DNA of 64,000 nt from Poseidonibacter lekithochrous (GTDB lineage Bacteria > Campylobacterota > Campylobacteria > Campylobacterales > Arcobacteraceae). Made by a program: the position numbers and the translations under genes. The notes beneath the pieces are model-generated. The model saw only the letters and a list, made by a program, of their open reading frames with translations, did no database searches and had not been told where the DNA came from. Of this stretch, positions 1-64,000 are shown piece after piece (position 1 is the stretch's first letter; each line of letters begins with the position of its first letter). Where the stretch lies: contig NZ_JAHKQT010000007.1 of NCBI RefSeq assembly GCF_018861145.1, forward strand, positions 1 to 64,000, read 5' to 3'.

Positions 1-18
1 TTTACTTCTTTTTATTCT

Positions 19-873
19 CTATATCACTCTTATTGGTACATTTACTTCTATTTCAAAATTACCTTTTTCTATTAAATGATTCTTTATATATTTTATATAT
101 GTAGGTAGTATTGTTATTTCATATCCCTTATCTTTGATCCATTCATGATGAATATATCTTATTAGGTTAATTATATCTCCATATTCTCCACTATATTTAA
201 AGACTGCACATAATGATTTTGGTATGATTAGTGTTGAAATTATATTCTTTAGTTTCATATTTTTTGGTATTGTTATTGCTGCTACGTAATTACAATGTTC
301 TAAAGGTGTAATACTTGGGTTGTCATGATGCAAGCCTATCTCTTCATAATCTTGTATATTATTCTGAAAAGCTAAGGCTCTTAATCTTTCCCATGTATAT
401 TTTATATCTTTACTATAGCCTTTATGTCTTATATATGCGCAGTTTATTTCTTCTTTTACTTTTATAGTAGCTTCTATATTTAAGTCTTTAAAATATTTAT
501 TATCTATTATATTTTTTGAATACTCATTAAATGCTCCATTCTTCCATTGTGTAGGAGTGAAGTTAAATCTTTTTTTAAAGGCTTTTATAAATGATGAATG
601 TGATGAATAACCACAAGAATTTGATATCTCTGTAATGGTTGAGTGTTCATTACTTATTAATAAATTTGCAGCTTTTTGTAATCTTATAGATGTGAGTATA
701 TTTGAAAAATTTTCTTTTGTTTCATCTTTAAATATTCTATGAAAATGAAATTTTGAGATATTATTTAAATTTGCTAACTCTTCTAAAGTAATATTTGTTT
801 CGATGTACTTATATATATAATGCAAGCTTTTGTTTATAATATCGGCTCTTTGTTGTAGAGTTTCTTTTTTCAT
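19..873 (-). CDS. AraC-family transcriptional regulator with GyrI-like effector domain
   Basis: A 284-residue regulator. Residues about 15-110 form the double helix-turn-helix of AraC/XylS proteins, with the family-typical SNSCGYSSHSSFIKAFKK stretch in the second unit. The C-terminal half looks like a GyrI/SOUL-type small-molecule binding domain (IRHKGYSKDI, then a proline- and glycine-rich core). This is the architecture of Rob/BmrR-like regulators that bind lipophilic drugs or metabolites. It is transcribed divergently from the aminotransferase at 975, so the roughly 100-bp gap between them probably holds both promoters and an operator. The effector is unknown. Family confidence is high and target confidence is low. 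Confidence 0.85.
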   Translation of the reverse strand: MKKETLQQRADIINKSLHYIYKYIETNITLEELANLNNISKFHFHRIFKDETKENFSNILTSIRLQKAANLLISNEHSTITEISNSCGYSSHSSFIKAFKKRFNFTPTQWKNGAFNEYSKNIIDNKYFKDLNIEATIKVKEEINCAYIRHKGYSKDIKYTWERLRALAFQNNIQDYEEIGLHHDNPSITPLEHCNYVAAITIPKNMKLKNIISTLIIPKSLCAVFKYSGEYGDIINLIRYIHHEWIKDKGYEITILPTYIKYIKNHLIEKGNFEIEVNVPIRVI

Positions 874-974
874 AATATATTATATCTAATAATTAGCAAT
901 ATAAGACAAATAAAATGCAATATAAGATAAAGATATAAATAATATATTTTAATATAATTGTTAAAAAAGGGATT

Positions 975-2072
975 ATGATGAAAAGGTCATATATAAGAGA
1001 AATATTAGATGCAACTGATGAGGATACAATCTCTTTTGCAGGAGGCCTTCCTGATAAAGAGTTATTTCCCTTAAATGAATTGTCAAAAGCTAGTAAAAAG
1101 GTATTTAAAAATGCTGATTGTTTACAATATTCAAAATCTCAAGGGATAGAAAGTCTAAGAGAAAAAATTGCATCAATTTATACTAATAAATTAGGGTTTA
1201 AGACTTCAAAAGAAGAAATATTAATTACTACAGGTAGTCAACAGGCTTTTGATATAATTTTAAAAAGTTTAAATTCTAATCAAATAATTGTTGAAAGTCC
1301 ATCTTATATTGGTGCCTTAGGTGCATTTAAAATGTTAAATAAAGAAATAATAGATTTTAAAAAACTTAAAGAATTAGATAAACTAGTAAATAGTTCTAAT
1401 ATTTTATATGCTATTAGTGACTATCAAAATCCTTCTACTAATGTGTATAATAATAAAAAAAGAAAAAGTATTGCAAATATTTTAAGTGAAAATAATTCTA
1501 CTTTAATAGAAGATGGTGCATATTGTTTTTTAAATTTTAAAAATAAAGTAAAAACTCCTATTTCAAAATTATATGCTAATTCTTATCATTTAGGTTCTTT
1601 TTCTAAAATTGTTGCTCCTGGACTTAGATTAGGTTGGATTAGAGCAAAAGCAGAAAATATTAATAAATTATTAGCTGCTAAAGAATCTTTAGATTTACAT
1701 ACTTCAACTTTTAACCAAATGTTATTAGATGAATATTTAGAAGAGAATGATTTATTTGAGCATATATCTAAAATTAATGATGCTTATAATAAAAAAATGA
1801 AATATATGGCTAAATGTTTTAAAAAATATATTCCTTCTTTTAAATTTAAAAAGCCAAAAGGTGGAATGTTTATTTATGGTTCTTTTGATGTTGATTCTAT
1901 GTTATTAGCAAAAGAGGCATTAAAAGATAATATTGCATTTGTTCCTGCTGAAGTTTTTTATATAAATAAAAAATCTACTGAGGCTAGATTTAATTTTACA
2001 AATGAGAGTTATAAAAATATTGAATTAGGTATTAAAAAACTTGCATGTATTTTAGCTAAAACTCAAAAATGA
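975..2072 (+). CDS. PLP-dependent aminotransferase, MocR-like / 2-aminoadipate type
   Basis: A 365-residue fold-type I aminotransferase. The PLP lysine is probably Lys211 in GSFSKIVAPGLRLGW, the class-I signature with the phosphate-contacting Arg after it. SFAGGLPDKELFP near the N-terminus and YQNPST are typical of the 2-aminoadipate / aromatic aminotransferase subgroup, which resembles the catalytic half of MocR regulators but lacks the N-terminal GntR domain. ATG at 975 is preceded by AAGG at 967-970; a second ATG follows at once and gives a protein one residue shorter. It is divergent from the AraC regulator, so that regulator may control it. The amino-acid substrate cannot be read from sequence. 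Confidence 0.85.
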   Translation: MMKRSYIREILDATDEDTISFAGGLPDKELFPLNELSKASKKVFKNADCLQYSKSQGIESLREKIASIYTNKLGFKTSKEEILITTGSQQAFDIILKSLNSNQIIVESPSYIGALGAFKMLNKEIIDFKKLKELDKLVNSSNILYAISDYQNPSTNVYNNKKRKSIANILSENNSTLIEDGAYCFLNFKNKVKTPISKLYANSYHLGSFSKIVAPGLRLGWIRAKAENINKLLAAKESLDLHTSTFNQMLLDEYLEENDLFEHISKINDAYNKKMKYMAKCFKKYIPSFKFKKPKGGMFIYGSFDVDSMLLAKEALKDNIAFVPAEVFYINKKSTEARFNFTNESYKNIELGIKKLACILAKTQK

Positions 2073-2080
2073 GTTTTAGC
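2055..2080. terminator. Bidirectional hairpin terminator between convergent genes
   Basis: A perfect 11-bp stem (GCTAAAACTCA at 2055-2065, TGAGTTTTAGC at 2070-2080) with an AAAA loop. It overlaps the stop codon of the rightward aminotransferase and the stop of the leftward DUF59 gene, so one hairpin probably serves both. Confidence 0.7.
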
Positions 2081-2378
2081 CTGCTAAAGCTTTTTTAACA
2101 TTATCATTTGCCATAGTAACATTCCATACTGGTTCCCATACTACTATAGCTTCTGCTTTTTGTACCTTTGGTAATTCTCTTAAAACTGCTTCTTCAACCC
2201 AATTTACAATCATTTGATGTAAAGGACAAGCTTTTGTTGAAAGAGTCATTGTTACTAGAACTACCATATCTTCATTACAAGTAGCATCATAAATTAATCC
2301 CATTTCTACAAGATTAAAACCTACTTCTGGATCGAGAACTGTTGAAACTGCTTTGAATATTTCTTCTTTTGTATACAT
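2076..2378 (-). CDS. DUF59 / MIP18-family Fe-S assembly-type protein (PaaD/SufT-like)
   Basis: A 100-residue single-domain protein of the DUF59 (MIP18) family. It shows the conserved LDPEVGFNLVEMGLIYD start and the STKACPLH loop, whose cysteine is the reactive or metal-binding residue of the family. Relatives act in Fe-S cluster delivery (SufT, the CIA factor MIP18) or in maturing oxygenases (PaaD). It is the last gene of a leftward three-gene operon and begins one base into the end of the upstream membrane-protein gene. Given the putative FNR-type box upstream of the operon, a role in maturing or repairing a metal centre under low oxygen or nitrosative stress is a reasonable inference, not shown. 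Confidence 0.85.
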   Translation of the reverse strand: MYTKEEIFKAVSTVLDPEVGFNLVEMGLIYDATCNEDMVVLVTMTLSTKACPLHQMIVNWVEEAVLRELPKVQKAEAIVVWEPVWNVTMANDNVKKALAG

Positions 2379-3613
2379 TATTTAAACCTTATCATAAATA
2401 GTAAATTTTTTAACAAAAAAATTGAAGCAATAAAAATGAATGTTGCTCCAGCTTTAAAAATTTCATCTGACATAAATAGTAATCCCATTGCTGATACTAC
2501 TACACCTATTGCTCCAAATGTAAATTGAAAATTTGCAGCTTTAACTGGAACCATATCTGCTAGCATTGGAACTTTTTGTTTTCCTACTAGGGGTGAAAAT
2601 TTCTCAAACCAGACTAAGAAAGGAACAATCTTATATAAATGGCCTATTATTACATAAGCAATAAACCCACTAAAAAAAAGCCATGCAGATGTAAATAATA
2701 AAGGTTCATAATTTGTAAATATATAAAAGTATGTTAATGCTATTGATACTAAAAATGATATAAAAGAAAAAAACAAAGATATAACATATATGTCATTTTC
2801 TTTTCTTGCTCTTGTTTTATATATTAAATAAATTTGATAAAAGTATATAATTAAAGATACAATACTTAATAAATAAGCTATTTTGTCTATGATTTGAATA
2901 CTAAATAATGCAGATATTATTACTAAACTTACTGATGTTGTCATAATTATAACTGCATTATTTAGAGGCTTTTGTGAAAAGTTATGTGATAATCCAAACA
3001 TTGGCAATAAAACTAATGATAATGCCATTATAGTAATTACAATATAACCTAAAACCACAGAAAAGACATGTGCTTTTAATAATTCCTCAATATTTGCATT
3101 TAACTCTCCTGCATATGTTAATGCCATTACAATACCAATTATTACACCTATTAAAAGAAATAAGTTAGATACTAAAATACTTTTTACTACATTTGAAAAA
3201 TTACTTACCTTTTTCATTGTTAAAAATATTTCTGCAAGAAATATAAACATTGATAAGAGTACTAGTATCCCACCATATGGTAATAACGAAGTGGATATTG
3301 TAAATCCAATTGCCATTAAAATTGTTCCAACTAAAAGTAATGGATATATTACATAATAAAACTCTACACTAAAATGTCCAACCTCTAAGGTTACAGGTAT
3401 TAATTGTGCCATTGCTCCAAATATAATCATCATGACAAAACCCAATAAAAACATATGTGTCCATGAAAGTAAATTAGGACTATGAATACTTAGTTCACTA
3501 GGATTTATACTAAATAAATAAATAGTTGATATTAAATAAAATATTACTCCAATAATAAAATATGGAGCAATTAGTTTAAACGGTGGTGCAAAATCTTGTG
3601 TGATATTTATCAT
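2378..3613 (-). CDS. Polytopic membrane protein resembling haem-copper oxidase subunit I / NnrS
   Basis: A 411-residue protein with about 12 predicted transmembrane helices and almost no soluble domain. LLSWTHMFLLGFVMMIIFG (His53), AMAQLIPV, and LKAHVFSVVLGY (His182) recall the histidine-bearing helices of the cbb3/NorB-like and NnrS-like protein superfamily. The full set of six catalytic haem/copper histidines is not evident, so it is probably a haem- or NO-related membrane protein rather than a complete oxidase. It lies between the DUF2249 and DUF59 genes in one operon. Function is inferred only at family level. Confidence 0.6.
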   Translation of the reverse strand: MINITQDFAPPFKLIAPYFIIGVIFYLISTIYLFSINPSELSIHSPNLLSWTHMFLLGFVMMIIFGAMAQLIPVTLEVGHFSVEFYYVIYPLLLVGTILMAIGFTISTSLLPYGGILVLLSMFIFLAEIFLTMKKVSNFSNVVKSILVSNLFLLIGVIIGIVMALTYAGELNANIEELLKAHVFSVVLGYIVITIMALSLVLLPMFGLSHNFSQKPLNNAVIIMTTSVSLVIISALFSIQIIDKIAYLLSIVSLIIYFYQIYLIYKTRARKENDIYVISLFFSFISFLVSIALTYFYIFTNYEPLLFTSAWLFFSGFIAYVIIGHLYKIVPFLVWFEKFSPLVGKQKVPMLADMVPVKAANFQFTFGAIGVVVSAMGLLFMSDEIFKAGATFIFIASIFLLKNLLFMIRFK

Positions 3614-3624
3614 TTAGAGTTCTT

Positions 3625-3969
3625 TTAACCCGCACAAGTATTCTGTGAAAAGTCTGTTTGTGGTTTTGTATTATTTTTATACGTAAAAATAACACTATGT
3701 TTTCCATCTTCTATTTCTTGAATTTCATAATTATAATTTTGTTGAATTTTTGGGAATAATCCCATTGGAGGTTTATGGTTAATCATTATAAGTTTTGAAT
3801 TTTCATCTAATAGTTGCAATCCAGCCATTGCATTTACCATAGGTTCAGGTGGTCCAACTTCTGATGTATCAAAATAATAGTTTGTTGTTCCATCTTGTAT
3901 AAACGTGTAAAAATCAACAGTAGAACCTTCTATCTCAATTTTTTTAGCATCTTTTGGTAATAGTTGCAT
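3625..3969 (-). CDS. DUF2249 domain protein
   Basis: A 114-residue protein that matches the DUF2249 pattern: a short beta-strand core, then the EVGPPEPMVNAM and LIMINHKPPMGLFPKIQ segments typical of this small alpha-beta fold, related to SirA/TusA-like folds. DUF2249 proteins are often encoded near hemerythrins, NO-responsive regulators and respiratory genes, and their biochemistry is unsettled. It is the first gene of the leftward operon with the haem-copper-like membrane protein and DUF59. Its start lies 57 bp from an FNR/CRP-type palindrome at 4026-4039. Confidence 0.75.
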   Translation of the reverse strand: MQLLPKDAKKIEIEGSTVDFYTFIQDGTTNYYFDTSEVGPPEPMVNAMAGLQLLDENSKLIMINHKPPMGLFPKIQQNYNYEIQEIEDGKHSVIFTYKNNTKPQTDFSQNTCAG

Positions 3970-4025
3970 TTGTAACTCCTAAATTTTTGTATTTTTAATA
4001 GTAATATTTTTTGAGAAGATATACA

Positions 4026-4039
4026 TTGACTACTATCAA
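4026..4039 (-). promoter_or_regulatory. FNR/CRP-family operator candidate (TTGACTACTATCAA)
   Basis: TTGAC-N4-ATCAA differs by one base from the canonical TTGAT-N4-ATCAA site of FNR-type regulators. It lies 57 bp upstream of the DUF2249 start codon, a normal distance for an activator site, and 136 bp from the divergent permease. Campylobacterota have several CRP/FNR paralogues, so the actual regulator (oxygen, NO or other) is not decided. Confidence 0.55.
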
Positions 4040-4174
4040 TAAAAATAAATAAATCTTATTTAATTATCAAGCTTATAGAATGTTTCAAAATAGATAAAAA
4101 ATAAGCTTTGTTTATATTAATATTTACTTAAATTTATGTATACTCAGTGCTTGATTTTAAAATAAGGATAAATT

Positions 4175-5467
4175 GTGAACTTTTTTAAACTAAAAGAGCA
4201 TAATACTACTGTTAAAACTGAGCTTTCTGCTGGTTTTACAACATTTTTAACAATGATGTATATTGTTCCTGTAAATGGTTTCATCTTAGCAGATGCAGGA
4301 CTTCCCATGGATGCAGTTGTAACCGCAACAGCAATAATAACTATTTTAGCAACTCTTTTTTCAGGTCTTTGGTCTAATACTCCAATTGCAATGAGCGTTG
4401 GTATGGGACTGAATGCATATTTCTCTTATGGATTAGTATTAGGAATGAAAATACCTTGGGAAACAGCATTAGGTATCGTATTTTTATCAGGTATTTTATT
4501 TGTAATATTATCCTTAACAAATTTTAGAGTATGGATTATGACTTCTATTCCTATGAGTTTAAGGCGTGCTATTAGTGCCGGTATTGGTTCATTTATTGCT
4601 TTTATTGGTTTGAAACAAATGGGTATGATTACTGGAAGTGATGCTACCTTAGTTACATTAGGAGATTTTTCTAACTCGAATGTATTACTTGGAGTACTAG
4701 GTTTAATTTTAGCATTTTCTTTTTATGCATATAGAATTAAAGGTGCATTTATTCTATCAATTGCTATTACTTCAGTCATTGCATGGATTTTTGGATTAGG
4801 AGAATTACCAAAAGAAATTCTTTCAACACCTGCATCTATTAGTCCTATCTTTATGGAGCTTGATATTTTAAGTGCAATTAGTTTATCTTTATTACCAGTA
4901 ATTATTACATTTTTAATTACTGATATGTTTGATACATTAGGTACATTAACAGGAGTAGGAACTCGTGCTAAATTATTCCAAGAGAATAATAAAGACGATA
5001 AATCATTACAAAAAACTTTAGAAGCAGATGCAATTGCTACAACTGCTGGTGCTTTGATTGGTGTTTCTACAACAACTGCATTTATTGAGAGTGCTTCAGG
5101 AGTTGAAGAGGGTGGACGTACAGGTTTAACTGCTGTATTTACTGCAATGTTCTTTGTAACTACATTATTTATGTTGCCATTATTTAAATCTATTCCTGCA
5201 AATGCAATTTATCCTGTACTTGTAGTTGTTGGTGTTCTAATGTTTACAGAACTTGGAAAAATTAATTTTGAAGATTCAGATTTAGCAACTAGTGCAGGGG
5301 CATTTTTAATTGTAATTTTAATGCCTTTAACTTTCTCTATTACAAATGGAATTGCTGCTGGGTTTTTAGTATATACTATTATTAAACTAGCAAAAAGAGA
5401 ATTTAAAGATTTAAATTTAGGTATTTTAGTAATAACATTTATTAGTGCATTAGCATTTATTTTATAA
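4175..5467 (+). CDS. NCS2-family purine permease (adenine/guanine/hypoxanthine type)
   Basis: A 430-residue, about 14-helix transporter of the AzgA/PbuG-like branch of NCS2. Family marks are TTFLTMMYIVPVN near the N-terminus, SVGMGLNAYFSY in TM3, and the TDMFDTLGTLTGVGTRA and STTTAFIESASGVEEGGRTG regions around TM8-TM10 that bind the base. The start is GTG at 4175, with AAGGA about 6 bases upstream. A purine phosphoribosyltransferase gene follows after 9 bases, so the pair forms an uptake and salvage unit: bring in the base, then trap it as the nucleotide. I saw no purine riboswitch in the leader. Confidence 0.9.
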   Translation: MNFFKLKEHNTTVKTELSAGFTTFLTMMYIVPVNGFILADAGLPMDAVVTATAIITILATLFSGLWSNTPIAMSVGMGLNAYFSYGLVLGMKIPWETALGIVFLSGILFVILSLTNFRVWIMTSIPMSLRRAISAGIGSFIAFIGLKQMGMITGSDATLVTLGDFSNSNVLLGVLGLILAFSFYAYRIKGAFILSIAITSVIAWIFGLGELPKEILSTPASISPIFMELDILSAISLSLLPVIITFLITDMFDTLGTLTGVGTRAKLFQENNKDDKSLQKTLEADAIATTAGALIGVSTTTAFIESASGVEEGGRTGLTAVFTAMFFVTTLFMLPLFKSIPANAIYPVLVVVGVLMFTELGKINFEDSDLATSAGAFLIVILMPLTFSITNGIAAGFLVYTIIKLAKREFKDLNLGILVITFISALAFIL

Positions 5468-5476
5468 GGAATAATT

Positions 5477-5923
5477 TTGGAAAAACTATATTATAGTTAT
5501 GATTTATTTAAAGAAGATACTCAAAAGCTTGTAAATAGCTGTAGAGATTATGAGCCAGATGTTTTATTAGCAGTGGCTAGAGGTGGTTTAACATTAGCTC
5601 ATTTAATGGCACAAGCAATGGATATGAGAAATTTATATACTTTAAATTCTGTTCATTATGAAGGTGAATTAAAATTAGATACTTTTAATGTATTTAATAT
5701 TCCAGATGTTTCTCATGCAAAAAGAGTTTTAATTATCGATGATATAGTTGATTCTGGTGAAACAATGGAAGAAATTTTAAAGATACTAAAAGAAAAGTTT
5801 CCTAATGTTGAATTCAAACTAGCAACTTTATTTTATAAAAAAACTGCAGTATTACAACCTGATTATACTGTAAGAGAAGCTACACAATGGATTGATTTCT
5901 TCTGGGAAATTGACGTAAAATAA
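5477..5923 (+). CDS. Purine phosphoribosyltransferase (Gpt/hypoxanthine-xanthine-guanine type)
   Basis: A 148-residue type I phosphoribosyltransferase. VLIIDDIVDSGETM is the 13-residue PRPP-binding motif, and LLAVARGGLTLAHLMAQ is the typical loop before it. Length and motifs fit the bacterial Gpt/xanthine-guanine group, which converts a purine base plus PRPP to the nucleotide monophosphate. The start is an unusual TTG at 5477 with AAGGA at 5466-5470 overlapping the upstream stop codon, which suggests translational coupling to the permease. The exact base preference cannot be fixed from sequence. Confidence 0.85.
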   Translation: MEKLYYSYDLFKEDTQKLVNSCRDYEPDVLLAVARGGLTLAHLMAQAMDMRNLYTLNSVHYEGELKLDTFNVFNIPDVSHAKRVLIIDDIVDSGETMEEILKILKEKFPNVEFKLATLFYKKTAVLQPDYTVREATQWIDFFWEIDVK

Positions 5924-5928
5924 AAATA

Positions 5929-5955
5929 TTTTAGAACTCATTTTGGGTTCTAAAA
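5929..5955 (+). terminator. Hairpin terminator after the purine salvage operon
   Basis: Stem TTTTAGAAC (5929-5937) pairs with GTTCTAAAA (5947-5955). It lies just after the phosphoribosyltransferase stop. Confidence 0.6.
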
Positions 5956-6020
5956 GTATATAAAATATTACTTTTATATATATAACCTCTACTTTTACCT
6001 TACTTTTACAAACTACTTTG

Positions 6021-6026
6021 TATAAT
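6021..6026 (+). promoter_or_regulatory. Sigma-70 -10 box (TATAAT) for the 97-aa protein gene
   Basis: A perfect TATAAT with TTTG just upstream, 25 bases before the ATG at 6052. There is no clear -35, as is usual for Campylobacterota promoters. Confidence 0.5.
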
Positions 6027-6051
6027 TAACAAAAATTATTTGGACTATTAA

Positions 6052-6345
6052 ATGACATTTATAGATTTTAAAAAATTACTTTTAGATGCGGAGCTTACTA
6101 TTCCTAAGTTTACTGCGTTAATTAAAGTTAGTGAAAAGAATATTCAAGCGTATAAGAAAAAGAAGGAAGTTCCAAATACAATTGCTTCAATAGCAGCATG
6201 TTTTGCTCATATGAATAAACTTGGTATGGATTATAAAGCTTTAATTGATGATTTAGAATTGGTTAAAAAAGAGAAAAAAGGTGCTGGCTTTTCTAAAGAT
6301 AAAAGTTTAAAAACTAAAGAAAAAGAAAAAACTAAAACAAGCTAA
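6052..6345 (+). CDS. Small HTH-like protein with lysine-rich tail, unknown function
   Basis: A 97-residue protein. Residues 1-67 look helical and may hold a helix-turn-helix (LTIPKFTALIKVSEKNIQAY, then VPNTIASIAACF). Residues 75-97 are a low-complexity lysine/glutamate tail that could contact nucleic acid. It has its own TATAAT promoter and is followed by the DUF423 gene. I do not recognise a named family; a DNA-binding role is inferred from shape only. Confidence 0.6.
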   Translation: MTFIDFKKLLLDAELTIPKFTALIKVSEKNIQAYKKKKEVPNTIASIAACFAHMNKLGMDYKALIDDLELVKKEKKGAGFSKDKSLKTKEKEKTKTS

Positions 6346-6412
6346 TTTAAATAAAATATTTTGTTAACTTTTTTTTGATATACTTCGCAAAAAATTAAAA
6401 TTTGGAAGTATT

Positions 6413-6799
6413 ATGACACTTATTAAAAATAGTAAAAAATTCTTAGCAATTGCTTCATTTATGATGGCTCTTGCTATTGCTTTTGGTGCCTTTGGTGCAC
6501 ATGGATTAAAATCAATTTTAGATGATTCGATGATGAAAGTATATAATACTGGAGTTGAATATCACTTTTACAATACTCTTGGTCTTTTTATTGTTGCATT
6601 TTTGATTAACTTCTATCCAAACTCTAAAAAGATTCTTAGAAGTGCATGGCTTATTTTTATTGGAATGTGTATTTTTTCTTTTTCATTATACGCCTTAGCT
6701 ATTTTATCTCTTCCTATTTTAGGTGCTATTACTCCTATTGGAGGAAGTTTGTTAATTATTGCATGGTTAATGACAACATATGCAATTTTAAAGGATTAA
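6413..6799 (+). CDS. DUF423 family small membrane protein
   Basis: A 128-residue integral membrane protein with four predicted helices. AIAFGAFGAHGLKSIL in the first helix and YHFYNTLGLF are the signature of the DUF423 (YgdD-like) family. Members are conserved but without an assigned biochemical role. The channel gene follows 4 bases after its stop and the epimerase-like gene overlaps that, so the three may be co-transcribed. Confidence 0.85.
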   Translation: MTLIKNSKKFLAIASFMMALAIAFGAFGAHGLKSILDDSMMKVYNTGVEYHFYNTLGLFIVAFLINFYPNSKKILRSAWLIFIGMCIFSFSLYALAILSLPILGAITPIGGSLLIIAWLMTTYAILKD

Positions 6800-6803
6800 G
6801 TAT

Positions 6804-7607
6804 ATGACAGCAATGGCAAAGATTGAAGAAATAAGAGATTCTAGATGGTTTTCTAATTTAACCACATTTATTATTATTGGATATGCTTGTATTCTTGGAT
6901 TTAAAACTCTAGATGAAGTTGAGACAAATTACAGTCTGTTTTTAAAATTTGCAGATTATTTTGTAACAATTTATTTTGTATTTGAATTAGCTATTAAAAT
7001 GGTTGCAGAAAAGAGCATTAAAAACTTTTTCAAATCAGGCTGGAATATCTTTGATTTTATCATTGTTGTAATTACTCTTTTACCTTTAGAATCTTCAAGT
7101 TTTGCAGCAATTGCAAGGCTTATGAGAGTATTTAGAATTTTAAGATTATTTACTTCACGGCCTGAGTTAAAAGCAATAATTGATATGCTAATTAAAGCAA
7201 TTCCTTCAATAATTGATATTGTAATTTTAATGTTTATAATTTTCTATATATATGCAATTATAGGAAGTTTTTTCTTTGTTGATTTACCCTCTGGTTTATG
7301 GAAAGATTTCTTAATCTCAATGCTTACATTATTTAGAGTTCTTACATTTGAAGACTGGACAGATGTAATGTATGAGGCAATGGAAGTTTACCCTTGGGCA
7401 TGGGTTTATTTTGTTTCTTTTGTAATTATTGCTGCTTTTGTCTTTTTTAATCTTTTTATTGCAGTTATTATTGGAGAGATGCAAAAACTTCAAGAAGCCG
7501 AGATGAAAGATGAAATTCATGAGGATAGTTTAAAACTTGATACTTTACTTCAAGAGATAAAATTTTTAAGAGAAGAAGTAAAAGAGTTAAAGGATAAAGA
7601 TAAATGA
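6804..7607 (+). CDS. Voltage-gated ion channel, single-domain bacterial Nav/Cav type
   Basis: A 267-residue six-helix channel subunit, the same length as NavAb of Arcobacter butzleri, expected to form homotetramers. S4 carries four arginines at every third position (Arg105, Arg108, Arg111, Arg114). The pore has S5, a P-loop and S6 ending in FFNLFIAVIIGEM. The filter is TFEDWTD (residues 181-187). Compared with the NavAb filter TLESWSM it has Asp at the Ser178-equivalent and Asp at the Met181-equivalent positions. These are the changes that, with E177D, turned NavAb into the Ca2+-selective CavAb. Residues about 226-267 form a coiled-coil tail. Ca2+ or divalent selectivity is therefore a prediction. 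Confidence 0.88.
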   Translation: MTAMAKIEEIRDSRWFSNLTTFIIIGYACILGFKTLDEVETNYSLFLKFADYFVTIYFVFELAIKMVAEKSIKNFFKSGWNIFDFIIVVITLLPLESSSFAAIARLMRVFRILRLFTSRPELKAIIDMLIKAIPSIIDIVILMFIIFYIYAIIGSFFFVDLPSGLWKDFLISMLTLFRVLTFEDWTDVMYEAMEVYPWAWVYFVSFVIIAAFVFFNLFIAVIIGEMQKLQEAEMKDEIHEDSLKLDTLLQEIKFLREEVKELKDKDK

Positions 7608-8368
7608 AAACTTTTAGTATATTAGGAACAGGCTGGTTAGGTTATACCTTAGCTTGTGAATTAAAAGATAAATATAAAGTAAAAGTTTCAATAAGAGATA
7701 AAAGTAAAAATGACAGATATAAAGAAGAAGGTTTATTCCCATTTTTTTTAAATGAAGAAAATCTTGATTCTTTAGATGATTTATTAGAGACTAATTATCT
7801 TTTTATAAATTTTCCTCCTTCTAAATTTAAAGATTATACAGGTTTTTTAAATATAATTTATTCACATAAAAAAATAAAAAATATTGAAAAAATTATATTT
7901 ATTTCTTCAACTTCAATTTATCCTGATTTAGATTTAGTATTTAAAGAAGAGTTTGTTTTAAAAGATTCAAAATCGCCTAAAGTTTATGATGCAGAAATTC
8001 TTATAGAAAATAAAACAGATTTAATTTTTAGATGTTCTGGACTTATGGGATATAACAGAATCGCAGGTAAACGTTCAAGTTCTAAAGTAGTAAATGATAA
8101 AGATATAAAAGTAAATTATATACATAGAGATGATGTCATAGATGCAACACTTTTTGCAATAGAAAATGACTTAAATGGAACTTTTAATTTAAGTGTTGAG
8201 GAACATCCTACAAAAGAAGAAATATATTTGTTTAATTCAAAAAAACATGGTTTCGAAAAATCAATATTTAAAGATGAAAAAGGTTTAAAAAATAGAATAA
8301 TAGATGGAAGTAAAATAGAAGAATCAGGATTTAAGTATAAATACTCAAACCCTTTTGATTTTATATAA
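7604..8368 (+). CDS. NAD(P)-dependent epimerase/dehydratase-like protein (YeeZ-like SDR)
   Basis: A 254-residue Rossmann-fold protein. SILGTGWLGYTLACEL at the N-terminus is a GxGxxG-type nucleotide-binding loop in the GTGWLG form seen in YeeZ-like atypical extended SDRs, followed by FISSTSIYP and NYIHRDDVIDA, which match extended-SDR motifs. A canonical YxxxK is not clear, so catalysis is uncertain. Its ATG overlaps the TGA of the channel gene by 4 bases, implying coupled translation. No substrate can be proposed. Confidence 0.7.
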   Translation: MKTFSILGTGWLGYTLACELKDKYKVKVSIRDKSKNDRYKEEGLFPFFLNEENLDSLDDLLETNYLFINFPPSKFKDYTGFLNIIYSHKKIKNIEKIIFISSTSIYPDLDLVFKEEFVLKDSKSPKVYDAEILIENKTDLIFRCSGLMGYNRIAGKRSSSKVVNDKDIKVNYIHRDDVIDATLFAIENDLNGTFNLSVEEHPTKEEIYLFNSKKHGFEKSIFKDEKGLKNRIIDGSKIEESGFKYKYSNPFDFI

Positions 8369-8373
8369 GTTGT

Positions 8374-8994
8374 TTAGTTAGTATTAAAAGCTCTGTCTCC
8401 AGCATCACCTAAACCTGGTCTAATATAATTATTCTCATCTAATCTTTCATCAATTTGAGCAATATAAATATCAACATCCAGATGTGCTTCTTGTACTTTA
8501 TTTACTCCATAAGGAGAACCTAAAACATTTAAACAAATAATTCTTTTTGGATTTTTTGTTTTTAAGTATTCTATTCCATCAATTAAAGAACCACCAGTTG
8601 CTACCATTGGATCTAATAATAAAACAGTTCTACCTTCTAAATTAGGAATATTTTCATAAAATAATTTACTTAATGAAGTCTCTTCATCTCTTTTCATAGC
8701 TAAGAATCCACTTTTTGCATAAGGTAATGTTTTTAAAATACCTGTAAGCATTGGTTCTCCTGCTCTTAAAATTGGAACAAGTACTAATTTTTGTACTTCG
8801 ATCATTTCTACATCCAATGGCCCTTGCCATGTATTAATATTTTGACTTACTGTTTCAAAATCTGCTAAGGCTTCTGATGCAATTATTCTTGATATTTCTT
8901 CAATTGTTAGCCTAAATTCATTTGATGTTGTTCTAACATCTCTTAATCTGTTTACAAGATGTTTAACAACAACATTTGTGCTTTCTTTATACAT
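8374..8994 (-). CDS. upp: Uracil phosphoribosyltransferase
   Basis: A 206-residue enzyme matching Upp length. It shows LVPILRAGEPMLTGIL, the PRPP-binding VLLLDPMVATGGSLIDGIEYL, and the C-terminal uracil-binding IRPGLGDAGDRAFNT. It converts uracil plus PRPP to UMP. It is transcribed divergently from the NCS2 permease at 9151, so uptake and trapping of uracil are encoded back to back across a roughly 155-bp intergenic region. Confidence 0.95.
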   Translation of the reverse strand: MYKESTNVVVKHLVNRLRDVRTTSNEFRLTIEEISRIIASEALADFETVSQNINTWQGPLDVEMIEVQKLVLVPILRAGEPMLTGILKTLPYAKSGFLAMKRDEETSLSKLFYENIPNLEGRTVLLLDPMVATGGSLIDGIEYLKTKNPKRIICLNVLGSPYGVNKVQEAHLDVDIYIAQIDERLDENNYIRPGLGDAGDRAFNTN

Positions 8995-9150
8995 AGTGAT
9001 TCCTAATTATTGGTTTATAAGTCTAAAAATTATTTTAAGTTCTAAACCTTATATATTACTAAAAAATTGCTTATAAATTGTATATTAATTAAATCTTAAT
9101 TAACTGATATTTAGATATCATTAAAAAATTTTTAAATTACAAGAGGTAAT

Positions 9151-10389
9151 ATGAAACCCACAGATTACAATTTTAGAGGAAAAGACTCTATTTTAGGACT
9201 ACAATTTTTATTTGTAGCTTTTGGTGCACTTGTGCTTGTTCCAATTTTGACAGGATTAGATCCTAGTGTTGCATTATTTACAGCAGGTCTTGGAACTTTA
9301 GTTTTTCAATTTGTAAATAGAGGTGCGATTCCTCCAATCTTTTTAGCTTCTTCATTCGCTTTTATTGCTCCTATTTCTTATGGTGTTCAAACTTGGGGAA
9401 TTGCTGCAACAATGTCTGGACTTGTAGCTGCTGGGTTATTATATGTAGTATTAAGTATGTTAATTAGACTAAAAGGTGATGGCTTTATTCATAAGTTATT
9501 ACCAGCAGTTGTAGTTGGTCCTGTTATTATGTCAATTGGTTTAATTCTTTCACCAGTTGCTGTTAATTTGGCAATGGGTAAAACAGGTGATGGTTCAATT
9601 GTTTTAGTACCTTTTGAATCTGCAATTGTAATTTCAATGATTGCTTTATTTGTTACTGTATTTTTCTCATTATTAGGAAAAGGAATGTTTAAATTAATTC
9701 CTATTTTAGCTGGAATTTTAATTGGATATATTGTTGCTTTAATGTATGGAATTGTTGACTTTACTGCCGTTTCAAAAGCTACTTGGTTTGCAATGCCGAA
9801 CTTTACAGCACCTGAGTTTAATTGGCAAGCAATTATCTTTATTTTACCAATTGCAATTGCTCCTGCAATTGAGCATATTGGTGATATGTTAGCAATTTCT
9901 AATGTTACAAAAGAAGATTACTTAAAGAAGCCAGGTTTAAAAAATACTTTATTAGGTGATGGTCTTGCTACTTCTGTTGCTGCACTATTTGGTGGTCCTC
10001 CTAATACTACTTATTCAGAAGTTACAGGTGCTGTTACTATTACAAAAGCATATAATCCTGCAATTATGACATGGGCAGCAATTTTTGCTATTGCATTAGC
10101 TTTTGTTGGAAAAATTGGTGGAGTTTTATCTACAATTCCTACACCTGTTATGGGCGGAATTATGTTGTTATTATTTGGAATTATTGCTACTTTAGGTATT
10201 TCTACACTTATTAAAGCGAAAACTGATTTTACTTGTCCTAGAAATATGATAATTGTTTCTATGATTTTAGTATTTTCAATAGGTGGTATGACATTTAATT
10301 TTGGTGGTGTACCATTTTCAGGAATTGGACTTGGTGCAATTGTTGGAATTTTATTAAATTTAGTGTTACCTCAAGCAACAAATAAATAG
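9151..10389 (+). CDS. uraA: Uracil/xanthine permease, NCS2 family
   Basis: A 412-residue permease of the UraA/UapA branch with about 14 helices. LLPAVVVGPVIMSIGL, the IAIAPAIEHIGDMLAISN helix with its substrate-binding Glu, and GGPPNTTYSEVTGAVTITK are typical of uracil transporters. Divergence from upp supports uracil as the main substrate. ATG at 9151 is preceded by AGAGGT. A strong hairpin terminator follows. Confidence 0.88.
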   Translation: MKPTDYNFRGKDSILGLQFLFVAFGALVLVPILTGLDPSVALFTAGLGTLVFQFVNRGAIPPIFLASSFAFIAPISYGVQTWGIAATMSGLVAAGLLYVVLSMLIRLKGDGFIHKLLPAVVVGPVIMSIGLILSPVAVNLAMGKTGDGSIVLVPFESAIVISMIALFVTVFFSLLGKGMFKLIPILAGILIGYIVALMYGIVDFTAVSKATWFAMPNFTAPEFNWQAIIFILPIAIAPAIEHIGDMLAISNVTKEDYLKKPGLKNTLLGDGLATSVAALFGGPPNTTYSEVTGAVTITKAYNPAIMTWAAIFAIALAFVGKIGGVLSTIPTPVMGGIMLLLFGIIATLGISTLIKAKTDFTCPRNMIIVSMILVFSIGGMTFNFGGVPFSGIGLGAIVGILLNLVLPQATNK

Positions 10390-10396
10390 TTTTATA

Positions 10397-10423
10397 ATTA
10401 GCTAGAAGAAAATTCTAGCTAAT
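10397..10423 (+). terminator. Rho-independent terminator after uraA
   Basis: Perfect 11-bp stem ATTAGCTAGAA (10397-10407) and TTCTAGCTAAT (10413-10423), followed by TCTTTTTC. Confidence 0.8.
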
Positions 10424-10450
10424 TTCTTTTTCTTCTTTACAAACTTTCTT

Positions 10451-10459
10451 TGCTATAAT
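10451..10459 (+). promoter_or_regulatory. Extended -10 promoter (TGCTATAAT) for the sensor kinase
   Basis: TG-n-TATAAT lies 29 bases upstream of the ATG at 10488, directly after the uraA terminator. Confidence 0.55.
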
Positions 10460-10487
10460 ATTTATAAATATATAAAGCGATTTAAAA

Positions 10488-13139
10488 ATGAATAAACTAA
10501 CAATAAAAGTTAAATTAATTTTATTATTTACAATTATTAAAATAGTACCTTTGATAATCATTATGTATATTTCATACAAAGGTATAAAAAACTTAAATGA
10601 ATATATGAATGATAGTACCACTTATTTATACAACCAAAGTAAAGAAATTATTTTAAATACGGCAAATAAATCAATAGATGATAGTATTAAGAATTTGAAT
10701 AAAAAATCTCAACTTTCACTTGAACGATTAAGTATTGAAACTGCAAATAAAATATCAGAGTTTTTAAAACAAAGAGATGAAGATATTTTATTCTTATCAC
10801 AAATACAACTTAATGATAAAATATTAGAAGAATTTTTTTATAACAAAAAAAAAGAGATTGTAGTCCATGATGATTATATCTATGATGAAAATAATAAAAA
10901 ATGGATTTCTTCAAAACTTGATAAGAAGAATACAAATAAATACAAACCCAAAATACATGAAGATAATAAAAGAGAATTTAGCTACATAACTCCTTTAGAT
11001 ATTAAAACAAAATCTGTTCCTATTTATAAAGAGATATCTTTTTTTAATCTTGAGGGAAAAGAAGAAAATAAAGTTTCACTCATAAATGAAGAAAAATTAG
11101 ATATATCAATAAAAAGTAATACATATATTAACTCTGAATCATATTTTGATGAAATAAAGCTTTTAAAAAAAGGTGAAATTTATGTATCAGATGTAATTGG
11201 TGAATATGTAGGAAGTAAAATAATTGGTACCTTTACACAAGAAAAAGCAAAAAAAATGAATATTCCTTTTATTGCTGAAAATTCTGCTTATGCTGGATTA
11301 GAAAATCCAAATGGAAAAAGATTTGAAGGTATAGTTAGATTTATTACTCCCGTTTTTAAAAATAAAATTAAAATTGGGTTTTTATCATTGGCACTAAACC
11401 ATAGACATATAATGGAATTTACTGATAATTTAGATCCTATTGGAGTTTATCCTAAGTTAAAAATCTCTGACCCATCCAAAGGTGATTATGCTTTTATATG
11501 GGATTATAAAGGAAGAAATATTTCACATCCTAGAGATTATTTTATTGTAGGATTTGATAAAAAAACAGGAAAAAGAGTTCCTGTTTGGGTTAGTGAAGAT
11601 ACAAATAAAGAGTTTTTATCATCTGGTAAAAAAAGTTTAAATGAGTTTTTAAAAACTTATCCAACTTTTAAAGATCAAACATTAAAACAAAAAGCTAATT
11701 TATCTCAACTTGCTAAAGGTGAGATACCTTTAGATTGTAGATATTTAAATTTTGCACCACAATGTAATGGCTGGATGGAGTTAACAGAAGATGGAGGACA
11801 TGGTTCTTTTATAATATATTGGAGTGGAGTTTTAAAACTTGTTACAGCAGCACCTATAAAATACAATACAGGGAAATATAAAAATTCAAAAAGAGGTTTT
11901 GGTTTTGTTACAATTGGTGCAACAATGGACCAATTCCATGCTGCTGCAAATAAAACAAAAAATAATATTGAAGATATATTAAAAGAGCAAAGTGATATTG
12001 TAAAAGATATTGTTGATGATAATAGATTTGAAATTAATTCTTATATTAATAGTATGCTTAAGGATTTAACTTTTGTTAGTTTACTTATGATTATTATTGT
12101 AATAATAATTGCATTATGGATGTCTTCATATATATCATCTAAAATTGAAAAACTTCTTCTTGGTACAAAGATGTTTGCTAATAATAAACTTGAATATAGA
12201 ATTAAAGTTGATGCAGATGATGAAATTGGAAACCTAGAAAAATCTTTCAATGATATGGCCTCAAAGATTGACATCTTGGTAAAAGAAAAAAACGAATTAA
12301 ATGAACATTTAGAAGAAAGTGTAAATAAAAAAACAAAAGAATTAATTGAAATTAACGAAGATTTAGAAGATAGAATAAAGAAAGTTGTTTTAAAGAATAG
12401 ACAAAAGGATGCTCAATTAATTCAAAATAATAAAATGGCATCTATTGGTGAGATGATTTCAATGATTATTCATCAATGGAAGCAACCTTTAAATGCGATT
12501 AGTATGATTAACTCTTCGCAAGAATTAAGAGTATTATTAGGAACTAATAGTGATGAAGAGCTAAAAAAAGATAATGAATCAATAAAAAAACAAGTTGAGT
12601 TAATGTCTTCAACAATGGAAGACTTTAGAAATTTCTTTAAAAATAAAAATAAAAGTGAATATAAAGTATCGTCAATGATTAGAAAGTCTTTAACCTTAAT
12701 TCAAAAGATTTATAACTATCAGGGAATATTTATAAATTATAAAGTAGAAGAAGGATTTGAAGAGGCAAAAACTTCAGGATATGAAAATGAAACTATTCAG
12801 GTTATGATTAATCTTTTAAATAATTCAAGAGATGCAATACTTATAAATAAAAGTGAAATAAAAACTATTGATGTAAATTGTAGCATTGAAAATGAGGATT
12901 TAGTTATAAGTATTCAAGATTATGCTGGTGGAATTGATGAAGAGATAAAAAATAATATTTTTGATGCATATTTTACTACAAAAGGCAATGAAGAGGGAAC
13001 TGGATTAGGATTATATATGGTTAAAACAATTCTTGAAAAAGTAGATGCTACAATTACCTTGGAAAATAAAGATATGAAAGTTGATAATATTTTATATAAA
13101 GGTGTAAACTTTATAATCAAATTACCTATTCTCCACTGA
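10488..13139 (+). CDS. Transmembrane sensor histidine kinase with large periplasmic Cache-type sensor
   Basis: An 883-residue kinase. TM1 is at about residues 8-28, followed by a roughly 500-residue extracytoplasmic region that looks like a double-Cache ligand sensor, and TM2 at about 527-550. A HAMP segment and a glutamate/lysine-rich coiled coil follow. The dimerisation H-box is MIIHQWKQPLNAI with His662, the HQWRQPL type common in Campylobacterota. The ATPase domain has the N-box (NLLNNSRDAI) and G-box GTGLGLYM near residue 837. No receiver domain and no adjacent response regulator is present, so it is an orphan kinase with unknown ligand and partner. Confidence 0.88.
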   Translation: MNKLTIKVKLILLFTIIKIVPLIIIMYISYKGIKNLNEYMNDSTTYLYNQSKEIILNTANKSIDDSIKNLNKKSQLSLERLSIETANKISEFLKQRDEDILFLSQIQLNDKILEEFFYNKKKEIVVHDDYIYDENNKKWISSKLDKKNTNKYKPKIHEDNKREFSYITPLDIKTKSVPIYKEISFFNLEGKEENKVSLINEEKLDISIKSNTYINSESYFDEIKLLKKGEIYVSDVIGEYVGSKIIGTFTQEKAKKMNIPFIAENSAYAGLENPNGKRFEGIVRFITPVFKNKIKIGFLSLALNHRHIMEFTDNLDPIGVYPKLKISDPSKGDYAFIWDYKGRNISHPRDYFIVGFDKKTGKRVPVWVSEDTNKEFLSSGKKSLNEFLKTYPTFKDQTLKQKANLSQLAKGEIPLDCRYLNFAPQCNGWMELTEDGGHGSFIIYWSGVLKLVTAAPIKYNTGKYKNSKRGFGFVTIGATMDQFHAAANKTKNNIEDILKEQSDIVKDIVDDNRFEINSYINSMLKDLTFVSLLMIIIVIIIALWMSSYISSKIEKLLLGTKMFANNKLEYRIKVDADDEIGNLEKSFNDMASKIDILVKEKNELNEHLEESVNKKTKELIEINEDLEDRIKKVVLKNRQKDAQLIQNNKMASIGEMISMIIHQWKQPLNAISMINSSQELRVLLGTNSDEELKKDNESIKKQVELMSSTMEDFRNFFKNKNKSEYKVSSMIRKSLTLIQKIYNYQGIFINYKVEEGFEEAKTSGYENETIQVMINLLNNSRDAILINKSEIKTIDVNCSIENEDLVISIQDYAGGIDEEIKNNIFDAYFTTKGNEEGTGLGLYMVKTILEKVDATITLENKDMKVDNILYKGVNFIIKLPILH

Positions 13140-13225
13140 TCTTAATCTAATATTTTTACTTTAGATATAAAATTATTTATATTACATAATATTAATAAAA
13201 ATTAAATTACTATTAAGATTAAATA

Positions 13226-13247
13226 TATAATAATGATAATCTATATC
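13226..13247 (+). promoter_or_regulatory. Fur box overlapping the fumC -10 element
   Basis: Bases 13229-13247 match the 19-bp Fur consensus GATAATGATAATCATTATC at 16 of 19 positions. They overlap a TATAAT at 13226-13231 and lie 16 bases before the fumC start codon, an ideal place for iron-dependent repression. Confidence 0.65.
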
Positions 13248-13263
13248 AATAAAGAGGAAGAAA

Positions 13264-14661
13264 ATGAATTATAGAATTGAAAAAGATACAATGGGCGAAA
13301 TAAAAGTTTCTAATAATAAATATTGGCAAGCACAAACTCAAAGAAGCTTAGAAAATTTTCCAATTGGTGAAGAAAAGATGTCAAAGGAAATAATAGAAGG
13401 CTTTGCGTATTTAAAAAAAGCTTGTGCAATAGTAAATAATAAGTTAAATAAACTCTCTAGTGAAAAAACAGATGCTATTTGTTTAGCTTGTGATGAGGTG
13501 ATAAAAGGGAGTTTAGATGATAACTTTCCTTTAGCTGTATGGCAAACAGGCTCAGGAACTCAAACAAATATGAATGTAAATGAAGTAATTGCATCAAGAG
13601 CTATAGAATTTTTAGGTAAAGATTTTAGAAAAGATAAATTAATTCATCCAAATGATGATGTAAATAAAGCTCAAAGCTCAAATGACACTTATCCTACAGC
13701 TATGAGAATAGCATTTGTTCTAGATATTCAAAGAAGATTAATTCCAGCGATAAATACTTTAAAAACTACTTTTGAGAAAAAAGAAAAAGAGTTTGAAAAA
13801 ATAGTAAAAATAGGAAGAACTCATCTTCAAGATGCAACACCTTTAACATTAGGACAAGAAATATCAGCTTATGTTGAAATGTTAAATAAAGCTTTGATAC
13901 AAATAAATGATGTTATGAAATATATTGTTGAATTAGCAATTGGAGGAACAGCTGTAGGGACTGGATTGAATTCACATCCAGATTTTTCACCTATGGTTTG
14001 TGATGTTTTAAATAAACTTACTAAAACACAATACGAGTTCAAATCTCATCCGAATAAATTTCATGCTTTAACTGCTCATGATGGAGAAGTTGTTTTGAGT
14101 GGAGTATTAAATGCACTTGCTTCAAATCTTATGAAAATTGCAAATGATATTAGATGGCTTTCAAGTGGTCCTAGATGTGGAATTGCTGAAATTAACATTC
14201 CCGAAAATGAACCTGGAAGTTCAATCATGCCTGGAAAAGTAAATCCTACTCAAAGCGAAGCTATGACTATGGTAGCTGTTCAAGTTATGGGAAATCATAC
14301 AACAATAAGTATTGCAGCATCACAAGGAAATTTTGAACTAAATGTATTTAAACCTGTAATTGCTTTAAATATTTTACAATCAATTAGACTCTTAAGTGAT
14401 ACGATGCTTGCTTTTAATAATAATTGTGCGATTGGAATTGAAGCAAACTTAGTAAATATAAATAAATATCTAAATGATTCTTTGATGCTAGTTACTGCAC
14501 TAAATCCATATATTGGGTATGAAAAAGCAGCACTTATTGCAAAAACTGCACATAAGAATGGAACAACACTAAAAGAAGAGACTATAAACCTAGGTATTTT
14601 GACAAAAGAAGAATTTGAATCTTATGTTAAACCAGAAGATATGATAGCAGCAAAAGCATAA
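13264..14661 (+). CDS. fumC: Fumarate hydratase class II (iron-independent)
   Basis: A 465-residue fumarase C, the usual length. It shows [16 protein letters not shown], the substrate-binding [26 protein letters not shown] with the catalytic-site His, and the superfamily signature [15 protein letters not shown] around residue 318. It interconverts fumarate and malate in the TCA cycle without an Fe-S cluster. AAGAGGAAGAAA precedes the ATG. A near-consensus Fur box covers the promoter, consistent with use of this enzyme when iron is scarce. A small acidic protein gene follows after 28 bases, and a TonB-dependent receptor with its own Fur box lies beyond that. Confidence 0.95.
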
Positions 14662-14689
14662 TTAATTTTAAAATAAGGATTTAGTTTAT

Positions 14690-14932
14690 ATGAAAGAGTT
14701 TGAAAAATACTTTTTGATTGGAAACTTTGAAGAAGGTTGGGGTATGGAATCTGCTGATTGTGAAGAACAACTATTTGAATATTGCCTTGAAGTTTTATTT
14801 ATTCCAGATAATAAGATTGAGGAGTTAAATATGATTGGTAATGAACTTGAGGTGATTTTAAAAGATTTAGAAATAGAAGATGTGAATGATGATTGGTATG
14901 TAAATCTTCTTAAAAGCTCAAAATATAATTAA
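14690..14932 (+). CDS. Small acidic protein of unknown function
   Basis: An 80-residue, strongly acidic protein with two cysteines (residues 25 and 32) and a hydrophobic ELEVILKDLEI helix. There is no signal peptide or membrane segment. It begins 28 bases after fumC with AAGGA upstream and no terminator between them, so it probably belongs to the same Fur-controlled transcript. In Pseudomonas aeruginosa fumC sits in a Fur-regulated operon with small genes of unclear role, but I cannot show that this is a homologue of any of them. Confidence 0.65.
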   Translation: MKEFEKYFLIGNFEEGWGMESADCEEQLFEYCLEVLFIPDNKIEELNMIGNELEVILKDLEIEDVNDDWYVNLLKSSKYN

Positions 14933-14973
14933 AAATATGAAGAAGAATCTAGTGATATGATTCTTCATATTTT
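14933..14973 (+). terminator. Hairpin terminator after the fumC operon
   Basis: AATATGAAG(AAG)AATC pairs with GATTCTTCATATT, one side carrying a 3-base bulge, followed by a T-rich run. It ends immediately before the Fur box at 14982. Confidence 0.6.
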
Positions 14974-14981
14974 CTCTAGAT

Positions 14982-15000
14982 AGTAATGATAACAATTATC
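14982..15000 (+). promoter_or_regulatory. Fur box upstream of the TonB-dependent receptor
   Basis: Matches the 19-bp Fur consensus at 15 of 19 positions, with intact TAATGATAA and ATTATC arms. It is 171 bases before the receptor start, so the transcript would have a leader of roughly 150 bases, or a second promoter lies closer to the gene. Confidence 0.6.
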
Positions 15001-15170
15001 AGTTTTATCAAGATTTAAGATTTCCTTGGTTAATATCCCATTTACGTTTTGTTAATAATTAGTTAAATATAAATTATAAAAACGAATAAATTGATAAAAA
15101 ATAAAATAGCCAGCCAAAATGTAGTGTTCTCCTAAATTAATAGTCAGCTAAATATTTTACAAGGAATAAA

Positions 15171-17342
15171 ATGAAATTAAAAATTGCAAGTTCAGTAGCA
15201 ATATTACTACTGGCTCAAAATTCATTAACTGCGAATGAGACTACTTCTTTAGAAGATATTACAGTGAGCACTGCTTCTGGATATGAACAAAAACTAGCAG
15301 ACGCGCCTGCTAGTATTTCTGTTGTATCAAAAGCTGATTTACAAAAAAAACCATATACAAATTTACTTGATGCTGTAAGAGATATTGAAGGTGTTGATAT
15401 TGGTGAAACTAGAGATAAGTCAGGGCAAGGTGGTATTAGTATAAGAGGAATGGGTTCTGATTATACACTTATTATGGTTGATGGGAAAAAGCAAAATAAT
15501 AATGGTGATATTTACCCAAATAGTTTTGGTGGATTTCAAAGTGCAAACTTACCACCACTTGAAATGATTGAAAGAATTGAAATAATCAGAGGCCCAATGT
15601 CTACACTTTATGGTGCAGATGCTATGGGTGGAGTTGTAAATATTATTACAAAAAAAATATCTAAAAAATGGACAGGTTCCTTTACTCATAGTAAAACATT
15701 ACAAAGTCAAAGTGAATTTGGAAATGATTCTACAAGTGATATTTCTTTAATGGGACCACTTATCGAAGATAAATTAGGCTTAAGTTTAAGAGGAAGTTAT
15801 TACGATAAAGAGGAGTCAAATCCTGTAGATGAAGATAGTGGTTTTGGTGGTGCTGGGCAAACTATGGATAACCAAAACTGGTCTTTTGGTACAGGATTGA
15901 CATTTACTCCTAATGATAATCATACTATTAGAGTTGACTATGATATTTCAAAACAAAAATATGATAATAGCGAAGGTCAAGTAGGAACAATTGATTCATA
16001 TGATACTATTTTTGATTCTCAAAGAGTTGGATATGCCCAAACTCAAAGAATGGAAAGAGAACAGTTCTCTATTGCTTATGAAGCAGATTGGGATTTAGGA
16101 AAAAGTACTATAGGGGCTCATCATATTACTTCTAACAATTTTGGAAGAAGTTTACCTTTAAATGCATCTCAAAGAAAATTTATTGCAGATAATACAAATG
16201 GAAATGGTGAAAACTGGGCAAGTGTAGATGAAGCACTATTAAATTCAGAATTTGCTGCTTTAATGCCAAGATCTACAAGAACATTAAAATCTCAAAATAC
16301 TACGTATGATGCAAAATTTGAAATGCCAATAGAAGATCATTTTGTAGTTGTTGGTGCTCAATATGTTCAAGGTGAGGTTGAAGATGGTGTATTTGGAATG
16401 ACAGCTGATAGTACAACAGAATCTGGAATAACAAGTGATTATAATCAATGGGCATTATTTGCAGAAGATACTTGGATGATTACTGATAAATTTACCTTTA
16501 CTACTGGTCTTAGATACGATAATCATGATTCGTTTGGAGGTAATATTAGTCCAAGAGCTTATGCAATCTATGATTTAAATGATAGTTGGACATTTAAAGG
16601 TGGAATTTCAACAGGTTATAAAACACCTAAAACAACTGATTTATATGATGGAGTTACAGGTTTTGGTGGGCAAGGTACTAGACCATGGTTTGGAAATCCT
16701 GATTTAAAACCAGAAAAGAGTTTAAGTAAAGAAATTGCTGCATATTATTCTCATGAAGATGGACATAATTTTAATATAACATTATTTCAAAATGATTTTA
16801 AAGATAAAATTGAAAGAAGTACTACAAATGTAGATGTTCCTGCTGAATGGGATGGATTTGGTGTAATAGCTGGTCAAAATCAAAATATTGGTGATGCAAC
16901 AATTGAAGGTATTGAAATTGCAGGTAAATATAATATTACTAATGCACTTGCAATTAAAGCAAACTATACTTATACAGATTCAAAACGAGATGATACTGGT
17001 GAGCCTTTAGGTTCTAGTGCAGAGCATTTATATAATGTAACTCTTGCATGGGAAGTTAATCCTAAGTTAAATACATTTATTAAAATGTCTGGAGAAAAAG
17101 GTAGATGGAGAGGATCAGATGATGATGAATCTATAAAATATTATGAAGATTTCCAAATGTTTAATTTAGGTGGTTCTTATAAATTATCTAATAATGTAAC
17201 ATTTAATGGTGCTATTAATAATTTACTTGATAAAGATTTTACAGGGACTTCATATTCAGATTATGAAGGAGAGAATATTGATGATTATAACTTAGCTCAA
17301 AAAAGAAGAGAATTCTGGTTAAGTATGAATGTTACATTCTAA
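15171..17342 (+). CDS. TonB-dependent outer-membrane siderophore receptor
   Basis: A 723-residue receptor. Residues 1-21 are a signal peptide. SLEDITVSTASGYEQ is a TonB-box region, followed by the plug domain (ISVVSKADLQKKPYTNLLDA, IRGMGSDYTLIMVDG, IEIIRGPMSTLYGADAMGG). The rest is a 22-strand barrel ending in the aromatic C-terminus WLSMNVTF used for BAM insertion. The plug motifs resemble FepA/CirA/IrgA-type catecholate receptors. A Fur box lies upstream and a strong terminator follows. It is a single-gene unit and no inner-membrane transporter is adjacent. The ligand is not determined. Confidence 0.9.
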   Translation: MKLKIASSVAILLLAQNSLTANETTSLEDITVSTASGYEQKLADAPASISVVSKADLQKKPYTNLLDAVRDIEGVDIGETRDKSGQGGISIRGMGSDYTLIMVDGKKQNNNGDIYPNSFGGFQSANLPPLEMIERIEIIRGPMSTLYGADAMGGVVNIITKKISKKWTGSFTHSKTLQSQSEFGNDSTSDISLMGPLIEDKLGLSLRGSYYDKEESNPVDEDSGFGGAGQTMDNQNWSFGTGLTFTPNDNHTIRVDYDISKQKYDNSEGQVGTIDSYDTIFDSQRVGYAQTQRMEREQFSIAYEADWDLGKSTIGAHHITSNNFGRSLPLNASQRKFIADNTNGNGENWASVDEALLNSEFAALMPRSTRTLKSQNTTYDAKFEMPIEDHFVVVGAQYVQGEVEDGVFGMTADSTTESGITSDYNQWALFAEDTWMITDKFTFTTGLRYDNHDSFGGNISPRAYAIYDLNDSWTFKGGISTGYKTPKTTDLYDGVTGFGGQGTRPWFGNPDLKPEKSLSKEIAAYYSHEDGHNFNITLFQNDFKDKIERSTTNVDVPAEWDGFGVIAGQNQNIGDATIEGIEIAGKYNITNALAIKANYTYTDSKRDDTGEPLGSSAEHLYNVTLAWEVNPKLNTFIKMSGEKGRWRGSDDDESIKYYEDFQMFNLGGSYKLSNNVTFNGAINNLLDKDFTGTSYSDYEGENIDDYNLAQKRREFWLSMNVTF

Positions 17343-17364
17343 AATAATTAAGATTTAAATATAC

Positions 17365-17402
17365 AAAAAGCCACTTAAGTTAAATTAACTAAGTGGCTTT
17401 TT
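17365..17402 (+). terminator. Strong rho-independent terminator after the receptor
   Basis: Stem AAAAAGCCACTTA pairs with TAAGTGGCTTTTT, and the inner arms GTTAA/TTAAC extend it with a one-base bulge. Confidence 0.85.
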
Positions 17403-17490
17403 ATTAGCTTCCTTTTATTTTTTCATGATGTTTTGCATATATTAACCAATTATCTAGTAAAATTTATAAATAAATTAAAAAAGGAAAAAA

Positions 17491-17994
17491 ATGGCTAAAA
17501 GTAAAGAACATCAATTTGATATTTCAGCAAAACTAGATATGCAAGAGATGAAAAATGCAGTAGTTCAAGCTCAAAAAGAGATAGATAATAGATATGATTT
17601 TAAAGGTATTGATAAAGACATAGATTTAAATCAAGGTGCAAAAACTTTAATCTTAACTAGTGCAAGTGACAATAAAATTGATGCAATGAAAGATGTACTT
17701 ATTTCTAAAATGAATAAAAGAGAAATTTCTATTAACTCTTTAGAAGAAACTAAATCTGAAGATTCAAGTGGTGGAAATAGAAAATTTACTTATAAAATTA
17801 TTGATAGTATTGAAAAAGATGAAGCTAAGATTATTCAAACTGAGATCAAAAGTTTAAAATTAAAAGTAAGTGCTGTTAATCAAGGTGATGAGATTAGAGT
17901 AAGTGGAAAGAATATAGATGACTTACAAACAATTATGACACATCTTAAATCATTAGATTTAAAAGCTCCATTAGTATTTGATAACTTTAGATAA
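17491..17994 (+). CDS. YajQ-family nucleotide (c-di-GMP)-binding protein
   Basis: A 167-residue protein with the two-domain ferredoxin-like YajQ fold. EHQFDISAKLDMQEMKNAV at the N-terminus, the IDNRYDFKGIDKDI segment and the C-terminal TIMTHLKSLDLKAPLVFDNFR are family hallmarks. Relatives bind c-di-GMP and act on transcription in Xanthomonas; the role in Campylobacterota is not settled. It is a stand-alone gene with AAAGGAAAAAA before the ATG and a hairpin after it. Confidence 0.9.
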   Translation: MAKSKEHQFDISAKLDMQEMKNAVVQAQKEIDNRYDFKGIDKDIDLNQGAKTLILTSASDNKIDAMKDVLISKMNKREISINSLEETKSEDSSGGNRKFTYKIIDSIEKDEAKIIQTEIKSLKLKVSAVNQGDEIRVSGKNIDDLQTIMTHLKSLDLKAPLVFDNFR

Positions 17995-18011
17995 TACTTT
18001 TAAATATACTT

Positions 18012-18045
18012 AAAAATATACTTCAATTTTTTGAGGTATATTTTT
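18012..18045 (+). terminator. Hairpin terminator after the YajQ gene
   Basis: A 15-bp stem AAAAATATACTTCAA / TTGAGGTATATTTTT with one G-T pair and a TTTT loop. Confidence 0.75.
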
Positions 18046-18115
18046 CTATTAATTCTATACACACTTCATAAACAAAATTATAATATAATCTTTTTATTAT
18101 AAATAGGAATGTATT

Positions 18116-18775
18116 ATGAGAGTTTTATTATTAGAAGATGACAATTTATTAAGTGATTTATTAAATGATCACTTACTTGACAAAGGTTATGATGTAACTT
18201 TATGTTTAAATGGACAAGATGCTTTAGAGTATTTAATAGACGAAAAGTTTGATTTTGCTTTATTAGACATAAATACTCCAATAATGTCAGGACTAGAAGT
18301 TCTTAAAACAATAAGAGAAGAATATAAAAATAAAACTCCTGTAATAATACTTACTGCATATCAAGATACAAAGCATTTAAAAGACTCTTTTGAAAATGGC
18401 GTTGATGATTATATTAAGAAGCCTTTTGATTTAGAAGAGTTAGATCAAAGAATATTAAGGCTTTGTAGACAGTTTTCAATAGAACAAAATACTAAAATAG
18501 AAATTTCATCAAATATATTGTTTGATCCAGAATCTTGTAAAATAAGCACAGAAAATAGAAATATAAGTATTGCACAAAAAGAAAGAGATATTTTAAAATA
18601 TTTTTGTACACATAGAAGTAGAGTAATTTCAAGTGAAGAGCTACTTCAAAATATCTGGGCATATGAAGAGATGCCAACTGATGCAACAATAAGAGTTTAT
18701 ATTAAAAACTTACGAGAGATTATAGGGAAAGAAAAGATTACAACAATACGTGGAATAGGATATAAATTTGAATAA
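18116..18775 (+). CDS. OmpR/PhoB-family response regulator
   Basis: A 219-residue response regulator. The receiver domain has the acidic pocket LLEDD, phospho-acceptor Asp51 (ALLDINTPIMSG), the Thr in ILTAYQ, and the KKPFD lysine near residue 101. The C-terminal winged helix (TIRVYIKNLREIIG, then TIRGIGYKFE) is OmpR type. The histidine-kinase gene overlaps its end by 8 bases, making a cognate pair. A TATAAT at 18084-18089 lies upstream. The NUDIX and cytochrome genes follow in the same run. Confidence 0.92.
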   Translation: MRVLLLEDDNLLSDLLNDHLLDKGYDVTLCLNGQDALEYLIDEKFDFALLDINTPIMSGLEVLKTIREEYKNKTPVIILTAYQDTKHLKDSFENGVDDYIKKPFDLEELDQRILRLCRQFSIEQNTKIEISSNILFDPESCKISTENRNISIAQKERDILKYFCTHRSRVISSEELLQNIWAYEEMPTDATIRVYIKNLREIIGKEKITTIRGIGYKFE

Positions 18776-19967
18776 AAATGAAAGAAAAGCTTTATTTAGT
18801 TTTTTATCAATTTATGTAGGTTCTACTGTTCTACTTATGTCGGTATTACTTTATATTTATTATAATGATGAATTAAAATCCGTTGCAGATTCTTGTAGTA
18901 TGGAAATGAATAATGCTACTATGCAAATAAAAGCAGATATATTAAATTCATATATGAAGCATAAAGAATATGTACCAAAAAAATTAGAAAATGCTGATAT
19001 TAAATATGCTTTATATGATAAAAATCAAAAAGTAATTTATTCTGATTTATTGGAATCTCAATCTGTAGATTTTACAAAAAACATGTATGAAAGTTCTTCT
19101 TTTGAGTTTTATATAACTAAATTAGAAGAAGAAACAATACCTATTAAATACATTGCTGTTGAAACTTGTATTGGCATAGATAATCGAAATAATTTAAAAA
19201 TATATGTAGTTGTTAAATTAATATTAAGTGCTATATTTATTGGATTTATTGGTTTTTTACTTTCAAAAATCTTATTAAAACCAGTACGAGAAAAAATTGA
19301 TCATATGGATAAGTTTATAAAAGATTCTGCACATGAGTTAAATACACCAATTACTGTACTTATGACATCAACTTCAATGCTAAAAAAAGGAAAAAACCCA
19401 GAAAAAATGATGAGGTATATTCTTAGTAGTACTAAGCAAATATCACAAATTTATAATGATATTCATTTCTCTGCTTTTAATGAAATAAATGATGATGTTT
19501 ATGAAGAGTTTAACTTAAAAGATTTAGTAAAAGATAGTGTAGAGTATTTTAATGATATTTCAATTACAAAACAAATTGTAATAAATGATGATTTAGATGA
19601 TTGTTATATTTTAATGGATAGGACTAAAACACAAAAAGTTGTAAATAATTTAATATCTAATGCAATTAAATATAGTGATAATAACTCAATTGTTAATGTG
19701 TCAATAAAAGACACAATATTAAGTGTAGAAGATTTTGGTATAGGAATTAGTAAGAAGGAACAAAAAGAGATATTTAAAAGATATAAAAGAGGAACAAATA
19801 TTGAAGGTGGCTTTGGAATAGGTCTTGATATTGTAAAAAGAATATCAGAAGAATATGATCTAAAATTAGATTTAAAATCAGAAATAGGTGTTGGATCAAC
19901 TTTTTATATTGATTTTTGTACAATTATTAATGGTTCAATATGTAATTTAACAGGTGAAAAAAAATAA
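18768..19967 (+). CDS. Sensor histidine kinase, partner of the upstream regulator
   Basis: A 399-residue kinase starting at TTG 18768, inside the end of the response-regulator gene. TM1 is at about 12-32 and TM2 at about 146-170, with a roughly 110-residue periplasmic domain between them that includes two cysteines (Cys43 and Cys134). The H-box is DSAHELNTPITVL with His189. The N-box is NLISNAIKYS and the ATP-lid region has GFGIGLDIV. There is no HAMP of normal length. The signal is unknown. The linked NUDIX and haem-protein genes hint at a redox or metabolite signal, which is speculative. Confidence 0.9.
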   Translation: MNKNERKALFSFLSIYVGSTVLLMSVLLYIYYNDELKSVADSCSMEMNNATMQIKADILNSYMKHKEYVPKKLENADIKYALYDKNQKVIYSDLLESQSVDFTKNMYESSSFEFYITKLEEETIPIKYIAVETCIGIDNRNNLKIYVVVKLILSAIFIGFIGFLLSKILLKPVREKIDHMDKFIKDSAHELNTPITVLMTSTSMLKKGKNPEKMMRYILSSTKQISQIYNDIHFSAFNEINDDVYEEFNLKDLVKDSVEYFNDISITKQIVINDDLDDCYILMDRTKTQKVVNNLISNAIKYSDNNSIVNVSIKDTILSVEDFGIGISKKEQKEIFKRYKRGTNIEGGFGIGLDIVKRISEEYDLKLDLKSEIGVGSTFYIDFCTIINGSICNLTGEKK

Positions 19968-19968
19968 T

Positions 19969-20547
19969 ATGAATAATATAATAAAAGATTTTAAAACAGG
20001 TGAACTAACAGATACAAAATTTGTACATCCAGTTAGTATCACTTACAATCAAAATGGTAAAAAAAAATCATGGGAAGCAGTTAAGAGTTTTGACTCAGTT
20101 GCTATTTTACTTTATCATAAAGATAAAGATGCTTTTTTACTTGTAAAACAATTTCGTGCTCCGGTTTATTTAAATGATGAAAATCACTTATGTACTTATG
20201 AATTATGTGCAGGTATTGTTGATAAAGAAGTTTCCTTGGAACAAATTGCAAAAGAAGAAATTGATGAAGAGTGTGGTTATGAAGTACCTTTAAAATCAAT
20301 TGAAAAAATTACATCATTTTATACTAATGTTGGAGTAAGTGGAGGATGTCAAAGTTTGTATTTTGCTAATATTGATGAATCTATGAAAATTCATAAAGGT
20401 GGTGGAGTTAATGACGAAGAAATAGATTTAATGTTTTTACCTATTTCACAAATTGATGAGTTTATTTTTGATGAAAGTAAAGCCAAAACACCTGGATTGA
20501 TGTTTTCTTTTTATTGGTTTATGAAAAAGAAAAGGGTAGAACAATAA
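19969..20547 (+). CDS. NUDIX hydrolase, NUDT14/ADP-ribose-UDP-sugar diphosphatase-like
   Basis: A 192-residue protein from ATG 19969, one base after the kinase stop; an in-frame GTG at 19954 would add five residues and is less likely. The NUDIX box runs from GIVDKEVSLEQ to KEEIDEECGY and keeps the EE-x-G catalytic glutamates, with Glu in place of the usual Arg. LCAGIVDK, the SFYTNVGVSGG loop and PISQIDEFIFDESKAKTPG match the NUDT14-like nucleoside-diphosphate-sugar hydrolases that cleave UDP-glucose or ADP-ribose. It is co-transcribed with the two-component system. The substrate is an inference. Confidence 0.85.
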   Translation: MNNIIKDFKTGELTDTKFVHPVSITYNQNGKKKSWEAVKSFDSVAILLYHKDKDAFLLVKQFRAPVYLNDENHLCTYELCAGIVDKEVSLEQIAKEEIDEECGYEVPLKSIEKITSFYTNVGVSGGCQSLYFANIDESMKIHKGGGVNDEEIDLMFLPISQIDEFIFDESKAKTPGLMFSFYWFMKKKRVEQ

Positions 20548-20987
20548 TGAAAATAAAAAGCTCTCTTTTATTTATCTCTTTTCTCTTATTTCTATCTGTA
20601 AATTTAATAGCTGATGATAAAAAATTGATAAAAGTTAATAATTCATTTATTACAAAATTTGAATATGGGGAAATGCTTTATAATAATCCTAGAGGAATAG
20701 GCTGTAATACTTGTCATGGAAGTGATGCAAAGGGAAAAGATATTGTATCTTTTACCCATGTTTATGATAAAAAGAAGTATAACTGCGTTTTAAGTGTACC
20801 AAATATTAAATCTTCTAGTTATGATATCTTCTTCAACAAAGTAAATTCAAAAAAGAACCCAAAGAAAAAGTTTAAAAAAGAACAAGTTTGTGAAAAGTTA
20901 ATTTATAAGTCAAATATTATGCCTACATATTTCTTAGTTGAAGAAGAAATAGATGCAATCTATTATTATATAAAGAATTTAAAATAG
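20547..20987 (+). CDS. Periplasmic monohaem c-type cytochrome
   Basis: A 146-residue protein. ATG 20547 overlaps the NUDIX stop by one base (TAATG). An upstream in-frame start at 20514 would lie within the NUDIX gene and would bury the signal peptide. Residues 1-23 (MKIKSSLLFISFLLFLSV) form a Sec signal peptide. CNTCH is the single covalent haem c site and the methionine in SNIMPTYFLVEEE is the probable sixth ligand, as in small class-I cytochromes. Two further cysteines lie in the middle of the protein. It ends the two-component operon. Its electron partners are unknown. Confidence 0.85.
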   Translation: MKIKSSLLFISFLLFLSVNLIADDKKLIKVNNSFITKFEYGEMLYNNPRGIGCNTCHGSDAKGKDIVSFTHVYDKKKYNCVLSVPNIKSSSYDIFFNKVNSKKNPKKKFKKEQVCEKLIYKSNIMPTYFLVEEEIDAIYYYIKNLK

Positions 20988-20995
20988 ATATAGTT

Positions 20996-22030
20996 TTATC
21001 TTGAAAAAGCTATACCTATCCCTATCTTATGAGTTTCTCTATCATAGTCAATTAAACTTTCTCCATAACCTGAAAATATTTGTAAAAAACCATAAGAGTT
21101 TGGAGTTGAGAAAAATTCAGGTAAAGGGAAAGTCCAATTTAACTCTGCTGCACCTTTATTTTGTGAATTAAATCTAATATTATTTCTAAGCATTAATTCA
21201 AAAGTATGTTTTTTATATGGATAAAGAAGTGTTAAATCTCCATATCCATAATATTCGTAAATATCAGGATTATCATCGTCATTTCTTTTTTCAGGAATTC
21301 TATACCAAATTCTTGGAATCACGAATAAATTAGAAAACTGCAAATAACTTTCCAAATATAATCTATTCCAAGATCTTGATTTAGCTTCGTTTCTTCCATT
21401 TGATTCATGTAATAAAGAGACTTTAAACCCTTTAATTGTTTCACTATTGTTATAAGGAAATTGAAGAAAAACTTCTGGCATATAATTTGTTTCTCTAAAA
21501 GGTGAAGAATCAGAACCTGTTTGCCAAAAAGATTTTTGAGTATAGGCTGCTGAAAAAGATTCATTTAAACCAAAAAAATTATATGCAATAGGTTTTTCAA
21601 TACTGAATTGAAAAATTGTTTCAAAAGGATTTCTATTTTCATCTTTGTTTAAATCATAACTAGCGGGTAGTAAATAGTTTTTTTTATATGGATATAATCC
21701 AAAATCTCCAGTAATCATTTGCTCTAAATTAGAGTTTGTCTCTTTATCTTTTGTTTTATTTATGTAGTTTTGATAAAAGTCTCGTTTCATTTTTGTAAAA
21801 GATTGTACCTCATGACTTTGTTTTGAAGTTTCATTTTGATTTTTTGACAAATCTAAAATATATTTATCTTCTTTTGTAATATTTAAATTAACAGCTTTTT
21901 TATATAGAATCATGGCATTTTTAAAATTACCTAACTTTTCTTGTTCTTCTGCTTGTTTATATAAATTTGTAAAATTTTCTTCTGCTTTTAATGATATTAG
22001 AGTAAATAAAAAGATTAAAATATATTTCAT
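20996..22030 (-). CDS. pldA: Outer-membrane phospholipase A (OMPLA)
   Basis: 344 residues from the ATG at 22030, chosen because it begins a clear signal peptide (MKYILIFLFTLISLKA); a longer in-frame extension to 22105 runs into the promoter of rpe. After a short helical TPR-like segment with lysine-rich linker, the C-terminal two thirds form a 12-strand barrel with the OMPLA catalytic region HESNGR, then SRSWNRLYLES. These give the Ser-His-Asn site of phospholipase A1. The last residues (GIGIAFSR) are a terminal barrel strand. The N-terminal repeat region of about 100 residues is longer than in E. coli PldA. Confidence 0.85.
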   Translation of the reverse strand: MKYILIFLFTLISLKAEENFTNLYKQAEEQEKLGNFKNAMILYKKAVNLNITKEDKYILDLSKNQNETSKQSHEVQSFTKMKRDFYQNYINKTKDKETNSNLEQMITGDFGLYPYKKNYLLPASYDLNKDENRNPFETIFQFSIEKPIAYNFFGLNESFSAAYTQKSFWQTGSDSSPFRETNYMPEVFLQFPYNNSETIKGFKVSLLHESNGRNEAKSRSWNRLYLESYLQFSNLFVIPRIWYRIPEKRNDDDNPDIYEYYGYGDLTLLYPYKKHTFELMLRNNIRFNSQNKGAAELNWTFPLPEFFSTPNSYGFLQIFSGYGESLIDYDRETHKIGIGIAFSR

Positions 22031-22104
22031 TATGTATTCCCTTAAAATAAAAACATAGTTTATAACATTTTTTGTTTTAATATACTTTGTATAAAAGTTT
22101 TTCA

Positions 22105-22113
22105 TGGTATAAT
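22105..22113 (+). promoter_or_regulatory. Extended -10 promoter (TGGTATAAT) of the rpe operon
   Basis: TG-n-TATAAT lies 31 bases before the rpe start. pldA reads the other way from 22030. Confidence 0.55.
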
Positions 22114-22143
22114 CGCCTAAAATTAAGAAAAAAGGTTATGAAT

Positions 22144-22785
22144 ATGCAAGTTGCTCCGTCAATATTATCAGCAGACTTTGGAAAATTAAATGAAGAAATT
22201 AAAGCTATTTGTGAAGGTGGTTGTGATTTAGTTCATGTTGATGTAATGGATGGTCATTTTGTTCCTAATATGACTATCGGTCCAGTTGTTGTAAATCCAG
22301 TTGCAAAAGTTGCAACAAAACCTTTAGATATTCACTTAATGGTTGAAGATAATACTTTTTTTGTAGATTTATTCGCACCTTGTAAACCAAAATATATATC
22401 TTTTCATATTGAAAGTGAAAAACATCCACATAGACTTATTCAAAAAATTAGAGGTTTAGGTATAAAACCTGCAATTGTTTTAAATCCTCATACTCCACCT
22501 GAAACAATTGAGTATTTATTAGAAGATTTAGATATGGTTTTATTAATGTCTGTAAATCCTGGTTTTGGTGGTCAAAAGTTTATTTCAAGTGTAGTTGAAA
22601 AAGCTACTAAATTAAAAGCTCTAATCAATAAAAGAAATCCAAATTGTCTTATTGAAGTAGATGGTGGAGTAAATGATAAAAATATCCATGAGCTTAAAAA
22701 TGCAGGTGTTGATGTTGTTGTAGCTGGATCTTATGTATTTGGGAATAATGATTATTCAAAAGCTATTAAGAGTTTACAGGTTTAA
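22144..22785 (+). CDS. rpe: Ribulose-phosphate 3-epimerase
   Basis: A 213-residue TIM-barrel enzyme beginning MQVAPSILSADFG. ATG 22144 is preferred over 22138 because AAAGG at 22130-22134 is then at normal spacing. HVDVMDGHFVPNMTIG, DIHLMVE, LMSVNPGFGGQKFI and EVDGGVND are the metal- and phosphate-binding motifs of Rpe. It interconverts ribulose-5-phosphate and xylulose-5-phosphate. It leads a run with trpF, an exonuclease and an HD hydrolase. Confidence 0.95.
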   Translation: MQVAPSILSADFGKLNEEIKAICEGGCDLVHVDVMDGHFVPNMTIGPVVVNPVAKVATKPLDIHLMVEDNTFFVDLFAPCKPKYISFHIESEKHPHRLIQKIRGLGIKPAIVLNPHTPPETIEYLLEDLDMVLLMSVNPGFGGQKFISSVVEKATKLKALINKRNPNCLIEVDGGVNDKNIHELKNAGVDVVVAGSYVFGNNDYSKAIKSLQV

Positions 22786-22787
22786 TT

Positions 22788-23378
22788 ATGAAAGTTAAAA
22801 TCTGCGGAATTACAAATTTAAATGATGCCTTAGATGCTATTGATGCAGGAGCAAATGCTTTAGGTTTTGTTTTTTATGATAAATCTCCTAGATATATTGA
22901 ACCTTTCAAAGCTAGAGAAATTGTAGATAAATTACCTCCTTTTATCCATACCATAGGTTTATTTGTAAATGAGCCAAATACATTTATAAATCAAGTTTGT
23001 ATAAATGCAAAAATGCAAACAGCTCAAATAATAGATGATGATGCTTTTACAGACTTTAAAACCTTAGATACTAGATATATAAAAGTAGTAAGAGCAAAAA
23101 ACAAAGAAGATATAGAAAATATAAAAGATGAATATGTTTTAGTTGATGCATTTGTTGCAAGCTTTGGAGGTGAGGGGAAGAGACTTGCTTTAGAATGGTT
23201 TAAAGATATAGATTGTTCAAAAATGATTTTAGCAGGTGGCCTTACTTCTTCTAATCTAGGTGAATTATCAGGTTTTAACTTTTATGGTGTTGATGTAAGT
23301 TCTGGAGTGGAAGCGTCAAAGGGAAAAAAAGATAAACAAAAAATGATTGATTTTGTAAAAGCAGTAAATGAAATCTAA
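22788..23378 (+). CDS. trpF: Phosphoribosylanthranilate isomerase
   Basis: A 196-residue (beta/alpha)8 enzyme. KVKICGIT carries the catalytic Cys at the N-terminus, GFVFYDKSPRYI follows, and AGGLTSSNLGEL and GVDVSSGVE are the phosphate-binding loops. It catalyses the third step of tryptophan biosynthesis. It starts 2 bases after rpe. trpC lies about 7 kb away, so the trp genes are scattered here. Confidence 0.95.
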   Translation: MKVKICGITNLNDALDAIDAGANALGFVFYDKSPRYIEPFKAREIVDKLPPFIHTIGLFVNEPNTFINQVCINAKMQTAQIIDDDAFTDFKTLDTRYIKVVRAKNKEDIENIKDEYVLVDAFVASFGGEGKRLALEWFKDIDCSKMILAGGLTSSNLGELSGFNFYGVDVSSGVEASKGKKDKQKMIDFVKAVNEI

Positions 23379-24216
23379 AAGAAGAATAATCATAAAACCC
23401 ACTTTTAAAATATCAAATATAATTGATAAATTATTAAAAGAATCAATTAATTATGATGAATTACTTAATCTTCTTGAAAAAGCAAATGATACTTTCTTTG
23501 ATAATCCTGAGCTTGAATTAGAACTTTTATTATCAAATGGCTTACCTATAGAGTTTGATAATAATAACAATATCTATTTAAAAACTAAAAAAGCTTCTAT
23601 AGAAGAGCAATGTTTTTGTATTGTTGATATAGAAACAAATGGTTCTTCTATAAAAAAAGGTCATCAAATAATAGAAATTGGAGCAGTTAAGTATAAAAAT
23701 GGCGAGATAATTGATAAGTTTGAATCTTTAGTATATGCAAAAGAAATTCCAAGTTATATTCAAGAGGTTACAAATATAAAACCTCTAATGTTAGAAGATG
23801 CTCCTATTTTAGAATCTGTTTTAAAAGAGTTTAAACTCTTTTTAGAAGATGATGTTTTTATTGCTCATGATATAAAGTTTGATTACAATTATATTTCAGA
23901 TTCTTTAGAAAAATATGATTTAGGAAAACTAGAAAATAGAAAATTATGTAGTATTGATTTAGCAAAAAGAACTATTGATTCTCCTCGATATGGTTTAGGT
24001 TTTTTGAAAGAAGAGCTTAATATAAAAGTTGATAATCATCATCGTGCATATTATGATGCATTAGCAACTGCTCATGTTTTTACAGAATCTTTAAAAGTAA
24101 TAGATAAAAATAAAATCTCAAATGTTGAAGAGCTTATATCTTTTTCTAAATCATCAAAAACAATAGCTTCTATAAAAGAAAAAAAAGAGAAAGAAAAAGA
24201 AAAGGAAGTTAAATAA
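23368..24216 (+). CDS. DnaQ-like 3'-5' exonuclease
   Basis: A 282-residue protein overlapping trpF by 11 bases. Residues about 85-255 form a DEDDh exonuclease domain: CIVDIETNG (Asp and Glu of Exo I), FIAHDIKFDYNYI (Exo II), and HRAYYDALAT (the HxAxxxD of Exo III). The N-terminal 80 residues are a helical extension, and the C-terminus is lysine/glutamate-rich. It is similar to PolC/epsilon-type proofreading nucleases, but a separate gene like this may act in repair or RNA turnover. Confidence 0.85.
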   Translation: MKSKRRIIIKPTFKISNIIDKLLKESINYDELLNLLEKANDTFFDNPELELELLLSNGLPIEFDNNNNIYLKTKKASIEEQCFCIVDIETNGSSIKKGHQIIEIGAVKYKNGEIIDKFESLVYAKEIPSYIQEVTNIKPLMLEDAPILESVLKEFKLFLEDDVFIAHDIKFDYNYISDSLEKYDLGKLENRKLCSIDLAKRTIDSPRYGLGFLKEELNIKVDNHHRAYYDALATAHVFTESLKVIDKNKISNVEELISFSKSSKTIASIKEKKEKEKEKEVK

Positions 24217-24759
24217 ATGTTTTGTCAAGAAAACTATATAAAAGCTTTAGAATACGCCGCTAATGCTCATGGGGAACAAAAAACACCTAAAGGATTACCT
24301 TATATGGTTCATGTTACTTCTGTTGCTATGGAAGTTATAAACGCCTGTGAAAATTCAAAGCTTGAAATTGAGAAATCTAATTTAGCAATTTCATGTGCTT
24401 TATTACATGATGTTATTGAAGATACTAATATTACTTATGATGAGTTATATGTAGACTTTAGTGAAGCTGTTGCAAATGGTGTTGAAGCACTTAGCAAAGA
24501 TAAAAGTTTAAAATCAAAACAAGAACAAATGAAAAGAAGTATTGAAATGCTTTTAGAACAACCTTATGAAGTTCAAATGGTTAAATTAGCAGATAGAATT
24601 ACAAATCTATCAATCCCCCCAGAACATTGGGATAATGATAAAAAGAAAACTTATCTAAAAGAGGCTAGTTTTATTCTTTCATGCTTAAAAAATTCAAATA
24701 TATATTTATCACAAAGACTTGAAGAAAAAATTGAAGATTATAAAAAAAATATAGAATAG
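24217..24759 (+). CDS. HD-domain hydrolase, SpoT/MESH1-like (p)ppGpp hydrolase family
   Basis: A 180-residue stand-alone HD domain whose ATG directly follows the exonuclease stop. Metal ligands are His32 (MVHVTSVA), His64-Asp65 (LLHDVIEDT) and Asp126 (KLADRITNL), the arrangement of the SpoT hydrolase and MESH1 families. No synthetase or regulatory domain is attached. Hydrolysis of (p)ppGpp is the most likely activity; other nucleotides are possible. Confidence 0.8.
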   Translation: MFCQENYIKALEYAANAHGEQKTPKGLPYMVHVTSVAMEVINACENSKLEIEKSNLAISCALLHDVIEDTNITYDELYVDFSEAVANGVEALSKDKSLKSKQEQMKRSIEMLLEQPYEVQMVKLADRITNLSIPPEHWDNDKKKTYLKEASFILSCLKNSNIYLSQRLEEKIEDYKKNIE

Positions 24760-24799
24760 TTAGAGAATTATATATTTTGTAGTTTAAAATTTAGTATTT

Positions 24800-24823
24800 A
24801 AAAGTAGTCAAAAGACTACTTTT
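24800..24823. terminator. Bidirectional terminator between the rpe run and oorC
   Basis: Perfect 10-bp stem AAAAGTAGTC / GACTACTTTT with an AAAA loop, between convergent genes. Confidence 0.8.
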
Positions 24824-24826
24824 AAA

Positions 24827-25396
24827 TTATGAAGCTTTATTATTAGAAGCTTCAGCTGCGTATTTAAGACCTAAGTCAAACGCTTTATTATTAATATCAT
24901 GTACTTTTGCAGGTACTTTAGAAAGCATAGTAGTTCTAAGTACTTCATTATCAACAGTTTCACCTGTAAAATAATTCGCCATAGCTAATGCTAATACTGA
25001 TTGAGTAATTACATTACCAATTTCTTCTTTTGCAATTGTAATGATTGGAATCTCAACAATATTCCATCTTTTTTTGTCTTCAGCTGTTGGAGTAACTAAA
25101 TTTGGTTCAATAACAATTGTAGCACCATCTCTTACACCATTTTTGAATTGATCATATGAAACTTGAGCAACTGATAACATGAAATCAATTTCACCATCAT
25201 TTGCATAAGGATATAAAATCTCTTCTTCAGCTAAAGTAATATCAACAACAGTTGGTCCACCTCTTACTTGAGATGTATATGTTGCAGTTTTTAAACCGAA
25301 ACCACCAGCATTAATTTTTGCTGCTGCAAAAATAGAACCTGCTAGAAGAACACCTTGTCCACCAACACCTGTAAATCTCATTAATGTTTTACTCAT
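24827..25396 (-). CDS. oorC: 2-oxoglutarate:acceptor oxidoreductase, gamma subunit
   Basis: A 189-residue gamma subunit of the 2-oxoacid:ferredoxin oxidoreductase family: LMRFTGVGGQGVLLAG at the N-terminus, then TYTSQVRGGPTVVDI. Last gene of the leftward oorDABC operon. The complex decarboxylates 2-oxoglutarate to succinyl-CoA and passes electrons to ferredoxin or flavodoxin, replacing the 2-oxoglutarate dehydrogenase in Campylobacterota. Confidence 0.93.
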   Translation of the reverse strand: MSKTLMRFTGVGGQGVLLAGSIFAAAKINAGGFGLKTATYTSQVRGGPTVVDITLAEEEILYPYANDGEIDFMLSVAQVSYDQFKNGVRDGATIVIEPNLVTPTAEDKKRWNIVEIPIITIAKEEIGNVITQSVLALAMANYFTGETVDNEVLRTTMLSKVPAKVHDINNKAFDLGLKYAAEASNNKAS

Positions 25397-25407
25397 GTTG
25401 TTTCTCC

Positions 25408-26241
25408 TTAGAATTGAATCATTGTATTAGTTCTATTAGCCTCTTTTACTTTTTCGTAAGACTCACAGTATTCTGGTGCATTTTCATCATGTTTTAAAAT
25501 TCCTAATGGGAATTTTCCAACTTGTTCTTCTGCTTCTAATTTCTCAAACTTAGCTTTACCAACAGAAATAGATTTAATCCATTCTAAGTTAGCCATAGCT
25601 GTAGCCATTTTATTTTTTCTACCTAAGTTAACGTGACAGTTAGAGAATACTTCAATAAATGAGAATCCTGTATGTTGGAAACCTTTTACTAAAATTCTTT
25701 CTAATTTCTTAGGATCTAACATAGTTTCTCTTGCTACAAAAGATGCTCCTGCTGCTTCAACTAATTTACAAGCATCAAAAGTAGGGTCAATATTCCCTTT
25801 ACTCATTGTAACTGTCCACATACCTTGAGGAGTAGTTGGAGAAGTTTGAGAGTTAGTTAATCCATAAATGAAGTTATTGATAATAATATAATTTAAATCA
25901 ATATTTCTTCTTGATGCATGGATTGTATGGTTTCCACCAATAGCAAGACCATCACCATCTCCACCAACTACGATAACTTTCTTTTCTGGATTTGCTAATT
26001 TAATTCCAGTTGCATATGCTAAAGTTCTACCGTGAGTTGTGTGTACTGTATTACAGTTGATGTATGAAGAAAATCTTCCTGAACAACCAATACCAGAAAC
26101 AACACAAACATCGTCCATGTTCCAACCAGTTTTTTCAATTGCTCTAATTACAGATTTTAAAATAACTCCATCACCACATCCCCAACACCATAGTGTTGGC
26201 ATTTTGTCTGTTCTTAAATATTCATCATAATTAAATGCCAT
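25408..26241 (-). CDS. oorB: 2-oxoglutarate:acceptor oxidoreductase, beta (TPP-binding) subunit
   Basis: 277 residues. WCWGCGDGVILK and VVSGIGCSGR supply cluster/TPP-site cysteines, and VVGGDGDGLAIGGNH with IINNFIYGLTNSQTSPT is the Mg-TPP binding motif. It starts 2 bases after oorA and pairs with it to form the catalytic core. Confidence 0.95.
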   Translation of the reverse strand: MAFNYDEYLRTDKMPTLWCWGCGDGVILKSVIRAIEKTGWNMDDVCVVSGIGCSGRFSSYINCNTVHTTHGRTLAYATGIKLANPEKKVIVVGGDGDGLAIGGNHTIHASRRNIDLNYIIINNFIYGLTNSQTSPTTPQGMWTVTMSKGNIDPTFDACKLVEAAGASFVARETMLDPKKLERILVKGFQHTGFSFIEVFSNCHVNLGRKNKMATAMANLEWIKSISVGKAKFEKLEAEEQVGKFPLGILKHDENAPEYCESYEKVKEANRTNTMIQF

Positions 26242-26243
26242 AA

Positions 26244-27374
26244 TTACATTCCCTTCACTTTTTCAATAATTTCTAATGGAGATAATGGTCTACCATTAAC
26301 TTTGTATAATCTATCAAAGTCATTTCTACCACTTACTCTTTGTACTTCATCAGAGAATTGACCCATATTTAACTCAGCAACTAATACTTTGTCAAATTTT
26401 TTCATCAATTCATTAATTCTATCAGCAGGACTTGGCCAAATTGTTATTGGTCTGAACATACCAACTTTGATACCTTCTTTTCTAAGTCTGTTAATAGCTT
26501 CAGTTACACCTAATGATACAGAACCATATGCAATAATCATGATATCAGCATCTTCTAACATATATTCTTCATTTAATTCAATTTCATCCATATGTGCATC
26601 AACTTTGTTGAATAATCTCTTCATTAATGCATCACATGTATCAGCATCTTCAGTTGGATGTCCTGTTGGTCCATGGTGTAAACCAGTGAAGTGGTATCTA
26701 TATCCTTCAAACATTGGATTTAAAACAGCTGGTTGATCATCTTCACAACCATAAGGTTTATAATCTTTTTTATCACCTGTAAATTTCTTTCTTGAAATTT
26801 TACCTGCTTGAACTTCTTCTAAATCAGGGATACTAGCTTTTCCACTCATGTGACCAATTGTTTCATCTAATAAAACAAATACTGGTTGCATAAATCTGTC
26901 TGCTAAGTTAAATGCCCGTGCTACTTCAGTATAACATTCAGCTAAATTACCTGGTACTAAAGTGATTGACTTAACATCACCATGTGTAGGATTTTTAGCT
27001 TGTAATAAGTCACCTTGAGCAACTCTTGTAGGTAAACCAGTTGATGGACCACCTCTCATTACATTTATTACAACTAAAGGTACTTCTGAAATATATCCAA
27101 CACCTAAGTTTTCTGCTTTTAAAGAAATTCCAGGTCCACTTGTTGCTGTTAATGATCTTTTTCCTGACATTGCTGCACCTAATGCTGCACAAATACCTGA
27201 AATTTCATCTTCCATTTGAATACATGCATCGCCTCTAGCTGGTAGTGCAGTTGATAAAATATGCATTACTTCACTTGATGGAGTAATAGGATATCCCGCA
27301 AAAAACTGAACGTCAGAGTCCAGTGCAGCTTTTGCTGCTAATTCGTTACCTGTTGATATTAATTCTCTTGACAT
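26244..27374 (-). CDS. oorA: 2-oxoglutarate:acceptor oxidoreductase, alpha subunit
   Basis: 376 residues. FFAGYPITPSSEVMH and the ATSGPGISLKAENLG segment are typical of the pyrimidine-binding half of the TPP site in 2-oxoacid:ferredoxin oxidoreductases. The YRYHFTGLHHGPTGHPTED segment is characteristic of the KorA/OorA subgroup. The C-terminal transketolase-like domain follows. It lies 9 bases downstream of oorD. Confidence 0.95.
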   Translation of the reverse strand: MSRELISTGNELAAKAALDSDVQFFAGYPITPSSEVMHILSTALPARGDACIQMEDEISGICAALGAAMSGKRSLTATSGPGISLKAENLGVGYISEVPLVVINVMRGGPSTGLPTRVAQGDLLQAKNPTHGDVKSITLVPGNLAECYTEVARAFNLADRFMQPVFVLLDETIGHMSGKASIPDLEEVQAGKISRKKFTGDKKDYKPYGCEDDQPAVLNPMFEGYRYHFTGLHHGPTGHPTEDADTCDALMKRLFNKVDAHMDEIELNEEYMLEDADIMIIAYGSVSLGVTEAINRLRKEGIKVGMFRPITIWPSPADRINELMKKFDKVLVAELNMGQFSDEVQRVSGRNDFDRLYKVNGRPLSPLEIIEKVKGM

Positions 27375-27383
27375 TAATTTTCC

Positions 27384-27701
27384 TTACGCCTCTAATTCTC
27401 TATAATTATTTTTAACAATTGCTTCTTTTCTTTCTTTTGCTTCTTCTGATAATTTAGCAAATTTGAATTCTTTCTTATCTGCTACATATATTGCAAAGTC
27501 TGGACATGCTAATTCGCAATCCGTACAACCAATACAAGAATCAGGATTAGCAACTTTTATCATTGATCCTAATGTTGAATGAACTTCTTGTCTCATTACA
27601 AGTACACCAGCTGGACAAACAGATACACATTTATCACATGCTTTACATCTATCTTCATTTACCCAAACAGGTGTGTTTGCAGGAGCTTCCATATTAGACA
27701 T
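27384..27701 (-). CDS. oorD: 2-oxoglutarate:acceptor oxidoreductase, delta ferredoxin subunit
   Basis: A 105-residue protein with two 4Fe-4S motifs of the ferredoxin type: CKACDKCVSVCPAG and CIGCTDCELACPD. First gene of the operon. It carries electrons from the TPP site to the acceptor. The 297-bp stretch upstream (27702-27998) is AT-rich, shared with the divergent methyltransferase gene, and must hold the oor promoter; I could not pick a convincing -10 for it. Confidence 0.93.
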   Translation of the reverse strand: MSNMEAPANTPVWVNEDRCKACDKCVSVCPAGVLVMRQEVHSTLGSMIKVANPDSCIGCTDCELACPDFAIYVADKKEFKFAKLSEEAKERKEAIVKNNYRELEA

Positions 27702-27998
27702 AATTTCCCCTTAAATTTTTTATTTATCAATATTTGAATAAACTCAATTATTATGAGTGAATAATAACCTATAATACATCTAAAGAATGAGTAAAACTTT
27801 CATTTCATAAAGCTAATTTTTCTCTTGTTACATTTTGCTACACTGTAGCTATAAAGTGTATTTAAAGTGTCTTTAAAACTATGATTAAACTTAAAGATAA
27901 TTATTAGTATTTAAGTAAAAGAATGTATTAACTTTATTGCTTAAAACATATATAGGGTAATCTTAGATACAATATTAAAAATATATAAAGGAAAATAC

Positions 27999-28712
27999 TT
28001 GGTTTTATATCAACCAATGGATGGTTATTGTTATAATAGTGATACACATTTCTTATATAATTTCATCTTTTTAAATATGCAAAAATTTAAGAATGTAAGA
28101 GGTGAACTTTTAGATATTGGAAGTGGCAGTGGAATACTAGGTTTGCTAGTTTCTAGAGAATATCCTAACTTAAATTTGAATCAGTGTGAACTTCAAAAAA
28201 CTTTTCAATTTTTTTCTTTAAAAAACTCAGAAACAAATAGTCAAAAAACGAATTTATACAAAGGTTCCTTTTTACGAACAGAATTTGAAAAAAAGTTTGA
28301 TATGTGTATTTCAAATCCACCTTTTTATCATTCAAGTGTAATAAAAAGTGAAAATGAAAATCTTAAAATAGCAAGATACAATGATTCTTTGCCATTAGAA
28401 GATTTTATACGAAGAAGTGCTCAAGTGCTTAAAAACTCTGGGAAATTATTCTTCTGTTACGATGTGAAACAAATTAATGAAATACTATTGTTTTTAAATA
28501 AATACAAACTTAATTTAGAAGCTTTACAATTTGTTCATCCTAAAGATCAAAAGGATGCAACATTGATTTTAGTATATGCTAGAAAAGACTCAAAATCTTT
28601 AACAAAAATATTAAAACCATTATTTGTTTTTGATGGAGTAGAATTTACTGATGAAGTTAAAAAAATATATGAAAAATCTCAAACACATAGTATAAAGGTA
28701 GATATTGAGTAA
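27999..28712 (+). CDS. TrmN6-like adenine-N6 methyltransferase
   Basis: A 237-residue Rossmann methyltransferase starting at TTG 27999 with AAAGGA upstream. DIGSGSGILGLL is the SAM-binding loop and CISNPPFYHS is the NPPF/Y catalytic motif of N6-adenine and N5-glutamine methyltransferases. Size and motif spacing fit the tRNA1(Val) adenine-37-N6 methyltransferase (YfiC/TrmN6) group. The following YkgJ-like gene overlaps by 8 bases. The substrate is not proven. Confidence 0.8.
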   Translation: MVLYQPMDGYCYNSDTHFLYNFIFLNMQKFKNVRGELLDIGSGSGILGLLVSREYPNLNLNQCELQKTFQFFSLKNSETNSQKTNLYKGSFLRTEFEKKFDMCISNPPFYHSSVIKSENENLKIARYNDSLPLEDFIRRSAQVLKNSGKLFFCYDVKQINEILLFLNKYKLNLEALQFVHPKDQKDATLILVYARKDSKSLTKILKPLFVFDGVEFTDEVKKIYEKSQTHSIKVDIE

Positions 28713-29088
28713 TTTAATTAAAAAAGAGGGCTTTGATTATGCCTTTGAAGCAAGTGCATGCGATACTTGCGCAGGCAACTGTTGTATTGGCGAAAGTGGT
28801 TATATATGGATTACAATTCAAGAAATTAATTTCTTAGCGAAACACTTAAATATTAGCCAAGAAGAGTTAAGAGAACAATATTTAAACAAAATAGGTTATA
28901 AATACAGTATAAAAGAGGTAAAATTAGCAGAAGATAATTTTGCATGTATGTTTTTTGATTTAGAAAAAAGACAATGCTCTGTTTATGAGGCTAGACCAAC
29001 ACAATGTCGTACTTTCCCTTTTTGGGATTATTTTAAAGAAAATGTAGAAGAGGTTTATAAAGAGTGTCCAGCTATAAGAACTATTTAG
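28705..29088 (+). CDS. YkgJ-family cysteine-cluster protein
   Basis: A 127-residue protein with eight cysteines in the YkgJ pattern: ACDTCAGNCCIG at residues about 17-29, a central single Cys, and CSVYEARPTQCRTFPFWDY near the end. The family is thought to bind zinc or an Fe-S cluster; activity is unknown. The start is TTG 28705 within the methyltransferase end. The next gene begins inside its 3' end. Confidence 0.85.
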   Translation: MSNLIKKEGFDYAFEASACDTCAGNCCIGESGYIWITIQEINFLAKHLNISQEELREQYLNKIGYKYSIKEVKLAEDNFACMFFDLEKRQCSVYEARPTQCRTFPFWDYFKENVEEVYKECPAIRTI

Positions 29089-30386
29089 TTACAAGTGCTT
29101 TAGTATTTATATTAGCAGGTTGTAATAATAACTCACTAACAACACCAACAAATAAATCAACAATAAATAATGCACATTTTAAAAAGCAAGATGTAAAATA
29201 CTTTAACTTAGAAAATGAATATATAATGTATGCATTAGAATATGAATCTCAACAAAAATTTGAATCTTCTCGTGAAATATATTTAAAACTTTTTGAAAAT
29301 ACAAATAATCATGAATATTTAGTAAACTATTTAAATTTATCTTTTATATTAAAAGATTATGAAAATGTAAAGAAATATGCAGTTTCAAATTTGATAGAAA
29401 ATATAAAACAAGAAGAAATGATTTTAAAGCTTTATACTCTTTCATTATTAAAACTTAATGAAAAAGAAGAGACTATTATAAATGCAAAGAAATTAGTAAA
29501 TAAATTCTATCATAAAAGTAATCACACTTTATTAGCTAGTATTTATTTAGATTTAAAAGAGTATAAATTAGCATTAAAAGAGTTTGAAAAAGCCTATGAA
29601 ATTGATAAATCAATAGAAACTTTACAAACAATAACTAGTATTCAATACTATTATACAGAAGAAAAAGAAAAATCAAAGAGTACGATGCTTAATTATATAG
29701 AGAGAAATTCTTATCCTTTTACTTTATCTTTACAGCTTTTATCGTTTTATGAAAAAGACAAAGAAAAAGATAAAATTACACCTCTTTTAGAAACTATGTA
29801 TTTTACATATAAAAAAACAAATAAAGAGCCAATACTTACAAAAACTCAAGATTTATTGATTAAATATTTGGCAAATGAAGATAAAGATAAAGCAATACTA
29901 TTTTTAGAAAAAAATAATATTGAAAGTACTATCTTATTAGATTTATATAAGAATACAAATAAATTAACTAAAGCTAATTTATTATTAGATAAATTGTATA
30001 AAAAAACAAATAACTTGGACTACTTAGGGCAACAAGCAATTATAGAATTTGAAATGGCGAAAAATAAACAGATGGTTTTACCTAATGTTATTTCAAAATT
30101 TGATAAAGTATTAAAAAAAATTTCAAATCCAATTTATGAGAATTATTTAGCTTATATTTTAATTGATTATGATTTAGATATTAAAAGAGGATTATCTCTT
30201 GTTAAAAAGGCATTAATTTTAGAACCAGATAATCTAGCTTTTATTGATACTTTAGCATGGGGATTTTATAAAAATAAAGATTGTAAAAATGCATATATAC
30301 AGATGAAAAAAGTTGTTGATAGTGTAGGATTAGATGATGATGAAATTAAATTACATTGGGAAAAAATTAAGGAGTGTACTAAGTGA
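29064..30386 (+). CDS. TPR-repeat lipoprotein
   Basis: A 440-residue protein starting at GTG 29064, 25 bases inside the YkgJ-like gene. The first 20 residues form a lipoprotein signal with lipobox LAGC (Cys20). The remainder is helical with tetratricopeptide repeats, for example [18 protein letters not shown] and the C-terminal [19 protein letters not shown], which suggest a periplasm-facing scaffold. trpC overlaps its last 4 bases. Confidence 0.8.
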
Positions 30387-31174
30387 TATTAGATGAAATT
30401 ATAGAAAGAACAAAAGCAGATTTAGAGATTAGACAAAAAGATATACCTTTAGATTTATTAGGAAGAACATTAGCTTCAAACCCTTTTGCTCCAAGAGATG
30501 TTAAAGCATTTTTAACAGCAACAAAAGAAGAGCCAATTAGAATAATTGCAGAAGTTAAGAAAGCTAGCCCTTCAAAAGGTATAATAAAAGAAAATTTTAA
30601 TCCTATGGAAATTGCACAAGCTTATAGTAATAGTGGTGCAAATGCAATTTCAGTATTAACTGAACCTCATTATTTCCAAGGTAGTTTAGAGTATTTAACT
30701 GCAATTAGAAGATATGTACCAACTCCACTTTTAAGAAAAGATTTTATTGTTGATAAATATCAAATTGTTGAAGCTTTAGTTTATGGTGCAGATTTTATTT
30801 TACTTATTGCAAAAGCATTAGGTACCAAAGAGATGAAAGAATTATACGAGTATGCTTTACATTTAGGTTTAGAAGTTTTAGTTGAAATACATGATAAAGA
30901 AGATTTAACTAAAGCTATTAAATGTGGTGCAAGTATAATTGGAATTAATCATAGAAATCTTGATACATTTGAGATGGATATGGAATTATGTGATAAATTA
31001 ATTCCAATGATTCCAAATGGAAAAATTATTGTTGCAGAATCTGGTGTTTCTAATGTAGATACTATACAAAGATTATCAGGAATTGGTGCTGATGCATTCT
31101 TAATTGGTGAGCATTTTATGAGACAAGTTTCAATAGAAGATGAAGTTAAGAAATTTAAAAACTCTTTGAACTAG
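30383..31174 (+). CDS. trpC: Indole-3-glycerol phosphate synthase, 3' end supplied by the integrated element
   Basis: An intact 263-residue TrpC starting at GTG 30383. [57 protein letters not shown] and VAESGVSN are the substrate and catalytic motifs. The last 164 bases before the final codons (30999-31162) are a perfect copy of 41570-41733. After that the gene ends NSLN here but NALN in the right-hand copy. So the terminal codons and downstream DNA belong to the inserted element, which keeps trpC in frame. The native terminator now lies at 41759. Confidence 0.95.
30999..31162 (+). repeat. attL: left 164-bp direct repeat (trpC 3' end)
   Basis: Identical base for base, by eye, to 41570-41733. 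It lies within the trpC reading frame. Flanking sequence differs on both sides. The crossover point is somewhere inside. Confidence 0.9.
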
Positions 31175-31235
31175 GGGCTTGTAGCTATATTTTGTGTATA
31201 AAAATGAAGCTTATAATTTTTTATTAGAAAGCTTC

Positions 31236-31257
31236 TGATACACAATCTGATACACAA
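31236..31257 (+). repeat. Tandem TGATACACAA pair, left end (integrase arm-site candidate)
   Basis: Two direct copies of TGATACACAA two bases apart, 38 bases before the integrase start. The same pair occurs at 41452-41473. A reverse-orientation TTGTGTAT is at 31192-31199. Confidence 0.65.
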
Positions 31258-31294
31258 AATTTATTAATTATACTTTTACTTTTAAAGGTGTAAT

Positions 31295-32491
31295 TTGAAA
31301 AAACTACCAAAGATTAGAATTAAATCAAATGGAACTTTTTATATTAAGTTTAGAGTAGGAACGATTCTTTATCCTTATTTTAAAAAAGAATTTATCACTA
31401 AATCATTTTCTAAAAAATCAAATCATTTTATAAATCTTGAAAGAGCATTAATTTTAAAAAAATATTTGGAGCTAGAAGAACTTGCAAAAAATAGTTTAAT
31501 TGATAAAAAGTACATTGAACATTTAGTTGTAGATTTTAAGATTAATATTTTAAATCAAAAAATTGAAAATAAAAATCTAGATAACTGTAATATTACAATA
31601 TTTAATGCTTATGAAAAGTTCAAAAGATTTTATAACTTAGAACAGATTAAAGAATCAACAAGAAAACAAACTTATGTAACTTTAGATTTATTTATAGAAT
31701 TAATAGGTAAAAATAGATTAATAGAAGAAATAGAACTATATGATTTAATAGGAATAAAATCTAAGCTAGAAAAATTAGGAAATAGAAACTATAAGGAATA
31801 TAAACATTTATCATTAAAAGATTATGTAAAAGTGAAAGATGTACCTATTGAAAAAAGAATAAATGATGGAAGTTTAAAAAGTCATATAAAACATATTAAA
31901 AAGTTTTTTACATTTTGTGTAAAAAATAGAATTATAAAATATAATCCATCAGATAACCTAACTGTAAAAGTTGATTTAGATAAAAAGGATGCATTTACTC
32001 AAGATGAGATAGATAAATTAATAACTATTATAAATGAATATCCTAATGAACTAAAATATCTTTTCTTAATAATCATTTATACAGGTATGAGAAGAAATGA
32101 AGTTTTTAATTCTACTATTAAGCAGTTTGAAGGGATTAGATATTTTGATATAAATGAATCTAAAACAAAAAGTGGAATAAGAAAAATTCCAATACATTCT
32201 AAAATAGATTTTATTTCTAATTATATGTTTGAAGGAGCAAAACAAATTACAAATTCAGTAAATTTTGGTGCAATATTTAACAAAAAGATTAAAACATTAG
32301 TTACAACAGATAAAAGAAAAACATTACATTCAATAAGACATTATGTTGCCACAAAGTTAAAAAGAACCTCAGCAAGTGATTCAATGATTAAAACAATATT
32401 AGGTCATAGTGAAAATGATACTTTAAATACCATTTATGCAAAAGAGGGTTATAGCTTAAAACAGATTAAAGAGGTGATAGAATATTTGTGA
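31295..32491 (+). CDS. Tyrosine recombinase / integrase of the trpC element
   Basis: A 398-residue phage-type integrase starting at TTG 31295 with AAAGGTG upstream. The N-terminal region (about 1-60) is basic and could be the arm-binding domain. The catalytic set is visible: Arg266 (YTGMRRNEV), His345-x-x-Arg348 (LHSIRHYVATKL), His371 (LGHSENDT) and nucleophile Tyr381 (NTIYAKEGY). It sits directly beside attL and reads into the element, the usual layout for site-specific integrases. Tandem TGATACACAA repeats near both element ends are likely arm sites. No excisionase was recognised, although one of the small proteins could serve. Confidence 0.93.
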   Translation: MKKLPKIRIKSNGTFYIKFRVGTILYPYFKKEFITKSFSKKSNHFINLERALILKKYLELEELAKNSLIDKKYIEHLVVDFKINILNQKIENKNLDNCNITIFNAYEKFKRFYNLEQIKESTRKQTYVTLDLFIELIGKNRLIEEIELYDLIGIKSKLEKLGNRNYKEYKHLSLKDYVKVKDVPIEKRINDGSLKSHIKHIKKFFTFCVKNRIIKYNPSDNLTVKVDLDKKDAFTQDEIDKLITIINEYPNELKYLFLIIIYTGMRRNEVFNSTIKQFEGIRYFDINESKTKSGIRKIPIHSKIDFISNYMFEGAKQITNSVNFGAIFNKKIKTLVTTDKRKTLHSIRHYVATKLKRTSASDSMIKTILGHSENDTLNTIYAKEGYSLKQIKEVIEYL

Positions 32492-32611
32492 GAATTAAAA
32501 ATTTAAGAAAAAGATCTGTATTTATAAATAATTTAGATAAATAATAATAATATAAATATTATTTGTAGTTTTTTACAATGATTAATGATTTTTAATAAAA
32601 AAAGGAAAAAT

Positions 32612-34363
32612 ATGGGTTTTTTTAGTAAATTATTTGGGAGAAATCAATCATCAAATAAAACTGAGAATGTAGTAGAGGATAAACAAGAAATAAAAGAGGT
32701 ACTTTCATCAAACAGAACTAAAAATGATGAGAATATTATAGATGATGAACCTGAAGTAAAAACAGTACCGTTAGATACTATACTTGATGAAAAAATAGAA
32801 TATTTATTAGAAAAAAAGAATGTTTTCTTTCAGGAAATCGAAACACTTGTAGAAGAAAAGAAAGAACTAACTATTGAAAATTGGAATATTTTTATTATAG
32901 ATTTTTTTCAAAAGTGTAATGTAGCTGTTCCATTAAATAATATTGATGAAAGATTTGATTTTATTAATAAAGTTAATGAAAAAATTCATGAATATGCTAT
33001 CAATAAAATTTTTGAAGAAATTAAAGTACAATTTTTAGAAGAAATAGATAAGCATATAAAGGTACTAGCAAAAAAATTTAATATATTAGTTTATCAAAAT
33101 GATTATGGAGATTATCAATTTGATAATTGGTATAAGGAATTAGATTACTTTTATAGTAGATATTCTATAGATTTAAGTTTATTTGATGAAAGTAAATTGA
33201 ATGAACTTTATAATGTTGCTACGGAAAAGGTTTTAAGATATTTAGAGCAAGAAGATTTAACTGATAAATTAGTTTTTGATGAAAATATGTCACCTACAGA
33301 CTATGAATATTTTTGTGCTGATATATTAAAATCAAATGGTTTAGATGCAAGAGTGACAAAAGCTTCAGGAGACCAAGGTGCAGATGTAATTGTTTATGAT
33401 AAAAATAATCTAGCAATTGTAGTTATTCAATGTAAGTTATACAGTAACCCAGTTGGAAATAAAGCTGTACAAGAAATATATAGTGCAAAACAACATTATG
33501 GAGCAAGTAGAGCTATTGTTGTAACTAATAATACTTTTACTAAATCAGCCCGACAATTAGCAAATAGTACAAAAGTAGAATTACTACATCATGAAGATTT
33601 ATATGATTTAGTTGAGAAATTGCCTATTTCAACTAATACAAATCAAGTTGACAATTATTTTAATGAAGATTTTGTAGAATTGATGAAACCTATTTTAGAA
33701 GGTTTAGTTACTACAAATTATTTTATACTTGTGAATCATTATATTGAAAGTAATGATTATTCAATATTAAATAATTATTTTAAAAAGTTCTTTATCTCTA
33801 TAAATGCTTCACATTTTGATAATAATGAGACAATAGAATCAATTGTCAACTCTAAACAATATAAAGATTTAGAGTTATTTTTTAAAATACAAATATTTCA
33901 TAAGTTAGTGTTTATATTATTTGCTCCAATATTAAAATTATTTTATGACAAACTTAATGAAGAAAATACAAAGAGTAAAATTCATGAACTTATTAAAAGT
34001 AATATTTTAAAAGAATTAAAAAATGTTAATTTAATTAATGATATTGATGAAAAAATAAATGAGTCATTAAATATTTTATTTACTGATGAAAGTACTATTC
34101 TTTATGCAGTAATTAATTACATCCATTTTAATATATATACAAAAAATCCAGAGTTATTTTTAAAAGTAAAAAATTATTCAGATACGGAATGGAAAAATAT
34201 ATTAATATCAAAATCAAAAGAAATATTAAAAAATGAATTTTCATACTTAGATTTTCCAGATACAGATGATAATATTTTAATAATAAACTTTTCTCAATGG
34301 CATCAGTATTTAACAAGTGATGAAAAATCAAAATTGATAATTACAGAAGATGATTTACAGTAG
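32612..34363 (+). CDS. Mrr-like restriction endonuclease-domain protein
   Basis: 583 residues from ATG 32612, chosen over 32585 because AAAGGAAAAAT precedes it. It begins MGFFSKLFGR, a possible amphipathic membrane or clamp-binding helix. Residues about 235-335 are an Mrr-type nuclease core: MSPTDYEYFCADIL, GDQGADVIVYD with Asp258, VVIQCKLYSNPVGN with the Gln273-x-Lys275 motif, and YGASRAIVVTNN. Flanking N- and C-terminal regions are helical and unlike known domains. Mrr-domain proteins cut modified or foreign DNA as type IV restriction or anti-phage factors. A defence role as element cargo is likely but not shown. Confidence 0.82.
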   Translation: MGFFSKLFGRNQSSNKTENVVEDKQEIKEVLSSNRTKNDENIIDDEPEVKTVPLDTILDEKIEYLLEKKNVFFQEIETLVEEKKELTIENWNIFIIDFFQKCNVAVPLNNIDERFDFINKVNEKIHEYAINKIFEEIKVQFLEEIDKHIKVLAKKFNILVYQNDYGDYQFDNWYKELDYFYSRYSIDLSLFDESKLNELYNVATEKVLRYLEQEDLTDKLVFDENMSPTDYEYFCADILKSNGLDARVTKASGDQGADVIVYDKNNLAIVVIQCKLYSNPVGNKAVQEIYSAKQHYGASRAIVVTNNTFTKSARQLANSTKVELLHHEDLYDLVEKLPISTNTNQVDNYFNEDFVELMKPILEGLVTTNYFILVNHYIESNDYSILNNYFKKFFISINASHFDNNETIESIVNSKQYKDLELFFKIQIFHKLVFILFAPILKLFYDKLNEENTKSKIHELIKSNILKELKNVNLINDIDEKINESLNILFTDESTILYAVINYIHFNIYTKNPELFLKVKNYSDTEWKNILISKSKEILKNEFSYLDFPDTDDNILIINFSQWHQYLTSDEKSKLIITEDDLQ

Positions 34364-34441
34364 AGTACATTTTAATATTTTGTAATTATAAACGACCGTT
34401 TAATATTGTCTTATTGTAAAGTTTATATAGTTGTTTTAAGC

Positions 34442-34470
34442 TTGACAAATTAGTAAAGTTTAGTTAAAAT
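34442..34470 (+). promoter_or_regulatory. Consensus sigma-70 promoter of the serine recombinase gene
   Basis: TTGACA at 34442-34447, 17-bp spacer, TAAAAT at 34465-34470, 30 bases before the start codon. A -35 this good is unusual in this AT-rich genome. Confidence 0.7.
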
Positions 34471-34499
34471 TACATATATAAACTTACAAAGGTTAGAAA

Positions 34500-35117
34500 A
34501 TGAATAAAATTATAGGATATTGTAGAGTTTCAACAGATGTTCAAACAACAGAAAACCAAAGAAGAGAAATATTAGATTATGTTCATTCTAAAAATCTAAC
34601 GATTGATGAGATTATTGAAGTAACTATTAGTTCAAGAAAAAATACAAAAGATAGAGAAATTGATAAAACATTATTAAAACTTGAAAGAGGAGATACTTTA
34701 ATAGTAACTAAGCTTGATAGATTAGGAAGAAGTACAATAGAAGTTTTAAAAATCATTGAAGAACTAAAAGAGAAAGGTATTATCTTACAAATTATAAAAG
34801 ATAGTATTGTTGTTGATGATAATAATACAAATCCTATTAATACAATGATGCTAACTTTACTTAGTGGTTTTGCTCAAATGGAAAGAGATTTTATAAGTGA
34901 AAGAACAAAATCAGCACTTGCACAAAGAAAAGCTCAAGGAGTAAAATTAGGAAGAAAAAAAGGTCAAATAGTAAAATCAAAATTTGATGAACATAAGGAG
35001 AAAATAGAAGAGTTATTATCTTATGGTGTACCTATTAGTAAAATTGTAAATCAAATAGGAATAGGAACAAGACAAAGTTTAACTACATATATAAACACAC
35101 GAGGATTAAAGAAATAG
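34500..35117 (+). CDS. Serine recombinase, resolvase/invertase family
   Basis: A 205-residue small serine recombinase. IGYCRVSTDVQ gives catalytic Ser11. LIVTKLDRLGRST and GFAQMERDFISERTKSALAQRKAQG are the conserved catalytic and E-helix segments. A C-terminal helix-turn-helix (YGVPISKIVNQIGIGTRQSL) binds DNA. It resembles Pin/Hin and plasmid-type resolvases. In this element it could resolve dimers of a replicating circle or invert a segment. No res or inverted crossover site was recognised, though the 136-bp stretch upstream is the natural place for one. Confidence 0.93.
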   Translation: MNKIIGYCRVSTDVQTTENQRREILDYVHSKNLTIDEIIEVTISSRKNTKDREIDKTLLKLERGDTLIVTKLDRLGRSTIEVLKIIEELKEKGIILQIIKDSIVVDDNNTNPINTMMLTLLSGFAQMERDFISERTKSALAQRKAQGVKLGRKKGQIVKSKFDEHKEKIEELLSYGVPISKIVNQIGIGTRQSLTTYINTRGLKK

Positions 35118-35184
35118 GGGGGAGCTATGCCCCAAAGAGGTCTATTGTAAAAGGTTTTACTATTGAGTCTATAATTTTAAAAGC

Positions 35185-35448
35185 CTAAATACCTTTAAAA
35201 AACTCATTTATATCAACTTCTAAAACATCAGCAATTTTTACTAAATGTTCAATATTAAAATGTTTGTTTTTTATACAAAGCTCAGCCATAGAAACTGTAC
35301 CAACTGCTTTATGACCAATTGCTAAAGATAAGGCTAATTGAGAAACACCCTTTTCTTTTCTAACTCTTTTGACATTTTGTCCAATAGTCTTATATATCTC
35401 TAACATTTTTTCTTTTGTGATTGAAGTGCTGTTATTTTCTAAGTTCAT
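35185..35448 (-). CDS. XRE-family HTH regulator (element repressor candidate)
   Basis: 87 residues from the ATG at 35448; an in-frame extension to 35505 would run through operator-like repeats and is less likely. IGQNVKRVRKEKGVSQLALSLA and VLEVDINEFFKGI are the Cro/CI-type helix-turn-helix frame. It is the only leftward gene of the element. Repeats of ACTATAGG/CCTATAGT occur at 35456-35463, 35471-35478 (ACTATAAG) and 35509-35516 between it and the rightward zinc-ribbon gene, and again at 37374-37382 before the SHOCT gene. It probably represses itself and both of those promoters. Confidence 0.85.
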   Translation of the reverse strand: MNLENNSTSITKEKMLEIYKTIGQNVKRVRKEKGVSQLALSLAIGHKAVGTVSMAELCIKNKHFNIEHLVKIADVLEVDINEFFKGI

Positions 35449-35455
35449 AAAACTA

Positions 35456-35516
35456 CCTATAGTAAATTTAACTATAAGTGTATACTTAAGTGATAATTCT
35501 CTCAACTAACTATAGG
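35456..35516. promoter_or_regulatory. Operator candidates for the XRE regulator
   Basis: Half-sites CCTATAGT (35456-35463) and ACTATAAG (35471-35478) form an inverted pair with a 7-base spacer, and a third ACTATAGG is at 35509-35516. They lie in the divergent promoter region. Confidence 0.5.
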
Positions 35517-35573
35517 CATATCTTTCTAATTAAGTAGTATTTGTGTAAAATGTAATAATTTATTATTTAAGGA
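35488..35573 (+). repeat. Promoter-region repeat, copy 1 (86 bp)
   Basis: Nearly the same as 37354-37440 along its length, with the exact core AATTCTCTCAACTAACTATA followed by GG and an ATAT. It ends in the ribosome-binding site of the first zinc-ribbon gene. Confidence 0.75.
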
Positions 35574-35578
35574 ATTTG

Positions 35579-36220
35579 ATGAATAAGTGCATTTGTAGGG
35601 GTTGTAGAAAAATTTATGACTGTGATAAAGGTCTTAATGGCTATTGTGAAAGTTGTAAAAATATTAATGATAATGATTCATCAACATTAGAAGAAAAGAA
35701 AAATTTAATAAACAAAAATAATTTAAAACTCATTAAATGTAAGGATTGTGGAAAAGATATTTCAAAAAATGCACAAAGTTGTCCACATTGTGGAAATATT
35801 ATTAAAAAATCAAGTTTATTAGATGGTGTGTTTAAGGCTGTATTAGTGATTATTATGTTTATAACAATTATTTCTATTTTTATAGTATATATAAAAGATG
35901 AAAATAAAGATACAACTTCTAAATATAATAATACATTATTAAAAGAAGAATATAAATCTTCAAGTTATAATGAAATAACTCCTCAAAGAAGATTATTATT
36001 CGCAACTGATTTTGCTGAAAAATTAGAAAAAATGGGAATAGAAATATATTTAGATGATTATGAAAAAGAGTATATTAGATTGAAATCTGCACTTTTTTAT
36101 AATAAACAATTTAGAAATGAATTGTTAACAAATAGTTTTCTTTCAACATTAAGTGATTTAAAGTTTAAGAAACTAACTTTTGATACAGGAACAAAACAAT
36201 ACAACCATTATATAGATTAA
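35579..36220 (+). CDS. Zinc-ribbon single-pass membrane protein of the element
   Basis: 213 residues from ATG 35579. The N-terminus holds a cysteine-rich cluster (Cys4, 6, 9, 15, 23, 26) that may bind metal. A classical zinc ribbon follows (Cys54, Cys57, Cys68, Cys71; CKDCGKDISKNAQSCPHCG). One membrane helix lies at about 84-106, then a soluble helical domain of about 100 residues. It shares its promoter repeat with the SHOCT protein gene. Zinc-ribbon plus membrane helix proteins are common on mobile elements, where surface exclusion or immunity is one possible role. Function is unknown. Confidence 0.7.
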   Translation: MNKCICRGCRKIYDCDKGLNGYCESCKNINDNDSSTLEEKKNLINKNNLKLIKCKDCGKDISKNAQSCPHCGNIIKKSSLLDGVFKAVLVIIMFITIISIFIVYIKDENKDTTSKYNNTLLKEEYKSSSYNEITPQRRLLFATDFAEKLEKMGIEIYLDDYEKEYIRLKSALFYNKQFRNELLTNSFLSTLSDLKFKKLTFDTGTKQYNHYID

Positions 36221-36222
36221 AA

Positions 36223-36459
36223 ATGAATGAAATGTCATATAAAGATGATTTAAGAAGAAAAGAAAATATTAATCAAACCTACAAGATTATAAATTCAACT
36301 AGAGAGTTAGATATTAGAACTAATAACCCTTATTTTGATGTTGAAGCACATTTTTATGATGTAGTAGATGAAAACAATAATTTGATTCAGTCATATGAAG
36401 TAGAAGTTACAACCAAAACTTCTACAGGAAGTGAAACAATAAAAATTAAAAAAATATAG
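36223..36459 (+). CDS. Small hypothetical protein of the element
   Basis: A 78-residue hydrophilic protein starting 2 bases after the zinc-ribbon gene. The second half alternates polar and beta-forming residues (YFDVEAHFYDVVDENNN, then EVEVTTKTSTGSETIKIK), suggesting a small beta-sheet domain. No cysteines, signal or membrane segment. I do not recognise a family. Operon position suggests it works with its neighbours. Confidence 0.6.
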   Translation: MNEMSYKDDLRRKENINQTYKIINSTRELDIRTNNPYFDVEAHFYDVVDENNNLIQSYEVEVTTKTSTGSETIKIKKI

Positions 36460-36485
36460 AGAAAATAATAATAAAAAGGAATAAA

Positions 36486-37352
36486 ATGTTTAGATTAATA
36501 TCATTTATATTTATTATAATGTGTTCGTTTTTATATTCTGCTAGTGACAGAAGTAATGATAAACAATTATCATTTCTAGAGATATCACCTTCCATAACAA
36601 AAGCTAGAGGATGGTCTAAAAATCAATCATTAGGTAAATGGATTAGCAATGAGAATGTTATTTCAGATAGAAAAATAGATTTATATTCAAGAAACATGAT
36701 TAGTCAAAATTTTAATTATATAAAAATGTCTAGTATAGAATACGATGAAAAAGTATATTATGTGCTTTTATTTAAAAAAGATGCTGGTGCATATGAGTAT
36801 CCTACTATTCATGTTAATTGGATTACATTTAAAGAAACACATTATTTTATATTTAATGAAGAACAACTTAGCTATTTAAAGGAATATATTTCTAAACCTA
36901 GGAAAGAAAGCTATTCTATTACTATAAATAAATGTGGTTATATATCAAGTAGATTTAAATCTTTAGGAGGAGAACATGCTTATAATACTACTGTATTATT
37001 AAGTAATATAAACAACACAATAAATAATGTAAAAAATTACTGTAATCGTTCTGCAACAGAATTTTATTTAAAATCTTTGGTTGATAACAAAAAACATGTT
37101 ATCAGATTTAGATTACCAATGATATCTAATTCATTTATATTAAGAAGTAAGGGTTATTTTGAATTACCATATAAAGATTTTAAGAAGATTATTAACTTTA
37201 AAAAAACAAATATTCTAAAAAAGAAAAAGCCTATAAAAAAGAAGAAATCTTTTTCTCTTGAGCTTGTTAAAAAAGAAAAAATAGAACAATGTTTAGAAAA
37301 GGGTGGAACATGGAAATTTACAATCAATGGAGATATTGAATGTTATTTTTAG
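36486..37352 (+). CDS. Secreted or membrane-anchored hypothetical protein of the element
   Basis: A 288-residue protein with an N-terminal hydrophobic helix (residues 1-17, MFRLISFIFIIMCSFLY, then SASDR), probably a cleaved signal peptide. The body is mixed alpha/beta with four cysteines (about 149, 180, 270, 286) that could form disulfides in the periplasm. A lysine-rich stretch (ILKKKKPIKKKK) precedes the C-terminal CLEKGGTWKFTINGDIECYF, which resembles the short CxxxGGxW..C motif found in some exported small domains. No family is recognised. Confidence 0.6.
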   Translation: MFRLISFIFIIMCSFLYSASDRSNDKQLSFLEISPSITKARGWSKNQSLGKWISNENVISDRKIDLYSRNMISQNFNYIKMSSIEYDEKVYYVLLFKKDAGAYEYPTIHVNWITFKETHYFIFNEEQLSYLKEYISKPRKESYSITINKCGYISSRFKSLGGEHAYNTTVLLSNINNTINNVKNYCNRSATEFYLKSLVDNKKHVIRFRLPMISNSFILRSKGYFELPYKDFKKIINFKKTNILKKKKPIKKKKSFSLELVKKEKIEQCLEKGGTWKFTINGDIECYF

Positions 37353-37353
37353 A

Positions 37354-37440
37354 AAGTGACAATTCTCTCAACTAACTATAGGTATATTCGTGTAATTAAG
37401 TATTGTTTTTAATAAATGTAGTTATTTATTATTTAAAGGA
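37354..37440 (+). repeat. Promoter-region repeat, copy 2 (87 bp)
   Basis: Companion of 35488-35573. It starts within 2 bases of the previous stop codon and ends at the AAAGGA of the SHOCT gene, so the duplicated unit is a promoter, operator and leader without coding sequence. Confidence 0.75.
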
Positions 37441-37447
37441 AAATATT

Positions 37448-38152
37448 TTGTATATTATTATTTGGGTTGTTTTAGCATTTTTTGTAGGTTATTTAGCAAA
37501 TAAAAAAGGTAGGTCATTTTTTGGTTATTTTATTTTAGCTTTAATATTATCTCCTTTAGTTGGTTTTATTATTTTGTTAGCTGTTGGTGAGGATGAAGAT
37601 TCTTTGATTGCTCAAGGAAGATTCAAAAAATGTCCAAAATGTAAAGGTAAAAATGATATAGATGCGGAAGTTTGTAAACATTGTGGTAATAATCTAAAAA
37701 AATCAATTGTAGAACTTAAAGATAAAGATTCATTAATGTATATATTATACATTAGTAAAGATATTAATTTTAATTATATAAAAAACAAAATATTTGAATA
37801 TTTTAATTCTCTAAACTTTACTAATGTAGTAAAAGATAAAGAAAAATTTTATCAAATTAGAAATGATAAAGCAAATGCATACATTTTATTAAAAGAAAAA
37901 GATGATAAATTATATTTAGAATTATTTAGAGTAAATGAACCAAACTTTATTAATAAAATTAAAAAAAATACTAAAATAGATAATTCCACTAAATCTGAAT
38001 TAACTGAAAGAGAGATTGATTTGAGAGAAACAAATTCTGATAATAATGATAAAACAAAAAAACTAGTAGAACTAAAAGATATGTTAGAAAAAGATTTAAT
38101 CACAAAAGATGAGTTTGATAAGTTGAAAAAAGAAATAATAGAAGGAAAATAA
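37448..38152 (+). CDS. Two-pass membrane protein with zinc ribbon and SHOCT domain
   Basis: 234 residues from TTG 37448, seven bases after AAGGA; the open frame extends to 37403 but that part lies in the duplicated leader. Two membrane helices (about 2-17 and 27-46) are followed by a zinc ribbon (Cys62, Cys65, Cys76, Cys79), a middle alpha/beta region of about 80 residues, and a C-terminal SHOCT domain (residues about 204-232, LVELKDMLEKDLITKDEF). SHOCT is a short C-terminal module thought to mediate oligomerisation. Role unknown. The shared promoter links it to the other zinc-ribbon protein. Confidence 0.72.
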   Translation: MYIIIWVVLAFFVGYLANKKGRSFFGYFILALILSPLVGFIILLAVGEDEDSLIAQGRFKKCPKCKGKNDIDAEVCKHCGNNLKKSIVELKDKDSLMYILYISKDINFNYIKNKIFEYFNSLNFTNVVKDKEKFYQIRNDKANAYILLKEKDDKLYLELFRVNEPNFINKIKKNTKIDNSTKSELTEREIDLRETNSDNNDKTKKLVELKDMLEKDLITKDEFDKLKKEIIEGK

Positions 38153-38801
38153 TAATGTCAATATTTTGTGAATCATTATTAATTTAAAGGTTTATATTAT
38201 ATATAAATATTGAATGTAATCTTTTTAAGATAATAATAAATAACAAGAGTTATTCAGCAAAACTTAAGTCAAATTTAGATATAATAGTGCAAATTTACTG
38301 AAAAGGGTAAAAAATGGAAAATGTTATTGTTCAAGGAGTTTGTAAAAGAAGTAAGTAAAAACCTAACTTATACAAAATCTACTTAATTTAAAACTCTCTC
38401 AAAACAAATCATTTAAATTACAATGTTAAAATCAAGCAAACAAAGCTTTTAAATTGTCTTCGGGCAAGAGTTAGTTATGCTTAAATGTTATTGCAGTAAT
38501 TGCAAGAATTATATATATCTAAAATAAGGAGGTGTTATATGTAAAAATATATTTTTACAAAAGAGTTAAGTTTTTGAAAGTATTTCTATAAAATCAAAAG
38601 AATGATACTATTATTCTTCTAAATTCTATCTTAACTTAATCTTTTTTAATGCTACTTGTACAGTAGAACGATTAAAACAATCAAAAAACTTTATCACTGT
38701 TAAATGGATATTTATAGGGCAAGAGTTAGTTATGCCTGAAAATATGAGTTGATTTGGTGCTTAATAGCAATATATATAATTAAAATAAAGGAAAATAAAT
38801 A
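38153..38801 (+). other. Structured 649-bp non-coding region of the element
   Basis: No convincing gene. It contains a 14-codon frame at 38314-38358 (MENVIVQGVCKRSK) behind AAAAGGG; a hairpin with UUCG loop at 38454-38467 (TTGTC/GGCAA); two exact copies of GGGCAAGAGTTAGTTATGC at 38462-38480 and 38717-38735, each 59-67 bases before an ATG with a ribosome-binding site; a start-stop codon pair ATG-TAA at 38539-38544 after AAGGAGG; a perfect 18-bp palindrome at 38541-38558; and a hairpin AAGAAT/ATTCTT near 38600. It could hold an origin, a small RNA or a decayed gene. Confidence 0.5.
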
Positions 38802-39017
38802 ATGCAAGAAGAATCAATTATTAAAGAGTGTGATTACTTAGAAGATGATGGAAAAAAAAGAATGTTATTAAATAATACATTTATAAATCAAGAACCAGTA
38901 TTTGTAGATAAATGTACCCATCCCCAAATAGAAGGAAGAAAAAGATATTTTTTTTGTGAACCAAATAAACATGAATGGTGCCCTTTTTTTGGCTTAATAA
39001 ATGAAGATAGAGATTAA
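38802..39017 (+). CDS. Small cysteine-containing protein of the element
   Basis: A 71-residue hydrophilic protein with four cysteines (residues 10, 38, 52 and 60; contexts DKCTHP, FFCEPN, EWCPFF), of which the last three could coordinate a metal. AAAGGA precedes the ATG. A hairpin ATAGAGA/TCTCTAT at 39007-39026 overlaps its stop codon and precedes the next gene. No family is recognised. Position just before a probable DNA-binding protein and the polymerase suggests a replication or control accessory role, which is inference. Confidence 0.6.
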   Translation: MQEESIIKECDYLEDDGKKRMLLNNTFINQEPVFVDKCTHPQIEGRKRYFFCEPNKHEWCPFFGLINEDRD

Positions 39018-39051
39018 ATTCTCTATCGACTAACAAAAAGGAGATTATAAA

Positions 39052-39570
39052 ATGAACATAAGATTAAATTTAACAAAAAGAGGTGCAAATTTTCAGTATG
39101 AGATATTAAGAGATTTACTCAAAGGATATACAGTATCAAATGGGTATGAAATGAATTATTTTGTAAGTAGTTTATCAAAAGAGATAAGTAAGCTTAGAAA
39201 ATATGGTTTGATTATTACAGGTGCAAAAGAAACTTTTATTTATAAAAGAGAGTATATATATAAACTTTCACAAGAAAGTATTGAAAAAGCAAAAGAACTT
39301 TTATATGAAGGTGAACTTACAAATAAACTTTCTAATATATTAGAGGATTTATTAAGAACTAAAAAAAGAGTTTTTGCAGAATATTCAAATCCATACAATT
39401 GTAAAAATGTTTTAGCAGTTATTAGAAGATTGAAAGAAAAGGGGTTAAAATTTAAAAGAGAATGGGTACAAAATGAAACTAATAATAGAAAACATATAGA
39501 GATAAATCTTGTTTTTACTGAGGAAAATAAGTTACTTGCAAAACAATTATTAGAACAGTTTAAAAAATAG
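39052..39570 (+). CDS. Probable tandem winged-helix DNA-binding protein of the element
   Basis: A 172-residue basic protein with two similar halves. In each, helices are followed by a likely recognition helix and a beta hairpin: residues about 15-80 (FVSSLSKEISKLRKYGLIITG, then YIYKLSQESIEKAKELL) and about 90-170 (CKNVLAVIRRLKEKGLKFKRE, then IEINLVFTEENKLLAKQLL). This pattern suits a duplicated winged helix as in plasmid initiators or excision factors. It has a strong AAGGAG site and lies directly upstream of the hairpin and polymerase gene. The assignment is from predicted shape, not a recognised family. Confidence 0.55.
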   Translation: MNIRLNLTKRGANFQYEILRDLLKGYTVSNGYEMNYFVSSLSKEISKLRKYGLIITGAKETFIYKREYIYKLSQESIEKAKELLYEGELTNKLSNILEDLLRTKKRVFAEYSNPYNCKNVLAVIRRLKEKGLKFKREWVQNETNNRKHIEINLVFTEENKLLAKQLLEQFKK

Positions 39571-39587
39571 CTATTTAAAGCTACTTA

Positions 39588-39664
39588 TATAAGGCTAAAA
39601 AGCAAAGTAATACTAAATAGGTATATTATTATGGATTTAGGTTTTAAAGCTTTTTAGTCTTATA
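39588..39664 (+). other. Large stem-loop upstream of the polymerase gene
   Basis: A 16-bp stem, TATAAGGCTAAAAAGC (39588-39603) with GCTTTTTAGTCTTATA (39649-39664), one G-T pair, and a 45-base loop. It sits in the 212-bp gap before the TV-Pol-like gene. It may be a replication origin, an attenuator or a terminator. Confidence 0.55.
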
Positions 39665-39782
39665 AATATTGCTATATAAAAAAATGCAAAAAAAAATAAC
39701 ACTTAAATAGACTATTAAAGGGATTTATATAATATATAAGCTTATAAGTATTGAGATTATAGTAAGAGAGGAGGGGAAAGGA

Positions 39783-41450
39783 ATGAAAGAGAGAGAATTA
39801 AAGAATGGATATGTAATAAAGATGATGCATGAACACTATCCAATGATGCAGAGGTTACTAAGAATGGGGGTTGATGCTAAAGGAGTTAGTTATCAGAGGT
39901 ATCTGGATAGAGCAAAAGGATTGAGAGGTTTTTTGTTTTTTTTAGATTATGTATTGACTCATAGAATTGAGTTTAAGTATTGTGATTTTAGTATGTCACA
40001 AAAATGGATAAGAGATAATTTTCAATATGGTGAATTTTTTAAACTATTTCTAGAAATAAACTTCTCCATTTCAAATCATAATAGTAAGGATAGAATACCT
40101 AAAAAATATAATTTTTGGGATACATTTAAAAATGCATTATATGAAATTGTTCAAATGGTATATGAAAAAAATAAAGAAAAAGAACTTTATTCAATTTATG
40201 ATATAAGTGAAATTAAGAAAATTAATGAATATTATTCTTTGCCTTTTTCTAAATCTATTTTATATGATAAAGATATGTTTGAATATGTTAATGAATTATT
40301 TAATGAGGAAAATAATGTTGTAAATTCTTCTATAAAACTTTTAAATAAAAAACCTTTTGCAAATGTAGGTAACTTAAATCTAAATTTTACTCAGAAAAAA
40401 GATGTTTGTTATTTATATGGCTTAACAAAGAGAGAATATGATGATTTATCAAAAGCTAGTGGAAAAGATTTTTATACCTTTGATTTTCAAAAAAGTAGAG
40501 TAAAAATAAAGCAAAAGCAAAACAAGAGTGATTTAAAAAATCATATAAATACAAAAGTAATATTAAATAATAAAGCTATCAATGAAACTATAAAAGAGTA
40601 TAGAACTGATACTGAGAATTTTATATATATATTCTCATTTTTTAACTTATTAAGGCATTATGAAAAGGGAACTAATCATATAGTTTATAATCAAAAAAAA
40701 TTTAGGTTATATTCTACTAATGAATTAAACTTTGGAATTAATTTTCAATCAATACCTTCAAGATTTAGAAGTGTTATATTTAAAGACCAATATGATTATG
40801 ATATAAATGCAGGTGCTCCAACCTTACTTTATCAATATTTACAAAAAAAGTTACCAAATGAAGGTATTAAACTAAAGTATTTAGAAAGTTATATTGAAAA
40901 TAGAAAAGTATTAAGAATGAAATGTGCTGAGGTTTTAGTTGAAAAATTTGGAAAATCTAACATAGAATATCAAAAAGGTGTTAAGCAGATAATTACTGCG
41001 ATGTTTTATGGTTCAAATTTAACCTACTCAGCTAAAGATGATAAGTATGAACTAAAATATGATAAGAGAAAATATTTACTTGAAAATCTAAAAGAATTTA
41101 AAGGTTTATATGATGATGCAAAAAAACTTTTTAAATATTTTACAAAGTATATTAAAAGCTTAAAGATAATTGATGAAAAATATGAACTTGAAGAAGAGAT
41201 TTATATTGACAAATATGAGTTAAATGACGGTAAAAAAGAGGAGAAAAAGATTAACTCAATAGTTTGTGAGATTTATTTTTATTTAGAAAGCAAAATCTTA
41301 CTTCTAATGTATGAAAGATATAAAGAAGATATAAGTTTATTGATTCATGATGGTTTTATTTGTAGAAAAGATATTGAAGTAAGTGAACTAGAAAAACTTG
41401 TAAAAGAAAATTTTGATTATGATGTAAAATACTCGAAAGATAAGCTATAG
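39783..41450 (+). CDS. TV-Pol-like replicative polymerase of the element
   Basis: A 555-residue protein with AGGAGG 8 bases upstream. The C-terminal half shows three palm motifs of the family-A DNA polymerase / T7 RNA polymerase superfamily. Motif A: YDYDINAGAPTLL with Asp340, preceded by the basic RFRSVIFKD. Motif B: Lys401-x7-Tyr409-Gly410 (KQIITAMFYGS), the spacing seen in PolA and in T7 RNAP KRSVMTLAYGS. Motif C: LLIHDGFICRK with His522-Asp523. The N-terminal about 300 residues are helical and unassigned. These features best fit the TV-Pol family described in bacterial mobile elements and the Sputnik virophage, which was proposed to prime and extend DNA. It is the only replication candidate in the element. 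Confidence 0.62.
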   Translation: MKERELKNGYVIKMMHEHYPMMQRLLRMGVDAKGVSYQRYLDRAKGLRGFLFFLDYVLTHRIEFKYCDFSMSQKWIRDNFQYGEFFKLFLEINFSISNHNSKDRIPKKYNFWDTFKNALYEIVQMVYEKNKEKELYSIYDISEIKKINEYYSLPFSKSILYDKDMFEYVNELFNEENNVVNSSIKLLNKKPFANVGNLNLNFTQKKDVCYLYGLTKREYDDLSKASGKDFYTFDFQKSRVKIKQKQNKSDLKNHINTKVILNNKAINETIKEYRTDTENFIYIFSFFNLLRHYEKGTNHIVYNQKKFRLYSTNELNFGINFQSIPSRFRSVIFKDQYDYDINAGAPTLLYQYLQKKLPNEGIKLKYLESYIENRKVLRMKCAEVLVEKFGKSNIEYQKGVKQIITAMFYGSNLTYSAKDDKYELKYDKRKYLLENLKEFKGLYDDAKKLFKYFTKYIKSLKIIDEKYELEEEIYIDKYELNDGKKEEKKINSIVCEIYFYLESKILLLMYERYKEDISLLIHDGFICRKDIEVSELEKLVKENFDYDVKYSKDKL

Positions 41451-41451
41451 T

Positions 41452-41473
41452 TGATACACAATTTGATACACAA
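41452..41473 (+). repeat. Tandem TGATACACAA pair, right end
   Basis: Same tandem pair as 31236-31257 with one base different in the spacer. It is 97 bases inside attR. Confidence 0.65.
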
Positions 41474-41569
41474 TTAAGTCTAATTTAAGTTTAGTATTAG
41501 ATTATATTTGATATTATTTTTCTAGATAATTAATAAATTTAGAGAGGGGTAAAACCCTTGTAAAGCCCG

Positions 41570-41733
41570 TAATTCCAATGATTCCAAATGGAAAAATTAT
41601 TGTTGCAGAATCTGGTGTTTCTAATGTAGATACTATACAAAGATTATCAGGAATTGGTGCTGATGCATTCTTAATTGGTGAGCATTTTATGAGACAAGTT
41701 TCAATAGAAGATGAAGTTAAGAAATTTAAAAAC
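41570..41733 (+). repeat. attR: right 164-bp direct repeat
   Basis: Exact copy of 30999-31162. To its right the original host sequence continues (final trpC codons, stop and terminator). Confidence 0.9.
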
Positions 41734-41745
41734 GCTCTTAATTAA
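41571..41745 (+). pseudogene. trpC: Displaced 3' end of trpC
   Basis: Encodes the last 57 residues of TrpC up to KNALN and a TAA stop. There is no promoter or full coding region, so it is not a functional gene. It is the original host tail left behind by element insertion and still has the native terminator after it. Its ending (NALN) differs from that of the restored gene (NSLN). Confidence 0.88.
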
Positions 41746-41758
41746 TATTTTAAAATAT

Positions 41759-41781
41759 AAATAAACCTTTTTGGTTTATTT
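41759..41781 (+). terminator. Native trpC terminator
   Basis: Stem AAATAAACC / GGTTTATTT with TTTTT loop, 14 bases after the displaced trpC stop codon. Confidence 0.7.
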
Positions 41782-41857
41782 ATTACTAGCAATATTTGGA
41801 TTGTTCAATTATAAATTTTTAGTTATAGTAATTTAATATTAAACTAAAGGATCTATT

Positions 41858-43087
41858 TTGATTTATGAAAATAAAGATTTATGTAAAATACGAACTATTA
41901 CCACTTTTCTAACTTTAACAGATGATAAAACAACTTGGGAAAAAGAACTTCTTGATGCATGTAACTTCTGTGAAGTTTTGAGCGAAAAGTTTAATAAAGA
42001 AAATTATCAAGTTCAATCTATACGAATTGTAACAAATGCCTTTGGTGAATATCTCGATACTTCAAGTTTACAAACTGCGAAAAAAGACTTATCTTTTATT
42101 TCTAATATTTTAGATAAAAGTACTACAAGTTTACGTATCAGATTTGCTATTGGTGAAGCAAAAACTTTTCATGAAATTTCATTACTTCCTGAACTAATTT
42201 TATCTTTTGGAGATTTAGCAAATACTTGTGTAAATGTTAGTATTGATGAAAATGAGATCTTAGATAATGAACTAATTAAAGAATCAGTAAAAGCTGTAAA
42301 AAAAATATCACTAATAACTCCTAGAGGTGAGGGTAACTTTAACTTTACTGTTAATTTTAACTGTAAACCATTTATCCCGTATTTCCCAGCTTCTTATCAT
42401 AAATCAAATTTAGAAAATGCATTTGTTTTAGGTTTAGAAACACCTGATTTATTAGTAGAAGTTTTAAAAGATTTTAATCAAAAGAATCCTAATTTATCAC
42501 ATAATATGGCATTAGCTTCTTACTCTTCTATTTTAAAAGAAGCTTTATCTCATCATTGTAAAAATATAAAAAATATTTTAGATAATTTTGAAAATAAATC
42601 TTCTTTTATTTTTAAAGGAATAGACTCCTCAGCCGCTCCTTCAAAAAATTGTTCATCAATGGTTGAAGTTTATAAGCAAATGGGATTAGATAGCTTTGGA
42701 AGGTCAGGAACTGTTGAAATATCATCACTTTTAACAAAAGTATTTAAAAGTGTAAAAGAGTTACCTCTAGTAGGTTTTTCTGGTCTGATGCTTGCAGTTG
42801 TTGAAGATGAAGGTCTTGCAAAGGGTACAATTGATAAAGATTTTGATGTAAGAACACTTTTAACAAATAGTGCAATTTGTGGAATTGGATTAGATACTGT
42901 TCCTATTGAAGGTGATACTCCTGCTTTAAAAATTGAGCAGATTATGAGAGATACAGGAACTATGGCTTTTAGATTAAATAAGCCTTTAACTGTTAGATTA
43001 TTTCCAGTACCTTCTTTAAAAGAGGGTGATATTACAAAATTTGAAAGTGATGATTTATGTAATAGTGCAGTTTTATCACTGCCATAA
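41858..43087 (+). CDS. DUF711 / PFL-type protein
   Basis: A 409-residue protein starting at TTG 41858 with AAAGG upstream. It matches the DUF711 family: IRTITTFLTL at the N-terminus, GEGNFNFTVNFNCKPFIPYFPASYH, FKGIDSSAAPS and LPLVGFSGLMLAVVEDEGLA. The fold is related to glycyl-radical enzymes in name only; function is not established. A tautomerase-like gene follows after 21 bases. In the empty site it would lie just downstream of trpC. Confidence 0.8.
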   Translation: MIYENKDLCKIRTITTFLTLTDDKTTWEKELLDACNFCEVLSEKFNKENYQVQSIRIVTNAFGEYLDTSSLQTAKKDLSFISNILDKSTTSLRIRFAIGEAKTFHEISLLPELILSFGDLANTCVNVSIDENEILDNELIKESVKAVKKISLITPRGEGNFNFTVNFNCKPFIPYFPASYHKSNLENAFVLGLETPDLLVEVLKDFNQKNPNLSHNMALASYSSILKEALSHHCKNIKNILDNFENKSSFIFKGIDSSAAPSKNCSSMVEVYKQMGLDSFGRSGTVEISSLLTKVFKSVKELPLVGFSGLMLAVVEDEGLAKGTIDKDFDVRTLLTNSAICGIGLDTVPIEGDTPALKIEQIMRDTGTMAFRLNKPLTVRLFPVPSLKEGDITKFESDDLCNSAVLSLP

Positions 43088-43108
43088 TTAAATAAAAAGG
43101 ATAAATAA

Positions 43109-43321
43109 ATGCCACTAATAAACGTAAAAATGACACATGAAGATGGAGGTGCTACTAAAGAGCAAAAAGAAGCCTTAAGCAAAGGTATAACTGAATTATT
43201 TGCTAGTATCTTTGATGGTCGAGGTGCTAATTCTGCTGTTGTAATAATTGAAGAGATAAATATGGATAATTATGCAATAGGTGGAAAAACTGTAAGTCAA
43301 ATAAGAGAAGAAGCTAAATAA
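43109..43321 (+). CDS. 4-oxalocrotonate tautomerase-like protein
   Basis: A 70-residue member of the tautomerase superfamily. After Met removal, Pro1 (PLINVKM) is the catalytic base. ALSKGITELFASIF and VVIIEEINMDNYAIGGK match the small 4-OT-type subunit. The physiological substrate is unknown in most bacteria. It is probably co-transcribed with the DUF711 gene. Confidence 0.85.
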   Translation: MPLINVKMTHEDGGATKEQKEALSKGITELFASIFDGRGANSAVVIIEEINMDNYAIGGKTVSQIREEAK

Positions 43322-43345
43322 GCTTTTTCTCTTTAAATTTAATTC

Positions 43346-44026
43346 TTAGTCTTTAAATAAAGTAGAACCAACTCTAATCATATTTGAACCGCATGCAATT
43401 GCAAGTTCATAATCAGAACTCATTCCCATAGAACAATATTTTGCTCCTAAGGGAACTACTTCATCGTAGATTTTTTTAGTTGTTTTAAATGAATCTTTTA
43501 TAACTTTTTCATCTTGAACATGTGCTCCAATACTCATAACACCTTTTAATCTTAGATTTGGACAAGTATCAATAATTTGTTTATAAATTTCAACTGCTAC
43601 TTCTGGCATTACACCTGATTTTGTATCTTCTTTTGCAGAGTTTACTTGAAGTAAAATACTAAGTTTTTTATTTTTAACTTGTAATTTTTTATCTAACTCT
43701 TGTGCTAATTCTAAAGAATCAATTGATTGAACAAGTGTTGGATTTAAATCAATTAAGTTATTAATTTTATTTTTTTGTAATGTTCCTACAAAGTGCCATT
43801 CTAAAGGTAAATCAATTAAGTCTTCGATTTTTATTTTTAAATCTTGTACCTTATTCTCTCCAAAAGCTCTTTGACCAACATTATAAAGCTCTTCAACTTC
43901 TTTTGAAGTTGAATATTTACTAATACCAATAATCTTAACAATATGATGCTCAGATATTTTAAGTCTTGCACCTTCAACTCTAGTTATAACATCATCTAAA
44001 TTTCTTGTTGCAGTTAATTTATTCAT
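43346..44026 (-). CDS. YggS-family PLP homeostasis protein
   Basis: A 226-residue PLP-binding TIM-barrel protein. KIIGISKYSTS contains the Schiff-base lysine, followed by GENKVQDLKIK, LEWHFVGTLQKNK and CSMGMSSDYELAIACGSNMIRVG, the phosphate-binding end. The family controls the cellular PLP pool and has no known enzymatic reaction. It begins a leftward run that includes rseP and pgsA. Confidence 0.93.
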   Translation of the reverse strand: MNKLTATRNLDDVITRVEGARLKISEHHIVKIIGISKYSTSKEVEELYNVGQRAFGENKVQDLKIKIEDLIDLPLEWHFVGTLQKNKINNLIDLNPTLVQSIDSLELAQELDKKLQVKNKKLSILLQVNSAKEDTKSGVMPEVAVEIYKQIIDTCPNLRLKGVMSIGAHVQDEKVIKDSFKTTKKIYDEVVPLGAKYCSMGMSSDYELAIACGSNMIRVGSTLFKD

Positions 44027-44046
44027 TTTATCTCTTTATATATTTA

Positions 44047-45102
44047 TTATTTTAGAAAAATTCTATTTATATCGTTGTAAATTCCAAGTAACATTAAAGA
44101 CCCTAGTATTACCCATCCTGTTATTGTAAGTATCATAAATACTTTATCACTTGGTTTTCTTCTTGTAATCATTTCATATATATTAAACATAATATGTCCA
44201 CCATCAAGTGCTGGAATTGGAAGAAGATTTAATACTCCAAGGTTTACTGAAATTAACGCTGTAATTGTAAGTAATGCAATAATACTAGATTCACTCGCAT
44301 CAGATATTACTTTACCAATAGTAATTACTCCACCAACTTCACTACTTGGAATTATTCCTTGAATTAGTTTTTGAACACCTTGAAAAATCATTGTAGAAGA
44401 ATAAATAGTTTTTTCATATGCATAGACTAATGATTCGCTAAGTGATAAATCTAGTTGTATAACTTTCCCTGATGGAGAAATACCAATCATTCTTTTTTTA
44501 ATTTTTTCTTTAAACATATTCTGTGAATCTGAAATGTAAGGATTAATTGTTTTTGCAATAAGCTTATCATCTCTTTTAATATAGAATTTTAAAGCTCCTT
44601 TTGAATTCACAATAATTTTTCCAATATCATCCCAAGATTTAATCTCTTCATTGTTAATTCTAACGATTAAATCATCTTTTTGAATTCCTGCATGAAAAGC
44701 AGGAGAGTCTTTTTGTACAGTTCCAATTTGAGCTGCAAAGGTACTAGCACCCATAATCGCAATTGAAAAGTAAAGAATAGCTGCTAATAAAAAGTTAGCA
44801 AAGGGACCTGCAAAAAGTATTACAATTCTTTGCCAAGGTTTTTTTGTATTATATGAATCATCACCAACTTCTACAAGTGCAGGATTTGAATCATCTTGAC
44901 CTTTCATTTTTACATAACCACCAAGTGGTATTAATGAAAGTTGCCAAGTTGTACCTCTCCATTCTTTTGCAAATACTTGTTTTCCAAAACCAATTGAAAA
45001 AACATGAACCTTTACACCAAAAAAACGAGCTGCAATAAAATGCCCTAACTCATGGAAAAATACTAAGAAAGAAAGAACAAGTAAAAATGTTATAGTACCC
45101 AA
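44047..45102 (-). CDS. rseP: Site-2 intramembrane zinc protease
   Basis: A 351-residue RseP. FFHELGHF (His17, Glu18, His21) in TM1 is the zinc motif. GGYVKMKGQD follows, then a PDZ domain (about 115-195, AFHAGIQKDDLIVRIN), and the LNLLPIPALDGGHIM motif in the penultimate membrane region supplies the third zinc ligand. It cleaves membrane-bound regulators and remnant signal peptides. It is 9 bases downstream of pgsA. Confidence 0.95.
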   Translation of the reverse strand: MGTITFLLVLSFLVFFHELGHFIAARFFGVKVHVFSIGFGKQVFAKEWRGTTWQLSLIPLGGYVKMKGQDDSNPALVEVGDDSYNTKKPWQRIVILFAGPFANFLLAAILYFSIAIMGASTFAAQIGTVQKDSPAFHAGIQKDDLIVRINNEEIKSWDDIGKIIVNSKGALKFYIKRDDKLIAKTINPYISDSQNMFKEKIKKRMIGISPSGKVIQLDLSLSESLVYAYEKTIYSSTMIFQGVQKLIQGIIPSSEVGGVITIGKVISDASESSIIALLTITALISVNLGVLNLLPIPALDGGHIMFNIYEMITRRKPSDKVFMILTITGWVILGSLMLLGIYNDINRIFLK

Positions 45103-45111
45103 GAAAAACCT

Positions 45112-45657
45112 CTATATTTTAAAATAATCTCTAATATATTCATATCCTGAATATACTGTTAAAACAACTGCTAACCATAATAATTCAGTTGCAAATGGCC
45201 AATTCATAATTAAAAAACCAATAGCTATCATTTGAACTACAGTTTTTATTTTTCCTGCCATTGTGGAAGCTACATTTTTACCTTCATCTGCTGCAACTAC
45301 CCTTAATCCTGTTATAAAGAATTCTCGTGAAAGTATTATAAATACAGCCCAAGCAGATGCTCTATCAATTACTATAAGTCCAATAAATCCAGCAAGAACA
45401 AGCATCTTATCAGCAAGTGGATCTAATATTCCACCTAATTTTGTCATTTGATTCCAAGATCTTGCAATAAAACCATCAAAAAAATCAGTTACCGATGCAA
45501 TTACAAAAATAAGACCAGCAAAATAATCAAACCATGAAGGATGCCATGAAGCAAAGATAGTATTATCTCTATCTATAAAAAACCATAGCATCAGCGGAGC
45601 TAATGCTATTCTAAATAGTGCTAAAGCATTTGGAAGGTTAAGTACTTTTTCTTTCAT
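45112..45657 (-). CDS. pgsA: CDP-diacylglycerol-glycerol-3-phosphate 3-phosphatidyltransferase
   Basis: A 181-residue membrane enzyme with about five helices. It has the CDP-alcohol phosphotransferase motif: DFFDGFIARSW, followed by GGILDPLADK, giving DG-x2-AR, G and the paired aspartates. It makes phosphatidylglycerol phosphate, the first step to PG and cardiolipin. It overlaps the FabL-type gene by 1 base. Confidence 0.93.
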   Translation of the reverse strand: MKEKVLNLPNALALFRIALAPLMLWFFIDRDNTIFASWHPSWFDYFAGLIFVIASVTDFFDGFIARSWNQMTKLGGILDPLADKMLVLAGFIGLIVIDRASAWAVFIILSREFFITGLRVVAADEGKNVASTMAGKIKTVVQMIAIGFLIMNWPFATELLWLAVVLTVYSGYEYIRDYFKI

Positions 45658-46436
45658 TATCTGAAAGTTGTTCCACCGTCAACAACTAAAGTTTGAGAAG
45701 TAATCCAAGAAGCATCTTCTGTACATAAGAAATAACATGATTGTGCTAAATCTTTTGGCTGACCAATTCTATTTAAAGCTGACAAATCAATAGTTTTTTG
45801 TTTAACTTCTTCATAATTTGTAAATGCCTTAAGAGCATCCGTATCAATTGGACCTCCTGAAACAGCATTTACTCTAATATTAAATTCACCTAATTCAGTA
45901 GCTGCATATCTAACCATTGCTTCAACAGCTGCTTTATTTGTACCATGACCTGAATAGTTTGGAATATATACTAAATTTCCAGTTGACGATAAAGATACTA
46001 TTGCACCACCACCGATTTTTTGCATTCTTTTTGCAGCTTGTTGTGCACCACAAACAAAAGCATTAACAGTCGCAGTATAAATATTATTTAAACCTCTTGG
46101 TTTAAGTTTCATAAATTTACCGTATCCACCAACAACAGCACGACCATAAATCATTGCATTTGAAATAAAGAAATCAACTCTATCAAAATCTTTGTCAATT
46201 TCTAAAAATAGCTCTTTATATTTTTCTGGTTCTAAAATATTAAAAGGGTATGCTTTACATTTAACACCATATTTGTCTTCAACATCTTTACAAATATCTT
46301 CTGCGAATTGTTGGTTTGAATTATATGTAAAAGCTACATTTACACCATTTTGTGCAAATTTATAAACACACTCTTTACCGATACCTTTTGTACCGCCAGA
46401 TATTACTAAAGTTTTTCCTTGCATATTTTCGCTCAT
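45657..46436 (-). CDS. fabL: FabL-type enoyl-ACP reductase (SDR family)
   Basis: A 259-residue SDR. GGTKGIGKE is the NADPH loop. The catalytic pair is spaced Tyr-x6-Lys (NYSGHGTNKAAVEA), which marks enoyl-ACP reductases rather than Tyr-x3-Lys FabG. VNAVSGGPIDTDALKAF and LVVDGGTTF closely resemble Bacillus subtilis FabL. It should reduce trans-2-enoyl-ACP in the last step of fatty-acid elongation. Its ATG overlaps the dapA stop by one base. An SDR at the same place after dapA occurs in Campylobacter and is often labelled only as an oxidoreductase. Confidence 0.83.
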   Translation of the reverse strand: MSENMQGKTLVISGGTKGIGKECVYKFAQNGVNVAFTYNSNQQFAEDICKDVEDKYGVKCKAYPFNILEPEKYKELFLEIDKDFDRVDFFISNAMIYGRAVVGGYGKFMKLKPRGLNNIYTATVNAFVCGAQQAAKRMQKIGGGAIVSLSSTGNLVYIPNYSGHGTNKAAVEAMVRYAATELGEFNIRVNAVSGGPIDTDALKAFTNYEEVKQKTIDLSALNRIGQPKDLAQSCYFLCTEDASWITSQTLVVDGGTTFR

Positions 46437-47323
46437 TATTTAATTACCTCGTATTGTTTTAATATATTTTCAAGTTTTTTCATAGTTTCTGCACTTGGTG
46501 CAGTTAAAGGAAGTCTATATTCTAATGTATCTAATAATCCAGCTAAATACATTGCTGCTTTAATTGGAATAGGGTTACTTTCACAAAATAGTACACAATT
46601 TAATGCATATAAATCTTCATTGATTTTTCTAGCTTCATCTAATTTACCTTCTTGTACTGCATGAACTAGTCTAGATTTTAAATTTGGAAGTAAATTTGCT
46701 GTTACAGAAATAATTCCTTTACAACCATTTACTAGCATTGGAAAATCAATCGCGTCATCACCTGAAACAACTACTAAATCACTTCTTTGTGATAATAACT
46801 CAATTGTTCTATCTAGCGAACCAGTAGCTTCTTTTGTAGCATAAATATTTGGAATATCATCAAAAAGTCTAATTGTAGTATCCGCTGTTAAATCAACACC
46901 TGTTCTACCTGGTACATTATATAACATAAAAGGAATTTCAACAGAAGTTGCAATTGCTTTATAATGTTGATATAAACCTTCTTGCATCGGCTTATTATAG
47001 TATGGCGTTACAGATAAAAGTCCATTTGCTCCAACAGCTTGTGCATGTTTAGCAATTTCAACTGCTTCATGTGTTGCATTTGAGCCAGCTCCTGCAATTA
47101 CTTTAACATCAGTACCTTTACAAGTAGCAACTGCAACTTCAATACATGCTTTATGCTCAGCATGTGATAATGTAGCACTTTCACCTGTAGTTCCTACTGG
47201 TACCACTGCATCTATACCTTGAGCTATTTGTCTTTTTATTAAAGACTCATATTTTTCTAAATCAACTTTTCCATCTTTAAATGGGGTAATTAGTGCAGTC
47301 ATTGCACCTGTAATAATTTCCAT
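46436..47323 (-). CDS. dapA: 4-hydroxy-tetrahydrodipicolinate synthase
   Basis: 295 residues from the ATG at 47323; the ATG two codons earlier sits directly on the ribosome-binding site. GAMTALITPFKDGKVD, VVPVGTTGESATL, YYNKPMQEGLYQHY with the catalytic Tyr, and TKEATGSLDRT with the Schiff-base Lys are all present. First committed step of lysine and meso-diaminopimelate synthesis. A terminator-like hairpin separates it from the M16 peptidase gene. Confidence 0.95.
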   Translation of the reverse strand: MEIITGAMTALITPFKDGKVDLEKYESLIKRQIAQGIDAVVPVGTTGESATLSHAEHKACIEVAVATCKGTDVKVIAGAGSNATHEAVEIAKHAQAVGANGLLSVTPYYNKPMQEGLYQHYKAIATSVEIPFMLYNVPGRTGVDLTADTTIRLFDDIPNIYATKEATGSLDRTIELLSQRSDLVVVSGDDAIDFPMLVNGCKGIISVTANLLPNLKSRLVHAVQEGKLDEARKINEDLYALNCVLFCESNPIPIKAAMYLAGLLDTLEYRLPLTAPSAETMKKLENILKQYEVIK

Positions 47324-47373
47324 ATTCATCCTTTTTTTACTACTAAATCTTCTAATTCTTATTTACTATATGT

Positions 47374-47400
47374 TTTGAGACTGCTTTAAAAAGTCTCAAA
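47374..47400 (-). terminator. Hairpin after the M16 peptidase gene
   Basis: Perfect 9-bp stem TTTGAGACT / AGTCTCAAA, 9-base loop, between the peptidase stop and dapA. The T-run is short. Confidence 0.5.
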
Positions 47401-47425
47401 TTTTCTATTACTTCGTCTGTTGTAT

Positions 47426-48769
47426 CTACTTTTTTTCTTGCTTTAAAATAACTGTTGTAGAATTATTCTTAGTGAAGTATTTATTTGCTACTTTAATTAA
47501 ATCTTTTTTATTTAAAGCATCAATTTTTTTCTCATATTCAAATAATGGTTTAATATTATCTCTTACAAAATATGTACCATATAAAGAGGCAACTGATGAT
47601 GAACTTTCAAGTGAGAAAATAAAATCAGCTTTGCTATTAATCTTGATTTTATCAAGATCTTTTTTAGTAATATTACCTTCTTTTACTTCTTCTATAATAG
47701 CTAAAATTTCTTTTTCGATATCTTTAGCTTTAACACCTTCATTTGCAACTGCCATAAACATAAATAATCCAGGATCTTTAAGCTCCAGATTATATGCGTA
47801 TACAGAGTTAACTAATCTTTTTTCATCAACTAGCCTTTTTTGTAGAATTGAGCTTTTCCCCGAACTGAATAATTCACTTAAGGCTGAAAGAGCAACTTGA
47901 TCTTTATGCTCAAAGTTTGGAATATGATAAGTGATTGCAAGCATTTCAACTGCAGAATCTTTTAATATAGTTACTTTTTTAGCACCATCTTGTTTTGGTT
48001 CAACGGTATGTATTTTAGAAACTATTTCTTTTTTATTTTTAATGTCTTTGAAATATTTCTCAGATGATGCAAATACTTCTTCTTTATCTATATCTCCAGC
48101 AACTACAATAATTGCATTTTTTGGTTGATAATAAGTACTATGGAAATCACGAATATCATCAATAGACCAATTCTTTATATCACTCATAAATCCAATTGGA
48201 GTCCAATGGTATGGATGATAAATATAAGCATTATTAAATAGTCTAAATTGTAAATAACCCATTGGATTATTATCAGTTCTCCAACGTCTCTCTTCTGCAA
48301 CTACATCACGTTCTGGTTGAAATTCTTCATCTTTTAATGTTAAATTTTCCATTAAATCAGCAAATAAATCTAAGGATTTATCCATATTTTTAGAAGCTGA
48401 TTTGATATAATAATGAGTAAAATCAAAAGAAGTAGAAGCGTTATTAACACCTCCAAAACCTTTAACAATTTCATCAAATTCACCAGATTTAAGATTTTTT
48501 GTTGATTTAAAGTTTAAATGTTCAAGCATATGTGCTATTCCACTTTTCCCCATCTTCTCATCTCTACTCCCAACTTTATAAAATATATCTGTTGAAACTA
48601 CATTTGAGCCATTTTTCATTGGAATTGCAACTATTTGTAATCCATTTTCTAATGTCTTAGTATAATATTTTGGTAAGCTATTCGCCATTAATTCTCCTGT
48701 AAGAATGAATAATGAAACAATAAACAATAAAAAAGTTTTTTTAGTTTTTCTTTGGTTTATTAAATTCAT
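47426..48769 (-). CDS. M16-family zinc peptidase, secreted
   Basis: A 447-residue pitrilysin-type peptidase. Residues 1-29 form a signal peptide (FLLFIVSLFILTG core). HMLEH in GIAHMLEHLNFKST is the inverted zinc motif with the catalytic Glu, and the distal Glu ligand lies in the VVAEERRWRTD segment. The second, inactive M16 half follows. Substrate unknown. Neighbours pyrD and dapA are in the same order in Campylobacter. Confidence 0.9.
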   Translation of the reverse strand: MNLINQRKTKKTFLLFIVSLFILTGELMANSLPKYYTKTLENGLQIVAIPMKNGSNVVSTDIFYKVGSRDEKMGKSGIAHMLEHLNFKSTKNLKSGEFDEIVKGFGGVNNASTSFDFTHYYIKSASKNMDKSLDLFADLMENLTLKDEEFQPERDVVAEERRWRTDNNPMGYLQFRLFNNAYIYHPYHWTPIGFMSDIKNWSIDDIRDFHSTYYQPKNAIIVVAGDIDKEEVFASSEKYFKDIKNKKEIVSKIHTVEPKQDGAKKVTILKDSAVEMLAITYHIPNFEHKDQVALSALSELFSSGKSSILQKRLVDEKRLVNSVYAYNLELKDPGLFMFMAVANEGVKAKDIEKEILAIIEEVKEGNITKKDLDKIKINSKADFIFSLESSSSVASLYGTYFVRDNIKPLFEYEKKIDALNKKDLIKVANKYFTKNNSTTVILKQEKK

Positions 48770-48782
48770 TTTAAATATTTCC

Positions 48783-49841
48783 CTATTTTAAATCAGCACC
48801 AATAGCTTCTTGAATATTTGAATATCCATCTTTTGCCATTAGTTCTAACATTTCTTCATTTATTTTTCTAACCATTGAAGGTCCTTCAAAAATTAGTCCT
48901 GAATACGATTGTACTAAAGAAGCACCTGCTTTAATTCTTGCGTATGCTTGCTCTGCTGTTGATATTCCACCAGCAGAAATTAGTATTGTTTTGCCATATA
49001 ATTCTTTTGCAATTTCTTTAAAAATTGTGTAAGACTTATCTGTTAAACATGCACCACTTAATCCTCCAAAATCTTGACAATTTGGAACAAGTGAATAATC
49101 AATAGTTGTATTCGTTGCAATTATTCCCGCAGCTCCTGCATTTACTGCACTATTACATAAATCAATAGCAACTTGTACTTCTATATCTGGAGCAATTTTT
49201 AATAAAATTGGCTTATTTGTAAACTTTTTTGCCATTGTAAAAAGTTCAGTGATAAATTTTTCATTTTGTAAATCTCTTAAATTTGGAGTATTTGGACTTG
49301 AGATATTTATTACTAAATAATCACTAGTTGCTTCAAATTTTTTAATTAACATTTTATAATCACTTAATGCAAACTCTTCAGGGGTAGTTTTATTTTTACC
49401 AATATTTACTCCAACTGGAATAGAAGCTGGATAAACTTTTTTTAAGTTCTTAAGTACTTTATGCGCACCTTCATTATTAAATCCCATTGCATTTTGAACA
49501 CTTTTTTCTTCTGGATATCTAAACATTCGTGGCTTTGGATTTCCATCTTGAGGTTTCGGTGTCATTGTTCCAATTTCAGTAAATCCAAAACCTAATGAAG
49601 GCATAGCTTTTACCATTGTTGCATTTTTATCAAAACCAGCAGCAAGACCTACGGGATTTGAAAAAGTAACTCCAAATAATTCTTGTGAAAGTTTAGAATT
49701 AGTATTGAAGTTTTTCTTTTCCATTATATTTTTTAGAATTTTACATTTTCCTACAATTCTTAAACTACATTCAGCCATATTATGTGCTGTTTCTGGTTCA
49801 AATTTGAATAGGACTTTTTTTAGTGTGTTATAACAAAACAA
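48783..49841 (-). CDS. pyrD: Dihydroorotate dehydrogenase, class 2 (quinone)
   Basis: A 352-residue FMN enzyme with the N-terminal helical extension that docks class 2 enzymes to the membrane. FSNPVGLAAGFDKNA, VGVNIGKNKTT, NISSPNTPNLRDLQ (with the catalytic Ser) and SAGGISTAEQAYARIKAGASLVQ are class-2 signatures. Oxidises dihydroorotate to orotate with quinone. It is followed by the M16 gene after 13 bases. Confidence 0.95.
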   Translation of the reverse strand: MFCYNTLKKVLFKFEPETAHNMAECSLRIVGKCKILKNIMEKKNFNTNSKLSQELFGVTFSNPVGLAAGFDKNATMVKAMPSLGFGFTEIGTMTPKPQDGNPKPRMFRYPEEKSVQNAMGFNNEGAHKVLKNLKKVYPASIPVGVNIGKNKTTPEEFALSDYKMLIKKFEATSDYLVINISSPNTPNLRDLQNEKFITELFTMAKKFTNKPILLKIAPDIEVQVAIDLCNSAVNAGAAGIIATNTTIDYSLVPNCQDFGGLSGACLTDKSYTIFKEIAKELYGKTILISAGGISTAEQAYARIKAGASLVQSYSGLIFEGPSMVRKINEEMLELMAKDGYSNIQEAIGADLK

Positions 49842-49928
49842 GAATGGCCTTTTTTTAAATTTAGATATTTTATCTAAAAATCGTTAAATATAAGTTTTAA
49901 TAAAAATAGTTATTGATTAGAAAGTAAT

Positions 49929-49951
49929 AAAGAACTATAAAATAGCTCTTT
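49929..49951 (-). terminator. Terminator after the ABC exporter gene
   Basis: AAAGAACTAT / ATAGCTCTTT stem with AAA loop; on the minus-strand RNA the single mismatch becomes a G-U pair. Confidence 0.55.
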
Positions 49952-49961
49952 ATAGTCAAAA

Positions 49962-51671
49962 TTATATATTTGCTAAATTATATAATCTTTGATACTCTTT
50001 ACATGATTTTAAAAGATTCTCTTCTGTATTCATATCAATAATTTCACCGTCTTTAAATACTGCAATTTTACTTGCATTTTTAATAGTACTTAGTCTATGA
50101 GCAATTACAAATGTGATTTTATCAATACTTACATCATCAATTACTTGTGAAATAATTGATTCACTTTCATTATCAAGAGCTGATGTTGCTTCATCTAAAA
50201 TAAGTATCTTAGGTTTTTTATATAAAGCTCTTGCAATTGCAATTCTTTGCCTTTGTCCTCCAGATAAATTTGTTCCAAATTCATCAAGTTGTGTATTTAT
50301 GCCATCTTGCATTTTTGAAATAAAATCATAGGCATGAGCTTGTTTTAACACTTCAATTACTCTTTGCTCATCTATTTCATAACCATAAGCAACATTTGCG
50401 CTTATTGTATCGTTAAAGATATAAACTCTTTGTGTTACTATTGAAATATTTTCTCTTAAAGATTTTAATGAAAGTTCATTTAATAAATTATCATTTATTT
50501 TTATTTCACCTTCTGAAATATCATAAAATCTAATAATTGTATTTATTAAAGAAGATTTTCCTCCACCACTATCACCTACAAGCGCAATAGTATCACCTTT
50601 TTTTGCTTCAAAACTAATATTTTTTAAAGCTTTAAAATCTCCATAATTTAAAGAAACATTGTTAAATGATATCTTTTTTATGTCATTAGGAAACTCATTA
50701 TTTCCTGCAAGTATTGTAGCTTTTGAATCAAGCATTTCATTGATTCTATCATTTGCAGCAAGGGCATCTTGCATTTTATTATATAATGAAGATAATCTTT
50801 TAATAGGTGTATATAACATAAATAAAGCTGCAATAAATGAACTAAATGTTCCAGTTGTAAGCTCTCCAGAAATTACTTTTGAACCTCCAACTAAAATAAC
50901 GGCTGCAAAGGCAAATGAACCAATTATTTCCATTAGAGGAGATGTTAATTCATTTGTTTTTACTGCTTTCATATTATATTTAAAAAAGTTTAGATTATAA
51001 ATTGAAAACTTTTTTGCTTCAATTTCTTCTGTTGAATTTGCTTTTATTATCTCTATATTATTAAAAGATTCACTTAAAGATGATGTAATATCAGCATTTG
51101 ACTCTTGGGATTTAAAAGATAACTTTTTCATTCTTTTTGCAAGTTTTGATAAAGGCCAAATAGCAAGAGGCAGGACAACTAGTCCATAGAATGCTAGTTC
51201 AGGTGAGTGATAAATAACTAAAGCAATAAGTGCGACAATTGTAAGCATTTCTCTTATAAATTCTGCAACATAGTTTGAAACAGCTTGTTGAATTCTATTT
51301 ATATCATTTATAATTCTACTTACAAGTTCACCACCGTGTTTTTTTTGAAAGAAATCCATATCTAAAGTAAGAACATGAGCAAAGAGTCTATCTCGTACTA
51401 TTCTTGTAATATCTTGACCTATAAAAGATATATAATAAGCTTGAATATATCGTCCGAAACCTTTTGCTGTATATAGAACAATTACAAAAATAGGCATCAT
51501 GTATAACATTTCTTCATCTTTATTGATAAAAATATCATCTAATAAAGGCTGAATAGCATAAGCAGTACCAGCTGTTGCTCCTGATACTAAAATAATTCCT
51601 ATGAATGCATAAAAAAATTGAAGTTTATAGTTTTTATAAAAGGGAGAGTATTGTTTGAAAAAATCTTTCAT
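49962..51671 (-). CDS. MsbA-like ABC exporter (fused membrane and ATPase domains)
   Basis: A 569-residue half-transporter. Six membrane helices (about 1-310) precede an ABC domain with Walker A GDSGGGKSS, Q-loop VTQRVYIF, signature LSGGQRQRIAIARAL, Walker B ILILDEATSALD and the H-loop IAHRLST. The N-terminal region resembles MsbA-type lipid flippases. Function as lipid A core exporter is plausible given its place beside murJ. Drug or other lipid substrates cannot be excluded. Confidence 0.85.
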   Translation of the reverse strand: MKDFFKQYSPFYKNYKLQFFYAFIGIILVSGATAGTAYAIQPLLDDIFINKDEEMLYMMPIFVIVLYTAKGFGRYIQAYYISFIGQDITRIVRDRLFAHVLTLDMDFFQKKHGGELVSRIINDINRIQQAVSNYVAEFIREMLTIVALIALVIYHSPELAFYGLVVLPLAIWPLSKLAKRMKKLSFKSQESNADITSSLSESFNNIEIIKANSTEEIEAKKFSIYNLNFFKYNMKAVKTNELTSPLMEIIGSFAFAAVILVGGSKVISGELTTGTFSSFIAALFMLYTPIKRLSSLYNKMQDALAANDRINEMLDSKATILAGNNEFPNDIKKISFNNVSLNYGDFKALKNISFEAKKGDTIALVGDSGGGKSSLINTIIRFYDISEGEIKINDNLLNELSLKSLRENISIVTQRVYIFNDTISANVAYGYEIDEQRVIEVLKQAHAYDFISKMQDGINTQLDEFGTNLSGGQRQRIAIARALYKKPKILILDEATSALDNESESIISQVIDDVSIDKITFVIAHRLSTIKNASKIAVFKDGEIIDMNTEENLLKSCKEYQRLYNLANI

Positions 51672-51745
51672 TTAAATCCTAGTAATATTTATTAAAAAAG
51701 CGATTATATCTAAATTGTAATTAATTACTAAAATCTAAAAATGTA

Positions 51746-53047
51746 TCATTTTTTAAACATTAAAAGAAACTTTTGAAATCCAAAAGCTTTAATAGTAAGA
51801 AAAAATAAAATAAATCCACTAAGTGTACTTGCAAAGGCAAGACCCGCTGCACCGAAAGGTTGTATTAAAAGTAGTGAAAAAACTATATTCCATCCCAAAC
51901 TATATACAGATATTTTTGCAGCTAAAAACTGTTGTTCTTTTGCATATAACCAAAGAGAGAAAATTTTCCCAATTCCAAAGGGAAGAAGTCCAATTAAATA
52001 CATAGATAATATTAATGCAGTGTTTATTGTATCTGTACTTGTAAAAGCACCTCGTTCAAATAATAAACTAATAATAAATTCATTAAAAACAATACCAATT
52101 AGAGTAGATATTAAAAGTAGTCCAAATAAAATAAGAGAAGACTTTTTCATTAAAGATAGCGCTTTATCTTCATCTTTGTTTTTTATACTTCTTGCAATCA
52201 TTGGAAAAAGTGCAACAGATGTTGCTATTGCAAATAGAGCAAGTGGAAGTTGAAAAACTCTATTTCCATAATAAAGATATGAAATTGAACCTGTCATTAA
52301 AAAAGATGCTAGCCAAGTATCTATAAAAGCAGATAGATGAGTTGTTGAAGAACCCACTGTTGCAGACATAAAGTTTTTATAAAATTTATTTTCTTCTTTT
52401 TTCTTATGTTTTTTAAAATGAAATATTTTACATAAACTTAATCTTTTCATAGCATATATATGAACTAGAATTTGTAATAAACCTCCTGCTAATACTCCAT
52501 AAGATAAATAAAATGTAATTTCATATTTTCCCATATCTTGAGATATTAAAAGTGCAGATATCATCGCAAGATTTAATAGAGCAGTAGAGTATGCTGTTGT
52601 TGCAAAGTGATGTTTATATTGTAAAAGTGCTGCCATAAATGTAACTACAAAAATCATTGGTAAATAGTAGAAGTTTATTGCAAATAATGGGGCTGCTAAA
52701 TCAATAGTTTCTTGATCAAAACCTATTGCAATTGCTTTGGCAACAAGTGAAGAAAATAGGGTAACTAAAAGTGAAAGAATAATCAAAAATCCAAATAGCT
52801 GTAAAAATACTACAGAAGAAAATCTAATCTTATGATTTGATTTTGCATATGCTGGAATAAAAGCTTGTGTAAATGCACCTTCTGCAAAAATTCTTCTAAA
52901 TAAATTAGGTAGTTTAAAAGCAACAAAGAAAATATCAGAATAAATATTCGCTCCTAAAATAGAAGCTGTTAATAAATCTCTAGTGAAGCCTAAAATTCTT
53001 GATGTTAAGATACCTGTACTATTTGTAAAAATTGATTTTATTAACAT
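51746..53047 (-). CDS. murJ: Lipid II flippase MurJ/MviN
   Basis: A 433-residue polytopic protein of the MOP superfamily. TGILTSRILGFTRDLLTAS, FFVAFKLPNLFRRIFAEGAFTQ (conserved basic residues in TM2) and SVALFPMIAR are MurJ marks. About 12-13 helices are predicted; typical MurJ has 14, and the protein ends soon after a long helix, so it is shorter than enterobacterial MurJ. It moves the peptidoglycan precursor lipid II to the periplasmic face. It overlaps the upstream nuclease-like gene by one base. Confidence 0.9.
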   Translation of the reverse strand: MLIKSIFTNSTGILTSRILGFTRDLLTASILGANIYSDIFFVAFKLPNLFRRIFAEGAFTQAFIPAYAKSNHKIRFSSVVFLQLFGFLIILSLLVTLFSSLVAKAIAIGFDQETIDLAAPLFAINFYYLPMIFVVTFMAALLQYKHHFATTAYSTALLNLAMISALLISQDMGKYEITFYLSYGVLAGGLLQILVHIYAMKRLSLCKIFHFKKHKKKEENKFYKNFMSATVGSSTTHLSAFIDTWLASFLMTGSISYLYYGNRVFQLPLALFAIATSVALFPMIARSIKNKDEDKALSLMKKSSLILFGLLLISTLIGIVFNEFIISLLFERGAFTSTDTINTALILSMYLIGLLPFGIGKIFSLWLYAKEQQFLAAKISVYSLGWNIVFSLLLIQPFGAAGLAFASTLSGFILFFLTIKAFGFQKFLLMFKK

Positions 53048-54645
53048 TAGTTTCCTACTTTGTAGTCAGAACTTGAATGTATAAGTATTTGTGAAACACC
53101 CCTATATTCTGCTATATGTGCACTATTTAAAGTGATTGTTTGATTTGTTTTTGGTAAATCTTTTTTATTTTTTGCATATAGTTTTATTGATTTACCTTTT
53201 AATAACTTATTTGAACTATCTATATAAAGTTTTTTATTTTTAACTTTACCTTTTAAATTAAAAGCTATTTCATTTTGATTTTTTGGATTAAAAATATCAT
53301 TTTTCTTTGCATTTATGAATAAAGATTTATAGTTTTTAAAACGACCACTTTCTTCTAAAACTGAAAAAGAATCAACTTCTTTTAAGCCATTATAATCAAC
53401 AATTTCATTGATTTGTAAAGTATATGAATATCCTAACTTTAAGCCTTGAGCATGTTTATAAATATAAATTGCACGTTCATCTTTTTGTTTTATTATTGCA
53501 CCTGTTTTACTTTTGTAAATGACAACTGCATTTTTTATAATTGCAGGTTCTACTAATTTCATTTTAGTATATAAATCACTAATAGTATTTAGCTCTTTTT
53601 TACTATTCTTCTTAATTTCTTTTATAGGGTTTGTTTTTTCTTTTGAAGTTGAAAACTTTGCATAAATTGGTAAGTGATCTGAATAACCAGTACCTACATG
53701 AACCTTATTATATTTTGAACCTTTCATTTGCCATCTTAAAACTTTGTTGTTTCTATAAAGATAGTTTGGTTTGAAAACTTTAAAAGAGTTATGAACATAT
53801 GAAATATTTTTAGTATCTAAAAGTGCAGGGGATAGAATAATATTATCGGGTGTATTACTTTGAGTTCTATATTTATTTGAAAATCTATCATTTGTTGGAA
53901 GGTCTAACCAAAGATTAAAGTGAACTTTTCTTTTTTGTTTTAAAACATCATCATAAGTAATATATTTATTTCCTACTGTTGTATTTAAAACTTGATTTAT
54001 TCCTGTAATTCCTGAAGTGTTATTTAGTTTTTTATTATATTTAAAACTTCTATCTTCATCATAATTAGAGTTAAAATCTCCAACTAAAATATAATCATAA
54101 TCTCTGGGAAGTTTTGAAAGTCTATCTTGAAGTTTTTTTGCAAATTTAACTCTATAACTTTCTGCTATTCTTTTTGAAGGCCAGTGATTATTAAAGATCT
54201 TAAACTCTTTATTTTCTAATTCAAAAGTCGTTTCTAAAATAGGTCTAAATATTTTATTTGTGAATTTTACATCAATTTGTCTATTATTTTTGATTTTGAC
54301 TTTTGATAAAAAACCAAGACCTACAGAAGACCTTTCGTATTTTACAAATGATGAATATTTATAATCTGGTATTTTTTTTAATAGAAGTTGCATCACTTCT
54401 CTATTTTCTATTTCCTGCAGAGCAATAATATCTGCATCAATATCTTTTATAACTTTTACTGCATTATTGATTTTGATATTGAAGTTTTTTTGATTCCATT
54501 TTGAGGCTGTATTTGGAATGAATTCTTTATACTCACTATTTTGTTTTTTTAAATCAAATAAATTTTCTGCATTATAACTAGCAATAGTAAAATCTTTTGC
54601 ATAAATATTAAATGTAAGGAAGCATAATAAAAGTATTTTTATCAA
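53047..54645 (-). CDS. Secreted endonuclease/exonuclease/phosphatase-family protein
   Basis: A 532-residue protein with a 16-residue signal peptide (MIKILLLCFLTFNIYA). Residues about 17-330 are an EEP domain: ASYNAENLFD, IIALQEIENR (metal Glu), FNNHWPSKR, VGDFNSNYDED and YSDHLPIYA (catalytic His), the DNase I-like set. The remaining 200 residues are beta-rich and contain OB-like segments, perhaps substrate-binding. Probably a periplasmic or extracellular nuclease or phosphodiesterase. Substrate unknown. Confidence 0.82.
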   Translation of the reverse strand: MIKILLLCFLTFNIYAKDFTIASYNAENLFDLKKQNSEYKEFIPNTASKWNQKNFNIKINNAVKVIKDIDADIIALQEIENREVMQLLLKKIPDYKYSSFVKYERSSVGLGFLSKVKIKNNRQIDVKFTNKIFRPILETTFELENKEFKIFNNHWPSKRIAESYRVKFAKKLQDRLSKLPRDYDYILVGDFNSNYDEDRSFKYNKKLNNTSGITGINQVLNTTVGNKYITYDDVLKQKRKVHFNLWLDLPTNDRFSNKYRTQSNTPDNIILSPALLDTKNISYVHNSFKVFKPNYLYRNNKVLRWQMKGSKYNKVHVGTGYSDHLPIYAKFSTSKEKTNPIKEIKKNSKKELNTISDLYTKMKLVEPAIIKNAVVIYKSKTGAIIKQKDERAIYIYKHAQGLKLGYSYTLQINEIVDYNGLKEVDSFSVLEESGRFKNYKSLFINAKKNDIFNPKNQNEIAFNLKGKVKNKKLYIDSSNKLLKGKSIKLYAKNKKDLPKTNQTITLNSAHIAEYRGVSQILIHSSSDYKVGN

Positions 54646-54710
54646 AGTTTTCTCCAGTAATTTTTTCTTATATTACCAAAGATATTATTTCTGTGAGCTA
54701 AAAGGATAAA

Positions 54711-54736
54711 AAGTAAGCAAGAAAAGCTTCTTACTT
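54711..54736 (-). terminator. Terminator after the first desulforubrerythrin gene
   Basis: AAGTAAGCAAG with CTTCTTACTT, one bulged base, then a T-run on the minus strand. Confidence 0.6.
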
Positions 54737-54750
54737 ACTTTTTATTTGGT

Positions 54751-55410
54751 CTATTTTTTAGAATTTAATCTTGATTGATATTCTTGAGGATGTTTACATA
54801 CTGGACAAACTTTAGGGGCTTTTTTACCTCTATGAATATGTCCACATACTTCACAGAACCACTCTTCCTCTTCATCTTCACTTACGTGCTCAGCACCAGC
54901 TTCAAGTCTTTCAAGAAGTCGTCTAAACATTTTTTCATGTTCAACTTCAATTTTTCCAATTCCAGTAAATAATCTTGCTGCTTCACTATATCCTTCTTCT
55001 TTTGCTATTGCTGCAAAATCAGGATACATAGTTGTATTCTCATAAGATTCACCTTCAATTGCATGATTAAGGTTTTCTTTTGTATCTCCAAAGTTATTAT
55101 CAGTTCCTGATACCATTCTATTATGTAAAGCTAATTCTAGTTTAGCATGAGTCTTTTCATTATTTGCAGCTCTTTGGAAATGTTCAGCAATGTCTCTAAA
55201 ACCTTCTTTTTGTGCAACTTTTGCAAAATATTCATATTCATTTCTAGCCATTGACTCACCAGCAACAGCTTTCATTAAATTTACAAGAGTAAGATTTTCA
55301 GTAACCATATCCATTGCTTGACCACAGCAGTGTAATTCACCACCACCAACATTTTGAACTTCAACTTCATTACCACATTTACTACACTTATATGTTTCGT
55401 ACTTTCTCAT
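54751..55410 (-). CDS. Desulforubrerythrin, copy 1
   Basis: 219 residues in three parts. A desulforedoxin-like FeS4 site (YKCSKCGNEVEV and LHCCGQAM) is at residues about 6-35. A ferritin-like diiron domain with EYEYFAKVAQKEG, EKTHAKLELALHN, ENTTMYPDFAAIAKEEG and EVEHEKMFRRLLE follows. A C-terminal rubredoxin has WFCEVCGHIHRG and KVCPVCKHPQEY. Campylobacter jejuni has this architecture and uses it to reduce hydrogen peroxide. A paralogue lies immediately upstream and a Fur/PerR-family gene is divergent. Confidence 0.93.
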   Translation of the reverse strand: MRKYETYKCSKCGNEVEVQNVGGGELHCCGQAMDMVTENLTLVNLMKAVAGESMARNEYEYFAKVAQKEGFRDIAEHFQRAANNEKTHAKLELALHNRMVSGTDNNFGDTKENLNHAIEGESYENTTMYPDFAAIAKEEGYSEAARLFTGIGKIEVEHEKMFRRLLERLEAGAEHVSEDEEEEWFCEVCGHIHRGKKAPKVCPVCKHPQEYQSRLNSKK

Positions 55411-55472
55411 ATTCTTTCCTCTAAAATTTTAATAATTAATCTTATACCTATTCTTATTAAATTACTATTAAA

Positions 55473-56138
55473 TTATCCTACTGTTACGTCTTTGTTTCTC
55501 TTTTTAAAGTACTCTTTTTCAACTGCACATAATGGACATTGCTTTGGTGGTTTTTTACCTCTGTGAACATGTCCACATACTTCACAAACCCATTCTTCAT
55601 CTTTATCATCTGATTCTAAGAATCCTTCTTTAATTAATTCTTCTTTTAATTCTAAGTACTCTTTTTCATGTTCAACTTCAACTTTGCCAATTCCTTTAAA
55701 CATTCTTGCAATTTCTTTTAAACCTTCTTCTTTTGCAATTGCTTCAAAGTTTGGATACATTTCTTCATGTTCATATTTTTCACCATCTGCTGCATATTGA
55801 ATATTTTTAGCTGTACTATCTAATTCTACATTATTTACTAATTTATTATAAGCTTTTAATTCAGCAATTGCATGGTATTTTTCATTTTCTGCTGCTTCTT
55901 TAAAGAATCTAGCAATTCTATGTAATCCTTCTTCAAATGCAATTTCTGCAAAGAATTCATATTTGTTTCTTGCTTGTGATTCACCTGCAAATGCTTTCAT
56001 TAAGTTTACTGCAGTTAGGTTTTCTGTAATCATTTCCATTTCATTTCCACAACATGATAATTTTGCTGTTTCATTTGCCTCTTGAACTTCTACTTCGCAT
56101 CCACATGTATTACATTTATAAGTTTGATATTGTTTCAT
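55473..56138 (-). CDS. Desulforubrerythrin, copy 2
   Basis: 221 residues with the same three-part architecture: FeS4 site (YKCNTCGCEVEV, LSCCGNEM), diiron domain (NKYEFFAEIAFEEG, EKYHAIAELKAYN, EVEHEKEYLEL) and rubredoxin (WVCEVCGHVHRG, KQCPLCAVEKEY). An additional cysteine follows the first CxxC. It precedes copy 1 by 62 bases; the two probably arose by tandem duplication. Divergence from the Fur-family regulator suggests peroxide control. Confidence 0.93.
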   Translation of the reverse strand: MKQYQTYKCNTCGCEVEVQEANETAKLSCCGNEMEMITENLTAVNLMKAFAGESQARNKYEFFAEIAFEEGLHRIARFFKEAAENEKYHAIAELKAYNKLVNNVELDSTAKNIQYAADGEKYEHEEMYPNFEAIAKEEGLKEIARMFKGIGKVEVEHEKEYLELKEELIKEGFLESDDKDEEWVCEVCGHVHRGKKPPKQCPLCAVEKEYFKKRNKDVTVG

Positions 56139-56355
56139 TTTTAAATCCTATTTATTTAATTTTAATTTTCTAAGGATAATTTTTATCCTTTAGAGAAGTA
56201 TAGTGAAAATAAACTTAAAGGAAAATTATTCTCTTTTAATAAAATTATGTTATAGTGTTATTACTAAAGATTAGTTAGAATTGATTAATTAATTTTTATA
56301 TTAAGGTGAAAATAAATAAATTATATAGTATTATTTCACAAAAGGAAGAGTAAAC

Positions 56356-56760
56356 ATGACAAATTATACAGTATTATTAAAAAATTATAATTTGAAAGTA
56401 ACACCTCAAAGAGTTGCTATTGTTGAAGAGCTTTATTTAAATGGTCATATGAATATTGACGATTTATATAAAAAGCTACTTGCAAAGTTTCCTTCTATTT
56501 CACTTGCAACAATATATAAAAATATTAATGCAATGGTTGAAAAGGTTTTTCTTTCAGAAGTAAAAATACCAAATACTAAATCAGTTTTTGAATTAGTAAA
56601 AGAAGAACATGCTCATTTAGTATGTTCAGAATGTGGAAATATTGAAGATATGATGTTGGATGTATCAAGCGTTTTAGAGGAAGTTACTTCAAAAAGTCAA
56701 TTTAAAATTGAGTCTACAAATTTAGTTTTATCTGGCCTTTGTCCAAATTGTAATAAATAA
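56356..56760 (+). CDS. Fur-family regulator, probably PerR type
   Basis: A 134-residue Fur-fold protein. The winged helix is at residues about 5-80 (LKVTPQRVAIVEELYLNGHMNIDDLY, SLATIYKNINAM). Regulatory metal ligands are in EEHAHLVCSECGN, and two CxxC pairs (CSECGN, CPNCNK) form the structural zinc site. The gene is divergent from two desulforubrerythrins, which supports a peroxide sensor (PerR) over an iron sensor. The GGAAGAG site is 6-7 bases before the ATG. I could not identify a convincing PerR box in the gap. Confidence 0.82.
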   Translation: MTNYTVLLKNYNLKVTPQRVAIVEELYLNGHMNIDDLYKKLLAKFPSISLATIYKNINAMVEKVFLSEVKIPNTKSVFELVKEEHAHLVCSECGNIEDMMLDVSSVLEEVTSKSQFKIESTNLVLSGLCPNCNK

Positions 56761-56769
56761 AAAATATTA

Positions 56770-56793
56770 TAGTCTAGCTTTTAAGCTAGACTA
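56770..56793. terminator. Bidirectional terminator over the antiporter stop codon
   Basis: Perfect 11-bp stem TAGTCTAGCTT / AAGCTAGACTA with a TT loop. Confidence 0.8.
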
Positions 56794-57701
56794 TTTTGTA
56801 CTACTAACGCTAAAATAACCATTAAAGCGATTCCCGCAGATTTATTATAAAGTTTATTTGCAGTTATAAATACTAACATTAATGATGCAATAAATGCAGC
56901 TGCTATATCAAAAAAGTTTAAAGATAAATCTACATTTAATGGATTTATTAAAGCAGATACTCCTAATACCATTGTAAAGTTTGCAACATTTGAACCTATG
57001 ATATTACCAATTGCTAAATCTGTATTGTTATTCATTGCTGATTTAACTGAAATTGTAAGTTCAGGAAGAGATGTACCAAATGCAATTAAGAATAATCCGA
57101 TAATCCATTCTGAAATTCCAAAACTTCTAGCTATATTTGATGCACTATCAATTGCAAAATCTGCACCTGCTACTACAAAGACAAATCCTATTGCTAATAA
57201 GCCGGCTGTTTTACCCCATGCAAATTTTTCTTTTACAAGTTCTTCATCTATTTCTTCAAGTGAATTACTAGAAATTAAGAACATTAAATATCCAACCATT
57301 AATATAAGAAATAAAATACCATCAACAAAATTTATTTTTCCATCAATTCCCATAAGAATAAAGGCTAAAATTGGGAATAAAGACCATGCTGAATCTTTTG
57401 CGAATAAATCTCTTGAAGGATTTACTTTTTTAGCTATTAAAAATACAACTCCTAAAACTAAGGATATATTAAAAATAGTACTTCCTATTACATTTGCAAC
57501 TGCAATATCAGCACTTCCTTTCATAGAAGCAGACATAGAAACTGCCATCTCGGGTAATGAAGTCCCCAGGGCTACAAGTGTTGCACCAATTACAAAACTT
57601 GAAATATTGTAATGCAGTGCAATTTTTTCACTTTGTTCGATAATAAAATCAGCACCATAAATTAGTGCTGCCATCGAGAGTATAAATATAAATATATCCA
57701 T
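56781..57701 (-). CDS. Calcium/sodium antiporter, CaCA family (YrbG-like)
   Basis: 306 residues, about ten helices. The two inverted alpha repeats are clear: GATLVALGTSLPEMAVS, then GSTIFNISLVLGV; and LFLIAFGTSLPELTIS, then GSNVANFTMVLGV. These glutamates and asparagines bind the cation. It exchanges Ca2+ (or K+) for Na+. A voltage-gated, probably Ca2+-type channel lies elsewhere in the window. It ends on the shared terminator and is 1 base from ybeY. Confidence 0.92.
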   Translation of the reverse strand: MDIFIFILSMAALIYGADFIIEQSEKIALHYNISSFVIGATLVALGTSLPEMAVSMSASMKGSADIAVANVIGSTIFNISLVLGVVFLIAKKVNPSRDLFAKDSAWSLFPILAFILMGIDGKINFVDGILFLILMVGYLMFLISSNSLEEIDEELVKEKFAWGKTAGLLAIGFVFVVAGADFAIDSASNIARSFGISEWIIGLFLIAFGTSLPELTISVKSAMNNNTDLAIGNIIGSNVANFTMVLGVSALINPLNVDLSLNFFDIAAAFIASLMLVFITANKLYNKSAGIALMVILALVVQNSLA

Positions 57702-57702
57702 T

Positions 57703-58122
57703 TTATGAATTCCTTACTATTAAGCTATTTGGCAAATTAAATTGTTTGATTAGTTCTTCTTCTTTTTCTCTATGTTCACCTGCATCAATTTCATGATCAA
57801 AGCCTAATAAATGCAAAAGACCATGAATAAATAAAAGTGAAAACTCTTCTTGGGATGTATGTTCATACTCTTTGGCTTTGTCTTCTACATAATCTGATGA
57901 GATTACAATAGAACCCAAAGGCATATTTGGCATATCAAACTCTAAAGGAAAACTTAGAACATCTGTAGCTTTATCAATATTTCTATGCTCTTTGTTTAAT
58001 TCTTGAATTTCATCATTATTTACAACAATTAATTCAATATCTTTAGATGTTAAAGAAGTAGTAATATCTTCAAGTAAAGAAGTGTTTATTTTCAATGAAG
58101 TATTATTTTCTATATCAATCAT
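57703..58122 (-). CDS. ybeY: Endoribonuclease YbeY, rRNA maturation factor
   Basis: A 139-residue metalloprotein. HGLLHLLGFDH is the H-x3-H-x5-H zinc site of YbeY. NKEHRNIDKATDVLSFP is the second family signature. It matures 16S rRNA 3' ends and helps 70S ribosome quality control. It is cotranscribed with the antiporter. Confidence 0.93.
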   Translation of the reverse strand: MIDIENNTSLKINTSLLEDITTSLTSKDIELIVVNNDEIQELNKEHRNIDKATDVLSFPLEFDMPNMPLGSIVISSDYVEDKAKEYEHTSQEEFSLLFIHGLLHLLGFDHEIDAGEHREKEEELIKQFNLPNSLIVRNS

Positions 58123-58222
58123 AATTTACCTTTTAATTTTCGCGAGTATATCAAACTTTTGCAAATTAAAAGTTTAATTATAATAAAGTTATATATTAAT
58201 AAGAATAATATAAGGACTTAAT

Positions 58223-58627
58223 ATGGCTTTAGAAATTGGAATAAAAGATAGTATTGAATTTAAAGTAGAAAATAGTGATTTAGCAAGTAATTTAAATATC
58301 TCAAAAGATGATAGTTTCCCCGATGTTTTTGCAACGGCTAGACTTGTTGCTTTAATGGAGTGTTCAGCTGCAAAAATATTAATACCATTATTAAAAGAAG
58401 GTGAACTTTCAGTTGGTGTTGGTGTGAATATTACTCATTTAGCTGCAACACTTGAAGGGGATACTGCAATTTCAACTGCTACTTTTGATGGAATGGAAGG
58501 AAAACTTTTCAAGTTTTCAATTGAAGTAGTTGATTCTGGTGGAAAAATAGGAGTAGGAACTCATACAAGAGCTATAGTTTCAACTGATAGATTAATGTCA
58601 GGGGCTAAAAAAAGAGTTGCTAAGTAA
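58223..58627 (+). CDS. Hot-dog thioesterase, FlK-like
   Basis: A 134-residue single hot-dog domain. FPDVFATARLVALMECSA and VGVGVNITHLAAT are like fluoroacetyl-CoA thioesterase FlK and related acyl-CoA-binding proteins, with the late GVGTHTRAIV as a family mark. Hydrolysis of a small acyl-CoA is likely. Fluoroacetyl-CoA activity should not be assumed. Confidence 0.75.
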   Translation: MALEIGIKDSIEFKVENSDLASNLNISKDDSFPDVFATARLVALMECSAAKILIPLLKEGELSVGVGVNITHLAATLEGDTAISTATFDGMEGKLFKFSIEVVDSGGKIGVGTHTRAIVSTDRLMSGAKKRVAK

Positions 58628-58654
58628 AACTTATGAATGTAAGAGTTTTTAATA

Positions 58655-58680
58655 ATAGAACTATTTTAAAATAGTTCTAT
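58655..58680. terminator. Perfect palindromic terminator between convergent genes
   Basis: A 26-bp perfect palindrome (ATAGAACTATTTT and its complement) covering the radA stop codon. Confidence 0.75.
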
Positions 58681-60015
58681 CATTTTAGATACTTCATCTA
58701 CAGGAAAGCACTTAAGCTTTAATTTCATACTTGGTTTTTGTGCAATCACTGCTTTTTGAATTCCTTGTGCTTGAGCTTCTTTTAATCTCATATCTATTGA
58801 GAAAACATCTTTAATCTCACCCGTTAGTGAAACTTCACCAATAAATACAGACTCTTTTGAAATTGGTCTATCTCTAAAAGAAGAAATAATAGCTGCAACT
58901 ACGGCTAAATCAGCTGAACTTTCTTTGATTTTAATACCACCTGAAATATTTACAAATACATCATAGTGATTTAGAGGTAAATCAATCTTTTTCTCTAATA
59001 ATGCTAAAAGCATATTAAGTCTTGCTCCATCAAATCCCGTTGCACTTCGTTTTGGATTTGGATTTGTACTTTCCGTTACAAGTGCTTGAACTTCAAGAAT
59101 TAAAGCACGGCTTCCTTCCATTACGATAGTTAAAGCTGAACCTGATTGTGCTTTTGACTTATCAAAGAATTTTGAAGCAATATCTTTTGCACTTACTAGT
59201 CCTTCATTTGTCATCTCAAAAATACCAATTTCAGAAGTTGAACCAAACCTATTTTTAAAACCACGTAGCATTCGTATTTCTTTGCTTGCTTCACCTTCAA
59301 AGTATAATACAGTATCAACCATATGCTCTAGTACTCTAGGTCCTGCAATACTTCCATCTTTTGTTATATGTCCAATAATAAACATAGCGATGTTTGTCTC
59401 TTTTGCTTTTCTCATAAGCTCAAAAGTTATCTCTCTTACTTGTGAAACACTTCCTGGTGCACTTGTAAGATTTGAGGAGTAAATAGTTTGAATTGAATCA
59501 ATAATTACAACATCATAGTTTACTCTTAAAAGCTCATCTTGAATCTCTTCTAATTTAATTTCACTTAATAAATATACATCATCATGGTTTGCATCAAGTC
59601 TATCCGCACGAAGTTTTATCTGTCCTGCACTTTCTTCTCCTGATACATAAAGCACTTTTCTTCCACTTGTAGCAATTGAACCTGCTACTTTTAAAAGAAG
59701 TGTAGATTTACCAACTCCTGGACTTCCCCCAATTAAAGTAAGACTTCCTGGGACTATACCTCCACCTAAAACCAAATCTAATTCATCATTATTAGATGAA
59801 AATCTAACTACATTATCTTGTTTGATTTGAGTAATAGGAACTGCTTTTGTATTTGTGTCTTTAACTTTTGATGTTTGTTTTAATACTTCTTGTTGGTCTT
59901 GATTTAATTCTATAAAGGAATCCCATCCTCCACAACTTGGGCACTTCCCAAGCCATTTTGTTGCTTGTTCTCCACAGTGTTGACATTCAAATAGTGATGT
60001 TTTTTTCTTAGCCAT
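58666..60015 (-). CDS. radA: DNA repair protein RadA
   Basis: 449 residues. N-terminal zinc finger CQHCGEQATKWLGKCPSCGG, Walker A GGSPGVGKST, Walker B VVIIDSIQTIY, the RadA-specific LRGFKNRFGSTSE (KNRFG motif), and a C-terminal Lon-like domain. A RecA-related helicase that promotes branch migration in recombination. AAGGAAAATAA precedes the ATG. Confidence 0.96.
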   Translation of the reverse strand: MAKKKTSLFECQHCGEQATKWLGKCPSCGGWDSFIELNQDQQEVLKQTSKVKDTNTKAVPITQIKQDNVVRFSSNNDELDLVLGGGIVPGSLTLIGGSPGVGKSTLLLKVAGSIATSGRKVLYVSGEESAGQIKLRADRLDANHDDVYLLSEIKLEEIQDELLRVNYDVVIIDSIQTIYSSNLTSAPGSVSQVREITFELMRKAKETNIAMFIIGHITKDGSIAGPRVLEHMVDTVLYFEGEASKEIRMLRGFKNRFGSTSEIGIFEMTNEGLVSAKDIASKFFDKSKAQSGSALTIVMEGSRALILEVQALVTESTNPNPKRSATGFDGARLNMLLALLEKKIDLPLNHYDVFVNISGGIKIKESSADLAVVAAIISSFRDRPISKESVFIGEVSLTGEIKDVFSIDMRLKEAQAQGIQKAVIAQKPSMKLKLKCFPVDEVSKMIELF

Positions 60016-60244
60016 TTATTTTCCTTAAAAATCTAAAGGTGATTCTATATCATTTTTGTTTAATTCCTTGACTACATGAGTATAAATCATAGTTGTTTAA
60101 ACTGATTTATGACTAATAGTCTTTTGGCCATGTTTATTATTTAAAATATAAAAATGACCAATTCTCTAATTATTTCATAAAAAAAGGTTTAATAAAATAA
60201 TATCTAATATATCTTTTTGTATCTAAAAATATTTCAATATGTAA
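60016..60244. other. AT-rich intergenic stretch
   Basis: Upstream of radA. It must contain the radA promoter. No gene, clear repeat or RNA was recognised. It merges into the decayed gene remnant that fills the rest of this 585-bp gap. Confidence 0.5.
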
Positions 60245-60592
60245 TATTTTTACTGTAAAGTACTTAAGTATGGTGCTTCACCAGAATTAATTGGAGATAT
60301 TTATAAAATGATGATAGATTTCTTTATAGAAGAAGAATTAAATGAGTGAAATAGACAACAAAATATATAACAAAGTATTGGAAAAGAATAAATTATATAT
60401 TCTATTGGAAAACTTATTGGTTTTTTGTAATTGATTTGTTTCCTGTCAGCAATAAAGACTTCAAAAAAATAAGACAAATACTAATTGATAAAAAGAAAAT
60501 AGATGGAGATTTTCACTGGAACTATTAAAACAAGATTATATATGTATGAAAAAGTTCCATATCTTGATTTAAGAAGAAACAAAACTAAATAG
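60245..60592 (+). pseudogene. Frameshifted gene remnant of unknown family
   Basis: Protein-like fragments run on in successive frames of one strand: 60245-60349 (YGASPELIGDIYKMMIDFF), 60342-60434 (MSEIDNKIYNKVLEKNKLYI), 60406-60528 (YWFFVIDLFPVSNKDF and DKKKIDGDFHWN) and 60521-60592 (RLYMYEKVPYLDLRRN). The composition and continuity look like one former coding region of about 115 codons with at least three frameshifts. The family was not recognised. It ends on the hairpin shared with the TonB-like gene. Confidence 0.5.
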
Positions 60593-60602
60593 TTTTGTTT
60601 CT
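60575..60602. terminator. Terminator between the remnant and the TonB-like gene
   Basis: Perfect 12-bp stem AGAAACAAAACT / AGTTTTGTTTCT with an AAAT loop. Confidence 0.75.
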
Positions 60603-61224
60603 AATGTTGTACTTTCATTCTAAAATATCTTGGGAATTTATATTTTAATGATTCATCAATTTCAAGAGGAAATATTTTTAAAATAGATGGTCTTATTAGG
60701 TTATAATGTTGTCTATTTCCACTCATATATTTTAATTGTTCATATCTTCCATCTTTTAAAATTGTTACTCTAATATTTACATCACCTAAGTTTTCTAATA
60801 TGTTTTTATCTACATCTTTTGAAATATTTGAATAAATTTTTTCTTTAATCTTTTTATAGAATGCTTGAATAGTTATCGGACCTGTAACTTCTTTTGTTAT
60901 TTGAATCTTATCTTCTACTTTTTTAATTTTCTTTTCTTCTCTTATTGCTTCTTTAAGTGCCTCTTTTATCTCTTTTTTAACTTTTTCAAATTTTTGGATT
61001 TGTTCTTTTTTTTGTTCTTCTTTCACTACTTGTTCTTTTTCTTCTATAAAAGGAAGTGCTTCTGTATTTGTATTAATATTTTTTTCAACAATAGTTGGAT
61101 TTTCAAGTGAATTATCTATAACATCCTGTGACCCAAAAAAGAAAGAGTATAGGCCATATAATATAGCACCTATTAGTAGCAAAATTAAAGTATCTTCAAT
61201 AAATGATTTACTTTTGGTATTCAA
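60601..61224 (-). CDS. TonB-like energy-transducer protein
   Basis: A 207-residue protein with one N-terminal membrane helix (about 12-29, TLILLLIGAILYGLYSFFF), a lysine/glutamate-rich periplasmic linker (about 60-115) and a C-terminal TonB-like domain (IRVTILKDGRYEQLKYMSG, then LIRPSILKIFPLEI). No ExbB/ExbD genes are beside it. It could energise TonB-dependent receptors such as the one at 15171, or act in envelope assembly as a TolA-like protein. Confidence 0.75.
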   Translation of the reverse strand: MNTKSKSFIEDTLILLLIGAILYGLYSFFFGSQDVIDNSLENPTIVEKNINTNTEALPFIEEKEQVVKEEQKKEQIQKFEKVKKEIKEALKEAIREEKKIKKVEDKIQITKEVTGPITIQAFYKKIKEKIYSNISKDVDKNILENLGDVNIRVTILKDGRYEQLKYMSGNRQHYNLIRPSILKIFPLEIDESLKYKFPRYFRMKVQH

Positions 61225-61385
61225 TATTTATCCTTGCATCTAAATTTTTTATTTAAATGTAAGTTTAGCATTTTTTTTAAAATTGTAAGTAAAATTAAAA
61301 AAACATTGTAATAATTATGTACAAAAATTGTTGTATAATATAATTAGAAATAAAAACTTTATTAAAAGATGAAAGATTACATTTT

Positions 61386-62687
61386 ATGCCACATATTCAC
61401 AGAAAAAGAAATAAAAATTTAGGTGTTTTAGAATTAGTAGCCATTGCCTTAGGTGGAATGGTTGGAGGTGGTATATTTACTGTTTTAGGTATATCTGTTT
61501 CAATGATTGGAGTTTATACTCCTTTGGCTTTTATAGTTGGTGGTTCATTAGCTTTTCTTGCAGTTTATTCATATATTAAATTAGCAGTTTTTTATAAAGA
61601 TGAAGGAGCAACTTATTCTTTTTTCAAGAAAACTTTTCCTAACTCCTCTTTAGCTGCATCGCTTATTGGCTGGTGGGTTATATTTGGTTACATAAGTACT
61701 CTATCTTTATATGCTTATACTTTTTCTTCTTATGCGATAAGTGCTTTTGATTTTGCAGATAATGAAATAGTACGAAAACTAGTTGCTGGTCTTATCATAC
61801 TAATTTTCACATTGATTAATGTATGGAGTGTTAAAGGAATGGGTAAACTTGAAGATATCATGGTTTACACAAAACTTATAATCTTAGCAGTAATTTCATT
61901 TGTCCTAATAAATAATTCAAATACCACACTTCCTGTTTTAATACAAAACAATGATGATGTAAGTATTCTTTCTATTTTGATAGTAGCATCATTGACTTTT
62001 GTTGCATTTGAAGGTTTTCAACTTGTAATTAATGCAGTTAATGAAATGGAAAAGCCAGAGCTAAATATTCCAAAATCAATATATATTTCTTTGATTTTAG
62101 CTATTTTAATATATTTTACACTTTCATATGGTGCAATAGTTTCTATACCTTTTGATGTAATAATCCAAAATGAAGAGTATGCCTTAGCCTCTGGAGCTGA
62201 AAAAATATTAGGGCATTGGGGAACTGATTTGGTGATACTTGGAGCTTTATTAGCAACTAGCAGTGCTATTAGTGGTACACTTTTTGGTGCATCAAGACAA
62301 ATGTCTGTAATAGCTCGAGATGGATATTTCCCTCAGTTTTTAACAAAACGAAAAAACAATATCCCTTATCTTGCAATTATTACTATGGCTGGATTTTCAT
62401 TTGTATTAATTTTACTTGGTGATTTAAAAGTTATCTTAGAGTTTAGTAGTGTTACATTTTTATTAGTTTCACTTCTTATGGCTTATGCAAATTTTAAAAT
62501 ATATAAAAAGACTTCCTCTTCTCTATTTATAACTATTTTAGCTATATTAGGATTATTATTAGGAATGGTTTTAATTTTATATTATGAGTATACTACGCAA
62601 GTTGAACAGCTTTATTTTATTGGTGGATTATATATTATTCTTACTCTTGGCGCATATCTTTATTCTTTTCAAAAAAAGATAGCTTAA
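61386..62687 (+). CDS. APC-family amino-acid permease
   Basis: A 433-residue transporter with 12 predicted helices. LGVLELVAIALGGMVGGGIFTVLG is the unwound TM1 substrate-binding motif of the APC superfamily, and VAFEGFQLVINAVNEMEKPELNIPKSI is the TM6 region. Probably takes up an amino acid. ATG 61386 is preceded by a weak site. The RNase H gene begins 2 bases after its stop. Confidence 0.85.
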   Translation: MPHIHRKRNKNLGVLELVAIALGGMVGGGIFTVLGISVSMIGVYTPLAFIVGGSLAFLAVYSYIKLAVFYKDEGATYSFFKKTFPNSSLAASLIGWWVIFGYISTLSLYAYTFSSYAISAFDFADNEIVRKLVAGLIILIFTLINVWSVKGMGKLEDIMVYTKLIILAVISFVLINNSNTTLPVLIQNNDDVSILSILIVASLTFVAFEGFQLVINAVNEMEKPELNIPKSIYISLILAILIYFTLSYGAIVSIPFDVIIQNEEYALASGAEKILGHWGTDLVILGALLATSSAISGTLFGASRQMSVIARDGYFPQFLTKRKNNIPYLAIITMAGFSFVLILLGDLKVILEFSSVTFLLVSLLMAYANFKIYKKTSSSLFITILAILGLLLGMVLILYYEYTTQVEQLYFIGGLYIILTLGAYLYSFQKKIA

Positions 62688-62689
62688 GA

Positions 62690-63178
62690 ATGAAAAAAAT
62701 ACTATTATTTTGTGATGGAAGTGTTAATCCTCAAAAAAAAATTGGTTTTGGGGCTTATTTTATTTATGATGCCAATCTAGTAAATCAAGATATTAAAATA
62801 AAAAGATTTGAAGATACATCTTCTACAAAACTAGAACTTGAAGTTTTACTTTGGGCCCTAAATGATTTAAAATATAAAAAAGAAGAGCTTGTAATATATA
62901 CAGATTGTCAAAATATTCTAGGATTAGAAAGAAGAAGAGAAAAACTTGAGTTAAATAACTATAAAACTAGTACTGGAAAAGTAGTTAAAAATAATGAACT
63001 TTATAAAAGTTTTTATAAAATGACAGATAATATAAAAGTGAATGCTAAATTTACTTTTATAAAAGTAGAAGGTCATAAAAAGTCAAGTCAAAAAGATGAT
63101 ATTGATAAACTATTCAACCTTGTAGATAAAGCTTCAAGAAGAGCTTTACGTGAATATCTAAAAGAAGAATTGCAATGA
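62690..63178 (+). CDS. RNase H-like protein
   Basis: 162 residues with the RNase HI fold. FCDGSVNPQKKIGFGAYFI carries the first catalytic Asp, KLELEVLLWAL the Glu, VIYTDCQNILGLE the second Asp, and FIKVEGHKKSSQKDDIDKLFNLVDKASRRA the late His/Asp region. The motif spacing is looser than in canonical RnhA, so it is an RNase H family protein but not certainly the main RNase HI. Overlaps the next gene by 4 bases. Confidence 0.8.
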   Translation: MKKILLFCDGSVNPQKKIGFGAYFIYDANLVNQDIKIKRFEDTSSTKLELEVLLWALNDLKYKKEELVIYTDCQNILGLERRREKLELNNYKTSTGKVVKNNELYKSFYKMTDNIKVNAKFTFIKVEGHKKSSQKDDIDKLFNLVDKASRRALREYLKEELQ

Positions 63179-64000
63179 ATGAAAATTTTTATTTAAACTT
63201 AAAAGTTATGGATAACTTATACTCAATAACTAATAATGAGTTTTATGAAGATGCACCTAAAGATTGGTTTGTAGTAGTTTCAGATGTAATAGATTCAACA
63301 AGAGCAATTGAAGAAGGTAAATATAAAGAAGTAAATATGGTAGGGGCTTTGAGTATTATTTCTATTTTAAATATTGCTAAAAACATAGATATTCCTTTTG
63401 TATTTGGTGGAGATGGTTCTTTTTTATTAATTCCAAAATCAATATATAAACAATCAACACAAGCGCTACTTGCTGTTAAAAAGATTGCCATGGAATCTTA
63501 TTCATTAAATTTAAGAGTAGGTATTATTTCTATAGAAGAAGTATATAAAAGAAATAAGCAAATACTAATTACTAAATATAAAGTTTCAAAAGACTATACC
63601 CAAGCTTTAATAAAAGGTGGTGGTTTAGAATTATGTGATAATCTTTTAAAATCAAGTGATAAGTATTTGATTAAAGAGAAAATCGATGAAAGTTTTAAAC
63701 TTGATATTAGTGGTTTAGAGTGTAGATGGAAAGCAATAAAAACACCAAAAGAAGAAAACTTATCAATAATTATCAAAGCCTTTGATGAAAGTCATTATGA
63801 AAAAATACTAAAAGACCTAGATGGTATTTTAGGTAATAATACTCTAAGACATCCTATCATAAATGAAAATTTAAAACTTAGTTTTAAAAATAAAGAACTA
63901 AATGTAGAAGCTTCTATTTATACAAAAAATATTATTATGAGGTTTTTAATAAGTACAAAATTTAAACTAATAAATGCTTTAGGTGCATACTTGATGAAGG
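63175..64000 (+). CDS. DUF3095-family protein, cut by the window end
   Basis: An open frame of 275 codons that continues beyond the window. It starts at ATG 63175, overlapping the RNase H stop. FYEDAPKDWFVVVSDVIDSTRAIEEGKYKEVNMVGA and FVFGGDGSFLLIP match DUF3095, a family resembling adenylate/guanylate cyclase catalytic domains: the Asp-Ser-Thr and GGDG motifs look like metal and nucleotide sites. A GGGLELC loop follows. Enzyme activity is not established for the family. Confidence 0.75.
   Translation, partial: MNENFYLNLKVMDNLYSITNNEFYEDAPKDWFVVVSDVIDSTRAIEEGKYKEVNMVGALSIISILNIAKNIDIPFVFGGDGSFLLIPKSIYKQSTQALLAVKKIAMESYSLNLRVGIISIEEVYKRNKQILITKYKVSKDYTQALIKGGGLELCDNLLKSSDKYLIKEKIDESFKLDISGLECRWKAIKTPKEENLSIIIKAFDESHYEKILKDLDGILGNNTLRHPIINENLKLSFKNKELNVEASIYTKNIIMRFLISTKFKLINALGAYLMK

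Follow-up and report, generated by a model that had tools for sequence, protein, structure and literature searches.

Sequence comparison indicates that an integrative element of 10.57 kb, inserted at the 3′ end of trpC in Poseidonibacter lekithochrous, carries the gene of a divergent family-A polymerase, and that gene and element are both real. The enzyme probably synthesizes the DNA of its own element, either on the circle formed by excision or when the element is transferred and re-established, and perhaps primes this synthesis itself. The reading is carried by homology to bacterial DNA polymerase I (PolA), by conserved catalytic residues, by an integrated element with empty sites in related genomes, and by the repeated linkage of the gene to recombinases. 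The whole stretch of DNA that was analysed, hereafter the window, comprises 64,000 nt (GCF_018861145.1, NZ_JAHKQT010000007.1, positions 1–64,000, forward strand), and its relevant features are collected in Table 1.

Table 1. The trpC element and its putative polymerase, in window coordinates
Feature	Position	Strand	Details
trpC, indole-3-glycerol-phosphate synthase	30383..31174	+	target gene; element restores 3′ end
Left direct repeat (attL region)	30999..31173	+	trpC 3′ end; empty sites in congeners
TGATACACAA twice in tandem, left end	31236..31257	+	probable integrase arm sites
Tyrosine (phage-type) integrase	31295..32491	+	398 aa; PF00589, 1e-11
Mrr-type restriction endonuclease protein	32585..34363	+	probable defence cargo; PF04471, 1.2e-29; PADLOC ZorD/type IV matches
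Small serine recombinase, gamma-delta resolvase/invertase type	34500..35117	+	PF00239, 1.3e-37
Cro/CI-type HTH regulator	35185..35505	-	PF01381, 1.9e-6
Winged-HTH-like protein, upstream of polymerase	39052..39570	+	172 aa; PF14090, E 0.0015, under cut-off
Family-A (PolA-superfamily), TV-Pol-like polymerase	39783..41450	+	555 aa; predicted catalytic core ~280–555; N-terminal domain 1–280, no family assigned
Template-side block R308-x-Y310 ... Q322-S-I-P ... R329	40704..40769	+	PolA GRL..LQNIP..R equivalent; 8/8 proteins; PolA alignment
Motif A, D340-INAGAPT	40800..40823	+	Ala345 at E. coli Pol I Glu710 position
Motif B, K401-x7-Y409-G410	40983..41012	+	Thr405 at Pol I Phe762 position; Gln397, slightly upstream, at RxxxK Arg position
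Motif C, H522-D523-G-F	41346..41357	+	sequence and 8-protein alignment
TGATACACAA twice in tandem, right end, directly past polymerase stop	41452..41473	+	probable integrase arm sites
Right direct repeat (attR region)	41570..41744	+	98% identical to left; displaced native trpC 3′ end

The polymerase ORF starts with ATG, is free of internal stops and is preceded by the purine-rich stretch GAGAGGAGGGGAAAGGA. A sequence-only reading had assigned Asp340, Lys401, Tyr409, Gly410, His522 and Asp523 to the three motifs of a polymerase palm, and translation of the ORF places all six residues where they had been put. By themselves the motifs are weak evidence for a polymerase, because the bare pattern D..K-x7-YG..HD also arises in 1.1% of 100,000 shuffles of the protein; it occurs in one of the 60 window ORFs of at least 150 aa. 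They rise far above chance through their conservation across relatives. In an alignment of eight divergent proteins from different elements, among them the remote homologue of genome G397 and the phage protein MAP_030 (see below), R308, Y310, Q322, R329, D340, R378, K401, G410, E502, H522 and D523 are invariant, and the position of Y409 is Tyr in six, Phe in G397 and Asn in MAP_030. The block FQSIPSRFR (residues 321–329), which is LQ(S/N)IP-like and lies ahead of motif A, had been overlooked; nothing else in the protein comes as close to a PolA signature.

Membership of superfamily A is well supported by profile–profile comparison. The core profile matched cellular PolA with a best probability of 87.5 (E 3.6e-6, score 52.1), as against a maximum score of 19.0 in 50 column-shuffled controls. 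Across profile versions the PolA matches ranged from E 3.6e-6 to 2.6e-5 and from 46 to 52 in score; with an earlier seven-sequence profile, 20 shuffles stayed at or below 23.2 and a reversed control gave 20.0. The alignment sets R308/Y310 on GRLSS, FQSIP on LQNIP, D340 on motif A, K401..YG on motif B and H522-D523 on HDE. A core profile of two sequences was by itself not significant against PolA, the wider sequence set being required. With T7 and SP6 RNA polymerase the score was 16–20, i.e., at the level of the shuffles, for an RNA polymerase profile built from two sequences only. Because of the PolA match and this shuffle-level score, PolA is a nearer relative than T7 RNA polymerase, which is not supported as the nearest one. 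The family-A palm proposed in the sequence-only reading is thereby backed, together with the invariant residues, and the link to T7 RNA polymerase drawn in the same reading finds no profile similarity.

Other searches returned little. The single sequence had no match in Pfam, PHROG or NCBIfam, no meaningful one among PDB sequences, no relative among viral contigs and phages, and one spurious match among plasmids; hmmsearch with the core profile against PDB sequences gave zero matches. Exonuclease or nuclease domains were not recognised in the protein, and the N-terminal domains of the relatives showed no mutual profile match. AlphaFold models from a two-sequence input reached a mean pLDDT of 32 (full length) and 50 (core), and fold searches with them gave no match at E <0.001, Klenow fragments appearing among chance-level matches only.

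The element is bounded by direct repeats of 175 bp that are 98% identical and correspond to the trpC 3′ end. In four of the five congeners that have the downstream gene, this gene follows trpC directly, i.e., the site is empty. The right repeat continues as it does in the congeners, so the last codons of the left trpC copy are derived from the element. The repeats, the integrase and the empty sites in four congeners confirm the earlier notion of a mobile element. All four exact copies of TGATACACAA in the window lie at the element ends, with a tandem pair inside each, as integrase arm sites would be. Small Zn-ribbon or membrane proteins are also encoded. In the predicted excised circle the polymerase gene would directly precede the integrase gene, with the joined repeat between them. 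The element has no recognisable helicase, initiator or SSB partner, a Pfam search found no D5 helicase, Rfam gave zero matches, and no iteron-like origin was identified.

The polymerase gene is rare and scattered, as expected for a mobile gene. Of 397 whole genomes sampled from the same phylum 4 contained it, and of 104 genomes from the family, searched separately, 3 did, G431 being one of them. The homologue in G385 is full length and 31–32% identical to the window polymerase (E 2.7e-40), and that in G431 is 29% identical over its full length (E 7e-50) and 35% identical to the G385 protein. A remoter homologue turned up in G397 in the phylum search; translated searches from it led to the small Polaromonas plasmid pW9NP1 (E 7e-9) and to phage 7757 of Desulfovibrio (E 4e-11), after which a further relative was reached on pH8NP1, likewise a small Polaromonas plasmid. 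Scans of viral contigs using the relatives as queries gave nothing beyond near-identical Ma-LMM01-type sequences.

The elements that carry these relatives differ in size and content. That of G385 measures 4.5 kb and is flanked by tRNA-Ser gene repeats of 81 bp. Its three long ORFs encode an integrase (27% identical to the window integrase), a protein of 254 aa with no family assigned, and the polymerase, which takes up a third of the element. The G431 copy lies ~0.5 kb from a tRNA-Leu gene, in the surroundings of a tRNA-Leu cluster, and adjoins an HsdR-like gene. A decayed element in G372 (L042, 5559–8476) has a polymerase gene broken by an IS, an adjoining tyrosine integrase gene and ffh nearby. 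Homologues of the serine recombinase stand alongside the polymerase in G397, pW9NP1 and pH8NP1, and on pW9NP1 the polymerase gene ends ~10 bp upstream of repA. Since both plasmids also encode a RepA of their own, the polymerase is not necessarily what replicates them. The window element has only the polymerase and recombinases in common with the other elements, and because only these recur the polymerase would serve a core function of the element; its retention in a three-gene element also speaks for such a function and against cargo. Replication is the simplest such function, with excision, transfer or repair synthesis as alternatives.

Two of the relatives stand out by their annotation. The protein of pH8NP1 (L015, 5926–7431) is labelled “Clp protease N-terminal domain-containing protein”, which is likely a misannotation. 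Phage 7757 (L014, 4290–6593) encodes an unannotated 767-aa protein that has the polymerase core and ~200 extra C-terminal residues, and a PHROG search with it gave no match.

Of the known families TV-Pol fits the ORF best, although the protein is better described as a TV-Pol-like branch of superfamily A than as a proven TV-Pol. Like TV-Pol (PMC2579912), it appears to have a minimal family-A core without nuclease domains within a length of 400–600 aa, and it is found on elements with a lambda-type integrase or gamma-delta-type resolvase and direct repeats (~200 nt in Brucella). The arginine that TV-Pol has in a beta-hairpin before motif A corresponds to R308, present in 8/8 proteins and aligned in position with PolA; the two metal-binding aspartates correspond to D340 and D523 (8/8), and the mobile neighbourhood with integrase, resolvase or transposase is likewise present. 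TV-Pol proteins have an all-helical N-terminal domain (a subset) or a C-terminal D5 helicase (PMC2579912), whereas the N-terminal domain of the window polymerase is unmatched and the element has no recognised D5 helicase; Pfam, PHROGs and NCBIfam miss the protein. It also lacks the RxxxK arginine of the fingers: the residue at −4 of the invariant K401 is Gln397, by eye non-Arg in the relatives as well, and an invariant arginine, R378 (8/8), lies elsewhere in the fingers. The Microcystis phage Ma-LMM01 carries a TV-Pol (Iyer, Abhiman and Aravind 2008, PMC2579912). A profile built without MAP_030 matched this protein alone among 104 ORFs of the phage (E 2.8e-7; all but 12 kb of the phage scanned), and MAP_030 is likely the TV-Pol reported by Iyer et al. 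The earlier assignment to TV-Pol survives as the best-fitting named family, by the Ma-LMM01 match and the linkage to integrase and resolvase, but not as strict membership, by the missing RxxxK arginine and the N-terminal domain.

In the proposed sequence of events, the integrase would excise the element via the direct repeats, and the polymerase would then probably synthesize element DNA on the circle or during transfer and re-establishment. By homology, Asp340 and Asp523 would be the metal ligands of two-metal synthesis, Lys401 and Tyr409 would act in the fingers, and Arg308 would hold the template strand. We infer a catalytically active enzyme that would replicate the element and prime, perhaps laying down its own primers as proposed for TV-Pol enzymes. 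De novo priming by TV-Pol is a proposal from gene context (PMC2579912), and primer-independent synthesis by CcPol was shown only with its partner MP (PMC7581432, PMC10061031). In CcPol, Glu174 and Phe225 are the equivalents of E710 and F762 and exclude ribonucleotides (PMC7581432). These positions are Ala345 and Thr405 in the window polymerase, and its relatives have A, H or V at the first and T or L at the second; because the sugar-excluding residues of Pol I and CcPol are lost, use of ribonucleotides, and thus RNA or mixed priming, may be possible. A bolder version, which we regard as rather doubtful, is a family-A counterpart of the pipolins: elements down to ~4.5 kb whose core would be a tyrosine integrase and a self-starting, ribonucleotide-accepting polymerase, with neither an SSB partner nor an element helicase. 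Counting against synthesis of element DNA as the role of the enzyme are the lack of a recognised helicase, initiator or SSB, the missing RxxxK arginine and the lack of a supportive fold match.

Among the other readings, the enzyme might be a family-A DNA polymerase that needs a primer and serves the element in gap filling or DNA repair, following integration, transfer or damage by restriction, and is neither primase nor main replicase. This is somewhat unlikely, even though PolA is the closest relative, relatives co-occur with a RepA initiator on plasmids, and CcPol without MP extends but cannot prime (PMC7581432, PMC10061031): the 4.5-kb element devotes one third of its length to the polymerase, and linkage to repair or nuclease genes is not consistent. 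The resemblance of motif B (KQIITAMFYGS) to that of T7 RNA polymerase (KRSVMTLAYGS), with Ala345 and Thr405 in place of the ribonucleotide-excluding residues of Pol I, would suit a T7-like single-subunit RNA polymerase that transcribes the element genes; the shuffle-level score for T7/SP6 (two RNA polymerase sequences), set against 46–52 for PolA, makes this improbable. It is more improbable still that the protein is cargo, i.e., a defence or counter-defence protein on a polymerase fold. Defence-type genes are close by, Mrr in the window and the HsdR-like gene near the G431 copy, but PADLOC leaves the polymerase unmatched, no other defence gene is recognised in the three-gene element, and the polymerase recurs between elements while the cargo varies.

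The element with its putative replicating polymerase has parallels in several known systems. Pipolins (piPolB, PMC7385651) are likewise integrative, with att repeats, a recombinase, their own polymerase and variable cargo, and use tRNA-gene sites, as does the G385 relative; the window polymerase differs in belonging, by sequence, to family A and not B, and its priming would be by analogy. CcPol-MP of SCCmec and the PolA-SSB primases (PMC7581432, PMC10061031) offer a family-A polymerase on an integrative element and a proposed primase. Unlike there, no MP-like SSB partner and no Cch-type helicase are recognised in the window element (no OB-fold family among the polymerase neighbours was matched in Pfam, MP-like proteins being hard to see by sequence), the recombinase is of another type, and CcPol retains the ribonucleotide-excluding Glu and Phe where the window polymerase has Ala and Thr. 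With PolA itself the protein shares the superfamily, motifs A, B and C and the LQNIP-like block, but its core is only ~20% identical and exonuclease domains are unrecognised; the host genome encodes its own PolA elsewhere. The proteins divPolA1 and divPolA2 (PMC11348598), from phages with large genomes, are similar by description: they are divergent members of family A that accompany a regular polymerase, and divPolA2 has an uncharacterised N-terminal domain.

Elements with such a polymerase may synthesize their DNA themselves and perhaps also prime it. As Pfam, PHROGs, NCBIfam and PADLOC miss the protein, they are annotated as encoding hypothetical proteins. The proposal of priming by a lone polymerase dates for TV-Pol to 2008 (PMC2579912), and in the literature cited here biochemistry exists for CcPol-MP only (PMC7581432). 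The 4.5-kb relative would offer a very small system in which to test whether priming and replication of a mobile element are within the reach of a lone family-A polymerase, and the loss of both sugar-excluding residues gives a clear prediction on RNA or mixed priming.

Some smaller observations concern the elements at large. The Mrr-type protein has a nuclease domain that matches the one in Zorya ZorD (6e-19) but lacks the helicase. A 24-nt direct repeat (92%; 38462–38485 and 38717–38740) lies in a 650-bp non-coding stretch preceding the genes toward the polymerase and is a candidate leader, operator or origin. An 83-nt direct repeat (83% identical; 35488–35570 and 37354–37436) precedes both the HTH regulator gene and ORF 37403–38152, possibly as a shared operator or promoter. 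Locus L012 has six palindromic sites TAGAATTCCA-N5-TGGAATTCTA (at 2302, 3508, 7377, 11346, 13272 and 14304), which are absent elsewhere in its 2.8-Mb genome and from the window genome. Their centres form reverse-complementary pairs, which enclose a tyrosine recombinase gene and the stretch 7377–14329; just outside lie copies of a serine recombinase gene in inverted orientation, and the sites look like recombination or inversion sites.
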